Translations under genes and position numbers: made by a program
Notes under the pieces: generated by a model
What the model saw: only the letters and a program-made list of their open reading frames with translations
Databases searched by the model: none
What the model was told of the DNA's origin: nothing
Shown here: positions 1 to 64,000 of the stretch, piece after piece
Layout: each line of letters starts with the position of its first letter
How positions within the stretch are numbered: the first letter of the stretch is position 1
Origin: Gordonia hongkongensis
Lineage (GTDB): Bacteria > Actinomycetota > Actinomycetes > Mycobacteriales > Mycobacteriaceae
DNA: 64,000 nucleotides
Assembly (NCBI RefSeq): GCF_023078355.1
Contig: NZ_CP095552.1
Coordinates: forward strand, 1,054,001 to 1,118,000
Direction of reading: 5' to 3'

Positions 1-2683
1 CATCGTCGTACCGTCGGTGGCGATCCGTGAGGGCGTGCAGAAATCGTTCGATGTCACCGCCGAGCACTTTCAGCAGCTCTATGGAACGAAGCCGCGGTCG
101 TTCATCTACAACTCGTCGCAACTGCACGAGCTGGAGCGGTTCAGCTCCGATGCCGGTGTGCAGGTGATGATCATCAACATCCAGGCGTTCAACTCGTCCG
201 GCAAGGACAACCGCCGCATCTACGACGTGCTCGACGATTTCCAGTCTCGACGGCCGATCGACGTGATCAAGGCCAACCGGCCGATCGTGATCATCGACGA
301 GCCACAGAAGATCGGCGCGGACAAGTCACTCGTATCTCTGGCCGAGTTCAACGCGCTGATGGTGTTGCGCTACTCGGCCACCCACAAGGTCGAGCACACC
401 AAGGTTCACCGCCTGGACGCCCTCGACGCGTACAACCAGAAGCTGGTCAAGAAGATCGCCGTCCGCGGCATCACCGTCAAGGGACTCGCTGGCTCGACCG
501 CGTACCTGTACGTCGATGCCATCGAGATCGGCAAGGGCGCCAATCCTCGTGCCCGGGTCGAGATTGAAGTTCAGACGAAGACTGGCATCAAGCGCCAGGT
601 CAAGCGTCTCGACAAGGGTGACAACCTGCACGACATCTCCGGCGGCATCGAGGCATACAAGGGCCTGTTCATCACCAACATCGACGCCAACCGTGACGCG
701 CTCGAACTGAGCAACGGTGACGTTGTCATCGCCGGTCAGCTCGCCGACCGGGACGTGACCGAGGAAACCAAGCGGCGCATCCAGATTCGCGAGGTGATCC
801 GGGCTCACCTCGACAAGGAGCGGGAGCTGTTCAGTCGGGGTATCAAGATACTCTCGCTGTTCTTCATCGACGAGGTCGCCAAGTACCGCGACTATGACCG
901 CGAGGACACACTCGGCGACTACGCACGGATCTTCGAGGAAGAGTACGTCGCGATCCGCGACGACGTGCTCGGTGAACTCGCCCTTGACGACTCGACCGCC
1001 GCGCACCAGGAGTATCTGCTCCGCGACGACGTCCGTGCCGTGCACGAGGGCTACTTCTCCATTGACAAGAAGACTAAGCGGCAGGTCGACGGCAAGGTCA
1101 GTGGACGCGGCGATGACAAGGGCCAGTCCACCGACACCGACGCCTACGATCTGATCCTCAAGAACAAGGAACGACTGCTGTCGTTCGAGGAACCGGTGCG
1201 GTTCATCTTCTCGCACTCCGCACTGCGCGAGGGCTGGGACAACCCTAACGTGTTCGTCATGGGGATGCTCAAGAAGAGCGACAACACCGTCTCGCGCCGG
1301 CAGGAGATCGGTCGCGGTCTGCGGTTGGCGGTCGACCAGCACGGCGAACGCATGGACAACCCGGTCGTCGTGCACGACATCAACGAACTGACCGTCGTCA
1401 CCGACGAGTCCTACACCGACTTCGTGACCGGACTCCAGAAGGAGATCGCCGACTCGTTGGCGTCGCGGCCACGCAAGGCGAGTGTCAAGTTCTTCACCGG
1501 CAAGACCATCCAGACTCCCAGTGGCGAATCCGTCGTGGAGGAGGCGCTTGCGCAGGCGCTGTACAAATACCTGATCAAGAACGACTACCTCAACGACGAC
1601 GACACGGTTTCCGAGACGTACAAGCAGGCCAAGGAAACTGGCACCCTCGCCGAACCCACTTCGGAGGTGCTGCGGTCGGTCATCGATTCCGTGTGGCCGC
1701 TCGTGGATGCGCTGTATCTCGATGTGAAGGTGATCGGTGAGGACGGCCGCAAGCCGAAGAAGATCCCGCTCAACGAGGCCAACTTCGCTAAGAAGGAGTT
1801 CCAGGCACTCTGGCGTCGAATCAACCACAAGGCGGTCTACCAGGTCGAGTTCGACTCGAACGAGTTGATCCGCAAGTGCATTCAGACGCTCGACAGCCAT
1901 CTCAACGTGGCTGCGATGCAGTATGTCCTCATCGAAGGACTGCAGAAGGACGCCCTCGACGCCGAGGATCTGACCAACACGGCCGGATTCGACCAAACGC
2001 GGACACGAACTCACACCGAGACGGTCACCGCCGGCTCACAAGTGAAGTACGACCTGCTCGGCGAGATCACCGAGAAGACGCAACTCACCCGACGTACCGT
2101 CGCCGCCATCCTGGGCGGAGTCACGCCGGCGACATTCGCGAAGTTCCGGCTCAACCCGGAACAGTTCATTACCGAGATGGCCCGACTGGTCAACGAGCAG
2201 AAGGCCACCGTGATCGTCGAGCATCTGAGCTACGACATGCTGGAAGACCGGTTCGACTCGGCGATTTTTACTGAGAATCAGACCAAGCAGGACTTCACGC
2301 AGGCTGGCGACAAGTTGCGCAAGCACGTCTACGACTACGTCGTCACCGACTCCCAGATCGAACAGGACTTCGTCACCGAGATCGACACCAGCAACGAGGT
2401 CGCGGTCTACGCGAAACTTCCGCGGGGCTTCTTCATCCCGACTCCGGTCGGTGACTACAACCCCGACTGGGCCATCGCATTCACCGAGGGCAGCGTCAAA
2501 CACGTGTACTTCGTAGCCGAGACGAAAGGCTCACTGTCGAGCTTGCAGCTCAAGGGGGTCGAGAACGCCAAGATCGAGTGCGCACGCAAGTTCTTCGCGT
2601 CGATCAATGCGAAAAACGGGCAGGACGTCACATACGACGTCGTCACCGACTACAGCGAACTGATGCAGCTCGTGACCACGTAG
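1..2683 (+). CDS. Type III restriction endonuclease, Res subunit (5' end outside window)
   Basis: ATP-dependent restriction subunit of a type III R-M system; it works with a Mod methyltransferase, which should lie upstream outside the window. The frame is open to the left edge and reads IVVPSVAIREG, the conserved segment after the Walker A region, so the true start and P-loop are missing here. Visible parts are the DEPQ helicase box (bases 296-307), the motif VI-like RRQEIGRGLRL (bases 1297-1329) and a C-terminal PD-(D/E)xK nuclease with NPDW near base 2461 and ETK near base 2519. The roughly 890 residues present are most of the usual length of about 950-1000. No frameshift is seen. A perfect 9-bp inverted repeat follows the stop. 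Next downstream is a type I, not type III, system. Confidence 0.9.
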   Translation, partial: IVVPSVAIREGVQKSFDVTAEHFQQLYGTKPRSFIYNSSQLHELERFSSDAGVQVMIINIQAFNSSGKDNRRIYDVLDDFQSRRPIDVIKANRPIVIIDEPQKIGADKSLVSLAEFNALMVLRYSATHKVEHTKVHRLDALDAYNQKLVKKIAVRGITVKGLAGSTAYLYVDAIEIGKGANPRARVEIEVQTKTGIKRQVKRLDKGDNLHDISGGIEAYKGLFITNIDANRDALELSNGDVVIAGQLADRDVTEETKRRIQIREVIRAHLDKERELFSRGIKILSLFFIDEVAKYRDYDREDTLGDYARIFEEEYVAIRDDVLGELALDDSTAAHQEYLLRDDVRAVHEGYFSIDKKTKRQVDGKVSGRGDDKGQSTDTDAYDLILKNKERLLSFEEPVRFIFSHSALREGWDNPNVFVMGMLKKSDNTVSRRQEIGRGLRLAVDQHGERMDNPVVVHDINELTVVTDESYTDFVTGLQKEIADSLASRPRKASVKFFTGKTIQTPSGESVVEEALAQALYKYLIKNDYLNDDDTVSETYKQAKETGTLAEPTSEVLRSVIDSVWPLVDALYLDVKVIGEDGRKPKKIPLNEANFAKKEFQALWRRINHKAVYQVEFDSNELIRKCIQTLDSHLNVAAMQYVLIEGLQKDALDAEDLTNTAGFDQTRTRTHTETVTAGSQVKYDLLGEITEKTQLTRRTVAAILGGVTPATFAKFRLNPEQFITEMARLVNEQKATVIVEHLSYDMLEDRFDSAIFTENQTKQDFTQAGDKLRKHVYDYVVTDSQIEQDFVTEIDTSNEVAVYAKLPRGFFIPTPVGDYNPDWAIAFTEGSVKHVYFVAETKGSLSSLQLKGVENAKIECARKFFASINAKNGQDVTYDVVTDYSELMQLVTT

Positions 2684-2694
2684 CCGAGAGGATC

Positions 2695-2714
2695 GGCTGT
2701 CTCGCTTCTTCGGC

Positions 2715-2725
<11 letters not shown>
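2695..2725 (+). terminator. Hairpin after type III res
   Basis: Perfect 9-bp inverted repeat (GGCTGTCTC / GAGACAGCC) with a 13-base loop, 12 bases after the res stop codon. It has no T-tract, as is common in high-GC actinobacteria. The first in-frame GTG of the following hsdM remnant (2715) lies inside this hairpin, so that GTG is a poor start codon. Confidence 0.5.
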
Positions 2726-3931
<1,206 letters not shown>

Positions 3932-3935
<4 letters not shown>

Positions 3936-5155
3936 GCGAGACTATTTCACTTCGTCACCTAGTGAGGAATCGCGTAGAGAAGTCGGACGGGGCCCCGCGG
4001 CGTTTCATCGGGCTTGAGGCCGTGATGTCGGGTGTGGGGAGGCTGATCTCAGCTGACTTACCGCTTAAGGACGCTTCGGACTCTCTCCTAACACGGCCTG
4101 GTGACATTCTCTTCGGCAAGCTGCGCCCTTACCTGTCAAAGACGGTTCATATCGAAGGCGGCGATGTTTCGTGCACAGGGGAATTTCTAGTGCTCGAACC
4201 ATCTGAGGCTCTGAGTTCTCGATACCTTTACTACCTCACGCTGTCGAAACCTTGGCTCGATACTGCAAATCAGACGTCGTTCGGTTCCAGGATGCCAAGG
4301 ACGTCGTGGGAGGCGCTCGCGTCTATGCAGATCTCGTGTCCGCCGCGTGACGTGCAGGCGATTTTGGCAGCCTACCTTGACCGCGAGACAGCGAAGATTG
4401 ATGCGCTGATCGCCAAGCAGGAGCAGTTGATCGCTACCTTGCAGGAAGACCGCATCGCAACTATTACCCACGCGGTGACGCGCGGAATTAGTGTTCACGC
4501 GCTACGAAAGTCCGCTGCGGAGTGGCTCGAGAGGATTCCTACGCATTGGAAGGTTATGCCGTTTGTCAGGTGTACGATCGATCGAGTCGATTACCGTGGT
4601 GCTACGCCGAGGAAGACTGACTCTGGTGTGCAACTTATCACTGCGAGGAATGTCAAGCAGGGATGGATCGACTACGGAATATCTGAAGAATATGTCGACG
4701 ATGCAGAGTACGAACAGGTCATGCGTCGCGGAATCCCTCAACTCGGCGATCTTCTGCTAACCATGGAAGCGCCACTCGGAAACGTGGCCCTCGTGGATCG
4801 GACGGATATTGCGCTCGCGCAGCGAATTATTAAGTTTCGTATGAACCCAAATGTCATAATTCCTGAATTTACTAGGTATGTGTTGCTCAGTGCCTGGTTT
4901 CAGGCACAGTTAATATCACGGGCAACTGGGTCAACGGCGCTGGGGCTGAAGGCCAGCAAGTTGCCTGAGCTGAAGGTAACGGTCCCGCCGGTCGCGGAGC
5001 AGAAAGAAATCACCGCCTTCCTGGATGATCGCGAATCGTCGATCGGCCACCTCAAGCGGGCGAGTGAAATCTCCATAGCGACTCTGCGCGAATACCGCGC
5101 CGCCCTGATCACCGATGCCGTGACCGGCAAAATCGACGTGCGGGAGACGGTCTGA
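3932..5155 (+). CDS. hsdS: Type I R-M specificity subunit HsdS
   Basis: DNA-recognition subunit that gives sequence specificity to the HsdMS methylase and HsdRMS nuclease. The 407-residue protein has the normal two-repeat layout: a first target-recognition domain, a central helical spacer (PPRDVQAILAAYLDRETAKI, then the IDALIAKQEQLIATLQEDR helix), a second recognition domain (about residues 210-355) and a matching C-terminal helix (PPVAEQKEITAFLDDRESSI). The ATG at 3932 was chosen because it overlaps the hsdM stop in ATGA. Base composition is clearly more AT-rich than the neighbours, for example around 4800-4920, as expected for horizontally exchanged recognition domains. The subunit looks intact although its partners hsdM and hsdR are damaged. 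Confidence 0.9.
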
Positions 5156-5156
5156 T

Positions 5157-8100
5157 ATGCCGCAGCACCACGAGGTGGTTCTCGAGACCGAGATCTGTGA
5201 GTACTTGGCCGAGCGCGGCTGGCTGTACTCGCCGAACGATGCGGGCTACGACCAGCAGTCGGCGCTGTTCCGGGAGGACATCTTCGGATGGCTCGCCGAC
5301 ACCCAACCCCACGAACTCGCGAAACGTATCAAACCCGAACTTACGGGTAGGGCGCGTACGGATGCCGAGGGCAAAGTGCTGGCGACCCTGTCAAAGCGTC
5401 TTGATGCGGACTTGAAGTCCGGTGGCGGTACGTTGAACGTTCTGCGTAACGGGTTCAAAGATCTCAACGCCAAGTTCTCGATGTGTCAGTTCAAGCCGAA
5501 CACCACATTGAACGAGACGACCGCGAAACGCTATGAAGCGGTGCGCCTTCGGGTGATGCGGCAGGTGCACTACTCGTCGAAGAACTCGAATGCCATCGAC
5601 CTGGTGCTGTTCGTCAACGGAATTCCCGTGGCCACAGTCGAACTCAAGACAAATTACACCGGACAGAGCATCACCGATGCGGTACGGCAGTACAAGAAGG
5701 ATCGGCCACCGAAGGGTGAGCCGTTGTTGGAGTTCGGTCGGCGGGCGGTGGTGCATTTCGCGGTGTCCAACAGCGAGGTGCAGATGACCACCAAGCTGGC
5801 CGGCGACTCGACGTTCTTCCTACCGTTCAATCGGGGCGATCGCGGACATGCCGGCAACCCAGCCAATTCCGATGGCTCACCGGCGGCGTACCTGTGGGAA
5901 CAGATCTGGGATCGCGATACCTGGCTGGATATCCTTGGGCGGTTCATGCATCTCCAGATCGAGGAGAAGGTCGACCCTTCGGCGGAGCTCAGGGGCGGGG
6001 CGCCGTCAAGAAGGTTCGCAAAGAGGCGATGCTGTTCCCTCGGTTCCATCAGTGGGATGCAGTCACCAAGCTGATCTCCGCCGCGAAGACCGAAGGGCCG
6101 GGACACAAATACCTTATCCAGCATTCGGCGGGTTCGGGCAAGACGAACTCGATTTCGTGGCTGACACACCGGCTGTCTGTTCTTCACGACGATGACAACA
6201 AACCGGTGTTCGACGCGGTGCTCGTGATCACGGACCGCACCGTCCTGGACTCGCAGCTGCAGGAGGCGATCCGTCAGATCGACGACACGCCTGGGATGGT
6301 TGCGCATATCGATTCCTTGGGTGGGTCGAAGTCGGGCAAGTTGGCCGAGGCGCTGGAATCGGGGACGAAGATCATCATCGTCACTATTCAGACGTTCCCC
6401 TACGCGCTCGATCTGATCCGGACTGGTCGAGGGTTGCAGGGCAAGTCATTCGCGGTTATCGCCGACGAGGCGCACTCGTCGCAGGCGGGGGAGGCGTCCA
6501 AGCAGCTCAAAAGGGTACTTGCTGCACCTGAACTCGATGACCTGGCTGACGGCGGCACCTACGACACCGAGGACGTCCTTGCGGCGGAAATGACTGCGCG
6601 CGCCGCAGCGAGCAATGTCTCGTTCTTCGAGTTCACTGCCACCCCGAAGGCGAAGACCTTGGAACTGTTCGGGCGTCGGCCTTCGCCCGACGTTCCGCCC
6701 GAGCCGTTCCATCTGTACTCGATGCAGCAGGCGATCGAAGAGGGTTTCATCCTCGATGTGCTCCAGAACTACACGCCGTACAAGACGGCATTTCGACTGT
6801 CGCACAACGGGCACAGCTACACCACCGAGGACACCGATACCGGCACCGTCGTCGTCGATTCCGATCCAGGCGCGGACTCGCAGTTGGTGGACAAGCGTGA
6901 GGCCATCAAGTCGGTCATGAACTGGGTGCGGCTGCATCCGACGAACATCGCGCAAAAGGTGCAGATCATTGTCGAGCACTTCCGCACCAATGTGGCTTGG
7001 CGTCTCGAGGGCCGGGCCAAGGCAATGGTGGTGACCAGCTCCCGATTGGCCGCGGTGCGCTACAAGATCGCGTTCGACAAGTATGTCGCCGAGCACGGTT
7101 ACACCGATGTGGCGGCGTTGGTGGCGTTCTCGGGTGAGATCACCGATGACCAGAACGGTCTGGAGAAGGTCACCGAGACCAGCACGGTGATCAACCCCGG
7201 TCTCAAGGGTCGCGATCTGCGCGATGCCTTCGCCACCGACGAGTACCAGGTGATGCTGGTGGCCAACAAGTTTCAGACCGGTTTCGACCAGCCATTGTTG
7301 GTGGCGATGTATGTCGACAAACGGCTCTCCGGCGTGCAGGCCGTACAAACTCTTTCGCGGCTCAACCGCACCGCCCCCGGCAAGGACCAGACGTTTGTCA
7401 TCGACTTCGCGAACGCTGCCGACGATGTCGTCGACGCGTTCGAGCCCTACTACGAGGCCACGACGCTGTCCGACGTCACTGACCCGAATATCGTGCATGC
7501 CTCGATGGCCAAGCTCGACACCGCCGGGATCTACCAGTGGGCCGAGGTCAACGGCCTGGCCGCCGACTTTGTCGCGAACAAGGGCAACAACGCCCTCACC
7601 AAGTGGATAACGCCGGCCCAGCACCGATTCCGTGATCGTGAACGCGAGGCTGTCGACAACGGTGACACGGCCGGAGCCGACGAGCTCGACATGTTCCGCA
7701 AGGACGTGGGCACATTCCTTCGCCAGTACGACTTTCTGTCTCAGCTATTCGACTATGAAGACCCCGACCTGGAAAAGCTGTCGATCTACCTGCGCTACCT
7801 GGCTCCGGTCATCCGACGCGAAAACGTACAGCACGCCATCGACCTCTCCGGCGTGGACTTCGAGTACCTGCGGCAAAACCAACAAGCCACAAGCAGTGCA
7901 ACCCTCGCGGGGTTGCGCAGCTGCCGCCGGCGGGTGAAGGTGGTGGCAGCGGTATCGTGCGTGACCCTGATCTTGTCGAACTCGAGGAGGTCATCGCCAC
8001 CATCAACGATCTCTTCGAGGGAGGTCACACGGATGCCGACGTCCGAGGTGTCATTTCGCATCTGCGTGACAAGCTCGAGGAGAGCGAGAACTTGAAGATG

Positions 8101-8298
8101 CAGGCGCGCAACAACTCCCAATCCCAGTTCGAGGCGAGCCCCGACATCGACATCGAGTTCAACGGAGCCGTCATCGAGGCTATGGACGCGCACGCCGACC
8201 TCTCCACCCAGATTCTGAACAACGCAGTGATCCGAGACAAGTTGGTGTCGGAGCTTGTTCCCGCCATCTACCGACGCTTGAGGGCAGAGTCGGCGTAA
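5157..8298 (+). pseudogene. hsdR: Type I restriction subunit HsdR, two frameshifts
   Basis: ATP-dependent translocase and nuclease subunit of the type I system. Motifs appear in normal order but in three reading frames. The first frame holds the nuclease core (AIDLVLF...VELKTN, bases 5590-5650). The second holds Walker A HSAGSGKT (about 6121-6144), the DEAH box (about 6464-6475), FTATPK, and motif VI SRLNRT. The third holds the C-terminal helical tail starting near VRDPDLVELEEV. The shifts lie at about 5985-6010, beside G-runs, and about 7895-7925, beside a GGGG run; each is explained by one missing base. Restoring two bases gives about 1047 residues, a normal length. The ATG lies 2 bases after the hsdS stop. 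Given the truncated hsdM this may be real decay, but sequencing error is possible. Confidence 0.88.
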
Positions 8299-8342
8299 CC
8301 AGCGCCAATCTACGTGTACTGGAACGAAAGGAACATCGATTT

Positions 8343-10184
8343 ATGGGGTTTCAGACACCGCTTTATGAGCTCAGCGAGTACTTGAAGTGGGCGCAGTCGG
8401 GGAAGATCCAGTTGCCCGACTTCCAGCGTGGTTACAAGTGGGAAGACGAGCGGATTCGTCAGCTACTCGTGACCGTGTTGCGGAGGCATCCGCTAGGAGT
8501 GGTGATGCTGCTGGACACAGGCAACGATCAGATCCGCTTCAAGCCTCGCCCAATTGAGGGATCGGATGTGTCTCCCGGCACGAAGGCCGAATTGCTGTTG
8601 CTCGATGGTCAGCAGCGGCTGACATCGCTGACGCAGGCGCTCACCGGCGACGGCATTGTGCACACGATGGACAGCCGCGGTAAGCGGATGGACCGCCGCT
8701 ACTTCATCGATATGCGCATGGCCGTGGAGGGTGAGGACCGAATTGACGAGGCGGTGCTGTCGCTGCCCGGTGACGGTGTTGAGCGGACGAATTTCGGGAA
8801 AGACATCGTTCGTGACGTCTCAACACCCGAGAAGCAGCGAGCAGCAGGTCTGTTCCCGGTGAACCTGATCTTCGGGGATGCGATGACGTGGCTCTTGACC
8901 GACATGAAGGACATCGACCTCGTGAAGGCGTTCAACGACAAAGTCATCAAACCGACCGGTACATACAATATTCCGGCGATCAGGCTCGACAAGGACACCA
9001 GCAAGAGCGCCGTGGCGACGGTGTTCGAGAAGGTAAATGTCGGTGGCCTTCCCCTCAATGTATTCGAACTGTTGACCGCGACGTTTGCCGGAGACGCGGC
9101 CTACTACGAGGCCCATGGCACCGACTTTCGGCTCAACGATGACTGGAAGGAGACGCAGGCGAAGTTCGCAGCCTATCCGGTACTCGCGGGCATCGAGAAT
9201 ACCGACTTTCTGCAGGCTGTAACGCTCCTCACCACCCGCAAGCGCAACCTTGCACACATCGGCCCTCGCCCGCCTGCCGTATCCGCGAAGCGCGAAGACG
9301 TATTGAAGCTGACGCTCAAGGACTACTTGGAGTGGGTCGGTCCGTTACGGGAAGCCTTCATCTGGGCGTCGGACTTTCTGGCTGACCGCCATGTGTTCGA
9401 CACCAAGTTTCTACCGTATCCGAAGCAGCTCGTACCGCTCGCTGCCATCCGAGTGGTTATGGGTCACGACGCCGATCTTCTCGGACCCCGCGGGAAGCTG
9501 GTGCGGTGGTTCTGGTGTGGCATCTTGGGTGAGCTATACGGCGGTGCGATCGAGACACGGTTCGTTCGCGACCTTGAGCAAGTGCCGGAATGGGCGACTG
9601 GCGAGGCCGGATCAGTCACGCCCAATACTGTCAACGACGCCACGTTCGTCGAGTCGAGGCTCCACTCCCTTAGGACGCGTAACGCGGCCGCCTACAAGGG
9701 AATTTACGCTCTACTGCTCGGCAACGGGGCTCGGGACTGGATGGAGGACAAGGCTCTCGACAAAGTGCAGTACGTGAGCCTTGCGGTCGACATTCATCAC
9801 ATCTTCCCGAAGAAATGGTGCGAGAGCCAGTCGATCGATGACGAACGCCGGGAGAGCATCGTAAACAAGACGGCGATTTCTGCGGTGACCAACCGCACGA
9901 TCGGCGGCGCGGCGCCATCCAGTTACCTATCCAAGATCGAGCAGAAGGCGCAGATCGACGCAAGTAAGATCGACGGTCTGCTCGAGGCGCACCTCGTTCC
10001 CTCTCAGTCACTCCGGACCGATGACTTCGATGCGTTCTTCGTCGAGCGGCGGAAACGTCTGTGCGACCTGGTTGAGGAAGCGATGGGTAAGGCAGTTCCA
10101 CGAGACGTAGGTCATGGCGCTGCAGAAGACTCGACCCAGTTCGAGATTGCCGAGATCGAAGAACTCCCGGACGAGGCTGACTAG
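8343..10184 (+). CDS. DUF262/DUF1524 fused restriction-like protein (GmrSD type)
   Basis: The 613-residue protein joins an N-terminal DUF262 domain, with the ParB/Srx-like LLDGQQRLTSL motif at about residues 85-95, to a C-terminal DUF1524 His-Me nuclease core (DIHHIFPKKWC at about residue 484, followed by the conserved NKTAIS and NRTIGG segments). In the GmrSD type IV family the first domain binds and hydrolyses nucleotide and the second cuts modified DNA. Such genes often sit inside or beside type I R-M loci, as here. ATG 8343 follows a GAAAGGAA ribosome-binding site, 44 bases after hsdR. Modified-DNA restriction is inferred from the family; the target modification is unknown. The frame is intact. 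Confidence 0.82.
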   Translation: MGFQTPLYELSEYLKWAQSGKIQLPDFQRGYKWEDERIRQLLVTVLRRHPLGVVMLLDTGNDQIRFKPRPIEGSDVSPGTKAELLLLDGQQRLTSLTQALTGDGIVHTMDSRGKRMDRRYFIDMRMAVEGEDRIDEAVLSLPGDGVERTNFGKDIVRDVSTPEKQRAAGLFPVNLIFGDAMTWLLTDMKDIDLVKAFNDKVIKPTGTYNIPAIRLDKDTSKSAVATVFEKVNVGGLPLNVFELLTATFAGDAAYYEAHGTDFRLNDDWKETQAKFAAYPVLAGIENTDFLQAVTLLTTRKRNLAHIGPRPPAVSAKREDVLKLTLKDYLEWVGPLREAFIWASDFLADRHVFDTKFLPYPKQLVPLAAIRVVMGHDADLLGPRGKLVRWFWCGILGELYGGAIETRFVRDLEQVPEWATGEAGSVTPNTVNDATFVESRLHSLRTRNAAAYKGIYALLLGNGARDWMEDKALDKVQYVSLAVDIHHIFPKKWCESQSIDDERRESIVNKTAISAVTNRTIGGAAPSSYLSKIEQKAQIDASKIDGLLEAHLVPSQSLRTDDFDAFFVERRKRLCDLVEEAMGKAVPRDVGHGAAEDSTQFEIAEIEELPDEAD

Positions 10185-10230
10185 GTCAAGTCCAGCCGTA
10201 GATGCGTCAGCCGTCTTGCAGGGTGATCTG

Positions 10231-10273
10231 CCCCTACTCGCTGCGCTGCCGGAGGCGGCGCAGCGAGTAGGGG
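10231..10273 (+). terminator. Strong 16-bp hairpin in the 320-base gap
   Basis: Perfect 16-bp inverted repeat (CCCCTACTCGCTGCGC and its complement) with an 11-base loop, 46 bases after the DUF262 gene stop. It very likely ends the R-M transcript. The gap 10185-10504 otherwise shows no gene. A segment near 10337-10350 looks like a tRNA T-loop but lacks a matching stem. Confidence 0.7.
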
Positions 10274-10504
10274 GTTGAGCCGGTGGTCCGACAGGAAGAC
10301 AGCGCCCGTGCGTAGGGCCAGCTGCGATCCACGCGGGTTCGAGCCGCATTTGCGGTACCCGGTGCTGTTGTCAGACCTCTGGTGCATTCTGTGTGGACCA
10401 ATACGTCTCGGCTCGAGGCGGCTCGGTGGAAGGAAGCGGAGGCGAAGTGTCGGCGACAATGCCGGAGTGTGGGGCGACCGCCTTTGGAGTCGGAAAACGG
10501 GTTG

Positions 10505-13500
10505 GTGAATGACTTCGAACCGACGTCCTTGCAGGACGCCGTCAGCGGTGCGATTGAACGAGGTCGCGCGGAGTTGTCCCTGTTGGATGACGTCGTAGAC
10601 AGCCTGGTGGCCGCGTTCGCTAAGACCGTGGACGAAAGCGCGGATAACGCGGGCGAGCAGCCTCCGTTGATCCGACAGCTCGAAGACATCGTACGGGGGA
10701 CAACCCGTGAGCTGCGAACACACCTCGACCGCGAAAGGGACGCGCTCGGAACGTTCAACATCGCGTTCTTCGGCCGCACCGGAGTGGGCAAGAGCACTCT
10801 CCTGTCGGCATTCGGCGAACTCGACGGCAGTTATGTATCGCCCGGAGCGAGTGACTGGACGACCGACGTCCGGCACATCGAGTGGCGCGGTTGCCGGCTC
10901 TACGACACTCCCGGGATCAACGGTTGGGGCAGGACCGAAAGCCGTGATGACCTCGAGATGAGGGCACGTAGAGCGGTGGAAATCGCCGACATCGTGCTCC
11001 TGTGCTTCGACAACCAAAACCAACAAGCCATGGAGTTCGCGAAGATCGCCGACCGGGTCCGCGACTATGGGAAGCCGGTTGCGGCAGTGCTCAACGTTCG
11101 CAATCCCCGATGGCGGGACACGATCAAGGTTCCAAAAAGCGGACGGAAGAACCTGTCCGAATCTGTTCGCCAGCACGCTGACAACATTCGAACCGAGCTC
11201 GCGAACATCGGGCTGCCGGACACCCCGGTCGTCGCGGTGCACAGTCGGCGTGCCCACTTCGCACGGGCAGCCACACCTTTCCACGGCCCGGGCCGAGAAG
11301 AATTTCTTCACGTACGAGAGGAGTTCGGGACCGAGTCGCTCACGCGCTGGTCGAACTTCGAGACTCTGGAACGGTTGATCACCGCGGCGATCGTAGAGGG
11401 CGCCGCGGACTTGCGTCTCAACGCGCTCCGCGAGGATGTCCGGGCGCGCTACAAACGGCCGGCCCAAGAATTGAGCCGGCTGGCGGGTGCGATCGAGAAA
11501 CAAGCAGATGCGCTCGATCGCGAGATCGAATCCCTGTTCGCGATCCTCGGGTATCCGGAGGGTGAGGAACGGGAAAAATGGCTGCAGCCCGCGGAGGTGG
11601 ATCTTGTCGCAGCTGCGGAGGCGACCAGGGGCCGCCCGTACACGTCCCCGGCCAAGGGCTCGTTAGATCGCTACGTCCGGTACCTCAGCACCTCTCATCT
11701 GGCGCAGTGTCGCCGGAAGGCGCGAACCGCAGCAGATGAGCTGATTGAGAATGCGTTTAGCGACCATCGAACCATCGATGAGGCGGAGTTCACTAAGGCG
11801 GTGTTCGACGAATCTGCGATCCGAACGGCCATCGACACCGTGTGGACCGACCGGCAGACATTCCTCGAGCGCGAAATCGACATGGCGACAGGCCAGCAGT
11901 CTGTGCTGGACCATTCTGCGACCGCGCGTGCCGCTGCCATCCGAGGTTCGGACGGCAGCGGGGCGGCGGGCAAGTTCGTCCAAGGTGGGGGCATTGCCGT
12001 CGGTCTCGGTGCGCTCGCGGTTCCGGTTGCGATCGCGAACTTCTGGAATCCCGCTGGCTGGGTCGCCGGGGTGGCTGTCGCTGGCGTCGGAGTCGCAGGT
12101 CAGCTTCAGCAGCGTTTCGGTAAACGTCTGAGTGAACGGTCTGAAGAAGCCGCGCGCAAAGCGCGAGTCGAGGCAATCGCGAATAGCCACCGCGCGGTGA
12201 ACCAGACCTTCGATGAGTACGAGGATCTCGTTGTCCGTGGGAGTCGTGAAGCAGCGTGGGTACTCGTGTCGGAGTCGGCCATCGAACTGCTCACACAAAC
12301 AGTCCTTCTCCGAAGGGCACGTGACCGGGTCGGAAAGTTAATTGACGCGCTGAACGTCGGCGCTAACTCGATCGGGGCTTCTCGTGCGCCGCAAAACGTC
12401 CTCATTCGCGCGCAGGAGCAACTCGCCGATACACGCACCGGCTTGACTCGAGTTCTGTTGGGAGAGGACTGGCTCGACAGCGCTGATTCCTCAGGGCACG
12501 TCTCACAAGTGGACCCCGGCACACGAGTCATCTATGCGGAGCGGCACGAATCAGACAAACGCAGGTTGTGCGACGCGATCATCCAACTGTGGGCGGCACC
12601 GCCGACCGAGAGCATCAGAGCTTGGCGGGATGAGGTCGAAGCGGAGGCGCTGAGGGACCCCGGCCTTCTTGAAGTGACACAGTCATTTTCGGGTGTGGCC
12701 CGCGCGAAACCCGTCCTGTCTGTCTTCGGTGACTACAACTCAGGTAAGTCGTCATTGATCCGCCGCATACTTCTCGAGAACGATGTGCATGCGACCGAAT
12801 CGATCGACATTCGCGCGGTCCCCGCAACCGAAGTGTCCGACCGATACGAGCTGCCACGGTTCGACCTCGTCGACACGCCTGGATTGCAGGGCGGAGATCC
12901 CGGGCATGCGCAGCACGCGGTCCAGTCGGCTGTCGAGTCGGCACTCGTCTTCGTTGTCGTCCATATCAACCTCCTCGTCGGTGACACCGAGATCTTGGAG
13001 CAACTTGCGCGTGGTTCGTCAGAACACGCTGCCAAAGGCGACCGGATGATCTTTCTCATCAACCGCTGTGACGAGCTGGGTGCGGACCCGCTGAAGACGC
13101 CCGACACCTTTCTCAATCTGGCGCAGCGGAAACGCGAGGAGCTGTGCGCGGCTCTCGCGCGGCGCTCCATCGACGTCGGGGTCGACCGTGTACATGTCCT
13201 GTCGGGAGATCCTTATGGATTTGCGGGCGGAGACCACGAACTCGACAAGCATGATTTCGACGGGAACAGAGCTTGGGACGGTGTCGGTGCATTGATCGAG
13301 GCCATCGCGGAGTTGCCTGAAGACGTCGTGTCTTCGGCCAAAGTGGCCGCTGCTTTCGACACCGCTGTTACGGCGCTGAAGCGCCAGATGCGTGATCTTC
13401 ATCGTCAGCGGGACAAAGCCAACGCTGACATTCATCGACTCGAACCACTGTTGGGTGCTGTGCGGGCAGCCCATACGGATGCGTCGATCATTTCGGATTC

Positions 13501-14296
13501 TCTCCGCGAGCGAGCTCACAGGATCGTCCAGCGTCTTGCATCGGACGCGAAGTCAAGAGTCCACGGGATCGACCGAAAGGATAACGCCAAACTGAAGGAC
13601 CTCGTCGAAAGTTGGTGGCGGGAGCCACAAGTCGAAACGGAGTTGGAGCGGTACCTTGATGAGGCGGCGAAGACGATCGACGAATGGCGCGGTGAGCACG
13701 AGTCGGCCATCGGACGCGAGAGTCGTTCAGCCCAGTTCGAGGTGATGACCGGTGACGGCGTCGGCTTCCAGACCGCCGACCGCGACTGGCTCGACGACAT
13801 GGCCGAGGGTGTGGGCGAGACGGCCGGAAACCTCGCGCCGCTGGTGAAAGCCTTTGGTAGCCGCGACGCGGTCTACCAGATCGGTAAGCAACTCGGCCAC
13901 AAGTTCAAACCCTGGGGCGCGGTGAAGGGCGGAGTAAAGGTGGCGAGGGCCGGTGCTGTCCTAGCGGTCGTTGCCGCCGCGGCCGATGCCACGGCGATGG
14001 CGAATGATGCGCGCAAGGCTAACGAACACCAGAATCAGCTGGCGCTTGCCATGGAGATGATCGACAAGCGCGCTGAAGAACTAGTGGCCGGCATCGTGGA
14101 CGGTGGCGAGGAACCCGGTCCCGTCCGATTCCTCGTTGAGCGAATGGCAGAGCTCGACGCGCTACTTGACGAGCATCTCCAGCGCACCAGTGTGTCTCAG
14201 AACCTTGTGGGTTCTGCGTCCGTCCGAGCGCGCAGAGTGGAGGCGTTACTGGACTCCGCGGAAGAACTGACCGGCACAGAAAGTAGGCGTGCGTGA
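10505..14296 (+). CDS. Tandem dynamin-like GTPase (two GTPase domains)
   Basis: The roughly 1263-residue protein carries two complete dynamin-type GTPase modules. The first has P-loop GRTGVGKST (residues 90-98) and DTPG (about 134). The second has GDYNSGKSS (about 742-750), DTPG (about 790) and NRCD as the base-recognition motif (about 852). A hydrophobic stretch at about 492-535 and a second at about 1143-1165 could be membrane paddles; long helical segments separate them. Tandem GTPase domains occur in bacterial dynamin-like proteins that tether or remodel membranes. The GTG at 10505 was chosen because upstream codons (in-frame GTG at 10382) look non-coding. The stop overlaps the next gene (GTGA), so the two are translationally coupled. 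A role in antiphage defence (Eleos/Leo-like) or membrane repair is inferred from family and island context only. Confidence 0.8.
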   Translation: MNDFEPTSLQDAVSGAIERGRAELSLLDDVVDSLVAAFAKTVDESADNAGEQPPLIRQLEDIVRGTTRELRTHLDRERDALGTFNIAFFGRTGVGKSTLLSAFGELDGSYVSPGASDWTTDVRHIEWRGCRLYDTPGINGWGRTESRDDLEMRARRAVEIADIVLLCFDNQNQQAMEFAKIADRVRDYGKPVAAVLNVRNPRWRDTIKVPKSGRKNLSESVRQHADNIRTELANIGLPDTPVVAVHSRRAHFARAATPFHGPGREEFLHVREEFGTESLTRWSNFETLERLITAAIVEGAADLRLNALREDVRARYKRPAQELSRLAGAIEKQADALDREIESLFAILGYPEGEEREKWLQPAEVDLVAAAEATRGRPYTSPAKGSLDRYVRYLSTSHLAQCRRKARTAADELIENAFSDHRTIDEAEFTKAVFDESAIRTAIDTVWTDRQTFLEREIDMATGQQSVLDHSATARAAAIRGSDGSGAAGKFVQGGGIAVGLGALAVPVAIANFWNPAGWVAGVAVAGVGVAGQLQQRFGKRLSERSEEAARKARVEAIANSHRAVNQTFDEYEDLVVRGSREAAWVLVSESAIELLTQTVLLRRARDRVGKLIDALNVGANSIGASRAPQNVLIRAQEQLADTRTGLTRVLLGEDWLDSADSSGHVSQVDPGTRVIYAERHESDKRRLCDAIIQLWAAPPTESIRAWRDEVEAEALRDPGLLEVTQSFSGVARAKPVLSVFGDYNSGKSSLIRRILLENDVHATESIDIRAVPATEVSDRYELPRFDLVDTPGLQGGDPGHAQHAVQSAVESALVFVVVHINLLVGDTEILEQLARGSSEHAAKGDRMIFLINRCDELGADPLKTPDTFLNLAQRKREELCAALARRSIDVGVDRVHVLSGDPYGFAGGDHELDKHDFDGNRAWDGVGALIEAIAELPEDVVSSAKVAAAFDTAVTALKRQMRDLHRQRDKANADIHRLEPLLGAVRAAHTDASIISDSLRERAHRIVQRLASDAKSRVHGIDRKDNAKLKDLVESWWREPQVETELERYLDEAAKTIDEWRGEHESAIGRESRSAQFEVMTGDGVGFQTADRDWLDDMAEGVGETAGNLAPLVKAFGSRDAVYQIGKQLGHKFKPWGAVKGGVKVARAGAVLAVVAAAADATAMANDARKANEHQNQLALAMEMIDKRAEELVAGIVDGGEEPGPVRFLVERMAELDALLDEHLQRTSVSQNLVGSASVRARRVEALLDSAEELTGTESRRA

Positions 14297-15843
14297 ACCA
14301 GATCGACATCACCGCAGTGCGAAAGTGGCTAGAGCACATCCCCGGTGGCTCGCTGGCCGAGCGGTATGAGACAGAGTGGACCGCGTTCGAGCGACTGGAT
14401 CGTCCGGTGGTGACTCTCTTCGGCGCGTATGACACGGGTAAGAGTTCGCTCCTGCGTCGTCTGCTCATCGATGCGGGAGCCCAAGTTCCCGAATGGCTGA
14501 CGATTAGCGCGCGCCACGAGACTTTCGAAGTGAACAACGTGGAACTCGGCGGTTGTATCGCACGAGACACGCCGGGATTCGTGGTCGGCGCGTCTGATAT
14601 TCGCGCCCAGAACAACTCCGAACGTGCGCTGGCAGCAGTGGGATTGACCGACATCGGGGTTGCAGTTCTGACACCGCAACTGGCCACCGCTGAGCGCGAT
14701 GTCCTTCGGGAGGTCGCTTCCGCTGGATGGCCAAAGGGTGCTCTGTGGTTCGTCATCTCGCGTTTCGACGAGGCTGGCGCGAATCCTGAGTACGACGTCG
14801 ATGGGTACCGTGAGCTCGGTGATCGCAAGGTGCGTGAACTTCTCGACGTGTTCGATCAGGTGGATCGTGAGCGTGTGTACGTCGTGGCCCAAGACCCTTT
14901 CCAGACAGCGGGTCCCGACCTCGACGTGGATCGCGAGGAATGGGATGCCTATCGAGACTGGGATGGTATGCGCGAACTGGCTAACGCGCTCGAGCAGATC
15001 CCGGCGGCGTCGCTACCGGAGCTCCGACGCGCAGCAGGTCAGCGGTACTGGAAAGCGGTTGTCTCTGAGGTTCTTCGGGAGTTGCACGGTCGGCTGGCCG
15101 AGTTCACGGCCAGTGCCGAGGTCGCGTCGCATGGCGTGGCACGACGCAACGGTTGGTTGAGTGAGCTCGAAGTCCTGGACCGAGCAGCGCGCGCGGACCT
15201 TAATGGGCTCGTAGAGGAGGTCTTTCATCGGTCACGGACAGCGCAGGACCGTTCGTCTGAAGATCTACTGCGCGAGATCGAGATCGCCCTTGATCGTTGG
15301 TTCACGAAGCATGAAGCACGACTCCAGAGACTGAAACAGTCGATCGGCAAGGCGGGCGATCGGGATCGTGCCATGCCTTCGTGGGATGGCTTTGCCTCGC
15401 TTGTCGCTTCGATCGACTCGGCGCCGACTGTCGATCCGAACAGTGGATACTCGCGTCACGTAGAAGACCTGGGGCCGATGTTGATCGCCTTGCTGAAGGC
15501 GACGCAGGGTGTCCAAGAGAAAGCCTCTTCTGCAAAGGGTTCCAACCACATTGCGCAAGGTGTTGCCATCGCGGAAGCGGCCTTTCCCGTCGCACTGTAC
15601 ATAGCGAAGATCGTGGATGACCGGAATGCCGCCATGTCGGGTGGCCAGGGTGCAGCTGCCTCCAGCCTGACGGAAGCGGTGAGTGAATGTACGCGTCAGG
15701 CACTCGATGCGTGGGCCCCGTTCGTCGAAGACGTAAGGGCATTGATCGACGCTGAGTCGGGTGAGCAGGTGGCGCTCGACGAGAGTCTGCGACGGATCGT
15801 CCAAGACTTGGATACAGCGGTACAGGAGGGAAGTAACCTCTGA
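14293..15843 (+). CDS. Dynamin-like GTPase, partner of the tandem GTPase
   Basis: The 516-residue protein has one dynamin-type GTPase domain: P-loop GAYDTGKSS (about residues 44-52), DTPGF (about 92) and an SRFD base-recognition motif (about 157). A helical stalk follows and a hydrophobic segment lies at about 425-440 (AEAAFPVALYIAKIV). GTG 14293 overlaps the stop of the tandem GTPase, the tightest possible coupling, so the two likely form a complex, as bacterial dynamin pairs do. The G-domain resembles the second domain of the upstream protein in motif spacing, which suggests duplication. An AddB-like gene follows 84 bases later. The substrate membrane and biological role are not visible in the sequence. 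Confidence 0.8.
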   Translation: MNQIDITAVRKWLEHIPGGSLAERYETEWTAFERLDRPVVTLFGAYDTGKSSLLRRLLIDAGAQVPEWLTISARHETFEVNNVELGGCIARDTPGFVVGASDIRAQNNSERALAAVGLTDIGVAVLTPQLATAERDVLREVASAGWPKGALWFVISRFDEAGANPEYDVDGYRELGDRKVRELLDVFDQVDRERVYVVAQDPFQTAGPDLDVDREEWDAYRDWDGMRELANALEQIPAASLPELRRAAGQRYWKAVVSEVLRELHGRLAEFTASAEVASHGVARRNGWLSELEVLDRAARADLNGLVEEVFHRSRTAQDRSSEDLLREIEIALDRWFTKHEARLQRLKQSIGKAGDRDRAMPSWDGFASLVASIDSAPTVDPNSGYSRHVEDLGPMLIALLKATQGVQEKASSAKGSNHIAQGVAIAEAAFPVALYIAKIVDDRNAAMSGGQGAAASSLTEAVSECTRQALDAWAPFVEDVRALIDAESGEQVALDESLRRIVQDLDTAVQEGSNL

Positions 15844-15894
15844 TCGCCCCATCGTGCGCTTGGCGGCCGCCGGCGGTGATTCCGCAGGTTCGGT

Positions 15895-15922
15895 CATCAT
15901 GTCACACCCACCAGGCATGATG
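15895..15922. promoter_or_regulatory. Inverted repeat before the AddB/AddA-like pair
   Basis: Perfect 7-bp inverted repeat CATCATG / CATGATG with a 14-base spacer, ending 5 bases before the ATG at 15928. The position suits a repressor site or a structure over the ribosome-binding site; no clear Shine-Dalgarno sequence is present. No cognate regulator is recognised. Confidence 0.3.
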
Positions 15923-15927
15923 GCCCC

Positions 15928-18738
15928 ATGCCCACCGTGATGGACCAGTTGGCGGAGGCGGTGTCCCGCGCCAAGTCCGGCTCACCGCTGACCCAGGTCT
16001 CTGTCATCGTGCCGAGCCACGGCTCCGGCCGGGACGTCCTGCACCACCTGGCGCGGACGCAGGGAGTGGCCAACACCAGCGTCCTCACCCTTGGGCAGGT
16101 GGTGGACAAGCTCGCCGCGCCCGCGCTCGCGCCTCGCCAACCGTTGCCGTATCCGCTCCTGGAGGCGGCGGTCCAGAGAGTTCTCGCCGACGCGCCGGGC
16201 GTCTTCGCCGACGTCGCCGACGAGCCCATCACGTCACAGGCTCTCGCGAGCGCAGCCTGGGAACTCACCGGTATCGCCGAGCCGGCTATGCAGTCGCCGA
16301 CGCCCCTCGTCGCCGACCTGCTGCGTATCCATTGCGTCACGAAGGAGCGTTTGACCGGCTCGTATTACCTTCAGCATGAAGCGTATTCGGCCGCCGCCAA
16401 ACGGTTCGACGAGCTCGGCGCGGTGATCGTCCATCACCCGGCCGCTCACGCGCCCGCCGAGCAAGCCCTTCTCAGTGAGCTCCAGCGCCGCGGCGAGACC
16501 ATCGACGCGAACACCCACGTCTCACCCACCCAGGTCATCCACACCTCCGACGCCGACGACGAGATCCGCGCCGTCGTCCGGCTGGTCCGCAAACACCTCG
16601 CCAGCGGGGTGCCCGGCCACCGCATCGGCATCTTCTACGGCACCGACGACCCCTACCTTCCGCTGCTCCACGAGCACCTCACCGCCGGCCACATCGCTTT
16701 CGCCGGACCCGAATGCCACACCCTCGTCGACCGTCCCACCGGTCGCGCATTGCTCGGGTTGCTGGCACTCGACCACGACACGATGCCCCGGCGGGAACTG
16801 TTCACCCTCCTCGCCGAAGGCGCACTCCGACGCCCCGAACTCGATGACACGCCGATCACGCAGCCCCAGCTCGAACGCCTCACGCGCAGCGACGAACCCA
16901 TCGTCGGCGGCGCCGACTGGGAGCGCCTCACCCGCGTCGGTGCGCACGAGAAGCACCACGCCAGGGCCGCGGCCGTCTACTCCTACGTCCGTCGCCTGCA
17001 GGTCGACCTGCGCGCTCTCGTCGACGCGCCGGACTGGGCGACCGTCGCCGAACATCTGAACACCCTGCTCGACACCTACTTTCGCACGCCGAAACGCGAG
17101 ACCGCGGCCGCCGACCTCGCCGCGATCCGTGCCGACTGCGCGGGAATCGCCCTGATGGACGGCATCGCACCGCAGCCCACCGCGGCTCGGGTGCTCGACG
17201 CGGTCTCGATCCGGCTGAACGCGCACCGAGGCATGCACGGGACGTCGGGTGCAGGCGTGACGGTCGCACCGATCGCGTCGGGAGTCGGTCGCGACCTCGA
17301 CGTCTGCGTCGTCGTCGGTGCCGCCGAAGGCATCGTGCCCGCACCCCGCCGCGACGACCCGCTTCTCCCGCCGGAACTGATCGGCATCACCGCCCGCGAT
17401 CACATGGAACGCCAACGCCTCGTCTTCGCCGGTGCGGTGAGTGCCGGGCGCACCGAACGGGTCGTCACCTTCCCGCGCGGCAACCTGCGCGGCGGCGCCG
17501 AGAAGGTACCGTCCCGCTGGCTGCTGCCGGCGCTGGCCGATCTCGCCAGCCGCGACGTCGACGTCGTCAACTGGCAACGCGCGACGGAGGATTCGCCGCA
17601 GATCGTCGCAGTCGAATCCTTCGACGTCGCCGCCCAACGCGCCGACGAGCGCATCGGCGCCTCCGCGGCCTCCGACACCGAATGGCGCCTCCGCGAACTC
17701 GCCGCCGTCCCCGCCGACAGTCGTCGCGGAGCGCTCGACGATCCGATCATCAACCGCGGCATGCACATGCGCAGCGACCGCCTCAACGGCCGCTTCACCC
17801 GGTTCAACGGCAACCTGTCGTCGGTCAGCGAACTCATCACCACCTTCGATCAGCCGGTGTCGCCGACCGGCCTCGAACTGTGGGTGCAGAGCCCCTATCA
17901 GTACTTCCTCGAACACATCCTGCGCCTGCGTGCCCTCGACGACCCCGACGAGATCGCCCAGATCGACGCATTGACGCGGGGGACCCTGATCCACACCATC
18001 CTCGAACGGTACGTCCGCGCGACCATAGACGGCGCAGAGCTCGATCTCGCCCGTCTGCGGATCGTCGCCGCAGAAGTTCTCGACGAGGCGCAGGCCAACA
18101 GCCCGGGCTGGCTCGAACAGCTGTGGGCCAAGGACCGCGGCACCATCATGCGCGACCTGGACGAATGGTTCACCCACGACCACGCCGACGCCGCCGACGG
18201 CTGGCAGCCGACGCACGCAGAGGCGGACTTCGGTCTCGACGCGCAAGGCAGTCACGAGGTCTCGCTGGAACTGGGCGAAAGCAGGATTCGCTTCCGCGGG
18301 CAGATCGACCGCATCGACCGCCACCACGGTGGACGCATCCGCGTCACCGACTACAAGACCGGCAAGTCCGACAAATACAAGGACCTCGCCGAGAGCACAC
18401 CCACCAACTCGGGTCTCCAGTTCCAGCTCCCCGTCTACGGTCTGTTCGCCCGCACCTTCGGCGCCGACGTCGAAGCCCGGTACTGGTTCATCACCAGCAA
18501 AGGCAAGTTCGCCTCGGTCGGCTACCCCGTCACCGACGACGTCGTCGCCACCCTCATCGACGACATGACGCTCGTGCACAAGTCGATTCGGGCCGGGTAT
18601 TTCCCGCCCAAGATCGAAGACACCCACTGGGACTTGCCCGTCATCGACCTCCTCGGCCGTGCCGGACTGCGACGCGCCTGGGCCGCACTGGAACACGTCG
18701 ACGAACTGTCCGACTACGTGCAGAAGTACGGAGGCTGA
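15928..18738 (+). CDS. PD-(D/E)XK nuclease, AddB-like helicase-nuclease subunit
   Basis: The 936-residue protein resembles AddB/RexB: a degenerate helicase-like body without a working Walker A, then a C-terminal RecB-family nuclease. The nuclease part shows SPYQYFLEHIL (about residue 655), RGTLIHTILE (about 690), GQIDRID (about 791) and DYKTG (about 808-812), which supply the His, Asp and DxK metal-binding residues. Classical AddB has cysteines around this domain for an iron-sulfur cluster; the matching position here is SPYQYF, without Cys. One base separates it from the helicase gene, so the two form an operon. The likely role is duplex-end resection in DNA repair or defence. Corynebacteriales usually use AdnAB, so this would be an additional machine. 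ATG at 15940 is an alternative start. Confidence 0.82.
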   Translation: MPTVMDQLAEAVSRAKSGSPLTQVSVIVPSHGSGRDVLHHLARTQGVANTSVLTLGQVVDKLAAPALAPRQPLPYPLLEAAVQRVLADAPGVFADVADEPITSQALASAAWELTGIAEPAMQSPTPLVADLLRIHCVTKERLTGSYYLQHEAYSAAAKRFDELGAVIVHHPAAHAPAEQALLSELQRRGETIDANTHVSPTQVIHTSDADDEIRAVVRLVRKHLASGVPGHRIGIFYGTDDPYLPLLHEHLTAGHIAFAGPECHTLVDRPTGRALLGLLALDHDTMPRRELFTLLAEGALRRPELDDTPITQPQLERLTRSDEPIVGGADWERLTRVGAHEKHHARAAAVYSYVRRLQVDLRALVDAPDWATVAEHLNTLLDTYFRTPKRETAAADLAAIRADCAGIALMDGIAPQPTAARVLDAVSIRLNAHRGMHGTSGAGVTVAPIASGVGRDLDVCVVVGAAEGIVPAPRRDDPLLPPELIGITARDHMERQRLVFAGAVSAGRTERVVTFPRGNLRGGAEKVPSRWLLPALADLASRDVDVVNWQRATEDSPQIVAVESFDVAAQRADERIGASAASDTEWRLRELAAVPADSRRGALDDPIINRGMHMRSDRLNGRFTRFNGNLSSVSELITTFDQPVSPTGLELWVQSPYQYFLEHILRLRALDDPDEIAQIDALTRGTLIHTILERYVRATIDGAELDLARLRIVAAEVLDEAQANSPGWLEQLWAKDRGTIMRDLDEWFTHDHADAADGWQPTHAEADFGLDAQGSHEVSLELGESRIRFRGQIDRIDRHHGGRIRVTDYKTGKSDKYKDLAESTPTNSGLQFQLPVYGLFARTFGADVEARYWFITSKGKFASVGYPVTDDVVATLIDDMTLVHKSIRAGYFPPKIEDTHWDLPVIDLLGRAGLRRAWAALEHVDELSDYVQKYGG

Positions 18739-18739
18739 G

Positions 18740-21700
18740 ATGACCCCAGCACAACTCGCCGACCAGGCCGCGCGCGATCGCATCACCACCGACACCGACG
18801 CCACCCTGTTCGTCGAAGCCGGCGCCGGCAGCGGCAAGACCCATTCGCTGGTCGGCCGCATCTGTCACCTCGTGCTGCACGACGGCATCGAACTCGATGC
18901 CATCGCCGCCATCACCTTCACCGAGAAAGCCGCGGCCGAACTCCGTGAACGCGTGCGTGTCGAGCTCGCCACACACGACACCGACCGTGCGCGAGCCGCT
19001 CTCGAACAGATCGACACCGCAGCCATCGGCACGCTGCACGCGTTCGCAGCGCGCATCATCGGCGAGCATCCCCTCGAAGCCGGAGTGCCACCACGCATGG
19101 CGGTCGTCGACGCCATGGGCTCCCAGCTGTCCTTCGAACGCCGCTGGCGCCGCATGCGCACCCGACTGTTCACCGACGACGCCCCACCCATGCTGGTCGA
19201 CGCCATGGGCATCGTGATGGCCGCCGGCGCATCACTCGACCAGATGCGCACACTCGCCGATGCGCTGGACCGCAACTGGGATCGCCTCACCCTCGACGAC
19301 AACCCCCAGGGCATCGCACCCGCCGACATCGACCGCATCCTGTGGGAGACCGACGCCATCATCGACAAGCTCGACGATTGTCTCGATCCGGAGGACAAAC
19401 TCGCGGTCAAACTCGAGGAACTCCGCGAATGGCGGATCCTGGTTGCCGCCGAGCGTGATTCCTTCGGATGGGTCCCGATGGTGGACCTGTGCCCGAAGCT
19501 CGGCAACGTGGGTCGGGGGTCCGCGTGGCGCGGTGGTGTGGCGCAGTGCAAAGAGATCAAAGCCGCCGCCAAGGCGCTGCGCGAGGAGATCTGCTCCGAC
19601 GTGGTCGGCACCTACGTCGACGGCGCGGTGCGCGTGGTGGTCCGTCACCTGTCGGAGATCGTCCTCGACGAGGCGCGCGAGCGGCAGCGCAGCGGACAGC
19701 TCGAATTCCACGACCTGCTCGTCCTGGCCCGCGACGTACTCGGAAAGCCGGAGGTCGCCGCAGCCGCCCATCAGCGCTACCAGCGCGTCCTCCTCGACGA
19801 GTTCCAGGACACCGATCCGCTGCAACTCACGCTGGCACAACGCATCGTCGCCGGCCGAGACGAAGCGGGTCGGCTCTTCACCGTCGGCGACCCGAAACAA
19901 TCCATCTACCGCTTCCGGCGCGCCGACATCGCGGCGTACATGTCCGCGCGGGACCGCACCCCGTCGACCGACGTCGTGCAGCTGACCACCAACTTTCGGT
20001 CCACGCGTCCTGTCCTCGACTGGGTCAACGCCGTTTTCGGCCGGCTCATCGTCGCCGAGCATCACGTGCAGCCCGAGTACACGCCGCTCGACCCGGCCCC
20101 GGGCCGACCCCGCTGGGACCTCTCCTGGGGACCGAAGCCGTTCGTCTTCCCCGATACCGAGGAACCCGTCGACGACGAGGACGCACTCTCGCCCGCCGAA
20201 GCCCTCCGCGCACGCGAGTCGCGCGACGTCGCGAGGATCATCGCCACCGCCATCGAGAACGACTGGCGCAAGGAGACATTCGACGGCGATGCGTACCAGC
20301 ATGTCCCATTGCGCTGGAAGGACATCTGCATCCTCATCCCGTCGCGGGCGGTACTGCCGTTCCTGGAGAAGAGCCTTGACGCCGCGGGCATCGAGTTCCG
20401 TTCGGAGGCATCGAGTCTGGTGTACTCGACGCAAGAGGTGCACGACCTCCTCGTCACCTGTCGCGCACTGGCGAACACCGCCGACGAGGCCGCCCTCGTC
20501 GCCGCCCTGCGTACCCCGCTGTTCGGCTGCGGCGACGACGACCTGCTCCGCTGGAAAGACGCCGACGGCCGATGGAGCATCTACGCCGATGCGCCCACCG
20601 ACGCGCTCACCGGATCGCCGGTGGCGGCCGCATGTGCATACCTGAAGGCTCTGTCTTTGGAACTGGGGGACCTGAACCCGGGCGCACTGGTGAGCCGCCT
20701 GGCCATCGATCGTCGGGTGTTCGAGGTGTCCATGGACTCGCCCCGTCACCGCGACGTCTGGCGGCGGCTCCGCTTCGTCATCGACCAGGCCCGCGCCTGG
20801 TACGCCGAAGATCGTGGGTCGCTGCGCGACTACATCGACTGGGCCGCCACCCAGGCCGACGAGAACGCGCGTGTCGCCGAGACCGTACTCCCCGAGATCG
20901 GTGTCGACGCCGTGCGCATCATGACCATCCACGCCGCCAAGGGATTGCAGTTCCCGATGGTCGTCGTCGCCGGCATGAGCGGCGGATTCCGCACACAGCC
21001 CGAGCCGCTGCTTTGGGACGAAGACGAGAAGCTGCAGGCATGCGCGTCGAAGAACGTGACCTCGAAAGGTTATGCGGCAGCAGCAAAGACCGAAAAGGCG
21101 TACGCCGAGGCGGAGAAGAAGCGCCTGTTGTACGTCGCCTGCACGCGCGCCGAGAGTCACCTCGCGGTCTCCGGATACGTCGGGAAGAACGCATCCTGGG
21201 GAGCCGCGCTCGCACCCGCGCTGGAGGGCCTGCCCAACGACGTCCCCGAACTCGTCGAACCGGTCAGGCGCGACGACGAAGCGATCGCCCAGCACGAACG
21301 ACAGGCCTGGATCGACTGGTCGGCAGAGACCGCCGCGATCGAGGCCGCCTCGACGATCCGCGTCTCCTACTCGGCGACGCGGATCGTCCACGGCATAGAT
21401 GACGCCGAAACAGTTGTGCTGCAGGGGTACCGGGATTCTGGACGGCTGACAGCGCCGGTAGCCGAACAGATTCCGGTCGGCACCGCGAGCCCCGACAGCG
21501 GCGCGACGCTGGGTACCGCCCTGCACGCGCTCCTCGAACAGGTCGCCCTGGGTACCGCCGTCGACGACGGATTCGACGAGACCGCTCGGCGCGCGGCCGC
21601 ACTCGCCGGCGTCGTCGACGTGGATCATTTCGTGGCGCTGGCTCGGTCGGCGTTGCAGTCGGCACCTGTTCAGCGGGCTGCCGTCCGCGAGCACTGGCAG

Positions 21701-21988
21701 GAAATGCAGCTCGCCGGTTCCGGGCCCGACGGAGTCACCGTGGTCGAGGGCATCGCGGACCTGGTGTATCGCGACGACGACGGTTCGTTGGTCATCGTCG
21801 ACTACAAGACCGACGTCGGGGTTTCCGCCGACACCCTCGAGGCGTACTGGGCGCAACTCGCGATCTACGCCGATCTGCTGCGAAATGCGACTGGGGAGAG
21901 AGTGTCTCGGCTGGAGTTGGTGTTCTGCCGGCCTGACGAAGCAACCGTCGTCGGACGTGCGTTGTCCGGGGGTTCGACGAGCACCTAG
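18740..21988 (+). CDS. UvrD/AddA-like helicase-nuclease
   Basis: The 1082-residue SF1A helicase has all core motifs: Walker A EAGAGSGKT (about residues 24-32), TFTEKAAAELRERV (Ia), DEFQDTDPLQ (II, about 353), GDPKQSIYRFRRAD (III), TTNFRST (IV), MTIHAAKGLQFP (V) and LLYVACTRAESHL (VI). A C-terminal RecB-type nuclease follows, with GTALHALLEQV, EGIADLVYR and VDYKTDVG (about 1020). This is the AddA architecture and complements the AddB-like protein one base upstream. ATG 18740 was chosen for that spacing. Together they should unwind and degrade DNA ends. Its last 4 bases overlap the stop of the convergent HNH gene. Confidence 0.88.
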   Translation: MTPAQLADQAARDRITTDTDATLFVEAGAGSGKTHSLVGRICHLVLHDGIELDAIAAITFTEKAAAELRERVRVELATHDTDRARAALEQIDTAAIGTLHAFAARIIGEHPLEAGVPPRMAVVDAMGSQLSFERRWRRMRTRLFTDDAPPMLVDAMGIVMAAGASLDQMRTLADALDRNWDRLTLDDNPQGIAPADIDRILWETDAIIDKLDDCLDPEDKLAVKLEELREWRILVAAERDSFGWVPMVDLCPKLGNVGRGSAWRGGVAQCKEIKAAAKALREEICSDVVGTYVDGAVRVVVRHLSEIVLDEARERQRSGQLEFHDLLVLARDVLGKPEVAAAAHQRYQRVLLDEFQDTDPLQLTLAQRIVAGRDEAGRLFTVGDPKQSIYRFRRADIAAYMSARDRTPSTDVVQLTTNFRSTRPVLDWVNAVFGRLIVAEHHVQPEYTPLDPAPGRPRWDLSWGPKPFVFPDTEEPVDDEDALSPAEALRARESRDVARIIATAIENDWRKETFDGDAYQHVPLRWKDICILIPSRAVLPFLEKSLDAAGIEFRSEASSLVYSTQEVHDLLVTCRALANTADEAALVAALRTPLFGCGDDDLLRWKDADGRWSIYADAPTDALTGSPVAAACAYLKALSLELGDLNPGALVSRLAIDRRVFEVSMDSPRHRDVWRRLRFVIDQARAWYAEDRGSLRDYIDWAATQADENARVAETVLPEIGVDAVRIMTIHAAKGLQFPMVVVAGMSGGFRTQPEPLLWDEDEKLQACASKNVTSKGYAAAAKTEKAYAEAEKKRLLYVACTRAESHLAVSGYVGKNASWGAALAPALEGLPNDVPELVEPVRRDDEAIAQHERQAWIDWSAETAAIEAASTIRVSYSATRIVHGIDDAETVVLQGYRDSGRLTAPVAEQIPVGTASPDSGATLGTALHALLEQVALGTAVDDGFDETARRAAALAGVVDVDHFVALARSALQSAPVQRAAVREHWQEMQLAGSGPDGVTVVEGIADLVYRDDDGSLVIVDYKTDVGVSADTLEAYWAQLAIYADLLRNATGERVSRLELVFCRPDEATVVGRALSGGSTST

Positions 21989-23079
21989 GTCTCGTCAGGC
22001 TGTCGGTGCCGTGTCTCCCACGTGTGTGGCTCCGCGGATCTCAGCGTCGTCGGGTCGACGAGATAGAAACGCCCGTCCTGTCCGATGAACTCGTGGTAGA
22101 CCGCGTCTTCCCAGGCTGCGGCGTGGGGACTCGGGCCCCACGGCGCATACCGGCCGATGACGACTCGGCCGGGCTCACCCTTTCGGGAATACGGCCGATA
22201 GACGTCCTCCGGGACCGCTGCGATGCGTGCTCGCGCCACGACGCCGTCGTCCAGTTCGGTCGGCAACGGCTGGTATGCATCGTCGTCGTCGGTCCACTCA
22301 TAGTCGCAGGAGCCGCACCGGTATTCGAATGTCGCCGGGTCCGAGATGTCGCACCCGGCGAGGACGGTTGCGGACCCGATCGGTAGCGGCGGGAATCCCC
22401 AGATCACCTCGTAGGTGCGCATCGCCGAACAGCGTGGGCACAACGGTCGAGAACCGAACATGAGGTCGTCGGAACTCGGTGCGAGCGGACGATGGAGCCG
22501 GTCATGGCAGGTGCGGCACACGACGATCGGGCCGTAACCGAAGAACTCCAACTCCTGGGTGTCGACGAGCAGGTGATGTTCGAGGACCGGCTCCTCGTCC
22601 GCCCACTTCCCGCAACATGCGCACCGTGAGTACGGTTCGACAGGCTCAGACCGAGCGACACATCCCCGTTCGTCCAACTCGCGCCACGGCGTCGGAGACT
22701 CCTCCTCCGCCGAAATCGCCGCGATCAACCGTTCGCCCGTCGCCGTGTCGAGGGTGGCTGGGGCGCTCGGTAGGGGAGTGCCGATCCGGCGTTCGACAGC
22801 AGTCAGCGAGAGTTCGAACGGTCCCAGATACTGGTCGTACGAGTCCGGCCCCGTGGAGTCGTGGTGGGTTTCCTCCACCACGACGACGGCCGACGCCGGG
22901 CTGTCCGTCGTCACGATGACAAACAGATCTCCCGCGGCCCAGCGCGCGGGAAACGTGAACCCGAGATCGTCGAGGTCCAGATCGTCGTCGGGGTTGTAGT
23001 AGAAATCGACGGCCTGCCGCCACGGCGCCACGCCGACGAGGTGGATGCGGCGCCGTCCGGTCTCCGGGTCGTCTGGCAT
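21985..23079 (-). CDS. HNH-like zinc protein of unknown function
   Basis: The 364-residue protein has no named family that I recognise with certainty. Residues about 148-195 look like a zinc-bound HNH nuclease core: CACCGKW, then LEHHLLVDTQE, then VVCRTCHDRLHR. A second zinc ribbon follows at about 212-260 (CPRC and CGSCDYEW). The N-terminal 140 residues are acidic and without clear motifs. It starts 20 bases after the PLD-like gene on the same strand, so the two are probably cotranscribed. It converges on the AddA-like helicase with a 4-base overlap. A nuclease role is inferred from the HNH pattern. Confidence 0.6.
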   Translation of the reverse strand: MPDDPETGRRRIHLVGVAPWRQAVDFYYNPDDDLDLDDLGFTFPARWAAGDLFVIVTTDSPASAVVVVEETHHDSTGPDSYDQYLGPFELSLTAVERRIGTPLPSAPATLDTATGERLIAAISAEEESPTPWRELDERGCVARSEPVEPYSRCACCGKWADEEPVLEHHLLVDTQELEFFGYGPIVVCRTCHDRLHRPLAPSSDDLMFGSRPLCPRCSAMRTYEVIWGFPPLPIGSATVLAGCDISDPATFEYRCGSCDYEWTDDDDAYQPLPTELDDGVVARARIAAVPEDVYRPYSRKGEPGRVVIGRYAPWGPSPHAAAWEDAVYHEFIGQDGRFYLVDPTTLRSAEPHTWETRHRQPDET

Positions 23080-23099
23080 CTACTGTGCCCCCGCTTGGT

Positions 23100-24050
23100 T
23101 CACGTGATCTTCAGTTTCCACGCACCCAGCAATTCCGAAGTGAGTTCGCGAGACAGCTTGATCGAGTCGGCGTCCTCATTGTCTACCGCCGAATCGAACT
23201 CCCGAAGACGCTGCGTCCCCAACGCTCGTCGGAGTGTGGTCGTCGTCCGTGATCGCAATCCGCGTTGCGCCCGAACCAGCTGGTAGCGACCGGAGTCCCG
23301 GTGGGGAATCGGACCGGCCGCCGCAGCATAGGTGACGACCGGAGCCGACACCTCTCCGGAAGAACAGAGGAACAGCGCTGTGTTCATCGAGAATCCGGCA
23401 TCGTCATCCTGTAGCTGCATCGCCCAAGTCTGGAACTTCGGGATCTGTTCGACGCTTTCCTCTATTTCTCGGCGTTCTTCGTCGGTCAGATCGTCGTCGA
23501 CGGTGTGCACTAGAATGCCGTTAGGTCGGATGCCCTTGACAAGCGCGGTTTCCGCAGACGTCCCCGTCACACCGGGCACTGCAGCCCGGGCGTTTTCGTC
23601 CCACACGCGCCGCAGCTCGTCAAGGCGTGCCGCGCTGATAGGGTCCGCGTCTCGCAGCGTGTCTTCGACAAATGTGCGTGCTTCTCTGACGACGGTCTTT
23701 TGATCTGTCAGGATCATTGCCTCTGACGATCGTTGGGAGTTCGCCGAAGCATTGGCAGAGCCTACGATGGCCCACTCCGCAGTGACGAAGACCTTCGCAT
23801 GCAGCTCAGCCAGAGAACGGACGTCCACCCCTCTCGACTGCAGAGTGTGGATGGCCGCAGGAGACGTTGCGTGGGACGCGACCGCCTCTCTGCTCGCATT
23901 GATGACGAGCTTGTCGCCGGCAGCCAAATGTCTCAGGAGATGCGGTCCATCGATGCCCAGGAAGGCAACCGCGACCCTGCGTGGCCCACGCCGGCGCAGT
24001 GTGGTCGAGATCTTCGGCCAGGGCTTGTCGCCAAGGAACTGAACCGTCAC
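23100..24050 (-). CDS. Phospholipase D-like domain protein
   Basis: The 316-residue protein has one PLD/HKD-type motif: LHAKVFV, then VGSANASANS about 10 residues later. The canonical HxKx4D Asp is not obvious. The PLD superfamily includes nucleases and lipid hydrolases. One motif suggests a homodimer, as in Nuc/BfiI-type nucleases. GTG 24050 was chosen because it opens the hydrophobic VTVQFLGDKPW strand; residues encoded further upstream are Arg/Pro-rich and look spurious. Codon use is less GC-rich than in the AddA-like gene. With the HNH protein it makes a likely two-gene unit at the end of the island. The target is unknown. Confidence 0.62.
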   Translation of the reverse strand: MTVQFLGDKPWPKISTTLRRRGPRRVAVAFLGIDGPHLLRHLAAGDKLVINASREAVASHATSPAAIHTLQSRGVDVRSLAELHAKVFVTAEWAIVGSANASANSQRSSEAMILTDQKTVVREARTFVEDTLRDADPISAARLDELRRVWDENARAAVPGVTGTSAETALVKGIRPNGILVHTVDDDLTDEERREIEESVEQIPKFQTWAMQLQDDDAGFSMNTALFLCSSGEVSAPVVTYAAAAGPIPHRDSGRYQLVRAQRGLRSRTTTTLRRALGTQRLREFDSAVDNEDADSIKLSRELTSELLGAWKLKIT

Positions 24051-24113
24051 GCATCCGACTGTGCCACAAGGTGCACGTCGGGGGTGCAGGGTTTCGCAGA
24101 GCGCTACACCTCG

Positions 24114-24141
24114 GGGGCGATTCGCGCAGCGAAATCGCCCC
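24114..24141 (-). terminator. Hairpin between the 13E12 gene and the PLD-like gene
   Basis: Twelve paired bases with a 1-base bulge (GGGGCGATT-CGC against GCGAAATCGCCCC) around a 3-base loop. It lies 49 bases after the 13E12 stop on the minus strand and before the PLD-like start, so it likely ends the 13E12 transcript. Confidence 0.5.
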
Positions 24142-24189
24142 GTCGGCATATCGAAGCCGGCCTTCAGCCGCCCGCGCACTTGTTCTGTG

Positions 24190-25884
24190 TCAGAACGGTG
24201 GCGGGTTGTTTCGGTCCCACTCGACTTGTTGTCGACGATGGGTGTCGGTGCGGTGTGCGCGCTCGTCGGTGAGTCGTTGCCGCGCCGGGTGGTCGGTTGG
24301 CTGGGTTTTCAACGACGCGAACAGGTCTCGCCCGGTGTATGGGTTGCCCAGGTAGGTGTGGCCGGTGGGGGCTTCGAACCACACGGCGAGGTACTCATCC
24401 TGGGAGTCGCGCCACCTGCCAAAGGTTTTGATGCGGTGGTGGAACCGGCACAACGGTTTGAGGTTGTGCTGGAGGGTCTTTCCGCCGCGGTCGGGCTGGC
24501 GGTGGTCGTATGGGTGGGTGTCGTCGAGGTCGACGGTCCACACCGGTTGATTGCAGCCGGAGAAGGTGCAGCACAACTCGCCGGCGCGGACGAGTGCCTG
24601 CAGTTTCTTGCTCGGTACGTAGGTGCTGGCGGCGGCTGCGGCCCGGGCGTCGGCGTCGGCCGGGTCGGTGCGCACCCCGGTGGTGATGAAGGTGTGAACC
24701 GCGTCAGCGAAGAGTCGGCGCATGGTGTGGGCGTCGATCAGCCCGTAGCCGTCGAGCATGCCGGGTTCGTTGTCGAGCCCGACAAAAGTCGTCAGGTTGC
24801 CCACGATGTGGTAAGTCGGTCGGGGTGCGCGGCAACTGGTGCAGGTGCATGTGCAGTCGCCGGTCGGCTCCGGGGCCTGCGCGTCGTCCTCGGGTTGGGT
24901 TGCGGCGGTGTCGGTCACGTTCGGTGCAGCAACGGGGGTGGGCCCGGGTCCGGGTGTTGTCGCAACGGCGGGCTCGGGGGTATCGAGGTTCTGCTCGGCT
25001 GGTGGGGGTGTGCAGTCGGCGCACCGGCAGTCCAGGGTTTGGTTGCCGTGGGCGAGGGCGAGGAGGGCGTCGGCGCGGCGCTGGGGCATGGTGCGCGGAT
25101 CACCGGTGTGCACGCCGGTGGCCATGGCGGTCAGCTGGGCGTTGAGGGCGGCGGCGTCGGTGTGTGGCAGGTGCCCGGTGATGCGCGATTGGCCGGGTTG
25201 GTGGCGGTCGGGTCGGATGTCGATTCCGCGGTCGCGGGCGGCGTGGTCGTTGCGGCGTTTCACCGCATCAGGTGCATGCGTGTGGACAATGTTGTCGACC
25301 ATGGTGGTGAACCGCGCCGTCGACATCGGATCGCGCGCCAGGATTGCCTCGGCCAACGCGGCGTCCACCATAGGCATGGTGGCGTTGTCGACGAAGTCGG
25401 TGCGTTTGAGTGCGATCAGGAACCGGCGAAGGTCGATTCGTCCGCAGGCCAGGGTGGTGCCGGTGAGGGGGAGTCGGTACCGCATGGCGTCGCCGGTGCG
25501 GATGAGGTCGCGGGCTTCGGCGGGGGTGAGGTTCAGGGCGGCGCCGAGTTCGGCGGTGGCTTGTTCGAATCCGTTGGGCCCGAACTGTTCATACGGGTCC
25601 GCACCGGTAACTGCTTGTGCTGTCCTGTCGAGGAGTTCGTCGATGGAACCTGCCTCGCCGGAGTGAATCGCACTGCGGTGCAGTAGGTATTCTTCTTCGC
25701 GTTGTTCGTGGAGCAGGCTGGCGGTGGTCAGTGTGCGGCAGGTGTTGGCGGCGTTCATCGATGCCGAGTAGACGGCGGTGCTGATCAGGGCTTCGGGCGA
25801 GAGGCCGGCGAGTGGTCCGAACACGTCGACACCCTCGTCGGGGAGGTCCCCGCCGGGGTCGATGGTGCCGAACTCGAATGCCAT
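24190..25884 (-). CDS. HNH endonuclease, DUF222 / 13E12 repeat family
   Basis: The 564-residue protein has the two-part layout of the 13E12 family: an N-terminal helical DUF222 domain and a C-terminal HNH domain (CCTFSGCNQPVWTVDLDDTHPYDHRQPDRGG, NLKPLCRFHHRIKTF; conserved His and Asn residues visible). A Pro/Ala-rich, Cys-containing linker (about residues 290-345) separates them. The family is multicopy in Mycobacterium and Gordonia and is associated with mobile repeats and phage insertion sites. ATG 25884 (MAFEFGTIDPGG) was chosen over an upstream start whose residues look non-coding. No terminal repeats or transposase were seen nearby. DNA cleavage is inferred from the HNH core. Confidence 0.85.
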   Translation of the reverse strand: MAFEFGTIDPGGDLPDEGVDVFGPLAGLSPEALISTAVYSASMNAANTCRTLTTASLLHEQREEEYLLHRSAIHSGEAGSIDELLDRTAQAVTGADPYEQFGPNGFEQATAELGAALNLTPAEARDLIRTGDAMRYRLPLTGTTLACGRIDLRRFLIALKRTDFVDNATMPMVDAALAEAILARDPMSTARFTTMVDNIVHTHAPDAVKRRNDHAARDRGIDIRPDRHQPGQSRITGHLPHTDAAALNAQLTAMATGVHTGDPRTMPQRRADALLALAHGNQTLDCRCADCTPPPAEQNLDTPEPAVATTPGPGPTPVAAPNVTDTAATQPEDDAQAPEPTGDCTCTCTSCRAPRPTYHIVGNLTTFVGLDNEPGMLDGYGLIDAHTMRRLFADAVHTFITTGVRTDPADADARAAAAASTYVPSKKLQALVRAGELCCTFSGCNQPVWTVDLDDTHPYDHRQPDRGGKTLQHNLKPLCRFHHRIKTFGRWRDSQDEYLAVWFEAPTGHTYLGNPYTGRDLFASLKTQPTDHPARQRLTDERAHRTDTHRRQQVEWDRNNPPPF

Positions 25885-25978
25885 GACACCACCATACGAA
25901 AGGGGTCTGACAAAACCTGTCGGCACGATTTCGGCGGATCATCAGGCACGAGAACTACTTTCGGTAGTAGACGCTGGG

Positions 25979-27412
25979 TCAGCGATGGTGGATTGCGCGT
26001 CGCGCGACCTCGATGGCTGTCGGGCTCAGCGTCACCCCTCGGAGTCCCCGTTCCGGGGACGAGACGGTTTCGAGGAACTCGTGGATTCCGTTGTCGAGGT
26101 CGTAGAGGTCGTACTTCTGGATCGGGCGCCCGTCCGTGCCCTGCCAGCGATACGCGGTGAGCAGCGCGCCGATCGTCTCGAGGGGCATCTCGTCGCCGGG
26201 TTCGGAGGCGGCGGCGAAGAAGAGCATCAGCAGGCTCGCGTCCTCGGTGAACCCATCCATCTTCTGGTTCAGCAGCCGGTCGGCGAGATGGTCGGCCAGT
26301 GCCTGCGGATCGTCGGCGAGTTTCGTTCCGACTCGGGTCGGCAGTAGGCGGCCTTTGTGCTTCCGTAACAGCCCCATCCGAAGCAGGGACTCACGGAAGT
26401 ACAGCACCGGTGTGCTCTGGACTTCTCGGTTCTTGGCGCCGATGAAGTACTTCATCGTCGGCAACACCTTCGACGCCGCGACCACGTCGGCTGGTTTCAG
26501 GTAGCCAGCGGAGGTGAGTGTGAAGCCTTCATCGCGCGCGCGACGCAGGAACCACAGGTAGGGGAGCAGGTCGGCTTCGAGCTGGTCGCCCGTCGCAATC
26601 GTCGATGAGGCTGCCAACCGCGTTGCGCTCGCCGTAACGGCTCCGGAATCGTCGAGAGGTTGAACCCGGTACAGCAGGTCGCCGAGCCGTGCATCGATTC
26701 CGGCATCGACGAGCGAGAGGATGGGGTCACTGAGTGCGGCGTTCACCTCGCCGATGTCGAAATGCGCGGGGTCGTCGACGACCTCGGCGAGTGACTCCGC
26801 GTCGGTGATGCCGCCACAATCCTCCGGAGGCGCAGCACGCCGACCGTCGACGCACCGGGCCCACGGTGTGTCCTCCGACGCCTCGTGAACGCTTTCGACC
26901 TGGGCTGTCAATTCCCAGCTGTCGCCGTAGTCGTAGACGTAGCGCAGGACGTCGCCTTGATCGTGGAGCGTCTCGTCGAGCCGGACCTCGGCGACCGGTG
27001 TGCCCACCTCCTCGCCTTCCCGAGCGTCGAACGGGCACAGGAACAGTTCACTCCTGCGGTCGAATGGGCTGCCGCCCAGGGCAAATCGATAGAGGTGGTA
27101 GTCCAGCCACCCGAACGCCGCTTGAATGATCCGGTGCAGGTCCTCCAGGGAGATATCCGAGCGGACGTCGAGGCGGCGCCAGATGGGGGGTCGCGCGTCG
27201 TCGAGATCCACGCGGATGCGGAACATTACGGTCTCGGCGAGCGGTTCCTTGCGCTGACGAATCGACGGTGGCCGCTCGAACCTGTCCGCGGCGGCAGCGC
27301 TGAGCTGATTCAACAGCGTGGGGAGTTCGTTCGGTTGCAGGCCGGCAAGCATCGCCTCGAACTGGCGACGCAGTCCCTCGGCATCGGACGATTCGTGGCC
27401 AGGATCGTGCAT
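25979..27412 (-). CDS. Plasmid pRiA4b ORF-3 family protein
   Basis: The 477-residue protein contains the pRiA4b ORF-3-like domain at about residues 60-220 (FRIRVDLDDARPPIWRRLDV, then LEDLHRIIQAAFGW, and YVYDYGDSWEL). This family is found on plasmids and as a passenger in IS1096-like elements; its biochemical role is not established. The C-terminal half (winged-helix-like DLLPYLWFLRRARDEGF onward) is unfamiliar. ATG 27412 was chosen because the sequence upstream contains a strong hairpin (27453-27494), so longer reading is unlikely. It lies downstream of the interrupted ydcF on the same strand, beyond that terminator. Confidence 0.75.
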   Translation of the reverse strand: MHDPGHESSDAEGLRRQFEAMLAGLQPNELPTLLNQLSAAAADRFERPPSIRQRKEPLAETVMFRIRVDLDDARPPIWRRLDVRSDISLEDLHRIIQAAFGWLDYHLYRFALGGSPFDRRSELFLCPFDAREGEEVGTPVAEVRLDETLHDQGDVLRYVYDYGDSWELTAQVESVHEASEDTPWARCVDGRRAAPPEDCGGITDAESLAEVVDDPAHFDIGEVNAALSDPILSLVDAGIDARLGDLLYRVQPLDDSGAVTASATRLAASSTIATGDQLEADLLPYLWFLRRARDEGFTLTSAGYLKPADVVAASKVLPTMKYFIGAKNREVQSTPVLYFRESLLRMGLLRKHKGRLLPTRVGTKLADDPQALADHLADRLLNQKMDGFTEDASLLMLFFAAASEPGDEMPLETIGALLTAYRWQGTDGRPIQKYDLYDLDNGIHEFLETVSSPERGLRGVTLSPTAIEVARRAIHHR

Positions 27413-27452
27413 ACTGCCCAGCGTAGGCCAGGCCCCGTTTCCCGCGGTGTCC

Positions 27453-27494
27453 GTTTCCCTCCCGCTTACCAGGTCCGGCAAGCGGGAGGGAAAC
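27453..27494 (-). terminator. Strong 15-bp hairpin after ydcF
   Basis: Perfect 15-bp inverted repeat (GTTTCCCTCCCGCTT and complement) with a 12-base loop, 38 bases after the ydcF stop on the minus strand and upstream of the pRiA4b-type gene. Read on the minus strand, the hairpin ends with AAAC rather than a T-run. Confidence 0.7.
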
Positions 27495-27531
27495 AGTCGG
27501 GCGGGAGGGGAGCCGCCCCGCGGGGAAGTGT

Positions 27532-28134
27532 TTACGCGTACGCCGGCCGGAACGTCAGCCGGGCGTTCTGGGCTTTGGCGGCGTCGCGGAAGTTCTTCAT
27601 CGCGCGTTCCATGTGGAAGCCGTTGGTGACGATGAGCGCGCCGGTTCCGCCCATCCGTTTCAGCATCGCCACCGTGTTCTGGGCGTTCTGCACCGTCGAG
27701 GTCGACGCGACCTCGTTCACCATCTGCCACGGCGGGATTCCGCGCCGGATCAGTCCGAGGTTCATGAACTGGGCCTCGGTGACGGGCAGCCAGTGGGTGT
27801 CGCCACCGGAGACGATCATGCGGTTGAACGGGTGCTTCTTGCCGAGGTTCGCCGCGACGTCGAGACGACGCTTGAGGACATCCGGAGTTTGCCCGAGAAC
27901 GCCGAACTTGGCGCCGAGTACGACGATGTACCGGGTCCCCGGACTCTGCCAGAGGAAGTTGCTGTTGGGGGTCCCGAGTTCGGAGCTACCGAGGTCGACG
28001 CTGCCGAAATCGGTACTGATCGCGGCGTTCTCGACCTACGCCACCGGTTCGGACGGTGCGACGGCGACCGCCACCGAGGCGGCAGTTGCGATTGCGGCCG
28101 CGGCTGCCGCGGTCGTGAGGGTTCTACGACGCAT
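27532..28134 (-). pseudogene. YdcF/SanA-like DUF218 exported protein, interrupted by a stop
   Basis: DUF218 proteins are cell-envelope proteins of poorly defined function. The full frame from ATG 28134 would give 200 residues: an N-terminal signal-like segment (MRRRTLTTAAAAAAIATAAS, about 30 residues), then a DUF218 core with YIVVLGAKFG, MIVSGGD, STVQNAQNT and VTNGFHMERA. Codon 33 is TAG (28038-28036), exactly between the signal segment and the mature domain. Reinitiation at ATG 27819 would lose the signal and the first strands. Either this is a nonsense mutation or a base-calling error. A second, intact DUF218 gene exists at 50924-51478. Confidence 0.75.
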
Positions 28135-28295
28135 GGTGACCGAGTGTAGGGATCAGTACGGTCGTACAGGTATCGGGTTGATAACACCTGCATCACTAGT
28201 CACATACGTAACATGGCCCTTCGTGGCTCGTCGCTTGCGCTCCTCGCACCTCAGGGAGCGGAGGGAGGACGCAGCTCGCACCGGATCAGAAGGTG

Positions 28296-29771
28296 TCAGG
28301 TGAGCGCGATGTACTTCACCGAGAGGTACTCGTCGATGCCCTCGCTGCCGCCCTCACGCCCGATCCCGGACTGCTTGATGCCACCGAACGGTGCTGCGGC
28401 GTCGGAGATCACGCCGCGATTGACCCCGACCATGCCGGAGTCCAGGGCGCCCGCGACGCGCATGCAGCGCTCGAGGTCGCGGCTGTAGAAGTACGACGCC
28501 AGGCCGTATTCGGTCGAATTCGCGGCCTCGATCCCCGCGGATTCGTCGTCGAAGCTGCTGATCACCGCGACGGGGCCGAAGATCTCCTCGCGCGTGACCG
28601 GCGCGTACGGATCGACGTTGTCGAGAACCGTTGCGGGATAGAAGAAACCCTGACCTTCCGGACGTTCACCGCCCAGTCGCACACGGGCACCGTCGGCCAC
28701 CGCCTGCTCGACCGCGTCGGCGACCTTGTCCCGCTGGTCGGCGTTCACCAGCGGCCCCAGGGTCACCCCGTCGTCGTACCCCGGTCCCATCCGGACCTCC
28801 GACATCTTCGCCACCAGCTTCTCGGTGAATTTCTCGGCGACACCGGACTGCACCAGGAACCGATTCGCGGCGGTGCAGGCCTCGCCCCCATTGCGCATCT
28901 TGGCGGCGAAGGCGCCCTCGACCGCGGCGTCGACGTCGGCGTCGTCGAAGACCAGGAACGGGGCGTTGCCGCCGAGCTCCATCGACGTGCGCAGGACGCG
29001 GTCGGCGGCCTGGCCGAGCAGGCTGCGACCCACCGGCGTCGACCCGGTGAAGCTGATCTTGCGGATGCGATCGTCGGTGATCAACGTCGACGACACGTCG
29101 CCGCTCGACGTGGTGGGCAACACCGACAGCACGCCGGGCGGCAAACCGGCTTCGGCGAAGGCCTCGGCCAGTGCCAGCATCGTCAGCGGCGTCTCGCGGG
29201 CCGGCTTCACGAGCATCACGTTGCCCGCGGCGAGCGCGGGCCCGATCTTGCGCGTCCCCATCGCGAGCGGGAAGTTCCACGGGGTGATCGCCAGGCACGG
29301 CCCGACGGGCTGGTGGGCCACCAGGATGCGCCCGTTGCCGGCCGGCGACGGACTGAACCGACCGCCGATCCGGACGGCCTCCTCGGCGAACCACCGCAAG
29401 AACTCGAGTCCGTACGTCGTCTCCGCCCGGCTGTCGGGGAGGGCGCGGCCCAGCTCGAGGGTCATCAGCATGGCGATGTCGTCGGCGCGATCGGTGAGCA
29501 ACTGGAAGGTCCGACGGAGGATTTCGCCGCGCTCCCGGGGCGCGGTGGCCGCCCAGTCCGCCGACGCGGCGACGGCGGAATCGAGAGCGCGGCGGGCATC
29601 GGCAACCCCCGCGTCGGCGACCGAGACGAGCGACTCCTCGGTCGCGGCGTCGTAGACCTCGAAGGTCCCGCCGTCGGCTGCGGGTGTGGACCGGCCGTCG
29701 ATCCAGAGCCCGGTCGGCACACCGTCGAGCACGGCCTGCGGGTCGAGAATCTCCTTGTCGCTCATACGCAT
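28296..29771 (-). CDS. gabD: NAD(P)-dependent succinate-semialdehyde dehydrogenase
   Basis: Oxidises succinate semialdehyde, or a similar aldehyde, to the acid; cytosolic, usually in GABA or polyamine breakdown. The 491-residue length is normal. Family signatures are ITPWNFPLAM and GNVMLVKPA for cofactor binding, FTGSTPVGR, general base Glu265 in MELGGNAPF, and catalytic Cys299 in GGEACTAANRF. The start at ATG 29771 has GAGG six bases upstream; a second ATG lies at 29765. No GABA transaminase is adjacent, so the exact substrate is uncertain within the aldehyde dehydrogenase superfamily. It is transcribed away from the divergent SGNH lipoprotein gene. Confidence 0.88.
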   Translation of the reverse strand: MRMSDKEILDPQAVLDGVPTGLWIDGRSTPAADGGTFEVYDAATEESLVSVADAGVADARRALDSAVAASADWAATAPRERGEILRRTFQLLTDRADDIAMLMTLELGRALPDSRAETTYGLEFLRWFAEEAVRIGGRFSPSPAGNGRILVAHQPVGPCLAITPWNFPLAMGTRKIGPALAAGNVMLVKPARETPLTMLALAEAFAEAGLPPGVLSVLPTTSSGDVSSTLITDDRIRKISFTGSTPVGRSLLGQAADRVLRTSMELGGNAPFLVFDDADVDAAVEGAFAAKMRNGGEACTAANRFLVQSGVAEKFTEKLVAKMSEVRMGPGYDDGVTLGPLVNADQRDKVADAVEQAVADGARVRLGGERPEGQGFFYPATVLDNVDPYAPVTREEIFGPVAVISSFDDESAGIEAANSTEYGLASYFYSRDLERCMRVAGALDSGMVGVNRGVISDAAAPFGGIKQSGIGREGGSEGIDEYLSVKYIALT

Positions 29772-29900
29772 TCACATCCTCGTGACTCGGCTGCGGGACC
29801 CCGCACGATGCGGCGATCCCCTCGGCGAACCACGCTACTCGCGTGGGCGGGCGGCCGGTCGGTGGTTGCCGACGGGCTTCACCGGACGCAGGATGGCGGC

Positions 29901-30842
29901 ATGACGGCACGCAGGTTCGACGATCGACGTCCACGGCGGCTCATCCGGTCCGGGCTCGTGCTGCTCGCGGTGGGAGCGATCCTCGCCGGCTGTGCACAGT
30001 CGACGCAGAACGACGCCCAGTCGACGGAAACACCTGCACAGTCGACGCAAACGACTGCACAGTCGACGGAGAACAGTGCACAGTCGACGGAGTACGTGAA
30101 CCTCGGCGACAGCTTCAGCGCCGGGACCGGCGTGCGGCCACTGGAGGAGGACTCGCCGATCTACTGCCTGCGGTCGTCGAGGAACTACGCGCACGTCGTC
30201 GCGGCGGACGAGGACTTCGACCTCACCGACGTCAGCTGCGCGGGCGCCGACACCGACGACTTCCGCGAGTCGCAGCACCAGGGCGTGCCGCCCCAGCTCG
30301 ACGCCCTCGACGGCGACACCGACGTGGTCACGATGATGATCGGCGGCAACGACGAGGAGACGTACGGTCGCGCGATCCGGCTCTGCGGCGAACTGGCCGA
30401 CGCCGACCGCACCGGCTCGCCGTGCACGGACCGTTACGGACGGGCGCTGATCGAGCCGGTCGCCACCGACATCTATCCCGCCGTGCGCCAGGCCCTGCGC
30501 GACGTCCGGGACCGCGCGCCGAACGCGCGCGTCCTGCTCGTCGGCTATCCCTGGCTGGTCCCGCCGACCGCCGGCTGCTATCCCGAGATGCGACTCGCCG
30601 CCGGGGACGTATCGATGATCCGCGAGCTCCAGACCGCGCTCAACACGTACGGGCGGCGCGCGGCCGAGGACGAGGGCGTCGAGTTCGTCGACATGTCACA
30701 GGTGTCCGAGGGTCACGACGCGTGTGCCGGCGCGCAGCGCTGGATCGAGCCGATGACCACCTCGGGACCCGGCGCGGTGCATCCCAACGAGGCGGGTCAG
30801 GCGGCGATCGCCGAACAGGTGCGCACCGCGCTCGCGAGCTGA
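29901..30842 (+). CDS. Lipoprotein SGNH/GDSL esterase
   Basis: Secreted lipid-anchored hydrolase of 313 residues. The N-terminus has two Arg-rich stretches, a hydrophobic segment and lipobox LAGC (Cys31). Next comes a heptapeptide repeat (about residues 32-66), then the SGNH fold: block I NLGDSFSAGTG with nucleophile Ser about 71, block III GGND (about 148-151) and block V HPNEAG (about 294) with the catalytic His. It resembles actinobacterial secreted lipases, so an acyl ester is the likely substrate. ATG 29901 was chosen because it gives a proper signal peptide; the frame is open further upstream without coding character. Confidence 0.85.
   Translation: MTARRFDDRRPRRLIRSGLVLLAVGAILAGCAQSTQNDAQSTETPAQSTQTTAQSTENSAQSTEYVNLGDSFSAGTGVRPLEEDSPIYCLRSSRNYAHVVAADEDFDLTDVSCAGADTDDFRESQHQGVPPQLDALDGDTDVVTMMIGGNDEETYGRAIRLCGELADADRTGSPCTDRYGRALIEPVATDIYPAVRQALRDVRDRAPNARVLLVGYPWLVPPTAGCYPEMRLAAGDVSMIRELQTALNTYGRRAAEDEGVEFVDMSQVSEGHDACAGAQRWIEPMTTSGPGAVHPNEAGQAAIAEQVRTALAS
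29994..30098 (+). repeat. 21-base tandem repeat coding an AQST heptad linker
   Basis: Five in-frame copies of a 21-base unit encode AQSTQND, AQSTETP, AQSTQTT, AQSTENS and AQSTEYV, immediately after the lipobox Cys. Ser/Thr-rich spacing suggests a flexible, possibly glycosylated tether between membrane and catalytic domain. Copy number may vary between strains. Confidence 0.85.
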
Positions 30843-30925
30843 CCGGGTCCGGTTCGAGCCGGGTCGCACCCCCTCCGACCAGCGAGGATTTGGGTCACCC
30901 GGTGCCGTTTGGAACACTGTAGGCC

Positions 30926-32275
30926 GTGACCCCTTCCGCTGCTGCCACGCCCGCTCCCGGCACGGCCGCCTCCGCCGCGCTGTTCACCCGCGCGACGCAG
31001 GCCATCCCGGGCGGCGTCAACTCCCCGGTGCGCGCGTTCTCCGCGGTCGGCGGGACCCCTCGCTTCATCGCCTCGGCGTCCGGATGCCGGCTGACCGACG
31101 CCGATGGCAACGACTACGTCGACCTCGTGAGCTCCTGGGGTCCGATGATCCTGGGGCACGCGCACCCGGCCGTCGTCGAGGCGGTGCGTGAGGCGGCCAC
31201 CGGCGGCCTGTCTTTCGGCGCCCCGACCGAGGCCGAGATCGAACTCGCCGAGGAGATCATCGGCCGCGTCGACCCCGTCGAGCGCGTCCGGCTGGTGAAC
31301 TCCGGCACCGAGGCGACGATGTCGGCGATCCGGCTGGCCCGCGGCTACACGGGCCGGTCCAAGATCATCAAGTTCGCCGGCTGCTACCACGGTCACGTCG
31401 ACGCGCTGCTGGCCGCGGCCGGCTCCGGCGTCGCCACGCTCGGCCTGCCGACGAGCCCCGGCGTCACCGGTGCGTCGGCACACGACACCCTCGTGCTGCC
31501 CTACAACGACCTCACCGCCGTCGCCGACGCCTTCGCCGAGTTCGGCGACGACATCGCCGCCGTCATCACCGAGGCCGCGGCCGGGAACATGGGCGCGGTC
31601 GCGCCGGTCGAGGGATTCAACGCCGGACTCCGCGACCTGACGCGCCGCCACGGCGCGCTGCTGATCATGGACGAGGTCATGACCGGGTTCCGGGTGAGCC
31701 CGAGTGGCTGGTACGGACTCGAGGGCGTGGCCGGTGACCTCTACACCTTCGGCAAGGTCATGAGCGGAGGTCTGCCCGCGGCGGCGTTCGGCGGCCGTGC
31801 GGACGTCATGGAACGTCTCGCGCCGACCGGGCCGGTGTACCAGGCGGGCACGCTGTCGGGGAATCCCGTCGCCGTCGCCGCCGGCCTCGCCACCCTGCGC
31901 AACGCCGACGTCGAGGTCTACCGCACGCTCGACGCGAACGCCGACCGGCTCGCGACCGTGCTGCACGAGGCCCTCTCCGCGGCCGGGGTGGCCCACCGCG
32001 TGCAGAAGGCGGGCAGCCTGCTGAGTGTGTTCTTCACTACCGACCCGGAGATCCCGATCTTCGACTACGACGGCGTCGCCGCCACCGAGACCTGGCGGTT
32101 TGCGCCGTTCTTCCACGCCCTGCTCGAGCGTGGCGTGTACGCGCCGCCGAGCGCCTACGAAGCCTGGTTTGTGTCCGCGGCGCTGGACGAGGATGCTTTC
32201 TCGCAGATCGCCGATGCGCTGCCCGCGGCAGCGCAGGCGGCCGCGACCGCAGCCACCCCGGGGGACAACGCCTGA
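30926..32275 (+). CDS. hemL: Glutamate-1-semialdehyde 2,1-aminomutase
   Basis: PLP enzyme that converts glutamate-1-semialdehyde to 5-aminolevulinate, the C5-pathway entry to haem. The 449-residue protein has the family signatures [12 protein letters not shown], the [12 protein letters not shown] loop, [23 protein letters not shown], the [10 protein letters not shown] strand with PLP-contacting Asp, and Lys277 in [11 protein letters not shown] for the Schiff base. GTG 30926 was chosen because an earlier start is not available. It overlaps the phosphatase gene start at base 32275. Placement just before cytochrome c maturation genes links haem supply with haem use, as in M. tuberculosis (Rv0524). 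Confidence 0.97.
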
Positions 32276-32901
32276 TGCACACGATCGTCCACATGATGCG
32301 CCACGGAGAGGTCGACAACCCCGACGGCATCCTGTACGGCCGTCTCCCCGGCTTCCGCCTCTCCGGCGACGGCCAGGCGCAGGCCCGTAAGGTCGCCGAC
32401 ACCCTCGCCGACCACGACGTCAAGGCCGTGTTCGCCTCGCCGCTGCAGCGCGCGCAGGAGACCGCCACCCCGATCGCCGCCGCGCACGGCATCCCGATCC
32501 TCACCAACGACGACCTCATCGAAGCCGACAACGTCTTCGAGGGTCTCAAGGTCTCCGTCGGCGACGGTGCGCTGAGCAAGCCCCGGCACTGGCCCAAACT
32601 CCGCGACCCGTTCACGCCGTCGTGGGGCGAGCCCTACATCCAGCTCGCGCACCGCATGCTGGCCGCGGCGAACAAGGCCCGCGACGCCGCCCGCGGTCAC
32701 GAAGCCGTCTGCGTCAGCCACCAACTGCCCGTGTACACGTTGCGCCGGTTCCTCGAAGGTCAGCGCCTCTGGCACGACCCGCGTCGCCGCCAGTGCTCGC
32801 TGGCCTCGCTGACCAGCCTCATCTACGACGACGACGCCCTCGTCGACATCATCTACTCCGAGCCGGCCGGGTCCTCGGACCCACTGGCCACCGGTGCGTG
32901 A
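32275..32901 (+). CDS. Histidine phosphatase family protein
   Basis: The 208-residue member of the phosphoglycerate-mutase-like superfamily corresponds by position to M. tuberculosis Rv0525. Catalytic MRHGEVDNPDG is at residues 6-16, the second Arg region is VFASPLQRAQET, and CVSHQLPVYTLRRF carries the second His. Its ATG shares a base with the hemL stop (TGATG), so it is cotranslated. The substrate is unknown, since this superfamily covers sugar, nucleotide and protein phosphatases. Conserved linkage with hemL and the ccs genes suggests a link to haem or cytochrome c metabolism. Confidence 0.88.
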   Translation: MHTIVHMMRHGEVDNPDGILYGRLPGFRLSGDGQAQARKVADTLADHDVKAVFASPLQRAQETATPIAAAHGIPILTNDDLIEADNVFEGLKVSVGDGALSKPRHWPKLRDPFTPSWGEPYIQLAHRMLAAANKARDAARGHEAVCVSHQLPVYTLRRFLEGQRLWHDPRRRQCSLASLTSLIYDDDALVDIIYSEPAGSSDPLATGA

Positions 32902-32913
32902 AGAAAGCCTGAC

Positions 32914-33510
32914 GTGGTGCGCAAGTTCCTCCTGCCGACGATGTTGTCGGCCCTGATCCTGCTGGTCGCCGGATGCAGCACCGGCGACGACGCGGTCGCG
33001 CAGGGGAACACCTTCCAGTTCGTGTCACCGGGCGGGCAGACCGTCATCACCTACGCGCCCGACGAGCGCAAGCCGATCGCCGAACTCGCCGGCGAGGACC
33101 TCGTCACCGAGCAGCCGCTGTCGCTGTCCGACGAGCGGTTCGCGGACAAGGTCGTCGTCGTCAACGTGTGGGGTTCGTGGTGCGGACCCTGCCGCGGTGA
33201 GGCCGACGACCTCGAGCGCGTCTACGAACGCAATCGCGCCGACGGGGTGGAATTCCTCGGCATCAACCTGCGCGACGACCGGGAGTCCGCCAAGGACTTC
33301 GTCATCGACCGCAAGGTCGGGTTCCCGTCGATCTACGACTTCCCGGGGATGTCACTGGCCGCTCTGACCACGCCCACCTCGGTGGTGCCGACGACGATCG
33401 TCCTCGATCGTGAGCACCGTCCGGCGGCGGTGTTCCTCAAGGCGGTCTCCGACAACGAGCTCGACGAGGTCGTCAAGCGCGTCGCGGCCGAGCCGGCGGG
33501 GTCGGTGTGA
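32914..33510 (+). CDS. resA: TlpA/ResA-like thiol-disulfide lipoprotein
   Basis: Extracytoplasmic thioredoxin-fold reductant that keeps apocytochrome c cysteines reduced for haem attachment. The 198-residue protein has a lipoprotein signal (LLVAGC, Cys21) and active site WCGPC (Cys90, Cys93) in the VVVNVWGSW context, followed by a cis-Pro loop (TSVVPTTIV). GTG 32914 is 12 bases after the phosphatase gene. The stop overlaps the ccdA start, so resA-ccdA-resB-ccsB form one operon (Rv0526-Rv0529 order). Electrons should come from CcdA across the membrane. Confidence 0.93.
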
Positions 33511-34352
33511 TGGACCCCACCACCTTGGATCCGACCACCTTGGACCCCACCACCCTGGTGCTCGCCTCCTCGATCGGCGACACCTTCGCCGACACCGTCT
33601 CCAGCGGACCGCTGCTGCTCGCCTTCGCCGCCTGCCTGCTCGCCGGGCTCGTGTCCTTCGCCTCCCCGTGCGTCGTGCCCCTCGTCCCGGGCTACCTGTC
33701 CTACCTCGCGGGTCTCGTCGGGGCCGAGGCGCCCGCGGTGAAGGTGGGGGAGAGCGCCAAGAGCGGCCGGTCGCGGGTCGCGCTGGCCGCCGGCCTGTTC
33801 GTCCTCGGCTTCACCGTCGTCTTCGTCGCCGCCACCGCCACCGTCCTCGGCGTGACCAGTACCTTCGTGTTGAATCGCGAACTGCTGCAACGCATCGGCG
33901 GGGTCGTGACCATCGCCATGGGCCTGGTGTTCATCGGCCTCATCCCGGCTCTGCAGCGCGAGGTCCGCTTCGAACCGCGGCGGGTCTCCAACATCGTCGG
34001 GGCGCCGCTGCTCGGAGCGGTCTTCGCGCTCGGCTGGACGCCGTGCCTCGGGCCGACCCTGGCCGCGGTGATCGCGACCGTCAGCGGGACCGAGGGGTCG
34101 ACGGCGGCCAAGGGCGTGACCCTCATCGTCGCGTACTGCCTCGGCCTGGGCCTGCCCTTCGTGATCCTGGCCTTCTCCTCGGCCTGGGCCCTGCGCAGTC
34201 TCGGCTGGCTCCGCCGGAACGCCCGCACGATCCAGGTCATCGGGGGCGTCCTGCTGATCGGGGTCGGCGTCGCCCTCCTGACCGGCTGGTGGGACCAGTT
34301 CATCGTGTGGGTCCAGGTCCGCTTCGTCACCGACACCCAACTACCGATCTGA
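33510..34352 (+). CDS. ccdA: Cytochrome c biogenesis protein CcdA
   Basis: Membrane protein that moves electrons from cytoplasmic thioredoxin to ResA. The 280-residue protein has six hydrophobic segments and the two conserved Cys-Pro regions ([19 protein letters not shown] near residue 50 and [11 protein letters not shown] near residue 175). ATG 33510 overlaps the resA stop (TGATG); GTG 33507 is an alternative. The N-terminus has a small repeat of TTLDP (three copies of a 15-base unit at about 33516-33557), which is unusual for this family and may not be structured. resB follows 8 bases later. Confidence 0.94.
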
Positions 34353-34360
34353 GTGTCCTG

Positions 34361-36132
34361 ATGACCGATGTGACCGACCGCCCGCAGGTGGACACCCCCG
34401 AGCCGGCCCCGAAGCCCCACTGGGCCCGCCGCCGGGTGCTGTGGCCGCTGCGCAACCTGTGGCGTTCGCTGACCTCGATGCGGACCGCGCTGATCCTGCT
34501 GTTCCTGCTCGCCCTCGCCGCGATCCCCGGTGCCCTGCTCCCGCAGCGCGAGCTCAACGAGCAGAAGACCCTGGAGTACATCGCCGCACGTGGTCAGCTC
34601 GGCGTGTGGATGGACCGCCTGCAGCTCTTCGACGTCTTCTCCAGCGCCTGGTTCACCGCGATCTACGTCCTGCTGTTCATCTCCCTCGTCGGCTGCCTGA
34701 CGCCGCGCATGGTCGAGCACTTCCACAGCCTGCGAGCGAAACCCGTTGCCGCACCGCGCAACCTGTCGCGCTTGCCGCGGCACGTGACCCACACCGTCGA
34801 CGGGGATCCGGAGACGGTCGCCCGACGGATCGACGGCCGGTTGCGCGGGTGGCGTCGCGAGGTCGTGGTCCGCGAGCCGAGCAAGGCGTATCCGGACGGG
34901 TGCGTCGAGGTCTCGGCGGAGAAGGGCTACCTGCGCGAGTTCGGCAACCTGGTGTTCCACTTCGCGCTGCTGGCGCTGCTGGTGTCGATCGCGCTCGGCA
35001 AGATGTACGGCTACGAGGGCACCCGCAGCCTCGTCGCCGACGGCGAACAGGGACTGTGCAACACCTCGACCGCTGTCTACGACTCGTTCCGCGCCGGCAA
35101 CCTGGTCGACGGCACCGACCTGTCGCCGTTCTGCTTCCGCGTCGACGACTTCTCGGCGACCTTCCTGCCCAGCGGTCAGCCCGACATGTACGACGCCACC
35201 ATCCGGTACGCCGCGGGCAGTGACGGCAGCGTGGGCAACCTCGGCGATCCCGCCGGCTGGGACACCGCGTCGGTGCGCGTCAACGAACCGCTTCGCGTCG
35301 CGGGCGACCGGGTCTACGTCCTCGGCAACGGTTTCGCGCCGACGTTCACGGTGACCTTCCCCAACGGGGAGAAGCGCACGCAGACCACCCCGTTCGTGCC
35401 GGACGAGCTCCAGACGATGCTCTCGTCGGGCGCGGCACGCTTCGACACCCCGGCGGGCCTGTACCCCGACGCCGACGACCGCCGGAAGAACCAGATCGCG
35501 CTGGAGGGCCTGTTCGCGCCCACCGCGTCGTTCCACGGCTCGCTGCTGACGTCGTCGTCGCCGACCCCGACGACCCCTTCGTCGCGATCCGGATCTTCAA
35601 GGGCGACACCGGTCTGGACACCGGCAGACCGCAGAACGTCTACTCGCTCGATCAGGACCTCATCGAACAGGGCCGCCTCCAGCGTCAGGCGCAGGTCAAC
35701 CTCGCGGTCGGCCAGAGCCACACCCTCGCCGACGGCACGACGGTGACCTTCGACGGCTACGAGCGGTGGGTGTCGGTGCAGGTCTCGCACGACCCCGCCC
35801 AGATCTGGGTGCTGGTGAGCTCGATCGTCATGCTCGGCGGTCTGCTGGTGTCGCTGCTGATCCGCCGCCGCCGCATCTGGGCCCGACTGGTCCCGGTGCC
35901 GGCCGTGAGCGCTCGTGCCGACGGCGATGGCCAGGACACCGATGGCCCGGACACCGATGGCCCGGACACCGATGGCCCGGACACTGGGCAACGACGTACT
36001 GTAGTAGAAATCGCCGGGCTGGCGCGTACCGATCAGGCCGGTTGGGGTGAGGGCTTCGACGAGCAGGCGGCCGAGTTGGTGGCCGACGACGCCGACGGAC
36101 CTGCCTCGCGGCGGACGACCCGGCGGCTCTAG
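34361..36132 (+). pseudogene. resB: Cytochrome c biogenesis protein ResB, frameshifted
   Basis: ResB (CcsA/Ccs1-type) forms the haem-handling system II synthase with CcsB. The first frame gives SMRTALILLFLLALAAIPGAL, the LVGCLTPR region, FHFALLALLVSIALGK and the large extracytoplasmic domain to ALEGLFAPTASFHG. At about 35549-35562, in a GTC repeat, the reading moves by -1. The next frame continues with DPDDPFVAIRIFKGDTGLD to the last membrane helix (AQIWVLVSSIVMLGGLLVSL) and RRRRIW. Adding one base restores about 590 residues. Since the downstream part is fully conserved in pattern and resA, ccdA and ccsB are intact, a sequencing error is more likely than loss. The C-terminal tail holds a PDTDG repeat. 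Confidence 0.88.
35935..35985 (+). repeat. 15-base tandem repeat in the resB tail
   Basis: Three copies plus a partial copy of a 15-base unit (GACACCGATGGCCCG) encode an acidic DTDGP repeat in the cytoplasmic tail of ResB after the last membrane helix. It is a likely site of copy-number variation and outside the conserved domain. Confidence 0.85.
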
Positions 36133-36152
36133 CGGCCGGCGAAAGGAAGCAC

Positions 36153-37172
36153 ATGAACACCGACGCTCCGGCGATGCCGATCGACGAGACTCTCGCGCGG
36201 TACTCGGACCTGCTCTACGGCACGGCCATGACGGTCTACGTCGTCGCGGTCATCTTGTTCCTGGGCGCCCTCGCCGCGGTCCGCGGCCGACGCCTCGAGC
36301 AGAAGCAGCTGGTCAACGCCGGGGTGAACGGAACCGACACGCGGGTGCCCGGGCGGGTCGACGAGTCGTCGCGCCGGACCCTGGGCGAGAAGCTCGGCAA
36401 CATGGCGCTCCCGGTCGTCGTCGTCGGCCTCGCCGCGCACATCGGTTCGATCGTGCTCCGCGGCATCGCGACCGACCGTGCGCCCTGGGGCAACATGTAC
36501 GAGTTCATCTCGATGACGTGTGCCGCGGGTGTGCTCGCCGCCTTGATCATCCTGCGCAAGCGCGAGCACCGGCCGCTGCTCTCGTTCGTGCTGTTGCCCG
36601 TCATCCTGCTGATGTTCATCGCCGGCCGCTGGCTCTACACCCAGGCCGCACCCGTCGTCCCGGCCCTGAAGTCCTACTGGCTGGCCGTGCACGTCTCGAT
36701 CATCTCGGTGTCCTCGGGCATCCTGCTGGTGTCCGGTGTGGCGAGCATCCTCTATCTGGTCAAGATGCGCTGGGCTCCGACCTCGTCCGACGACTCCGCC
36801 ACGGCCGCGACCCGTCCGGGTCTGGGCGGCGCGGTCCGTCGGGTCGTCGACCATCTGCCGTCCGTCGAGCAGCTCGACCGCCTGGCCTACAAGTGCGTCG
36901 TGATCGGCTTCCCGCTGTTCGGCCTCGGGGTGATCTGCGGTGCCATCTGGGCCGAGGCGGCCTGGGGCCGGTTCTGGGGCTGGGACCCCAAGGAGACGGT
37001 GTCCTTCATCGCCTGGGTGATCTACGCGGCCTACCTGCACGCACGCGCGACGGCGGGCTGGCGCAGCAATGCCGCGGCCTGGATCAACGTCGCCGGTTTC
37101 GTGGCGATGCTGTTCAACCTGTTCATCATCAACCTGGTCGTCTCGGGACTGCACTCCTACGCCGGCCTGTGA
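36153..37172 (+). CDS. ccsB: Cytochrome c biogenesis protein CcsB (ResC)
   Basis: Haem exporter and lyase partner of ResB in system II cytochrome c maturation. The 339-residue membrane protein has about eight hydrophobic segments, the Trp-rich WAW-type motif WGRFWGWDPKE (about residues 271-281) and conserved His residues flanking it (for example in LAVHVSIISVSSGILL). ATG 36153 follows a good GAAAGGAAG site, 20 bases after resB. It is the last gene of the hemL-phosphatase-resA-ccdA-resB-ccsB run; a hairpin follows the stop. Confidence 0.95.
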   Translation: MNTDAPAMPIDETLARYSDLLYGTAMTVYVVAVILFLGALAAVRGRRLEQKQLVNAGVNGTDTRVPGRVDESSRRTLGEKLGNMALPVVVVGLAAHIGSIVLRGIATDRAPWGNMYEFISMTCAAGVLAALIILRKREHRPLLSFVLLPVILLMFIAGRWLYTQAAPVVPALKSYWLAVHVSIISVSSGILLVSGVASILYLVKMRWAPTSSDDSATAATRPGLGGAVRRVVDHLPSVEQLDRLAYKCVVIGFPLFGLGVICGAIWAEAAWGRFWGWDPKETVSFIAWVIYAAYLHARATAGWRSNAAAWINVAGFVAMLFNLFIINLVVSGLHSYAGL

Positions 37173-37175
37173 GGA

Positions 37176-37195
37176 CCGCCCGGTTGTGAGGGCGG
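37176..37195 (+). terminator. Short hairpin between ccsB and the XRE gene
   Basis: CCGCCC / GGGCGG stem with an 8-base loop, directly after the ccsB stop and between two convergent genes. The stem is only 6 bp and there is no T-run, so this is a weak call. Confidence 0.35.
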
Positions 37196-37208
37196 GCCGG
37201 CGGAACCG

Positions 37209-37805
37209 TCAGCCGGACGCCTCGCTCGGGGAGTTCTCCTCCGCCCGCTTGGCGATCGCCTGGGCCTTGACCAGTTTGAGCAGGTCGATGAGTGCGTCGA
37301 TGGTGTCCGGGCACAGCGAACCCATGTCGATCCCGGACAGGTGACTCCCGGTGACCTGGAGCATCTCGACGTAATTCTGTTGCTGCCGAACGCGTTCGAG
37401 GTCTTCGTCGGGGTTGGACAGGAAGTAGGTGACGCTGACGTCGAAGGCGCGGGCGATGGCCTCGACGGTGCGGAACGACGGCGTGCGGGCCTTGCCGGTG
37501 CGTAGCTGGGAGATGTACGCGTCAGACAGCGAGTAGCCGAGACGGTTGGCCTTCTCGGCGATCTTCTTGCCGGTATATCGGATGCCGTTCTCGTCACGGC
37601 TGTGTTCGAAGAGGTATCCGATCTTCTCGGCGAAGCTCAGGTCGTCATCGGTCGACGCCCCTCGCGGAGATCGTCCCGGGTTCAACGGCGCCTTCTCTCG
37701 GTCCGGCCATCGGGGAGTCGATGGTGAAGTGGACAATACCCTACCCACGGGTATGTTCCGCAGAGACGTTCTGAACCTGGTCTCAGCTTTTCGGCCGCGC
37801 GTCAC
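37209..37805 (-). CDS. XRE-family helix-turn-helix regulator
   Basis: DNA-binding regulator, up to 198 residues. The HTH core lies around SFAEKIGYLFEHSRDENG, KKIAEKANRLGYSLSDAYIS and QLRTGKARTPSFRTVEAIAR, with AFDVSVTYFLSNPDED after it; this resembles actinobacterial regulators of the EspR type in general layout. The C-terminal helices (DTIDALIDLLKLVKAQAIA) may dimerise. GTG 37805 lies 3 bases after the small membrane gene stop with AGG close by. However, the first 23 codons include several rare ones and a palindrome (37736-37754), so a later start near 37736 is plausible. Targets are unknown. Confidence 0.8.
   Translation of the reverse strand: MTRGRKAETRFRTSLRNIPVGRVLSTSPSTPRWPDREKAPLNPGRSPRGASTDDDLSFAEKIGYLFEHSRDENGIRYTGKKIAEKANRLGYSLSDAYISQLRTGKARTPSFRTVEAIARAFDVSVTYFLSNPDEDLERVRQQQNYVEMLQVTGSHLSGIDMGSLCPDTIDALIDLLKLVKAQAIAKRAEENSPSEASG
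37736..37754. promoter_or_regulatory. Palindrome near the XRE gene start
   Basis: ATACCC / GGGTAT arms with a 7-base spacer, overlapping a TAGGGT -10-like box on the minus strand. If the XRE regulator starts downstream of it, this would be a natural autoregulatory site. Confidence 0.3.
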
Positions 37806-37808
37806 GCC

Positions 37809-38027
37809 TCAGATCTCATCACCGTCGGTGCCGTTGGTGCCGCGGGTGCGATTGTCCAGGTCGCGCAGGAAATCGGGGTCGTCGTCGGGGCCGAGCGGGC
37901 CGCGGGGACGGGATCGACGCGGGCCGGGCGAAGGGGTGTCGCCGGACTCGTCGGAGTGGGGCCCGAAGGCGCGCCACATGAGGAAACCGATGGCCAGCAG
38001 ACCCAGAACGGCGAACAGATAGATCAT
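37809..38027 (-). CDS. Small single-pass membrane protein, hypothetical
   Basis: The 72-residue protein has one N-terminal membrane helix (MIYLFAVLGLLAIGFLMWRA) and a charged, Arg/Pro- then Asp-rich tail. No family is recognised. It ends 3 bases before the annotated XRE start, so the two may be cotranscribed. ATG 38027 opens directly into the hydrophobic helix, which supports the start. Confidence 0.6.
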   Translation of the reverse strand: MIYLFAVLGLLAIGFLMWRAFGPHSDESGDTPSPGPRRSRPRGPLGPDDDPDFLRDLDNRTRGTNGTDGDEI

Positions 38028-38163
38028 GACAACCTCCCGACGACCAGCGTACGTGAGACGCCTGAGAGGTCAGGGCGAAAGCCGACCTGACCCGCACTTC
38101 TCCACTGATCGGATGAGGTCCGGCCGGGCGTCGGGTCGTCGGGAGAACTACAGGGCCGCCGGG

Positions 38164-38387
38164 TCAGTGGGCGCGGCGGTTGAGCAAGGCGACGACGTCC
38201 TCCTCGCGGAAGCGTCGGTGGCCGCCCGGGGTGCGGATCGAGCCGAGGATGCCGGAGCCGCCCAGCGGGCGACCGTCTTGGGATTCACGTTGAACATCGC
38301 GGCGACCTGGCCGGGGGTCAACGTGTGCTGGCTGGCCAGTCCCGGGGTGATGTAGGTCGTGGGCGGTGCGGTCTCGATGCTGGTCAT
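38164..38387 (-). pseudogene. bldC: BldC-like MerR-type DNA-binding protein, frameshifted
   Basis: BldC is a small MerR-like regulator conserved across actinobacteria; in Streptomyces it binds direct repeats and controls development. The first frame reads LTPGQVAAMFNVNPKTVARWAA, the helix-turn-helix. After a -1 shift at about 38254-38260 the second frame reads SGILGSIRTPGGHRRFREED, the canonical wing, to VVALLNRRAH and stop. One added base restores a normal 74-residue protein in which both halves match the family pattern. Such a short, highly conserved gene broken at one base makes sequencing error likely. ATG 38387 was chosen because it gives a typical N-terminal extension. Confidence 0.85.
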
Positions 38388-38577
38388 GATTCCCCCTGTG
38401 CGTGTTGGAGTGCTCGGTCGGTGCGCCGAGATGGCGAAGCGGCTCTGCACGGTGGTGGACGAGTTCCTTATGAATACACGCAAATCGCCCAGGTACTCGA
38501 ACCGTCAGTGGGAGGTAAAGAGCATGCAAAGGCCCGCGACCTGCGGGAGCGCCGAGACCGCCCAGTACGCTGAGGGG

Positions 38578-38955
38578 GTGAGTGAAACGCCCGACCCCAC
38601 CCCCGGCAAGAAGGCCACACCCGACGCGGCCACCCGCGAGACCACGGCCGGCGGCGCCACGCCGCAGGCGGGTGGTCGCCCGATGACCCTGGCGTTCGCC
38701 CTGTTCGCGTACACGTTCGCGCGTCTGCTGCTCGTCACCGCGGTCGTGGTGATCATCATGGTCGGCGGCAACCTGGTCGGCGTCGAGGTGCCGTTCCTCG
38801 TGGCGGCGGTGTTCGGGGTGCTGATCGCGCTCCCGCTCGGCATGGTCCTCTTCAAGACCCTGCGTCTGAAGGTCAACAGCGAGATCGCGGCACTGGAGGC
38901 CGGTCGCCGTTCCAAGCACGACGACCTGCAGGCCCGGCTCCGCGGCGAGAAGTGA
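38578..38955 (+). CDS. DUF4229 small membrane protein
   Basis: The 125-residue protein has a polar Pro/Thr/Gly-rich N-terminus, two membrane helices (TLAFALFAYTFARLLLVTAV and FLVAAVFGVLIALPLGMVLF) and a basic C-terminal tail (TLRLKVNSEIAALEAGRRSK). This matches DUF4229 in layout; the function is unknown. GTG 38578 follows GAGGGG. It sits near the ccs operon, as in mycobacteria, and is divergent from bldC. Confidence 0.75.
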   Translation: MSETPDPTPGKKATPDAATRETTAGGATPQAGGRPMTLAFALFAYTFARLLLVTAVVVIIMVGGNLVGVEVPFLVAAVFGVLIALPLGMVLFKTLRLKVNSEIAALEAGRRSKHDDLQARLRGEK

Positions 38956-38967
38956 GTTCGGCGACCC

Positions 38968-40101
38968 GTGGAACCCACGCGAGTCGTCGACCGGCGCGCT
39001 GATCGGGCCTGGACCCAGAACGCCGTCCGCCTCATCGAGGCCGACGGCCGGCGCAGTGCCGACACCCATCTCCTCCGCGTTGCGCTGCCCGCATGGTCGC
39101 GCTGGACCGTCGCCGACGGCGACACGAGCCGCGAGGTCGGCGTGGACCTCTATGTCAAGGACGAGTCGACCCATCCGACGGGGTCGCTGAAGCACCGGCT
39201 CGCGCGTTCGCTGTTCCTCTATGCGCTGTGCAACGGGTGGGTCGTCGAGGGCACGCCGGTGATCGAGGCGTCGTCGGGGTCGACGGCGGTGAGCGAGGCC
39301 TACTTCGCCGAGCTGATCGGCGTCCCGTTCATCGCGGTGATGGCACGGAGCACGTCGCCGGCGAAGACGGCACTCATCGAACGCCACGGCGGGCGATGTC
39401 ATTTCGTCGAGCACCCCGGTGAGGTCTATGCCGAGGCGTTGCGTCTCGAGGCCGAACTCGGCGGCCATTTCATCGACCAGTTCACGATGGCCGAACGGGC
39501 CACCGATTGGCGCGGCAACAACAACATCGCCGAGTCGATCTTCGCCCAGCTGGCCGAGGAGGAACACCCGATCCCCACCTGGATCGTCGTGGGGGCTGGT
39601 ACGGGCGGTACGTCGGCGACCCTCGGACGGTATGTGCGCTACCGGCGCCACGACACCTGGCTGGCCGTCGTCGACCCGGAGAACTCGGTGTTCCTGCCGG
39701 CCTACGCGTCGGCGGACGGCACGCTGACCGCCCAGACCGGTTCGCGCATCGAAGGCATCGGCCGGCCGCGGGTCGAGCCGTCGTTCATCTCGCAGGTCAT
39801 CGACCGCATGATCGGGGTGCCCGATGCGGCGTCGATCGCGACCGCCCGCCGCGTGAGCGACCTCCTCGGTCGTCGGGTCGGTGGCTCCACCGGCACCAAC
39901 ATGTGGGGGGCCTTCTCGCTCGTCGCCGAGATGGTCGCCGCGCGCACGCCCGGCAGCATCGTCACCCTGCTGTGTGACTCCGGGGATCGGTACGCGACGA
40001 CCTACTTCGACGACGACTGGCTCGCCGCCGGTTCGTTCGACCTCGGCCCCGCCGAGACGGTGCTCGACCAGTTCCTCGCCACCGGTCGCTGGACTACCTG
40101 A
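38968..40101 (+). CDS. cds1: PLP-dependent L-cysteine desulfhydrase (Cds1-like)
   Basis: The 377-residue fold-type II PLP enzyme is related to cysteine synthase. Lys75 in TGSLKHRLA should hold [12 protein letters not shown] binds substrate, and [17 protein letters not shown] is the phosphate-binding glycine loop. The sequence pattern and length match the Cds1 group (M. tuberculosis Rv3684), which breaks L-cysteine into sulfide, ammonia and pyruvate. A cysteine synthase of another subgroup is the main alternative. GTG 38968 lies 12 bases after the DUF4229 gene. Confidence 0.82.
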
Positions 40102-40140
40102 GAGCCGGGCCGGCCGCCGCGGGTGGGTTACGATCCGGGA

Positions 40141-40848
40141 GTGTCGATGGAACCCGGACGGACGCCCGGCACCGGAAGTGCCCTGGTGGAAGCGGTCGAT
40201 CTGGTGCGCGAGTACCAGATGGGCGAGGAACGGGTTCGCGCCCTCGACGGTCTGAACCTGTCCATCGACGGCGGTCAGTTCGTCTCGGTGGTCGGCCCGT
40301 CGGGAGCGGGCAAGAGCACCCTGCTGCACGTACTCGGAGCTCTCGACACCCCGACGTCGGGTCGGATCAGCATCGACGGCGTCGACCTCGGGGCACTCGA
40401 CGACACCGCCGCCTCCGAGTTCCGGCGCAACCGCGTCGGGTTCATCTTCCAGTTCTTCAACCTCGTGCCGACGATGTCGGCGTGGGAGAACGTCGCGCTT
40501 CCGCGACTGCTCGACAACCAGTCGCTCCGCAAGGCGAAACCCCGTGCCGTGGAATTGCTCCGGCGGGTCGGACTCGGTGATCGAATCGACCATCGGCCCT
40601 CGGAGCTGTCCGGCGGCCAGATGCAGCGCGTCGCGATCGCCCGCTCGCTCATCATGGACCCGACGATCCTGCTCGCCGACGAACCGACCGGCAACCTGGA
40701 CTCCAAGACGGGTGAGGCGGTACTCGAACTGCTCTCCGAGGTCGCCCATGACACCCCCGACCGGCTGGTGGTGATGGTGACCCACGACCCGAAGGCCGCC
40801 GCGGTCGCCGACACCACCATCACGGTCCGCGACGGGAAGATCGCCTAG
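40141..40848 (+). CDS. ABC transporter ATP-binding protein (LolD/MacB type)
   Basis: The 235-residue ATPase has Walker A GPSGAGKST (about residues 52-60), Q-loop FQFFNLVPTMSAWENV, signature LSGGQ and Walker B ILLADEPTGNLD. The pattern VEAVDLVREYQMGEERVRALDGL is typical of the MacB/LolD group, which powers FtsX-type permeases without transporting through a classical channel. GTG 40141 was chosen; ATG 40147 is equally possible. The stop TAG shares its last base with the GTG of the permease gene. It probably acts on lipoproteins, lipids or peptides at the envelope. Confidence 0.9.
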   Translation: MSMEPGRTPGTGSALVEAVDLVREYQMGEERVRALDGLNLSIDGGQFVSVVGPSGAGKSTLLHVLGALDTPTSGRISIDGVDLGALDDTAASEFRRNRVGFIFQFFNLVPTMSAWENVALPRLLDNQSLRKAKPRAVELLRRVGLGDRIDHRPSELSGGQMQRVAIARSLIMDPTILLADEPTGNLDSKTGEAVLELLSEVAHDTPDRLVVMVTHDPKAAAVADTTITVRDGKIA

Positions 40849-43412
40849 TGGCGGGACGGGGTTCTCGGGCCGCCGCCGTCGCCGCCGGTCTCACCCGCAT
40901 CCGCCTGCTGAATCTGCGCGAGATCCGTACCCACCGGCTGCGCCTGCTCACCTCGCTGGCGGTGGTGGTCGTGTCGTCGGCGTTGCTGATCGCGGTGCTC
41001 GGCACCTACGGGTCGGCGTCGGAGTCGGTGCGGGACTTCAACAATGCGGTGTCGGGGGTCGCCGACATCGAGGTCGCCGGTATCACCGACACCGGCGTCG
41101 ACGAGTCGCTGGCCGGCGAGATCCGTCGCGACGTCGACGCGGCGGCGGCCGTCGTGCCGATGATCCGCGGGTCGGTCGTCGTCGACGGTTCGGCCGTGCC
41201 GCTGCTCGGCTCCGATCAGCGCGTCACCCAGCTCTCGGGCAGTCTGCGCGGCGCCCTGCAGCAGGGGCAGGCCGGGACCGGTCCGGGGACCGTCGACCTG
41301 GACCGACTGCGCACCGGCGTGTTCGTCGGCCCGGGACTCGGGCTCGACCGCGGAGACCGATTGACCGTCAACGGGATCGAGGTCGAGGTCCTCGAGGTCG
41401 TCGGCAACGAGCAGGCCGCCGGTCTCAACAACGGCCGCTTTCTCTTCGCCTACGTCGACCTCGCGCAGCGGCTCGTCGGACTCGAGGGCCGGCTCGACTC
41501 GATCCTCATCGTGACCGAGCCCGGCGCCGATCTGTCCGCCGTGCGCTCGCAGTTGCAGGGCATCGTGGACGGCCGTGCGGTGGTGGTCGATCCGGACTTC
41601 CGCGCCAAGCAGGCCGAGGTCGCGAGTTCGGTGACCCGCGATGCGACCCTGCTGGTCTCGCTCGTGTCGCTGGTGATCGCCGCCTTCCTGGTGTTCAACA
41701 CGATGAACATGGCGGTGGCGTCGCGGCGGAGGTCGCTGGCGATGATCCGAGCGTTGGGGGCCAAGCGGTCTCACCTCGTCGGGGACATGCTCGGCGAGGC
41801 CGCGCTGATGGGTTTCGTCGGCGGCGTACTCGGCATCCCCCTTGGAATCCTGGCCGGGCGGGCGGTGATCAGCAGCCTGCCCGAACCCCCGGCCGATTCC
41901 GTCGGCACCGTCATCAACTATCACCTGCCCGGATACGCGCCCGCGGCGGCGGTGATCGCCTGCGTGGTCGCGTGTGTCGCGGCGACGACGCTGGCCGCGC
42001 GGGCGGTGTTCGCGGTCTCGCCGGTGGAGGCGATGGCTCCGGTCGAGGTGTCGGACTCCGCCGCGCGGCGTGGTCCCGCGGTGGTGATCGCCGCGGTGCT
42101 CGGGGTCGCCGGCCTGATCGCGTCGTGGGTGGTCGTGGCAACCGTGCCGGGCCGCCCGGCCATCGTCGCCGGCGTCTTCTATCTGGTCGGCGCGCTGCTG
42201 CTGTGCTTCGCGCTGTCGAAACCGTTGGCCTGGGCGGTGGTTCGGGTGGCGCGCTGGTTCGGAGGCCCCGGACAGCTCGCCTCGGTGAACACCGAGCGCG
42301 CCCCGCGGCGCGCGTGGGCGACGCTGATGACGGTCGCGGTGGCCATCGCGGTCGGCATGGGGACGTCGGGAGCGCTGGACAACCTCGTCTCGTCGATGTC
42401 GAAATCGCTCGACGGACTGGGGGATCCGGACTTCTACGTGTCGTCGACGTCGGCCGCGAGCCTGCCCCTGGGTCCGATCCTGCCGCCCTCGGTGGCCGAA
42501 CGCGTTGCGGCGGTTCCCGGGGTCACCGAGGTCGTCGGTGGTCAGTGGGCCGCGGTCAACATCGGCGAGAGCAAGGCAAATGTGCAAGGGCTCGAGCCGG
42601 GTTCGCGCGCACCGTTCATGCGCAAAGCGTCGCCGGAAGCGGTGGCGAGCGTCCTCGCCGGCGACGGCATCCTGATGTCGAGCGTCTTGGCCCGCGCATT
42701 GGGCGTGGGCACGGGCGACACGGTGGAACTCGCGACCCCCAACGGTCCGCGGCAGACGGTCGTGCGTGACACCGTCGACTACGTCTCCCTCGACTCCGGT
42801 GTGGCGGCCATGTCGCAGGAGTTGCTGGGGGAGTGGTTCGACCGCGACGGCGACACCTACCTTCAGGTGATCACCTCGCCCGATGCCGACCCGGAGCAGG
42901 TCCGCCGGGACCTCGAGGCGCTGGTCGACGGTGTCCCGACGACGGGCAACAAGCCGATCAGTGTCTACAGCGGTGCCGAGGCCCTCGCGGCCACCCAGGC
43001 CACTGTCGAGCAGGCGGGCGCGTTCGCGGTCGCCATCCAGTGGATCGTCGCCGGTGCGGCCGCGATCGCGCTGCTCAACACGCTGCTGCTGTCGGTCCTC
43101 GAACGACGCCGTGAGCTGGGCGTCCTGCGGGCGATGGGGGCCTCCCGCCGGTTCGTCTCGCGGACAGTGCTCGCCGAGGCGGGAGCGGTCGCCCTGGTCG
43201 GGTCGGTCCTCGGCGTCGTCCTCGGTGCCGCCATGCATCTGCTCAGCAATCAGATCCTGACCATCACGACGTCCCTGACGGTGCTGTACTCGCCACGGCC
43301 GTCGGCCCTGCTCTTCGTGACCATCGCCGTTGCCCTCTGCCTGATCGGTGCCTTCGTCCCCGCGGTCCGGGCCGGGCGGATGAACATCAGCGAGTCGATC
43401 CAGAACGAGTAG
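40848..43412 (+). CDS. FtsX-like ABC transporter permease
   Basis: The 854-residue membrane protein has an N-terminal helix, a large extracytoplasmic domain (about residues 60-240), three helices of one FtsX module (near SLVSLVIAAFLVFNTMNMAV), a middle pair of helices, a second extracytoplasmic domain and a second FtsX module (AIQWIVAGAAAIALLNTLLL, LERRRELGVLRAMGA). This duplicated layout is the MacB/LolCE-like type common in actinobacteria. It pairs with the ATPase gene by a one-base overlap. The cargo is unknown. Confidence 0.9.
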   Translation: MAGRGSRAAAVAAGLTRIRLLNLREIRTHRLRLLTSLAVVVVSSALLIAVLGTYGSASESVRDFNNAVSGVADIEVAGITDTGVDESLAGEIRRDVDAAAAVVPMIRGSVVVDGSAVPLLGSDQRVTQLSGSLRGALQQGQAGTGPGTVDLDRLRTGVFVGPGLGLDRGDRLTVNGIEVEVLEVVGNEQAAGLNNGRFLFAYVDLAQRLVGLEGRLDSILIVTEPGADLSAVRSQLQGIVDGRAVVVDPDFRAKQAEVASSVTRDATLLVSLVSLVIAAFLVFNTMNMAVASRRRSLAMIRALGAKRSHLVGDMLGEAALMGFVGGVLGIPLGILAGRAVISSLPEPPADSVGTVINYHLPGYAPAAAVIACVVACVAATTLAARAVFAVSPVEAMAPVEVSDSAARRGPAVVIAAVLGVAGLIASWVVVATVPGRPAIVAGVFYLVGALLLCFALSKPLAWAVVRVARWFGGPGQLASVNTERAPRRAWATLMTVAVAIAVGMGTSGALDNLVSSMSKSLDGLGDPDFYVSSTSAASLPLGPILPPSVAERVAAVPGVTEVVGGQWAAVNIGESKANVQGLEPGSRAPFMRKASPEAVASVLAGDGILMSSVLARALGVGTGDTVELATPNGPRQTVVRDTVDYVSLDSGVAAMSQELLGEWFDRDGDTYLQVITSPDADPEQVRRDLEALVDGVPTTGNKPISVYSGAEALAATQATVEQAGAFAVAIQWIVAGAAAIALLNTLLLSVLERRRELGVLRAMGASRRFVSRTVLAEAGAVALVGSVLGVVLGAAMHLLSNQILTITTSLTVLYSPRPSALLFVTIAVALCLIGAFVPAVRAGRMNISESIQNE

Positions 43413-43469
43413 TCCGGTCGCGGCTGCGCGGTCGGGCGAGATGCGCCATGCCCCGCTCGTCAACTATTC

Positions 43470-43507
43470 TTGACACGAGCATGATGTCAACATAACCTGA
43501 CATCATG
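43470..43507 (+). promoter_or_regulatory. Promoter with palindromic operator over the HTH gene start
   Basis: TTGACA at 43470-43475 is a consensus -35 box. A 17-base spacer leads to TAACCT (43493-43498) as -10, and transcription would start at or near the A of ATG 43505, so the mRNA may be leaderless. A perfect 10-bp palindrome CATGATGTCA / TGACATCATG (43480-43489 and 43498-43507, 8-base spacer) covers the -10 box and start codon, an ideal autorepression site. Confidence 0.65.
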
Positions 43508-43786
43508 CACGACGACCACAGCACCGACACCGCACCCGACGCACCGAGCGCCGAGCTGGCCGGAGACGCCGCGAGCGGCGATCCGGCGAGGGGCTTGGCC
43601 GCGGTACGCGCCCTGCGCACCCTGGCCGACCGACTCGAGGACGTGCAGGTGGCCAACGCCCGTGCCCACGGGTGGAGCTGGCAGGCGATCGCAGAAGTGC
43701 TGCAGATCAGCCGGCAGGCCGTGCATCAGAAGCACTCACAACGTGAGGCCCGCGCGAGTGGGCCAGAAGGAGACACAGATGTTTGA
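43505..43786 (+). CDS. Small helix-turn-helix protein upstream of the ClpN gene
   Basis: The 93-residue protein has an acidic N-terminus and a C-terminal sigma-4-like HTH (GWSWQAIAEVLQISRQAVHQKHS) that follows a helix (LAAVRALRTLADRLEDVQVANARA). ATG 43505 lies inside the right arm of a perfect palindrome, which makes autoregulation likely. Its stop is inside the first codons of the ClpN gene, so the two are translationally coupled. It probably senses a signal together with the ClpN protein; the ligand is unknown. Confidence 0.78.
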   Translation: MHDDHSTDTAPDAPSAELAGDAASGDPARGLAAVRALRTLADRLEDVQVANARAHGWSWQAIAEVLQISRQAVHQKHSQREARASGPEGDTDV

Positions 43787-44624
43787 GCGAATCAGTCGCG
43801 ATGACAAGATGCTGCTGGCTTTCGCCACGCAGGAGGCCGGCGACCTGGGTCACCGGCAACTCGGCCTCGACCACCTGATCCTGGGCATGCTCTGCAACGC
43901 CCGCAGCCCGTTGTTCGCGCTGCTGGCCGACCAGGGGCTGACGCTGACGTCGGCCCGGGAGGTGGTCCGGAAGTACCACGACGAGCGCGCGGAACGGTCC
44001 GACACCGCGGAGACCGCCGACGACGAGTCGGCCCGCGAACGCTACGAGGAGGATCGAGAAGCCCTGCGCGGCATCGGAATCGACCTCGACAAGGTCCGGG
44101 AAGCGGTGCGCGGACGTTTCGGCGAGGACCTGTCCGACGGCTGGGGCGAGCGTGCCGAGCGTGGCCCCCGGGGACGTGGTCACGGGCGTCGGGGGCACCG
44201 GCACCATGGTCGCGGTCGCGGACCCCGGCCGGATTGCGGCCCACAGGGTCTCGGGCCAGAGGGTTTCGGGCCGGGTGGTCTCGGACCGGAGGGTTTCGGC
44301 CCAGGAGGTTTCGGGCCGGGTGGTTTCGGGCCGGGCGGACCGTTCGGCGGCGAGGGGCCCTGGGAGCCGGGTCGCGGCCGGCGCGGACCGCGGGGCCGGG
44401 GCGCCCGTCCGCGTTTCGCGAACGACACCCGGACGGTGTTCGGCCGGGCCATGGAGATCGCGCGGGAACGGGGTGACCGGCGCCTCCGCGCGGAGTACCT
44501 GTTGCTGGGTATCATCGACACCGCCGACGACGCGTCGCGGGCGTTGATCGAGTCCGCCACCACGGCCGACGAACTCCGCGCCGCGGTCGTGGCGAGCCTG
44601 CCCGACGTCGAGGCGCAGGTCTGA
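43779..44624 (+). CDS. Double Clp N-domain protein with Gly-rich linker (ClpC2-like)
   Basis: The 281-residue protein has two Clp N-terminal repeats. The first is at about residues 1-60 (RISRDDKMLLAFATQEAG, LGLDHLILGMLCN) and the second at about 205-275 (TVFGRAMEIARERGDRRLRA, EYLLLGIIDTADDASRALI). They are separated by an Arg/Gly-rich linker and GPxGF pentapeptide repeats. It has no AAA+ module, so it cannot unfold proteins. Stand-alone ClpN proteins such as mycobacterial ClpC2 bind the same ligands as ClpC1 and can sequester ClpC1-targeting antibiotics. ATG 43779 has AGAAGGAG upstream. The coupling to the autoregulated HTH gene fits a stress- or antibiotic-induced role (inference). Confidence 0.8.
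   Translation: MFERISRDDKMLLAFATQEAGDLGHRQLGLDHLILGMLCNARSPLFALLADQGLTLTSAREVVRKYHDERAERSDTAETADDESARERYEEDREALRGIGIDLDKVREAVRGRFGEDLSDGWGERAERGPRGRGHGRRGHRHHGRGRGPRPDCGPQGLGPEGFGPGGLGPEGFGPGGFGPGGFGPGGPFGGEGPWEPGRGRRGPRGRGARPRFANDTRTVFGRAMEIARERGDRRLRAEYLLLGIIDTADDASRALIESATTADELRAAVVASLPDVEAQV
44237..44340 (+). repeat. 15-base repeats coding Gly-Pro pentapeptides
   Basis: Imperfect tandem 15-base units such as GGTTTCGGGCCGGGT encode about seven GP(E/G)G(F/L) pentapeptides in the linker of the ClpN protein. The low-complexity stretch is flexible and likely variable in length. Confidence 0.8.
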
Positions 44625-44654
44625 TCGTCGGCGCAGGTCTGGCGTCGAGGTCCG

Positions 44655-45533
44655 TCAGGTGAGCGCGAGCGCAACCGCAATGACGACCGCCCAGGCGAGC
44701 ATCGCCTTGCCGGTCGTCCCGATCGACGGGATCAGTCCCGGTCCGGCCGCTCCGGTCCGGACCGGGGCGTAGGCCTGCCACAGCAGCGGGAACGTCACCA
44801 GGCCGAGCAGCGCCCAGGGGGTCGCGAACGCCAGGACCACGCTCATCGCGAGCGGGGTCAGCAGAAGCACGGCGAACAGGATCCGGGTCCGGGCGTCACC
44901 GAGGCGCACGGCGAGGGTGATCTTGCCGGATTCGGTGTCGCTGGGGATGTCTCGGAGGTTGTTGACGACCAGCACGCTGCTCGAGATCGCGCCGATGCCG
45001 ACTGCGCCGGCCAGTCCGACCCAGTCGATGCGGCCGGCGGAGACGAACTGGGTGCCGAGGACGGCCACGAGCCCGAAGAAGGTGAACACCGCGACCTCGC
45101 CCCAGCCGGCGTAGCCGTAGGGGCGTTTGCCGCCGGTGTAGAACCAGGCGCCGGCGATGCAGATCGCGCCGACCAGCACGAGCCACCACGCCGTCGCGAT
45201 CGCGAGGAGCAGCCCGCAGACCGCCCCGATCCCGAAGCACAGGAACGCGGCGGTCTTCACGGCCCTCGGCGACGCGGCGCCCGACCCGACCAGGCGCATC
45301 GGACCGACCCGATCGTCGTCGGTCCCCCGCACGCCGTCGGAGTAGTCGTTGGCGAAGTTCACGCCGATGATGAACGCGACGGCCACCGCCAGCGCGAGTA
45401 CGGACTTCCACCACGTGACGTCGCCGGAGTGCAGCGCTGCGCCGACACCGACCACGACCGGCGCGATCGCGTTGGGGAGCGTGCGCGGACGAGCGCCCTG
45501 GATCCACTGCGAGGGGGTAGCCACGGGGTTCAT
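44655..45533 (-). CDS. menA: 1,4-dihydroxy-2-naphthoate polyprenyltransferase
   Basis: Membrane enzyme that attaches the isoprenoid chain to DHNA to make demethylmenaquinone. The 292-residue protein has about eight helices and the UbiA-type Asp-rich motif [20 protein letters not shown] (about residues 63-82), with a second motif [14 protein letters not shown] (about 188-201). ATG 45533 was chosen because it matches the normal N-terminus ([17 protein letters not shown]). It is separated from menE by the AbiEi/DUF559 cassette and converges with the ClpN gene. Confidence 0.95.
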
Positions 45534-45584
45534 CGTGTCACGGCCGCGCGCACGAGCCGGCGGCTGCCCGGCAGGTGTAGAACT

Positions 45585-45620
45585 TCGTAGCGCCTGGCGC
45601 GACGACACACTACATCTGCG
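45585..45620. repeat. 36-base direct repeat, left copy
   Basis: Matches 46564-46599 at 34 of 36 bases in the same orientation. The first 21 bases form a hairpin (TCGT-n-GCGCC-n-GGCGC-n-ACGA); both mismatches between copies fall at unpaired positions. Here it lies upstream of menA and directly before the AbiEi/DUF559 gene. Confidence 0.85.
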
Positions 45621-45634
45621 GGGGCCGTCGAGCG

Positions 45635-46546
45635 ATGGAACCGGTTGCGGCGCAGGTGCGTCTGAAGGTCATGCATCTTCCGCCGGACTTTCGGGCGTTC
45701 GCCCTCGACCAGGACGGCGTGTTCACCGCTGCCGATGCCCGCGGACACGGCATCAACCGGTCGGCGGTGCACCGTCGGGTGCGGGCCGGCGAGTGGGTAT
45801 CGGTGCATCCTCGTGTCTATCGGCTCGCCGACCACCCCGAGACCGACCGCACGCGAATCCGGACCGCGACGCTTGCCGTCGGCACTCACGGGGTCCTCTC
45901 GGGACTCGCTGCCGCATGGTGGCATGGGATCGTCGAAGCCCCACCCGCCTTGCCCACGGTCACCGCTCTCCGCGGCCGCCACGGTCATCCGGTGACGGGA
46001 GTCCGGATTCTCAACCGCGCTCTCGCCGACGCCGACGTGCTGACCCGGGACGGGCTACCGGTCACCGGGGTCGCGTTGTCGGTTTTGGAGGGTGCGGTAG
46101 AGGGCGGCATCGAGGTCATCGATTCCGCGCTGCAGCAGCGGCGCACCACGGTCGAGCGTCTCGTCGAGGCCTACGAGCGGCGACGCCGTTGCGTCGGCGC
46201 GGCGGACATGGGTCCGATGGTCGAGCTGCTGGAATCGGGTGCGCGGTCGGCCGCCGAGCGTCTCGCTGTCACGATCCTCCGGACCGCGGGTATCGAAGGG
46301 TGGGTGGCGAACCATCCGACCTGTGGGTACGAGATCGACTTCGCCTTCCTCGACCGGATGGTGGCGGTGGAGATCGACGGGTTCGCCTTCCACCGCGACG
46401 CGAAGACGTTTCAGCGTGACCGCACCCGACGCAATGCGCTCATCGCGGCGGGTTGGACGGTGCTGAACTACACCTGGGGTGACCTCCGCGACCGAGCGGA
46501 GTACGTCGCTACGTCGATCTCCCAGGCACTTGCGACCGCCGCCTGA
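45635..46546 (+). CDS. AbiEi-type antitoxin domain / DUF559 protein
   Basis: The 303-residue protein has an N-terminal winged-helix of the type IV antitoxin AbiEi kind ([20 protein letters not shown]...[17 protein letters not shown]) and a C-terminal DUF559 (Vsr-like, PD-(D/E)XK) domain with [37 protein letters not shown] and [10 protein letters not shown]. Actinobacteria carry many such genes, often without a partner toxin; none is seen here. It is on the strand opposite menA and menE and lies exactly between two 36-base direct repeats, as an inserted cassette would. ATG 45674 is an alternative start that fits the family's usual N-terminus better. Confidence 0.8.
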
Positions 46547-46563
46547 ACTGCAGTTGTCGCACA

Positions 46564-46599
46564 TCGTTGCGCCAGGCGCGACGACACACTACATCTGCG
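46564..46599. repeat. 36-base direct repeat, right copy
   Basis: Same orientation and near-identical to 45585-45620. This copy includes the menE stop codon and its last residues (read on the minus strand as A-Q-M-stop), so the left copy holds a duplicate of the menE end. Confidence 0.85.
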
Positions 46600-47713
46600 C
46601 ACCGAAGCGGGCCCGTAACGCGCGACGGTCGTACTTGCCGGGTCCGCGGAGGGGGAGGGCGTCGAGTTCGACGACCCGCCGGGGGGCCGCGTACTTGTCG
46701 AGCCGCTCGGTGACCGAACCGCGAATGCGGTTGACGTCGATGCGTTCTCCGGGACGGACGACGACGAACGCGGTGACCGCCTCGCCGAGCCGGTCGTCGG
46801 GGAGTCCGACGACGACGCATTCGGCAACCGCCGGGTCGTCGGCGATCACGGCCTCGACGACCTGCGGTACGACGGTCAGCCCGCCGGTCGAGATGGCCTC
46901 GTCGGCGCGGCCGACGATCGAGAGCAGCCCGGCGTCGTCGACGCGGCCGAGGTCGTCGGTGCGGAACCAGCCCGGCTCGGCGAAGGCCGGATGGTCGGGC
47001 AGATTGCGATAGCCGGAGGCGACGACGGGACCGCCGAGCAGCACGCGCCCGACGCCCTCGGGTGCCGGATCGGCGATGCGGACCGCGACGCCGTCGAGGG
47101 GTCGCCCGTCATAGACGCACCCTCCGGCGGTCTCGCTCATCCCGTATGTCGCGACGACCGGCAGACCTTCGTCGATCGCTCTGTACCACAACGGTTTCGG
47201 GGTCGCCGCACCGCCGACGAGGATGGCGTCGAGCTCCCGCGAGGCGGCGGTCGCGGCGGGCTGGTCGAGAACCTTGACGAGCTGGGTGGGTACCAGCGAG
47301 GTGTATCGCCGCGGACCCTCGAAGTCGCGTACGGCGCGGGCGTAGACCTCGGGATCGAAACCGGCCCGCATGTCCAGGACCACCGGCGTCTGCCCGGCGG
47401 TCAGCGCGCGGAGCAGGACCTGCAGGCCGGCGATGTGGTGCGGGGCCAGCGCCAGCAGCCAGTTGCCCGGCCCGCCCAGATGATCGGCGGTGGCCCGCGA
47501 CGACGCGGCGAGGGTCGCGGGAGAGTGCTGCGCACCCTTGGGGGTGCCCGTCGACCCCGACGTCGAGACGACGAGGGACACGGGGTCGTCGATGGGTGCG
47601 CCCACCTGCAGCGCCGAGGCGAGTTCGGCTGCGGCGCGGGCGTCGTCGGGCACGGGCAGGGAGGCCGAGGAACCGTCGAGGATCGCCCGGAGGTCATCGG
47701 CGTGGTCGAGCAC
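46589..47713 (-). CDS. menE: o-Succinylbenzoate-CoA ligase
   Basis: Acyl-CoA synthetase of menaquinone biosynthesis. The 374-residue length is typical for actinobacterial MenE. Signatures are the AMP-binding STSGSTGTPKG, ATYGMSETAGG, GWFRTDDLGRVDDAG and the C-terminal catalytic Lys region RGPGKYDRRAL. GTG 47713 is the only canonical start after an upstream in-frame stop. The frame remains coding-like for about 15 codons before it (LRTLRTLPLPSTDA), so a CTG start close to the DUF3349 stop is possible. The order menE, DUF3349, small membrane protein, pitA matches Rv0542c-Rv0545c. Confidence 0.94.
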   Translation of the reverse strand: MLDHADDLRAILDGSSASLPVPDDARAAAELASALQVGAPIDDPVSLVVSTSGSTGTPKGAQHSPATLAASSRATADHLGGPGNWLLALAPHHIAGLQVLLRALTAGQTPVVLDMRAGFDPEVYARAVRDFEGPRRYTSLVPTQLVKVLDQPAATAASRELDAILVGGAATPKPLWYRAIDEGLPVVATYGMSETAGGCVYDGRPLDGVAVRIADPAPEGVGRVLLGGPVVASGYRNLPDHPAFAEPGWFRTDDLGRVDDAGLLSIVGRADEAISTGGLTVVPQVVEAVIADDPAVAECVVVGLPDDRLGEAVTAFVVVRPGERIDVNRIRGSVTERLDKYAAPRRVVELDALPLRGPGKYDRRALRARFGAQM

Positions 47714-47751
47714 GGCGTCGGTCGACGGCAGCGGCAGGGTTCGCAGGGTCC

Positions 47752-48096
47752 TCAGGGCAGGTCCCCATCGGTCGGACCGTCCCCGTCAGGATCGGGCTCG
47801 TCGCTGAACGGCCATCCGCGGGCGACGAGGTGCGCGCGTACCCGCGCGATGTCGTCCTCGTGCGGCAGTTCATGGGTGTAGTGGGTGATCTTCACCGCCG
47901 CGTCGGTCCGCGATATCGGTTCGGGTGGCGGCGGGGACTCGCGGGCCAGCTCCGCCGACACCTGGCTGACCTCGTCGTCGGTCAGCTGCCGGCGCAGCAG
48001 CGCCACGAGCGGTATGTAGTCGTTGTGCGGGACGCCGTCGGGGTAGCCGGCGCGCAACCACTCCACGACCTTCTGCAGAAGTGTCGGGCGGTCCAC
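47752..48096 (-). CDS. DUF3349 protein
   Basis: The 114-residue acidic protein has a helical core (LLQKVVEWLRAGYPDGVPHNDYIPLVALLRRQLTDDEV) matching DUF3349 (M. tuberculosis Rv0543c in the same position). The function is unknown; the fold of the family is HTH-like. GTG 48096 was chosen because it starts the conserved segment. It lies between menE and the small membrane protein on the same strand, a likely operon. Confidence 0.82.
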   Translation of the reverse strand: MDRPTLLQKVVEWLRAGYPDGVPHNDYIPLVALLRRQLTDDEVSQVSAELARESPPPPEPISRTDAAVKITHYTHELPHEDDIARVRAHLVARGWPFSDEPDPDGDGPTDGDLP

Positions 48097-48125
48097 GGGG
48101 TGTCTCCGATCAGAAGCGGGGACGA

Positions 48126-48407
48126 TCACTTGTAGCCGAACGGGAAGATCTTGACGCCGGTGTAGTAGAAGATCGTCTGCCGGGTGATCCAGAGGATCCC
48201 GACGACGATCACCAGGATGACGACGCCGAAGATGAGATACGCCACGGCCTTCAGCGCGGGATGCCCATCGGAGGTCGTCCCGTCGGTGGCGACGGAACCG
48301 TCGGCGAGGGACCGCAGACGCAACCCGACTGCGAACAGCGCGGGCAGGCCCGCTCCCAGCATCAGTCCGACGATGAGGACCTTGCCGATGGCCTCGAACG
48401 TCTCCAT
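48126..48407 (-). CDS. Small two-helix membrane protein (Rv0544c-like)
   Basis: The 93-residue protein has two hydrophobic helices (LIVGLMLGAGLPALFAVGLRL and AVAYLIFGVVILVIVVGILWI) joined by a short polar loop. It sits directly after pitA (2-base gap) and before DUF3349, as in mycobacteria, which suggests a supporting role for the phosphate transporter. ATG 48407 is 2 bases from the pitA stop. Confidence 0.8.
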   Translation of the reverse strand: METFEAIGKVLIVGLMLGAGLPALFAVGLRLRSLADGSVATDGTTSDGHPALKAVAYLIFGVVILVIVVGILWITRQTIFYYTGVKIFPFGYK

Positions 48408-48409
48408 TC

Positions 48410-49705
48410 TCAGGCGCTCCTCTCCGGGTCGTGCTGCACGATGATCTCGGCCGGGATGACCGGCGGCAGCGGGAGGGTCGTGTCGTCCGTCTCGGTGGCG
48501 ACCGCTTCCTCCCACTCCTCGCCCGCGAGGGCCTCGCCCTCCCAGGCGTCGTTGACGTTCTCGTGGTCGACCTTGTTCTCCTGCGCGCGCCAGTACATGT
48601 AGCCCGACGCGACCACCAGGATCGCGAAGATGATGAGGGCCCCGGTGACTTCGCCGAACAGGTGCGCGAGGAAGTAGCAGGCGGCACCGACCGCGCCGGC
48701 GGCGGGCAGGGTCGTCACCCAGGCGACGGCCATCCGGCCGGCGACCGACCAGCGGACCTGGGCGCCTTTGCGGCCGACCCCCGAACCCAGGATGGAGCCG
48801 GTCGCGACCTGGGTGGTCGAGAGCGCCATGCCCGCGGCACTCGAGGTGAGGATGATGGCGGCCGACGACGCCTCGGCGGCCATGCCCTGCGGCGAGGTGA
48901 TCTCGACGAGTCCCTTGCCGAGGGTGCGGATGATCCGCCAGCCGCCCAGGTAGGTGCCGATCGCGATGGCGGCGGCGCAGCTGAACACCACCCAGAAGGG
49001 GAGTCCGTGGCTGACGCTCGACGCCTCGAGGTGTCCGGTGGCGATGAGGGCCATCGCGATGACACCCATCGTCTTCTGGGCGTCTCCGGTGCCGTGGGCC
49101 AGCGAGACCAGCGATGCGGTGGCGACCTGCCCGTAGCGGAAGCCGTCCTCCTTCTGCCGGTCGGCGATCCGGCGGGTGATCGCGAAGACCAGCCAGGTTC
49201 CGCACGCCGCGACCAGACAGGCGATGACCGGTGCGGCCAGCGCGGGGATGAGGATCTTGGAGGTGATCCCGGACCAGTTGATCCCGCTGACACCGATCGC
49301 GGCCAGGCCCGAACCGATCAGCCCGCCGAACAGGGCGTGGGACGAACTCGAGGGCAGCCCGAAAAGCCAGGTGAAGAGATTCCACAGGATGCCGCCGATC
49401 AGGCCCGCGAAGATGATGAGCAGCGCCGTCGTCGCCGACAAGCCGGCCACCAGCTCCCCGGCGTCGGGTCCCGAGGTCTGCTGGATGTTCAGCACGTCCT
49501 TGGTGATGGTGGCCGCGACCTCCACGGACAGGAAGGCGCCGACCAGGTTGAGCACCGCCGACAGCCCGACCGCGACCTTCGGCTTCAGGGCGCCGGTGGC
49601 GATCGACGTCGCCATCGCGTTGCCGGTGTCGTGGAAGCCGTTGGTGAAATCGAAGCCGAGGGCTGTGACCACCAACAGCACCAGGATCAGCATCTCGCCG
49701 CTCAT
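48410..49705 (-). CDS. pitA: Low-affinity inorganic phosphate transporter
   Basis: PiT-family metal-phosphate symporter, 431 residues with about ten helices. The family's duplicated signature is visible: GFDFTNGFHDTGNAMATSI near the N-terminus and LVSLAHGTGDAQKTMGVIAM in the second half, plus LFGLPSSSSHALFGGLIGSG. The C-terminal tail is acidic and cytoplasmic. ATG 49705 (MSGEMLIL) was chosen; ATG 49735 is 10 codons upstream. No PhoU-type regulator is adjacent. Confidence 0.94.
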   Translation of the reverse strand: MSGEMLILVLLVVTALGFDFTNGFHDTGNAMATSIATGALKPKVAVGLSAVLNLVGAFLSVEVAATITKDVLNIQQTSGPDAGELVAGLSATTALLIIFAGLIGGILWNLFTWLFGLPSSSSHALFGGLIGSGLAAIGVSGINWSGITSKILIPALAAPVIACLVAACGTWLVFAITRRIADRQKEDGFRYGQVATASLVSLAHGTGDAQKTMGVIAMALIATGHLEASSVSHGLPFWVVFSCAAAIAIGTYLGGWRIIRTLGKGLVEITSPQGMAAEASSAAIILTSSAAGMALSTTQVATGSILGSGVGRKGAQVRWSVAGRMAVAWVTTLPAAGAVGAACYFLAHLFGEVTGALIIFAILVVASGYMYWRAQENKVDHENVNDAWEGEALAGEEWEEAVATETDDTTLPLPPVIPAEIIVQHDPERSA

Positions 49706-49848
49706 GGTGACGATTGTGGGACCTACCGCCCTCATTTACCTAAACATCGGGCACAGTTCCGGTGCGCGGGGTCCCCGACCGGGGTGGACCTATCGAACGT
49801 TCAACAGACCCTCGGAAACCGGTCGCCGCTGTGGAAGAATCCGTCGGC

Positions 49849-50913
49849 ATGACATCGATGAAGCTGGGCATGCCGATCAACTACGCGGGCGACTTCCGCG
49901 AGACCATCAACAACCTCGCGGACTTCGAAGCCGCGGGCGTGCAGCGCATCGCGGTTCCGGAGGCCTACAGCTTCGACGCCGTCTCGCAGCTGGGGTACAT
50001 CGCGGCCAAGACCGAGACGATGGAACTGCAGACCGCGATCCTGCCGATGTACTCGCGGACGCCCACCAACCTGGCGATGACCGCGGCCGGCCTCGACTAC
50101 ATCAGCGGCGGTCGCGCGGTGCTCGGTATCGGCGCATCCGGTCCGCAGGTGATCGAGGGATTCCACGGCGTCAAGTACGACTACCCGCTGGGACGCGCCC
50201 GCGAGCACGCCGAGATCTGCCGGATGGTCTGGCGCCGCGAGAAGCTGGACTACCAGGGCAAGCACTACACGTTGCCGCTCGACGAGGAGCATGGCGGCTC
50301 GGGACTGGGCAAGTCCCTGAAGATCATCAATCACCCCGTACGCGACAACATCCCGTTGCTCCTCGCCGCCATCGGCCCGAAGAACATCGAGTTGGCCGCG
50401 GAGATGTTCGACGAGCTGCAGCCGATCCTGTTCCACCCCGAGCAGATCGACGCGGCCTTCGGTGAGTCGCTGGCGGCGGGCAAGGCCAAGCGCGATCCGT
50501 CGCTGGGGGATCTGGGCATCGTCGTCCAGGCCACCGCCCGCATCTCCGACGACGCCGAGCAGATCGACAACGCCAAGCAGCTCGTGCGCCATCATGCCGC
50601 CCTGTACATCGGCGGGATGGGCGCCCGTGGGAAGAACTTCTACAACCAGCTCGCCATCCGCTACGGCTACACCGACGAGGCGAAGCTGATCCAGGACCTC
50701 TACCTCGACGGCAAGAAGATGGAGGCCGCCGCCGCGGTCCCCGAGGACCTCGTCACGTCGATGTCGCTGATCGGTTCCAAGGCCCAGGTGGCCGAGCGGG
50801 TCGCGGCGTTCCGGGAGGCCGGTGTCACGTGCATCCTGGCCTCGCCCACCGCGCCGACCCACGCCGAGCGCGTCACCGAGGTCGAGCACCTGCGCGACAT
50901 CTTCGGGGGCTGA
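49849..50913 (+). CDS. LLM-class F420-dependent oxidoreductase
   Basis: The 354-residue luciferase-like monooxygenase fold shows MKLGMPINYAGDF, FEAAGVQRIAVPEAYSFDAVS, the cofactor region TAILPMYSRTPTNLAMTAA and GLDYISGGRAVLGIGASGPQVIEGFHG, and SLIGSKAQVAERV near the C-terminus. This pattern is typical of mycobacterial F420-linked enzymes. The substrate is unknown. ATG 49849 starts the family's first strand. A 15-bp hairpin begins 19 bases after the stop. Confidence 0.88.
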   Translation: MTSMKLGMPINYAGDFRETINNLADFEAAGVQRIAVPEAYSFDAVSQLGYIAAKTETMELQTAILPMYSRTPTNLAMTAAGLDYISGGRAVLGIGASGPQVIEGFHGVKYDYPLGRAREHAEICRMVWRREKLDYQGKHYTLPLDEEHGGSGLGKSLKIINHPVRDNIPLLLAAIGPKNIELAAEMFDELQPILFHPEQIDAAFGESLAAGKAKRDPSLGDLGIVVQATARISDDAEQIDNAKQLVRHHAALYIGGMGARGKNFYNQLAIRYGYTDEAKLIQDLYLDGKKMEAAAAVPEDLVTSMSLIGSKAQVAERVAAFREAGVTCILASPTAPTHAERVTEVEHLRDIFGG

Positions 50914-50923
50914 TCTCTCCGAT

Positions 50924-51478
50924 CTAGCAACCCAGTACGGCGGCCTTCGCCAGGCCGCCGTACTGGTACGCGTAGACGCCGGCCCACAGAACCGGGTTGG
51001 CGCTGTAGTCGCGCGGTACCGCGTGCATGACGACGTCGCCGTCGAAGCACTGGCCGAAGATGAACCGGGCCCGCACCAGGTGGTAGCTCCAACTGATGAC
51101 GATGACGTCGTCCCAGTTGTGCTCCCGGGCCATCTGCCGGACGTACATCGCCTCCCCGCGCGTCGTCGAGGGCTCCGGCTCGAAGCACGTGACGGTGATG
51201 GTGGCGGTCCCCGCCGAACAGGCGCCGGGCATCATGGCGTCGAACTCCGTATACGGCCGGTAGGGATCGGAGATCAGCACGTGATTGGCGTAACCCCTTC
51301 GCGCTAGCTCGATTCCGTAGGCCTCGCGGCCGTCGTGTTCGCCGCCCAGGACGACGATGGCGTCCACCTTGCGCAGCGGGTCCTGGTGGTCGCGGGTGAA
51401 CAACTGGTAGCCGAGTACGGCGGAGGCCACAATGGCGACGACCAGGACGCCGACGAGGACCCGGAGAGCGCGTTTCAT
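50924..51478 (-). CDS. YdcF-like DUF218 membrane protein
   Basis: The 184-residue protein has one N-terminal membrane anchor (ALRVLVGVLVVAIVASAVLGY) and a DUF218 domain (AIVVLGGEHDGREAYGIELA, HVLISDP, STTRGEAMYVRQMA, VIVISWSYHLVRARFIF). ATG 51478 overlaps the polymerase stop (ATGA), so it is coupled to polysaccharide synthesis. DUF218 proteins are linked to envelope biogenesis but the reaction is unsettled. The last codons lie within a perfect 15-bp hairpin. Confidence 0.82.
   Translation of the reverse strand: MKRALRVLVGVLVVAIVASAVLGYQLFTRDHQDPLRKVDAIVVLGGEHDGREAYGIELARRGYANHVLISDPYRPYTEFDAMMPGACSAGTATITVTCFEPEPSTTRGEAMYVRQMAREHNWDDVIVISWSYHLVRARFIFGQCFDGDVVMHAVPRDYSANPVLWAGVYAYQYGGLAKAAVLGC
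50932..50966. terminator. Bidirectional hairpin inside the ydcF-like 3' end
   Basis: Perfect 15-bp inverted repeat (CCAGTACGGCGGCCT and complement) with a 5-base loop. It lies in the last codons of the DUF218 gene and 19 bases after the convergent LLM gene stop, so one hairpin can end both transcripts. Confidence 0.65.
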
Positions 51479-52848
51479 GCCGCGGCGGGGAGTTTCTCGG
51501 GGTGCGACGGCGCCGGGGTACCCGGTGGTCCGGTGAGCCGCAGGGCGACGATCAGATACACCAGCATCAGGGACAGATCGGTGACCGAGACGGGGATGGT
51601 CACCGTGCTGAAGTCGAGTTGCATACCCAGCACGAAGAAGGCGATGAAGCCGCCGCCGTAGAACGCCACCCACGGCCGGCTCGAGCGCAGGCACCGATAG
51701 GCCAGGTAGCAGCCGTAGATCATGATCGCGGTGAACACCACTCCGACGAAGATCCCGCCGCGATACACCGACAGCAGCGGTGCGTTGGCAACATAGTTGA
51801 TGGTGAAGGCCTGTTCGGGATCCTTGAACTCGGCGATTCCCCATCCGTGCCCGAACAGCCAGTGGCCGTCCATCTTTCCCGGGAACTCACGCAGTGCGTC
51901 GGACCGGGCGGTGGAGCCGGTGTCGTCTTCTCCGAAGGAGGAGAAGATCCGGCGACGCGACGCCGGGAACGCGGCCAGCAGCACCATTCCGCCGACGAGC
52001 GACCCGGCGATGACGGCGCGACCCCGGGTCGTCATGGTGTGAAATGCGAGCATCAGCAGCAGGCCCAGCACGACGCTGAATATCGCCGCGCGGCTCAGAG
52101 TCATGGCGATCGCCGCGAACATTACGACAGCGAGAACCCAGCGCCGGCCGCCGTCGAAGACCAGCATGCTGATCATGAGGGCGGCGAGGAAGCCGATGCC
52201 CGCGGCGTTCGGGTCGATGTAGGTGCCGGACAGGCGAGCGGTGACCGACGCGCCGCTGAACACGAAGCGTCCCGCCGATGCCGAGTCATACCCGAAGGGG
52301 GACAGCAGATCGAAGGTGCGCGCGGACTTGTCCACGGTCAGCATCACGAGGCCCAGCCCCGCCGACACCGCGGACGCGACGACGAACACCTGGCCGAACA
52401 ACCGAAGTTGGTCGGGCCGAAGGCGCAACAGTGCCACGACAAGGAGGACTGCGCTCGACCATTTCACGTACTCGACGATGTCGACGGCGCCGTGCAGGGT
52501 TGCGACGACGGAGGCACCGCCGACGGCGACGAGCACGCACAGGGCGCGTTCCAGCGGGACGAACGTCCGTACCTCCCGCGTATGGAGCACGGTGGCGAGG
52601 AGCACCGCGACGGTGAGCGCGAAGATCATGGGAATCGGTGTGCCGGGCAGATATCCAGCAGGCAGCACAGCGATCACCACCGCCAGGATCCACAGCAGCC
52701 ACGTCGGATGGGCGAGTCCGACGTACCCTCCGATCACCAGGAAGACCGCAAGGAACGCCGCGGTCACCGCCGTTCCACCGGCCATCAGGCAGACGAAGGC
52801 GCCGACCGCCGCCGCGGCCACGATCAGAAGTGAACGAACGATCCCCAC
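51475..52848 (-). CDS. O-antigen ligase/polymerase-like membrane protein (Wzy type)
   Basis: The 457-residue integral membrane protein has about 11-12 helices and a large loop around DALREFPGKMDGHWLFGHGWGIAEF, the usual site of the Wzy_C domain; FGHGWG matches the conserved GxGxG region. It should polymerise or ligate repeat units outside the membrane. GTG 52848 was chosen since it begins the first helix (VRSLLIVAAAAVGAFVCLMAGG); residues further upstream look non-coding. It is divergent from the Wzz-like gene, so the 244-base gap likely holds both promoters. Confidence 0.83.
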   Translation of the reverse strand: MGIVRSLLIVAAAAVGAFVCLMAGGTAVTAAFLAVFLVIGGYVGLAHPTWLLWILAVVIAVLPAGYLPGTPIPMIFALTVAVLLATVLHTREVRTFVPLERALCVLVAVGGASVVATLHGAVDIVEYVKWSSAVLLVVALLRLRPDQLRLFGQVFVVASAVSAGLGLVMLTVDKSARTFDLLSPFGYDSASAGRFVFSGASVTARLSGTYIDPNAAGIGFLAALMISMLVFDGGRRWVLAVVMFAAIAMTLSRAAIFSVVLGLLLMLAFHTMTTRGRAVIAGSLVGGMVLLAAFPASRRRIFSSFGEDDTGSTARSDALREFPGKMDGHWLFGHGWGIAEFKDPEQAFTINYVANAPLLSVYRGGIFVGVVFTAIMIYGCYLAYRCLRSSRPWVAFYGGGFIAFFVLGMQLDFSTVTIPVSVTDLSLMLVYLIVALRLTGPPGTPAPSHPEKLPAAA

Positions 52849-53092
52849 TGCGGCATCATCGCACGATCCGACCGTACCCACCGGTTCGGAGCGTTCTCGG
52901 TAACGGGCGTGGGACGCAACGCGTTCAAGATCACAGTACTCGGAGCGCGCGGTCCGCGCGCACTGGTTAGAGTTGTCGCGTCGGGGGGCGGCACGAACGG
53001 TCGAACAGCCTCCACGGACACGTCCATCGGACATCACGCGGTGGATATTCGGCGCGTCAGCCAGCTCACCATCCCCGGAAGGAGGCATGTTC

Positions 53093-54577
53093 GTGCCACT
53101 CAGTGACTACGTTCGCGTCATCGTGCGTTATTGGTGGGCGCTCGTCGCCGGCGCGGTCACCTTCGGACTGATCGGTTTCGGTTACGGCATGTTCGTCCAG
53201 TCGACGGAATACGTGTCGTCCGCAAGGCTTTTCGTCACGGCGGAGGGCGGAACCTCGGTCGGCGAGTCGTACCAGAACAACCTCTTCGCCGAGGGTCGCG
53301 TCAACTCCTACGCGCAGGTCGCGGTGAGCGAACAGGTCGCCACTCGCGCGTCGGCTGCGCTCGACGGGGCGATCAGTCCCGCCGACCTGCGAGCCCGGAC
53401 GACCGCACTGCCGGTCGACGACACCGTCATCCTCACCATCTCGGTCACCGGACCGAGTCCACAACGCGCACAATCGTATGCGTCCGCGATCGCCCAGCAG
53501 ACCGTCGAGGTAGTCGAGGAACTCGAGACCTCTCGGCGCGGCGGCACCCCGGCCGCCTCGGCCGTCCTCTACGACGAGCCGGGCCTCCCCGCCCGCGTGA
53601 GCCCGCCGTGGCTCCCCTGGACCGCGCTCGGGGTCGTCGGGGGACTCGTGGTGGGTGTACTCACCGCGTTGCTGCTGGGGTGGCGCCGCCGGGGCACCGT
53701 CGAGGACGTGTCGGCGGCTGTGGATTCGGCGCACCACCCGGTACTGGCGACGGTGACACATCGAGCCGACGCGGCCGATGGGCCGGCGGGCCTCGGCACG
53801 GCCGATCCCGACGCCGACTCGCTGCGCGGAGCGCACAACCTGATCCGTTTCCTGGGGGCGCAACGACAGCCGGACGGCCTTGCGCCGCGGGTACTGGGGT
53901 TCGTCGGCGTCGGGAAGGACAGCGAAGCGGGTTCGGTCGCAGCGCGGTTCGCGGCCACGATCTCCGCCACGGGCAACAGTGTCCTGCTCGTCGACGGTGA
54001 TCTCACCGGCCACGGGATCACCGGCGCCACGTCGTCGTCCGACCATGGTCTGTCGACCGTCCTCACCGGCAGCGCCGGGAGCGTCGATCCGTTCGTGAAG
54101 CGAGGAGACCTCACGGTCCTGCCCGCCGGACCCGTTCCGCCGGAACCGGGTGCGCTGGTGAGCGGACCCGCGGTGGCCGGCGTGTTCGACGACCTGCGGA
54201 GCAGGTTCGACTACATCGTGATCGCCGGACCGGCGATCGTGTCGAGCCCCGGGGCCATCGTGTTCGCCGCACTCGCCGATGCCACCGTCGTGGTGGTGCG
54301 TAGTGGTGCCGCGACGCGGAAGTCGTTGCGCGAGACCGTGGAGACCATCGAGCTCGTCGGCGCCGTCGCCGGCACCATCCTGGTCGGCGGCACGGCCTCC
54401 CGGTCTCGTGCGGACAAGGCGGCTCCGGCGGCCGACGATGCGGCTCCGCACGTCGGGACGGACGCCGAACGCGGAGCGCCGAGTTCGGCCGGCATCCGCG
54501 CCGAGGTCTACCGCCACACACGGGACGGTCGCGTGGCGTCCCCGATCGGGGTGCCGGACGACGGGGCGGGTCGTTGA
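53093..54577 (+). CDS. Wzz-like chain-length protein fused to a degenerate BY-kinase domain
   Basis: The 494-residue protein has an N-terminal Wzz domain (first helix YWWALVAGAVTFGLIGFGYG, second helix WTALGVVGGLVVGVLTALLL near residue 190) followed by a CpsD/CapB-like P-loop domain. The usual Walker A is replaced by VGVGKDSEAGSV (about 271), and the Walker B Asp is lost (FDYIVIAGPA, about 371). There is no Tyr cluster, so kinase activity is unlikely. GTG 53093 was chosen because AAGGAGG lies 7 bases upstream; ATG 53087 is only one base from it. It is first in a run of genes joined by 4-base overlaps. Confidence 0.85.
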   Translation: MPLSDYVRVIVRYWWALVAGAVTFGLIGFGYGMFVQSTEYVSSARLFVTAEGGTSVGESYQNNLFAEGRVNSYAQVAVSEQVATRASAALDGAISPADLRARTTALPVDDTVILTISVTGPSPQRAQSYASAIAQQTVEVVEELETSRRGGTPAASAVLYDEPGLPARVSPPWLPWTALGVVGGLVVGVLTALLLGWRRRGTVEDVSAAVDSAHHPVLATVTHRADAADGPAGLGTADPDADSLRGAHNLIRFLGAQRQPDGLAPRVLGFVGVGKDSEAGSVAARFAATISATGNSVLLVDGDLTGHGITGATSSSDHGLSTVLTGSAGSVDPFVKRGDLTVLPAGPVPPEPGALVSGPAVAGVFDDLRSRFDYIVIAGPAIVSSPGAIVFAALADATVVVVRSGAATRKSLRETVETIELVGAVAGTILVGGTASRSRADKAAPAADDAAPHVGTDAERGAPSSAGIRAEVYRHTRDGRVASPIGVPDDGAGR

Positions 54578-55856
54578 CGCGGCGGTCGCCCCGTCGGATC
54601 GGCCTCTCCGGACTCGCCGCCGTGATCGTCACCGCTGCCCTGGTAAGTGGTTGTGGGACAAGCGGTGTCGCGGATGATTGCACCGGCCACGCCGCCATCC
54701 CCCTGACGATCCAACCGCCACCCGACCTGGTGACCCCGTACCCGGAACCGGTGGTCGTCGGTGCCCGCGACACGGGCAGTCCAGGTGCCGTCCTGGAGGT
54801 CGAGGATCCGCCGCGCGGCCCGATCCCGGTCATCGACGAACTCGGTGCGATAGTCAAACGCGTCGAATACCGATCGACATCCGGTCTGGATCGGTCCCCG
54901 ACGGTGGTCTCGGGGATAGTGGTGACACCGAAGGGCATCCCACCTGAGGGAGGCTGGACGACCATCTCGTTCGGACACGGCACCACCGGCGTGCTCGACA
55001 ACTGTGGTCCGTCGGAGTACGCCAACCTGATCGGCAGCGATCAGATCATCGCGGCACTGGTCCTCAACGGCTTCGCCGTGGCGATGTCCGACTACGAGGG
55101 TCTCGGGATCCGCGGTGCCGATCACGCGTTCCTCGACGCGCGATCGTACGGCTACAACATGATCGACGCGGTGCGTGCCGCACGTGCGGTCTTCCCGGGG
55201 CTGAGCGACAGATGGATCTCCTACGGGGTGTCGCTGGGTGGCATGGCCTCCTGGGCGGCAGGCGAACTCGCTCCCATCTACGGTGGCGGTCTCGACCTGC
55301 TGGGCACGGTGTCGCTGGTGCCGGTGTCGAACATGACCGGCCTGGTCGATCGCGCCGAACGGGGCACGCTGACACCCGATCAGGTCCCGATGATGGCCTA
55401 CCTCGTCGATTCGGTCGCCCGCACCCTGCCCGACGACTTCGATCGCGACGACTATCGGTCGGCGTTCCTGAGGGAGAACTGGGCCGAGGTGCTCCGCTGC
55501 ATCCCGATCGACGTCGACATCACCCAGCGCGTCCTGAACTCGATCGGTGTCGAGGACGTGCGGCCCCGGACCCCCGGGCCTCTGCGCGATTGCGCGACTA
55601 CCTCAGGTACACCGCGCTTCCGGTGGGGGTCGCGCGTGCCCCGACTCTCATCATGTACAGCACCGACGACCCGCTCATCGCGGCACCGTGGACCGAGGGC
55701 GCGATCCGTCGCGCCTGTGCGGCCGGGTCGCCGATCCAGGCGATTCGGCGGATCGGTGAGACGCACGCCGATCTGGACTCCGGTCAGTCCGTGGCATGGA
55801 TGAAGTCGCTGGCGAACGGATGGAATCCGCCGCAGAACTGCCAGGACGTGCAGTGA
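54574..55856 (+). pseudogene. LIP-family secreted lipase 1, frameshifted
   Basis: Lipoprotein of the secretory lipase (LIP) family. The signal ends at LVSGC (Cys27). FGHGTTG gives the oxyanion loop and YGVSLGG the nucleophile Ser220. The first frame runs to GVEDVRPRTP. At about 55570-55577, in CCCCCGGG, the frame moves by -1 and continues with RLRDYLRYTALPVG, the catalytic Asp in YSTDDPL and His in GETHADLD. Adding one base gives a complete enzyme of about 427 residues. TTG 54574 overlaps the preceding stop (TTGA). The intact downstream half suggests sequencing error or a very recent mutation. Confidence 0.82.
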
Positions 55857-56584
55857 GGTCCCCGTCGTCGCGGCGACCGTCGGACTACCTCGGCATGGTC
55901 CGCCGGAACATCGTGGTGGTCGTCGCCTCGTCGCTCGCCGCGGTTCTCGTCGGCCTCGGGGTGTTCGCCCTTACGCCCGAGACCTACGAGGCACGCTCGA
56001 GCGCACTCGTTCTCGCGCCGGGGCCCTCGAGTGTTGCCGCCGAGCAGGCCAGTGACCTCGCCGGGCAGTTACGTACCGCGAGCTACGTGCAGTTGGCGAC
56101 GTCGGACCAGGTGCTGGCCCGGCTGGTCGTCGACGACGACGCCGGGGTTCTCGGTGACGGCGTCACCCTGGACGAACTTCGTGGGCGCCTGATCGTCACC
56201 TCGCTGCCGGACACCGCGGTGCTCGAGATCGTCGCCACCGGACCCACATCGCAAGCGGCGATGTATCTCGCCGACGGCGTGGTCGAGGTCCTGCGCGACC
56301 TCGTGGTGGAACTCGAATGGAGCTCGGTGCCGATCGCGCGTCCGCTGCACGCGATCGACGTGATCGACGTTGCGCGGGCTCCCGATTCGCCGATACTGCC
56401 CGATCTCGGGAGCACGCTCGGCACGGCCGCGGCCTTGGGACTGGTGGTGGCTCTGCTGCTCGTCGTCGCAGTGGAGCTCGGACGCGATCGGGTCGTCGAC
56501 CCGCGGGAGGCACGCGTGCCACGGGCACCGGACCACCGCAGCGACGACGATCTGGTGGGGGCACGGGGAGGGACAGCACGATGA
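55853..56584 (+). CDS. Wzz-like polysaccharide chain-length determinant
   Basis: The 243-residue protein has two membrane helices (NIVVVVASSLAAVLVGLGVF near the N-terminus and GTAAALGLVVALLLVVAVEL near residue 205) around an extracytoplasmic domain with coiled character. This is the Wzz topology without a kinase. GTG 55853 overlaps the lipase stop (GTGA). It is a second Wzz-like protein in the same operon, so two chain-length modes or a heteromeric complex are possible. Confidence 0.78.
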   Translation: MRSPSSRRPSDYLGMVRRNIVVVVASSLAAVLVGLGVFALTPETYEARSSALVLAPGPSSVAAEQASDLAGQLRTASYVQLATSDQVLARLVVDDDAGVLGDGVTLDELRGRLIVTSLPDTAVLEIVATGPTSQAAMYLADGVVEVLRDLVVELEWSSVPIARPLHAIDVIDVARAPDSPILPDLGSTLGTAAALGLVVALLLVVAVELGRDRVVDPREARVPRAPDHRSDDDLVGARGGTAR

Positions 56585-57825
56585 GGACACCGAGAACCGG
56601 GGGGCGGGGGATCGCGACGATCCTGCTGACCGCGGCCATCGCAGTGGCGGGATGTTCGACGGCGCCACCCGACCCCGGCACGGCCCCGGTGGGCGCGGGC
56701 GGCGTCGAGTACCGTGTCGACACCGAGGGCACGGGCCCCGGTGCTCTACGCGCGGCCGAGACGATGCCACTACTCGACCGGCGGGTGCGGGCGAACTCGC
56801 AACTCGCTCTTCGGGTCAGGTACGTCTCGACCGACGGACGGACCGGCGCCCAATCCGAGGTGTGGGGTGCGTTCTTCGCGCCGAGAGGGCCTGCGCCCGC
56901 GGGTGGGCGGCGGGTGATCGTCCTGCCGCACGGAACGAGCGGAGTCCTGGGAGAGTGCGGCGTCACCCTGAGGTCCGATCTCGGAGACCTCGCGGTGACC
57001 GCGGCCGGCTGGCTCGAACTGGGGTATGTCGTCGCGGTGCCCGACTACCAGGGACTGGGGATTCCCGGCGAGGGACGGCCGACCCACCCGTATCTGGATG
57101 CACGTACCGCCGGCCGCAACGTCATCGACGCGGTGCGGGCCGCGCGGCACCTGGTGCCCGGGACCGGGACGAGTTGGGCCGCGCTCGGTGGTTCGCAGGG
57201 TGGACAGGCCGCCTGGGCTGCCAACAAACTGGCCAGAAGCTATGGGGGCGAACTCGATCTGGTCGGAGTCGCCGCGCTGTCGCCTGCCTCCGACGTCTCC
57301 GAACTCGCCGACCTCGCTGCCCGGGAGCAGATGACGGTCGAGCAGTACGGTCTGCTCAACTGGCTCCTGCTGGCCCTCGAATGGGAGAACCCGCAACTCG
57401 ACCTGAGCCGGTTCGTCGGTCCCGACGTCCTGATGCACTGGGACGAGCTGTCGCAGTGTTCGGCATCCCAGGGCGCACGACGCGCCGAGGTGCTCGGGTC
57501 GCTGACGCCGGAGAACCTCCGACCGTCCTCACCCGCGGCAGTCGCGGAACTACGGGCTCTGCTGCGCGAACGAGCGCTGCCCGACCTCCCGGCCGCGTCG
57601 CCGTCACTCGTGATCTACGGCGGCAAGGACGAACTCGTGTTGTCGCGTTGGACGACCGCGGCGATCCGGGACAGCTGCGCCCGCGGCGACATCGTCCACA
57701 CGCAGTTCCAACCCGCCGCCGACCACGGCGGCGTCGACGGCCGTCAGGTGGTGGGCTGGCTGACCGCCCGCTTCGACGGTGAGGCGAGTTACAACCGATG
57801 TGTCGAGACCGAGGACGCGCCATGA
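56581..57825 (+). CDS. LIP-family secreted lipase 2 (lipoprotein)
   Basis: The 414-residue protein has a lipobox VAGC (Cys25). Family motifs: VLPHGTSG (oxyanion loop), DYQGLGIPG, LGGSQGGQAAWAANKLA with Ser205, Asp in YGGKDELV and His in AADHGGVD. This is the alpha/beta-hydrolase triad of LIP lipases. ATG 56581 overlaps the Wzz-like stop. A lipase coupled to Wzz proteins and an acyltransferase suggests removal or transfer of acyl groups on a surface polysaccharide (inference). Classical LIP enzymes cleave triglycerides or esters. Confidence 0.85.
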   Translation: MRTPRTGGRGIATILLTAAIAVAGCSTAPPDPGTAPVGAGGVEYRVDTEGTGPGALRAAETMPLLDRRVRANSQLALRVRYVSTDGRTGAQSEVWGAFFAPRGPAPAGGRRVIVLPHGTSGVLGECGVTLRSDLGDLAVTAAGWLELGYVVAVPDYQGLGIPGEGRPTHPYLDARTAGRNVIDAVRAARHLVPGTGTSWAALGGSQGGQAAWAANKLARSYGGELDLVGVAALSPASDVSELADLAAREQMTVEQYGLLNWLLLALEWENPQLDLSRFVGPDVLMHWDELSQCSASQGARRAEVLGSLTPENLRPSSPAAVAELRALLRERALPDLPAASPSLVIYGGKDELVLSRWTTAAIRDSCARGDIVHTQFQPAADHGGVDGRQVVGWLTARFDGEASYNRCVETEDAP

Positions 57826-59105
57826 CCGAAGAGTTGGCACGACCCGGCGGCACGGTCCCGCCGGCCGCCGCCGGCGGGCCCACCACCCCGGCTGCGGCGA
57901 CGCCTCAGCGCAGCCGCATCCGCGGTCTCGACGGTCCGCGGGGTCTCGCGTGCTGGGCGGTCGTGATCGTCCATGTGGCGGTGCACCATTCGCCGGACAC
58001 CATGAGTCGCGGTGGACTCCAGCTCCTCGGCCAGGCCCTCATCTTCTTCTTCGCGCTCTCGGGCTTCCTGCTCTACCTGCCCTACGTGCGAGATCTGCTG
58101 CGGGAGCGGCAATCGCCACCCGACGTCCGGATGTACCTGACGCACCGGGTCCTCCGGGTGTTCCCGGCGTACCTGGCGATCTTCCTCGTCGTCAACTTCG
58201 TGTTGCAGGCGTCGTTCCTCGCGAACGAGTACGCGGTGAGCGAGACCGGCGAGGGCACCGGAACCGGCATGATCACGGATCCGTGGATGCTGCTCACCAA
58301 CCTCTCACTGACCCAGACCTACTTCCCGCAGTATCTCCAGACCGGTATCAGCCCGGCGTGGTCGCTGACGCTCGAACTCGTCTTCTACGTATCACTTCCG
58401 CTCTTCGGGATGGCGATGTGGTGGCTGCGGAGGAGGTTCGGCACCCATGCGGCACTGCTGGTGGTGGGCCCGCCGGTGCTGCTGATCATCGTGGGCACCA
58501 TCGGAAAGCTGGTCGCCGGCAAGGTGGCCGCCGCCGAAGGCATCACCGATGTCACCGAACAGAACTGGGGACCGAACGCCGCCGCGGTCATCCTGCGCAG
58601 TTTCTTCGCCGCCTCCGACAACTTCGCGTTCGGGATGCTCGCGACCGCCGCCTTCGTGGCGGTCGGGGCCGGCCACATCTCCGCTCGGATCGCACGGCGG
58701 CTACGGGTCGGGGCGGTCATCGCCCTCGTGCCGTCGTTGATGGCGATGCTGCTGCTCATCGCGGCCGGGTCGTCGTTCCAGTCGACCTTCACGGCACTGG
58801 CGTCCGCGCTGGTCATCCTCATCATCGTGCTGCCACTCGCGAGCGGACAGGACAGCAGACTCGCCTCGGTCCTCGACTGGAAGCCGTTCGACTACAGCGG
58901 CCAGGTGTCGCTCAGCATCTACCTGTGGCACTTCCCGCTGATCATCGTGCTGGGCCGGCTGGGATGGTTGCAGGGGGATTCGGTCCCCGGACTCGCGATC
59001 AACATCGCACTCGTCGGTGCGGTCACTCTGGTGTTCGCGAGCCTGAGCTACCACTACGTCGAGAAGCCGGCCATGACGCTCGCCCGTAAGTTGCGAACGC
59101 GATGA
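57822..59105 (+). CDS. Acyltransferase-3 family membrane protein
   Basis: The 427-residue OafA/YrhL-type transferase has about ten helices. The N-terminal signature RIRGLDGPRGLACWAVVIVHVAVHH carries the conserved Arg/His. The later FALSGFLLYLPYVRD and SLTLELVFYVSLPLF segments are typical. Such enzymes O-acylate surface sugars, usually with acetyl or succinyl groups. ATG 57822 overlaps the lipase 2 stop, and its own stop overlaps lipase 3 (both ATGA), so the three are made together. Confidence 0.9.
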   Translation: MTEELARPGGTVPPAAAGGPTTPAAATPQRSRIRGLDGPRGLACWAVVIVHVAVHHSPDTMSRGGLQLLGQALIFFFALSGFLLYLPYVRDLLRERQSPPDVRMYLTHRVLRVFPAYLAIFLVVNFVLQASFLANEYAVSETGEGTGTGMITDPWMLLTNLSLTQTYFPQYLQTGISPAWSLTLELVFYVSLPLFGMAMWWLRRRFGTHAALLVVGPPVLLIIVGTIGKLVAGKVAAAEGITDVTEQNWGPNAAAVILRSFFAASDNFAFGMLATAAFVAVGAGHISARIARRLRVGAVIALVPSLMAMLLLIAAGSSFQSTFTALASALVILIIVLPLASGQDSRLASVLDWKPFDYSGQVSLSIYLWHFPLIIVLGRLGWLQGDSVPGLAINIALVGAVTLVFASLSYHYVEKPAMTLARKLRTR

Positions 59106-60325
59106 TCGGCGTCGTCCGCCGACATCCGTTGCTCGTCGCCGTTCCGTTCGCGCTGGTGTCGAACCTGGTCGTGCTGCTCGTGCTGGTCGCCGGAATACGC
59201 ATCTCGAAGGTCGCGCTCGAATCCGACGACGCGCCGGTGCCTTTCACCGCGACCGAGGGACCCGGGAAGGTGGTGTCCGCCGAACGTGTCGGCACTCTGC
59301 CGTTGTCGGCACGACTCGACGACGTCAGCGCCATCCGGGTGGAGTACTGGTCGACCGACGCCGGCACCGGAAAACCCACCGTCGTCAGCGGCCTGATCGT
59401 CACCGGGCCCGAACCCGAAGCCGGACAGACACGTCCGGTGGTGGCGTTCGCACACGGCACCACCGGCATCGACCAACCGTGCGCACCATCGGTGGCCGAC
59501 GGGATGTACGGTCTCGGAGTCCTGGCCCACAATCTGGTGAAGGCGGGATTCGTCGTCGCCCTTCCCGACTACCAGGGCCTGGGCGCCCGGGGCGTACACC
59601 CTTACCTCGACGCGCGCACAGCGGGACGGAACGTCATCGACTCCGTGCGGGCACTGCGAGCGGTGCTCCCGTATGCCTCTGACACCTGGGCGGCCTACGG
59701 CGGGTCGCAGGGAGGCGGTGCGGTGCTGGCGGCCGCCATGATCGCACCGCAGTACGGAGCCGAGACAGGCCTGGTCGGCGCGGCGGCGATGGTGCCGGCC
59801 GCCGACGTCGTCGGTCTGGTCGAGAAGTCACGTGCGGGGACGATGACCCGGGACCAGCAACTCATGCTGCAGTGGGTCCTGGAGGCGTGGTCGCGTTCGG
59901 ATGGCTCGGTACGGCTCGACGACTACCGTCGCGGCGCTGCGGTCGGCGCGTGGGACACACTGTCCGCGTGCACCGGCCCGGCGACTGCACGGCGTGCAGC
60001 GGCCGCCGGAACACTCGGTCCGGGCGACATCGGCCCGGGCACCGATGCGTCGGCTACGACGCTGGCGGCGCGATTGACGCGCTATGCGGTGCCCGTCGCG
60101 CGGACACCGGTGCCGATGTACGTCCTCTACGGTGGGACCGACACGTTCATCGACGCCGAGTGGACGGCGTCGTTCATCGAGCGGGCCTGTGCGGTGGGGG
60201 ATTCGGTCACGGTCGATCACCAACCGGACCGAGGGCACGCCGACGTGGACGCGGTGGCGATGCTGCCGTGGATCCTGGACAGGTTCGCCGGGGAGCCGGT
60301 GCCGTCGGGTTGCCACGGACGCTGA
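59102..60325 (+). CDS. LIP-family secreted lipase 3
   Basis: The 407-residue protein has an N-terminal signal anchor (LLVAVPFALVSNLVVLLVLV) rather than a lipobox. Motifs: FAHGTTGIDQPC, DYQGLGARG, YGGSQGGGAVLAA with Ser202, Asp in YGGTDTF and His in DRGHADVD. It is clearly a paralogue of the two preceding lipases. ATG 59102 overlaps the acyltransferase stop. The different anchoring suggests a distinct location, membrane-proximal or released after cleavage. Confidence 0.85.
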   Translation: MIGVVRRHPLLVAVPFALVSNLVVLLVLVAGIRISKVALESDDAPVPFTATEGPGKVVSAERVGTLPLSARLDDVSAIRVEYWSTDAGTGKPTVVSGLIVTGPEPEAGQTRPVVAFAHGTTGIDQPCAPSVADGMYGLGVLAHNLVKAGFVVALPDYQGLGARGVHPYLDARTAGRNVIDSVRALRAVLPYASDTWAAYGGSQGGGAVLAAAMIAPQYGAETGLVGAAAMVPAADVVGLVEKSRAGTMTRDQQLMLQWVLEAWSRSDGSVRLDDYRRGAAVGAWDTLSACTGPATARRAAAAGTLGPGDIGPGTDASATTLAARLTRYAVPVARTPVPMYVLYGGTDTFIDAEWTASFIERACAVGDSVTVDHQPDRGHADVDAVAMLPWILDRFAGEPVPSGCHGR

Positions 60326-60351
60326 TCAACCGAACGTCGACGGGGACTCCC

Positions 60352-61236
60352 ATGAACACTCATCCGGTTCCGTCCGAGCAAGATCTACGCCGCCACGGCG
60401 ACGCACCGCTGACGGTGCAATGGACGGTCCGGGCGAAGGATGCCGTCAAGCGCTTGCGGGCGTCGGGAACCGAGGTCGAACCCGCAGGAAACTACTCTGT
60501 GGTCGCGGTTCTCGGACAGTCCAACGCTCACGGCGCGGGTCGTCTCGTCCCCGGTCAGCGTCCGCCCGTACCAGACCCACGGGTGCATCAGTGGCCCGGA
60601 TGCGGGCGCCGCCGCGGTCGTGTCCTGCTCGCCGAGGACCCACTCCTGCACGAGATCCCGGGCGCGGGCGCAGGATTCGCGACGACGTTCGGCTCACTGC
60701 TCGCCGTTCACACCGGCCGGCCGGTGTTGCTGGTGCCGTCTGCGCGTGGGGACACGGCCTTTCGACAGAAGAACGGCTACAGCTGGGATCGCGGCAACCG
60801 CACGGCCCGTGTGAACCTGTACGACCTCGCGGTTCGTCAGATCGCCAACGCACTCACCGCGGCCGGCCGGGATTCTCGACTCGCCGCGATCCTCTGGCAC
60901 CAGGGTGAGAGCGATGTCCCGCTGACCCGTCCCGAGGTCTACCGGGACAAACTCGATGCGCTGATCAACGGTCTGCGAGACGAATTCGGCCCGGTGCCGT
61001 TCCTCCTGGGACGGATGGTGCCCGAGGAGATCGCGACCGGGCACCCGGGATATCCGGGCATCGACTCGATCCACGCGGACGTTCCGTCGAGACACCGGTC
61101 CTGCGCCTGTGTTGCCGGTCCGCGGGGGATGCACAACCCCGGTGAACTGATCCACTACAACGCCGAGGGCCAGCAACACCTCGGGCACGCGATGTTCGAG
61201 GCCTACCGACGGCTGGAAAGTTCGTCACCCGCGTGA
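60352..61236 (+). CDS. Carbohydrate acetylesterase, SASA/DUF303-like
   Basis: The 294-residue SGNH-type esterase shows VVAVLGQSNAHGAG with nucleophile Ser (about residue 56), WHQGESDVP (about 182-190) and IHYNAEGQQHLG with the catalytic His. The pattern fits sialate/xylan O-acetylesterases (CE6-like). No clear signal peptide is present, so it may act in the cytoplasm on repeat units or be exported another way. The gap to lipase 3 is 26 bases. It balances the acyltransferase gene in the same run and is probably the last gene of the operon. Confidence 0.78.
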   Translation: MNTHPVPSEQDLRRHGDAPLTVQWTVRAKDAVKRLRASGTEVEPAGNYSVVAVLGQSNAHGAGRLVPGQRPPVPDPRVHQWPGCGRRRGRVLLAEDPLLHEIPGAGAGFATTFGSLLAVHTGRPVLLVPSARGDTAFRQKNGYSWDRGNRTARVNLYDLAVRQIANALTAAGRDSRLAAILWHQGESDVPLTRPEVYRDKLDALINGLRDEFGPVPFLLGRMVPEEIATGHPGYPGIDSIHADVPSRHRSCACVAGPRGMHNPGELIHYNAEGQQHLGHAMFEAYRRLESSSPA

Positions 61237-61267
61237 CCCGGAGGGAGCGCGGAGAGGCCAGCCCGGC

Positions 61268-62782
61268 TCAGTATGCGCCGTCCTTGGCGATCACGGCACG
61301 CGCCGTCTTCCAGAGAATCGTCAGATCCTGCATGATCGACCAGTTCTCGACGTAGGAGAGGTCGAGGCGGACCGCTTCCTCCCACGACAGATCCGAGCGC
61401 CCCGACACCTGCCACAATCCGGTCATCCCCGGCTTGACGAGCATGCGCCGCGCCACCCGCCCGTCGTACTTCTCAACCTCTTCCGGCAGCGGTGGTCGTG
61501 GTCCGACGAGGCTCATGTCACCGGTCAGCACGTTGAACAGCTGTGGGAGTTCGTCGAGGCTGTAGGCGCGGATGACGTTGCCCACCCGCGTGACCCGCGG
61601 ATCGTCGCGCATCTTGAACAGCAGACCCGCGCCCTCGTCCTGGTCGTGAAGATCGGCACGCATCCGGTCCGCGCCGGTCACCATCGACCGGAACTTCCAC
61701 ATGCGGAAGGTCCGGTTCCCCACACCCACGCGCTCGGCACGATAGAAGACGGGCAGACCGGTGTCGACCACGACGGCGACGGCGACCACGACGAGCAGCG
61801 GTGCCAGCAAGAGGATCAGAAGTGCTGCGCCGCAGCGGTCCAGCGCCGCCTTACGGAGCCGGCTCGCCGCCTCGTACCGCGGGTGATCGATGTGGAGCAG
61901 TGGCAATCCGGCCACCGGGCGCACCATCATCCGCGGGCCGGTGACATCGGCGACGCCCGGCGCCAGGACCATGTCGACGTCGAGACCGTGCAGATTCCAC
62001 GACATATCCTGCATGGCCTGGTGGCCCAGGGCGTCGGCGGAGGTGACTGCCACCGTGGTGGCGCCGCAGGCGCCAACCGCAACGGCCACGTCGTCGAAGT
62101 CCCCGAGCACCGGGACGACGGCTCCCTCTACGGCGATCTCGCCGGAACCGCTGCGCATACCGGAGGGCAGACATGCGCCGACCACCTCGTAACCCAGGGG
62201 GGCGGCGGCCGACAACCGTCGGATCGTGGGGCGTACCGACTCGTCACTTCCGACGATCAGCACCGATTCCCGGTGGCGGCCCGCGACTCTCGCGCGGGCC
62301 AGCATTCTGCGGAACACGTTCCTGCTCACCAGCAGCCCGATCGTCCCGACAGGCAACGCGATCGCGAGATAGCCGCGTGCGATGTTGATCCGGAACAGCA
62401 GGTCGATGATGGCGAGGGTGCCGAACACGGTGAAGCAGGCGGTCGCCACCCGGCTGTACTCCTGCGCGCCGGAACCGAAGATCCGCCGGTCGTAGGACTG
62501 GAAGGCGAACAGCGCGGTCAGCCACACGACCACGAGAACAGCCGACGCGACGATCCAGGGAATGCGAACGCCGGCAGCGGAATCAAGTGATCCGCCGGAC
62601 CCGAAACGGAGCTGCTGGGCCATACCCACCGACCCCACCACGACGAGGACATCCGCCCGCCGCAACCAGGTCCGGTACCTGGGTACCCAGGACCGGGACC
62701 GGGACTGACGACGTCGCACGGCCATCGGTCGCCGGAAGACCGGATCGTGCCTGCCGGGCGGTGACTCGTCTGCCGTGGTCAT
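61268..62782 (-). CDS. Undecaprenyl-phosphate sugar phosphotransferase (WcaJ/PssY-like)
   Basis: Initiating enzyme of polysaccharide synthesis: it moves a hexose-1-phosphate to undecaprenyl phosphate. The 504-residue protein has N-terminal helices, a central CoA-binding-like Rossmann domain (SVLIVGSDESVRPTIRRL) and a C-terminal bacterial sugar transferase domain with KFRSM, DELPQLFNVLTGDMSLVGPRP and KPGMTGLWQVSGRSDLS. The start ATG 62782 overlaps the end of the upstream dehydratase gene. The strand is opposite to the lipase operon, but the function is shared. Confidence 0.92.
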   Translation of the reverse strand: MTTADESPPGRHDPVFRRPMAVRRRQSRSRSWVPRYRTWLRRADVLVVVGSVGMAQQLRFGSGGSLDSAAGVRIPWIVASAVLVVVWLTALFAFQSYDRRIFGSGAQEYSRVATACFTVFGTLAIIDLLFRINIARGYLAIALPVGTIGLLVSRNVFRRMLARARVAGRHRESVLIVGSDESVRPTIRRLSAAAPLGYEVVGACLPSGMRSGSGEIAVEGAVVPVLGDFDDVAVAVGACGATTVAVTSADALGHQAMQDMSWNLHGLDVDMVLAPGVADVTGPRMMVRPVAGLPLLHIDHPRYEAASRLRKAALDRCGAALLILLLAPLLVVVAVAVVVDTGLPVFYRAERVGVGNRTFRMWKFRSMVTGADRMRADLHDQDEGAGLLFKMRDDPRVTRVGNVIRAYSLDELPQLFNVLTGDMSLVGPRPPLPEEVEKYDGRVARRMLVKPGMTGLWQVSGRSDLSWEEAVRLDLSYVENWSIMQDLTILWKTARAVIAKDGAY

Positions 62783-63768
62783 ACGGCTGCCGCCCGGCGG
62801 TCGTCACTCCGGGACGCCAGGTTCAGGTCATGGCGGACCATCGCGGCAACCACCTCGTCGAACACCGTGGTGGGGCGCCAACCGAACTCTTCGGTGATCT
62901 TCCGATGGTCACCGACCAGATCCACGCCGTCGGCCGGACGCACCAGGGCCGGGTCGGCGGTCACCATCTCGTGCCAGGACTCGATCCCCGCGACCCGGAA
63001 CGCAGTGGCGAGAAAGTCGCCGACACTGTGTGATTCACCGGTTGCAACGACGTAGTCGTCGTTGGCCCGGTGATCGGCGAGGATCGTCATCGCGTCCACG
63101 TAGTCCGGTGCCCAGCCCCAGTCGCGTCGCGCGTCGATGTTGCCCAGCACGATCTGCGTCGCGCGGCCGGTGGCGATCGCGGCGACCCCGGCCGTGATCT
63201 TGCGGGTCACGAATCTCGAGGGCCGCAACGGGGACTCGTGCGGGTAGAGGATGGCGTTCGCGACCTCGACGCCTCTCGCCCGTGCGACCGCTCCCATCGT
63301 GTGGCCGTAGGCCTTTGCGGCGCCGTACGGTGAGTTCGGCGCGATGGGGGTTCTCTCGTCCTGCGGAGTCACCGCCGCTCCCGCGAAGATCTCGGCGCTC
63401 GACGCGTTCACGACATGCACCGGGTGGCCCCGGTCGCCGAGATCCGCAGCGGCTTCGAGCACCGCGACCGTCGACATCCCGTTCACCCGGGTCGTGGTCA
63501 GGGGATCGGCCCAACTCTGCGCCACCGAGGACACTGCCCCGAGGTGAAAGATGTGGTCCGGGGCATGATCCAGGATCACCCGACGGGTCGCCTCGGCGTC
63601 GCCGAGGTCGACCGGGCTCGTCGCCACGATGCCCTCGGCCGGAGGGCCCCCTGCGTGCCCGGGCCTCACCACGGCGATGACGTCCCATCCCCGGGCGACC
63701 AAGGTGCCGGTCAGAAGCCGCCCGTCCTGCCCGTTCGCGCCGGTGACAAGCGCACGTGGCGGGGTCAT
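62779..63768 (-). CDS. GDP-mannose 4,6-dehydratase-family epimerase
   Basis: The 329-residue extended SDR has the NAD-binding motif LVTGANGQDGRLL, catalytic Ser/Glu in NASSAEIFAG, Tyr/Lys in SPYGAAKAYGH and the GMD-like stretch HESPLRPSRFVTRKITAGVA and LGNIDARRDWGWAPDYVDAM. It is shorter and more diverged than the neighbouring gmd, so it could be a second dehydratase, a 4-keto reductase or an epimerase of the same pathway. ATG 63768 overlaps the gmd stop (ATGA). Confidence 0.8.
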   Translation of the reverse strand: MTPPRALVTGANGQDGRLLTGTLVARGWDVIAVVRPGHAGGPPAEGIVATSPVDLGDAEATRRVILDHAPDHIFHLGAVSSVAQSWADPLTTTRVNGMSTVAVLEAAADLGDRGHPVHVVNASSAEIFAGAAVTPQDERTPIAPNSPYGAAKAYGHTMGAVARARGVEVANAILYPHESPLRPSRFVTRKITAGVAAIATGRATQIVLGNIDARRDWGWAPDYVDAMTILADHRANDDYVVATGESHSVGDFLATAFRVAGIESWHEMVTADPALVRPADGVDLVGDHRKITEEFGWRPTTVFDEVVAAMVRHDLNLASRSDDRRAAAV

Positions 63769-64000
63769 GCGACCTTGCCGGCCAGCTTCTTCGACTCGAG
63801 GCCGAGGTCGGCTTCGACCATCATCGTGACGAGGTCGGTGAATCCGACCTCCGGCTTCCAGTCGAGGATCTCGCGCGCCTTGGTGCTGTCACCGATCAGC
63901 AGATCGACCTCGGCGGGCCGGAAGAAACGCGGATCGAGATGGACGAACGGCTCCCAGTCGTCGATGCCCGCGACCCGGAAGGCGACATCGAGTAGTTCGC
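63765..64000 (-). CDS. gmd: GDP-mannose 4,6-dehydratase, C-terminal part (continues past window)
   Basis: Only the last 77 or so codons are present. They read VAFRVAGIDDWEPFVHLDPR, FFRPAEVDLLIGD, LDWKPEVGFTDLVTMMVEAD, the typical GMD C-terminus (substrate-binding RPAEVDLLxGD and the WKP segment). The enzyme makes GDP-4-keto-6-deoxymannose from GDP-mannose, the precursor of fucose, rhamnose or related deoxysugars. It overlaps the paralogous dehydratase gene by 4 bases. Confidence 0.88.
   Translation of the reverse strand, partial: ELLDVAFRVAGIDDWEPFVHLDPRFFRPAEVDLLIGDSTKAREILDWKPEVGFTDLVTMMVEADLGLESKKLAGKVA

Follow-up and report, generated by a model that had tools for sequence, protein, structure and literature searches.

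The window analyzed (the whole stretch of 64,000 nucleotides from Gordonia hongkongensis, positions 1,054,001 to 1,118,000 of contig NZ_CP095552.1) carries a polysaccharide operon on the forward strand with the gene order wzz1 (53093..54577), LIP1 (54574..55803 for the N-terminal part and 55212..55856 for the C-terminal part), wzz2 (55853..56584), LIP2 (56581..57825), AT3 (57822..59105) and LIP3 (59102..60325). The last gene in the interval 53093..61236, located 26 bases downstream of LIP3 on the same strand, encodes a SASA-family (PF03629) SGNH carbohydrate esterase (60352..61236). Wzy, initiating-transferase and sugar-nucleotide genes adjoin the operon. On the reverse strand are a Wzy-type polymerase/ligase (51475..53088), divergent from wzz1; a YdcF/DUF218 protein (50924..51478), a conserved neighbor that is kept next to the locus; a convergent initiating polyprenyl glycosylphosphotransferase (61268..62782); and a second, divergent protein of the GDP-mannose-dehydratase family (62779..63768). 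A preliminary description of a polysaccharide operon with LIP-family lipases and an acyltransferase is confirmed with respect to gene order and to matches with PF03583 and PF01757. The six genes that it listed stand, while LIP1 is not a single frame and the SASA esterase was left unnamed.

The wzz1 product combines a Wzz co-polymerase with a BY-kinase-like domain, and wzz2, which starts within a GTGA overlap, encodes a stand-alone Wzz without a kinase domain. The two Wzz proteins score just below the PF02706 cut-off (25.2 and 24.4 bits; cut-off 25.5), and matches to the NCBIfam chain-length and exopolysaccharide (EPS) families, and of the wzz1 product to BY-kinase families, are also below cut-off. 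Alignment to relatives places the wzz1 start at GTG 53093, with ATG 53087 as an alternative. The Walker-A lysine, scored in the aligned column with each genome counted once, is present in 0/36 genomes with a LIP-linked Wzz1 versus 30/30 ordinary genes; the window’s own Wzz1 has a lysine four residues before this column, without the expected Ser/Thr after it. Most LIP-linked Wzz1 proteins retain the Walker A’ and B aspartates. All have 0–2 tyrosines in their last 60 residues, compared to 1–6 in ordinary proteins, ranges that touch. Judged by these motifs, the kinase part of Wzz1 looks dead, i.e., a pseudokinase. In Myxococcus xanthus, EcpK is a BY pseudokinase with the partner EpsV, as described in PMC12004946, and the systems are alike in that a kinase-like domain lacking catalytic motifs serves a Wzz-type protein; here, in contrast, the pseudokinase is fused to Wzz and occurs in one actinobacterial, LIP-bearing locus type.

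Three LIP-family lipases had been proposed, and PF03583 is indeed matched above cut-off by LIP1 (N-terminal part), LIP2 and LIP3. The catalytic Ser-Asp-His triad is kept in LIP2 (Ser205-Asp350-His382) and LIP3 (Ser202-Asp347-His379), as well as in LIP1 of eight aligned relatives. In the window, LIP1 is split: the N-terminal frame, with the GVSLGG serine motif, runs from TTG 54574 to a stop at 55803, past the end of the true protein, and the C-terminal frame, which holds the Asp and His, is open from about 54948, has its first ATG at 55212 and ends at 55856. The gene is unsplit in 8/8 aligned relatives, and the database protein P0001, an intact and near-identical LIP1, may derive from the same or a near-identical genome. 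Both Gordonia amicalis (L066) and G. alkanivorans (L065) have the locus with LIP1 in a single frame. In some lineages the LIP1 slot is repeatedly without the triad, and the gene nonetheless stays in place. LIP1 and LIP2 carry lipoboxes (visible for LIP1 in the window’s own sequence; VAGC in LIP2), and LIP3 has a hydrophobic N-terminal anchor without a lipobox. The lipases had been called secreted, which is too loose a term, as all three look membrane-tethered rather than freely released.

A structural model of LIP3 has the fold of Candida antarctica lipase A, with weak stretches at residues 120–135 and 159–165; this predicted fold cannot separate a hydrolase from a transferase. C. antarctica lipase A (2veo, 3guu) and the Xanthomonas LipA esterase (3h2g-3h2k) are LIP/PF03583 lipases with ~15% identity to the operon LIPs, which differ in being membrane-tethered and encoded in an EPS operon.

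AT3 is a 427-amino-acid membrane acyltransferase (PF01757, 96.2 bits; cut-off 31) with no fused SGNH domain (PF01757 was the sole match in the profile search); an R-X10-H motif, at residue 40 of the protein encoded here, is found in 9/9 AT3 proteins. The SASA esterase (PF03629, 81.9 bits; cut-off 24.8) has GQSN and HQGESD motifs, found in 6/6 SASA proteins, and is probably cytoplasmic since its N-terminus has no hydrophobic stretch. OafB-type AT3-SGNH proteins (PMC9833829) share with this operon an AT3 with R-X10-H and the acylation of carbohydrate at the outer face, shown for OafB and inferred here; the operon AT3, however, has no fused SGNH domain, its neighboring outer-face enzymes have an alpha/beta-hydrolase fold, and the SGNH (SASA) protein of the operon looks cytoplasmic.

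Other components of the pathway are identified with differing precision. The initiating glycosylphosphotransferase is well above cut-off (TIGR03025, 405.6 bits; cut-off 295.55), while Wzy matches PF04932 (36 bits; cut-off 31.7), a family that also includes ligases, and likely starts well inside its open frame (e.g., at 52848). The Wzx candidate (L015:7140-8360), matched by neither Pfam nor NCBIfam, is labeled by its conserved position alone. One sugar-nucleotide protein is closest to true GDP-mannose dehydratase (1rpn); the other, the divergent second member, possibly carries out the reduction that yields GDP-rhamnose or a similar sugar. A WcaF-like acetyltransferase also belongs to the locus. 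The locus shares with Wzc/CapAB-type Wzx/Wzy EPS loci an initiating transferase, Wzy, Wzz, glycosyltransferases and sugar-nucleotide genes, and is distinguished from them by the presence of a second Wzz and usually three (up to five) LIPs, and by a Wzz1 with neither the Walker-A lysine nor a Tyr-rich tail.

Five 4-base overlaps noted previously are all present in the sequence: TTGA at 54574-54577, GTGA at 55853-55856, and ATGA at 56581-56584, 57822-57825 and 59102-59105. Because LIP1 is split between frames, the GTGA overlap links wzz2 to the C-terminal LIP1 frame. Such overlaps are common locally (11/51 same-strand neighbor pairs, based on a crude gene caller applied to the window and ~39 kb downstream, with 3 of the 11 being the operon’s own); it is their conservation that carries weight. 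In the 30 best LIP1 loci, for which an overlap was counted when a start codon lay in frame at the expected position (the start actually used may differ), wzz2/LIP2 overlap in 30/30 and LIP1/wzz2 in 29/30, the sole exception being the window’s own split gene, compared to only 10/30 for wzz1/LIP1. In the Gordonia/Williamsia loci the overlaps are found in 9/9 (wzz1/LIP1), 8/8 (LIP1/wzz2), 8/8 (wzz2/LIP2), 5/9 (LIP2/AT3) and 6/7 (AT3/LIP3) cases; L049, with a differing wzz2 frame, was excluded from the two 8/8 counts. The fixed stoichiometry previously read from the overlaps is unsupported, both because an overlap suggests translational coupling rather than a ratio and because the wzz1/LIP1 overlap is missing from 20/30 loci.

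The order Wzz–LIP1–Wzz–LIP2 is preserved in 30/30 of the best LIP1 loci, which represent five genera of one family (window included), and by this comparison the gene order is old. The locus is also a minority trait. The cassette was found in 7/58 other Gordonia genomes. Of 18 stretches compared, 8 have it and 10 do not (two of the latter, L055 and L056, have a single LIP). A genome-contig scan based on AT3 found only two relatives. LIPs had been described as unusual for Wzx/Wzy loci, and the neighborhood survey supports this: of 38 other Wzz-kinase loci sampled in the family, 35 are without a LIP in the surrounding 3 kb, which also eliminates a general Wzz–LIP association, and the remaining three are of the same locus type as the one in the window. 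Operon-type LIP1 was found at E<=1e-60 in 13/249 genomes of the order (3/68 genera, all in one family), and at E<=1e-50 in 13/296 genomes of the class (4/114 genera), one of these genomes being outside the family; the match outside the family is in a 4 kb locus without a Wzz, AT3 or SASA match. A compact form of the locus (L118, L119, and also the shorter stretches L184 and L191) has LIPs without an AT3, SASA or second Wzz match, and AT3 is therefore not needed everywhere. Among the literature matches listed, no title or abstract opening reports LIPs encoded within an EPS locus.

Based on these features, we consider it reasonably probable that the operon constitutes the polymerization and decoration arm of a Wzx/Wzy-dependent EPS pathway, with acyl editing at the outer face of the membrane, a binding role for LIP1, and Wzz1 as a scaffold. 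The LIPs had been suggested to be the acyl-acting part of the locus; in partial agreement with this, they are a conserved and old component and, together with AT3, the WcaF-like acetyltransferase and the SASA esterase, point to acyl chemistry. With cytoplasmic acyl-CoA as the donor, AT3 would acylate the polymer at the outer face, where LIP2 and LIP3, positioned beside Wzz/Wzy, would strip ester-linked acyl groups from the growing chain or shift them to other positions on it. The LIP1 protein, encoded between the Wzz genes, would work with the Wzz complex mainly by binding the acylated chain; binding rather than catalysis is proposed because LIP1 has lost its active site on several occasions. 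The WcaF-like acetyltransferase and the SASA esterase would edit the repeat unit in the cytoplasm before flipping. The kinase part of Wzz1 would act as a scaffold, and chain-length control would therefore not occur via Wzz1 tyrosine phosphorylation. The compact form without AT3 and the small share of genomes with the locus count against this reading.

This arrangement suggests that, in this soil bacterium and in some related bacteria, the fatty or acetyl groups of a polymer are edited during its synthesis. Fatty-acid-containing EPS has been reported for Rhodococcus (review PMC12786566); these are related bacteria with acyl esters on a polysaccharide. If the proposal is correct, the locus would provide candidate genes for the acylated, emulsifying exopolysaccharides of these bacteria, a new role for lipase-A-type enzymes (polymer editing instead of the breakdown of fats), and a naturally occurring group of Wzz pseudokinases in which to study chain-length control in the absence of phosphorylation. 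A more speculative extension, which we think unlikely, is that acyl control has replaced tyrosine-phosphorylation control of chain length: the pseudokinase Wzz, the second Wzz and an acyl-binding or acyl-reading LIP1 would be in a complex with LIP2/LIP3, acting as SGNH-substitute partners of AT3, and acylation would determine the point of chain termination or release.

LIP2 and LIP3 could instead serve AT3 directly as outer-face partners in acyl transfer, as the alpha/beta-hydrolase counterpart of the OafB SGNH domain, which is essential for transfer (PMC9833829); we view this as doubtful. AT3 has no SGNH domain of its own, and in the window and four other loci (L047-L050) its gene is flanked by those of LIP2 and LIP3 and shares a 4-base overlap with each, but the LIP2/AT3 overlap is kept at only five of nine loci, another gene separates AT3 from LIP3 in L112, L117 and L120, and the LIPs of the compact form have no AT3 to assist. 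Furthermore, some AT3 proteins need no partner.

Antigen 85 enzymes esterify mycolate to other glycans, and the LIPs might similarly act as acyltransferases that tie the EPS to the envelope, esterifying mycolate or another long acyl group to the chain. Membrane tethering would fit this activity, lipase A is capable of acyl transfer in water, and the one family to which operon-type LIP1 is restricted at E<=1e-60 makes mycolates. However, plain vertical descent explains this confinement just as well as mycolates do, and the LIPs have no match to an antigen 85 type esterase family at E<=0.001, making this role quite improbable. Least credible is a role of the LIPs as ordinary lipases that supply the cell with nutrients from outside lipids and merely share a promoter: while 11 of the 14 LIP-family matches in the genome are outside the operon and the cassette was not found in most Gordonia genomes examined, order and overlaps are conserved across genera, the first slot keeps its position even where its active site is lost, LIPs are lacking beside ordinary Wzz genes, and none of the 11 other LIPs, at least 9 of which fall outside the operon clade, lies within 1.5 kb of a match to Wzz, AT3 or SASA.

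A link of the operon with an NRPS downstream of the EPS genes was also considered. The NRPS follows these genes in G019, G022 and the genome analyzed here, is unseen beside them in G029, and is likewise unseen in the 3.5 kb before the contig end in G035 (the G014 contig ends too early to show it); we treat the NRPS as not belonging to the conserved system. A horizontal origin of the operon as an island was likewise rejected: its base composition (0.68-0.69) matches that of the surroundings, and the flanking genes are the same in close relatives.

The operon at 53093-61236 (forward strand) comprises, in order, wzz1, LIP1, wzz2, LIP2, AT3, LIP3 and a SASA esterase gene, where LIP denotes PF03583 lipases, AT3 a PF01757 acyltransferase and SASA a PF03629 carbohydrate esterase; the wzz1 product includes a kinase-like domain. 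Upstream, in divergent orientation, are genes for a Wzy-type protein and a YdcF protein. Downstream and convergent are genes for an initiating glycosylphosphotransferase and two GDP-mannose-dehydratase-family proteins, the second crossing the window end; farther downstream, past the latter pair, are three glycosyltransferases, and this outer region also holds a weakly GH39-like gene (score below the Pfam cut-off), a WcaF-like acetyltransferase (score below the NCBIfam cut-off) and a probable flippase, labelled from its position. The window spans C1:1054001-1118000 of the host genome (G000; 5.4 Mb, two contigs), which has Gordonia alkanivorans and G. amicalis as the nearest named relatives found. 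The operon is real and conserved, a variant of an established type of system that, as far as our searches show, has not been described before.

A wzz2 search of 151 genomes (the host, 58 other Gordonia genomes and other relatives) recovered the cassette in seven other Gordonia species (genomes G019, G014, G022, G035, G029, G054 and G009) and in G073. LIP3 and SASA are separate from the rest of the cassette in G054; neither was found in the G009 cassette, which lies near a contig end, and SASA was not found in that of G073. Among 351 genomes of the host's family, Mycobacteriaceae, the LIP1 profile (E<=1e-70) had matches in 148, many of them single LIPs elsewhere. The best 30 LIP1 loci, from five genera (g1, g6, g16, g18 and g29), all have Wzz1-LIP1-Wzz2-LIP2 on the same strand. 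Likewise, a LIP follows Wzz1 in all of the best 38 Wzz1-profile matches in these 351 genomes (same five genera), as judged by coordinates or fetched loci and counting the split LIP of the window, a piece of ~170 residues in G023 and a G426 LIP that scores best as LIP2. Thus, the full form is present in roughly one in nine genomes of the family, and a few more have a compact form or, in G405, a copy with a broken Wzz1. When every third of the lower-scoring Wzz1 matches listed was sampled (38 stretches, hand-picked G023 and G393 stretches excluded), a LIP occurred within 3 kb in three, all of the LIP-linked operon type. LIP1-like matches were present in 13/249 order and 13/296 class genomes; the sole match beyond the family is in one genome, at a 4 kb locus where Wzz, AT3 and SASA matches were not found. 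The G023 locus (L190), with only a short LIP1 piece after wzz1 and no wzz2 or LIP2 match within the fetched stretch, is decayed or rearranged.

The set of twelve wide loci fetched from genera g6, g18 and g29 (L109-L120; L121-L124 were fetched for other reasons and are not part of this set) includes ten full and two compact forms. AT3 and LIP3 are present in 10/10 full forms and SASA in 7/10, with three to five LIPs each. In the compact form (L118, L119), Wzz1 is followed by three LIPs, no AT3, SASA or second Wzz match was found, and a second hexapeptide-transferase gene adjoins the LIPs; the shorter stretches L184 and L191 show the same arrangement. In each of the five g29 wide loci (L111, L113, L114, L115, L116), the operon region contains four or five LIP genes. 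Other EPS loci (L122:6795-12198, genome G083; L056:4043-12319, genome G021) combine a LIP gene, Wzz-like genes and a GDSL/SGNH hydrolase gene in a different layout, and the LIP-Wzz association may therefore have arisen more than once.

All five 4-base overlaps listed in the preliminary description are present in the sequence. Since such overlaps are frequent in the surrounding sequence (a crude gene caller gives 11 among 51 same-strand pairs, three of the 11 being the operon's own), their evidential weight lies in their conservation. Counting the window, the wzz2/LIP2 overlap occurs in 30/30 LIP1 loci, LIP1/wzz2 in 29/30 (the exception being the window's split LIP1) and wzz1/LIP1 in only 10/30; among nine Gordonia/Williamsia loci, LIP2/AT3 overlap in 5/9 and AT3/LIP3 in 6/7. 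This conservation makes translational coupling of LIP1, wzz2 and LIP2 a well-supported prediction; it backs coupling rather than the fixed ratio of products originally proposed. LIP1 (54574-55856) is split in the assembly, its N- and C-terminal parts lying in different frames, while all eight aligned relatives have a single open frame. An intact database protein (P0001; source genomes not listed, possibly the host itself or a near-identical genome) matches the N-terminal piece with 100% identity over 94% of its length and extends into the C-terminal piece. Either a fault in the assembly or a recent mutation could account for the split. In L049 (G022), the C-terminal part of wzz2 is in a different frame from that in relatives.

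LIP-linked Wzz1 (37 sequences from 36 genomes, G356 counted twice) was aligned with 30 ordinary Wzz-kinases of the family after removal of incomplete and duplicate sequences. The Walker-A lysine is kept in 30/30 ordinary kinases and absent in 37/37 LIP-linked proteins (28 R, 5 A, 4 T). The window's Wzz1 and that of G023 have a lysine four residues before the Walker-A column, with no Ser/Thr following. The Walker B aspartate is present in 33/37, and the last 60 residues contain 0-2 Tyr, versus 1-6 in ordinary kinases; the presence of related species inflates all of these counts. EcpK of M. xanthus, a BY pseudokinase described as a scaffold (PMC12004946), provides a precedent for such a role. 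A second Wzz-kinase of the host has a canonical Walker A and Tyr in its tail, with another LIP gene ~11 kb away; the pair is at L061:9551-10822 and G000:C1:1280757-1281530.

In a midpoint-rooted tree of 90 LIPs, the LIP3-labelled sequences form one clade (28/28, support 0.98). LIP1 and LIP2 form further groups that mix genera, with weaker support (0.87 and 0.71 for the Gordonia/Williamsia sets, other genera nested inside); labels follow the best HMM match, and some compact-form LIP2-labelled genes are nearer LIP1 or LIP3. Given this mixing, the LIP duplications look older than the genera. The operon clade excludes nine of the host's 11 non-operon LIPs; of the remaining two, L004 is a 43-residue piece whose placement means little. 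A lipobox occurs in all LIP1 (8/8) and LIP2 (9/9) sequences examined, and in LIP3 the N-terminus is hydrophobic but carries no lipobox (7/7). Among tree members, catalytic residues are kept in 27/28 LIP2 (exception, the first slot of L114), 27/28 LIP3 (exception, L121, outside the LIP-linked operon type) and 18/23 LIP1. The triad of the first-slot LIP is broken in L113, L114, L115, L118 and L184, as it is in a LIP of L122, another locus type; no loss beyond the first slot was seen in tree members within the LIP-linked operon type. These breaks indicate that the LIP adjoining wzz1 can dispense with catalysis.

Genes, gene order, residues, topology signals and conservation are observed directly, and the mechanism is inferred. 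Acyl editing of an exopolysaccharide, the main idea of the preliminary description, is the best reading; its suggestion of a mycolate-linked glycan is not supported. Following the AT3 model of PMC9833829, AT3 would acylate the polymer on the outer side of the membrane, and LIP2 and LIP3 would edit or transfer the acyl groups there. LIP1 would serve the Wzz complex, and the WcaF-like acetyltransferase and SASA esterase would act inside the cell. The compact form, which has no AT3, argues against such a mechanism. A review describes ester-bound fatty acids in Rhodococcus EPS and an acetylated, rhamnose-containing EPS, PS-33 (PMC12786566), and the main text of a 2025 Rhodococcus EPS gene screen contains no occurrence of lipases (PMC12298843).

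The EPS glycosyltransferase genes are followed by a multi-module NRPS with a terminal thioesterase (L015:10150-19998 and L016:1-5085); an NRPS also follows the EPS genes in G019 and G022, and none was seen beside the locus in G029. At the other end of the window, positions 1-16000 have a G+C of 0.59-0.615 (0.66-0.72 elsewhere in the window) and open frames whose N-termini look helicase-like and DUF262-like; this region is possibly a mobile or defence island.
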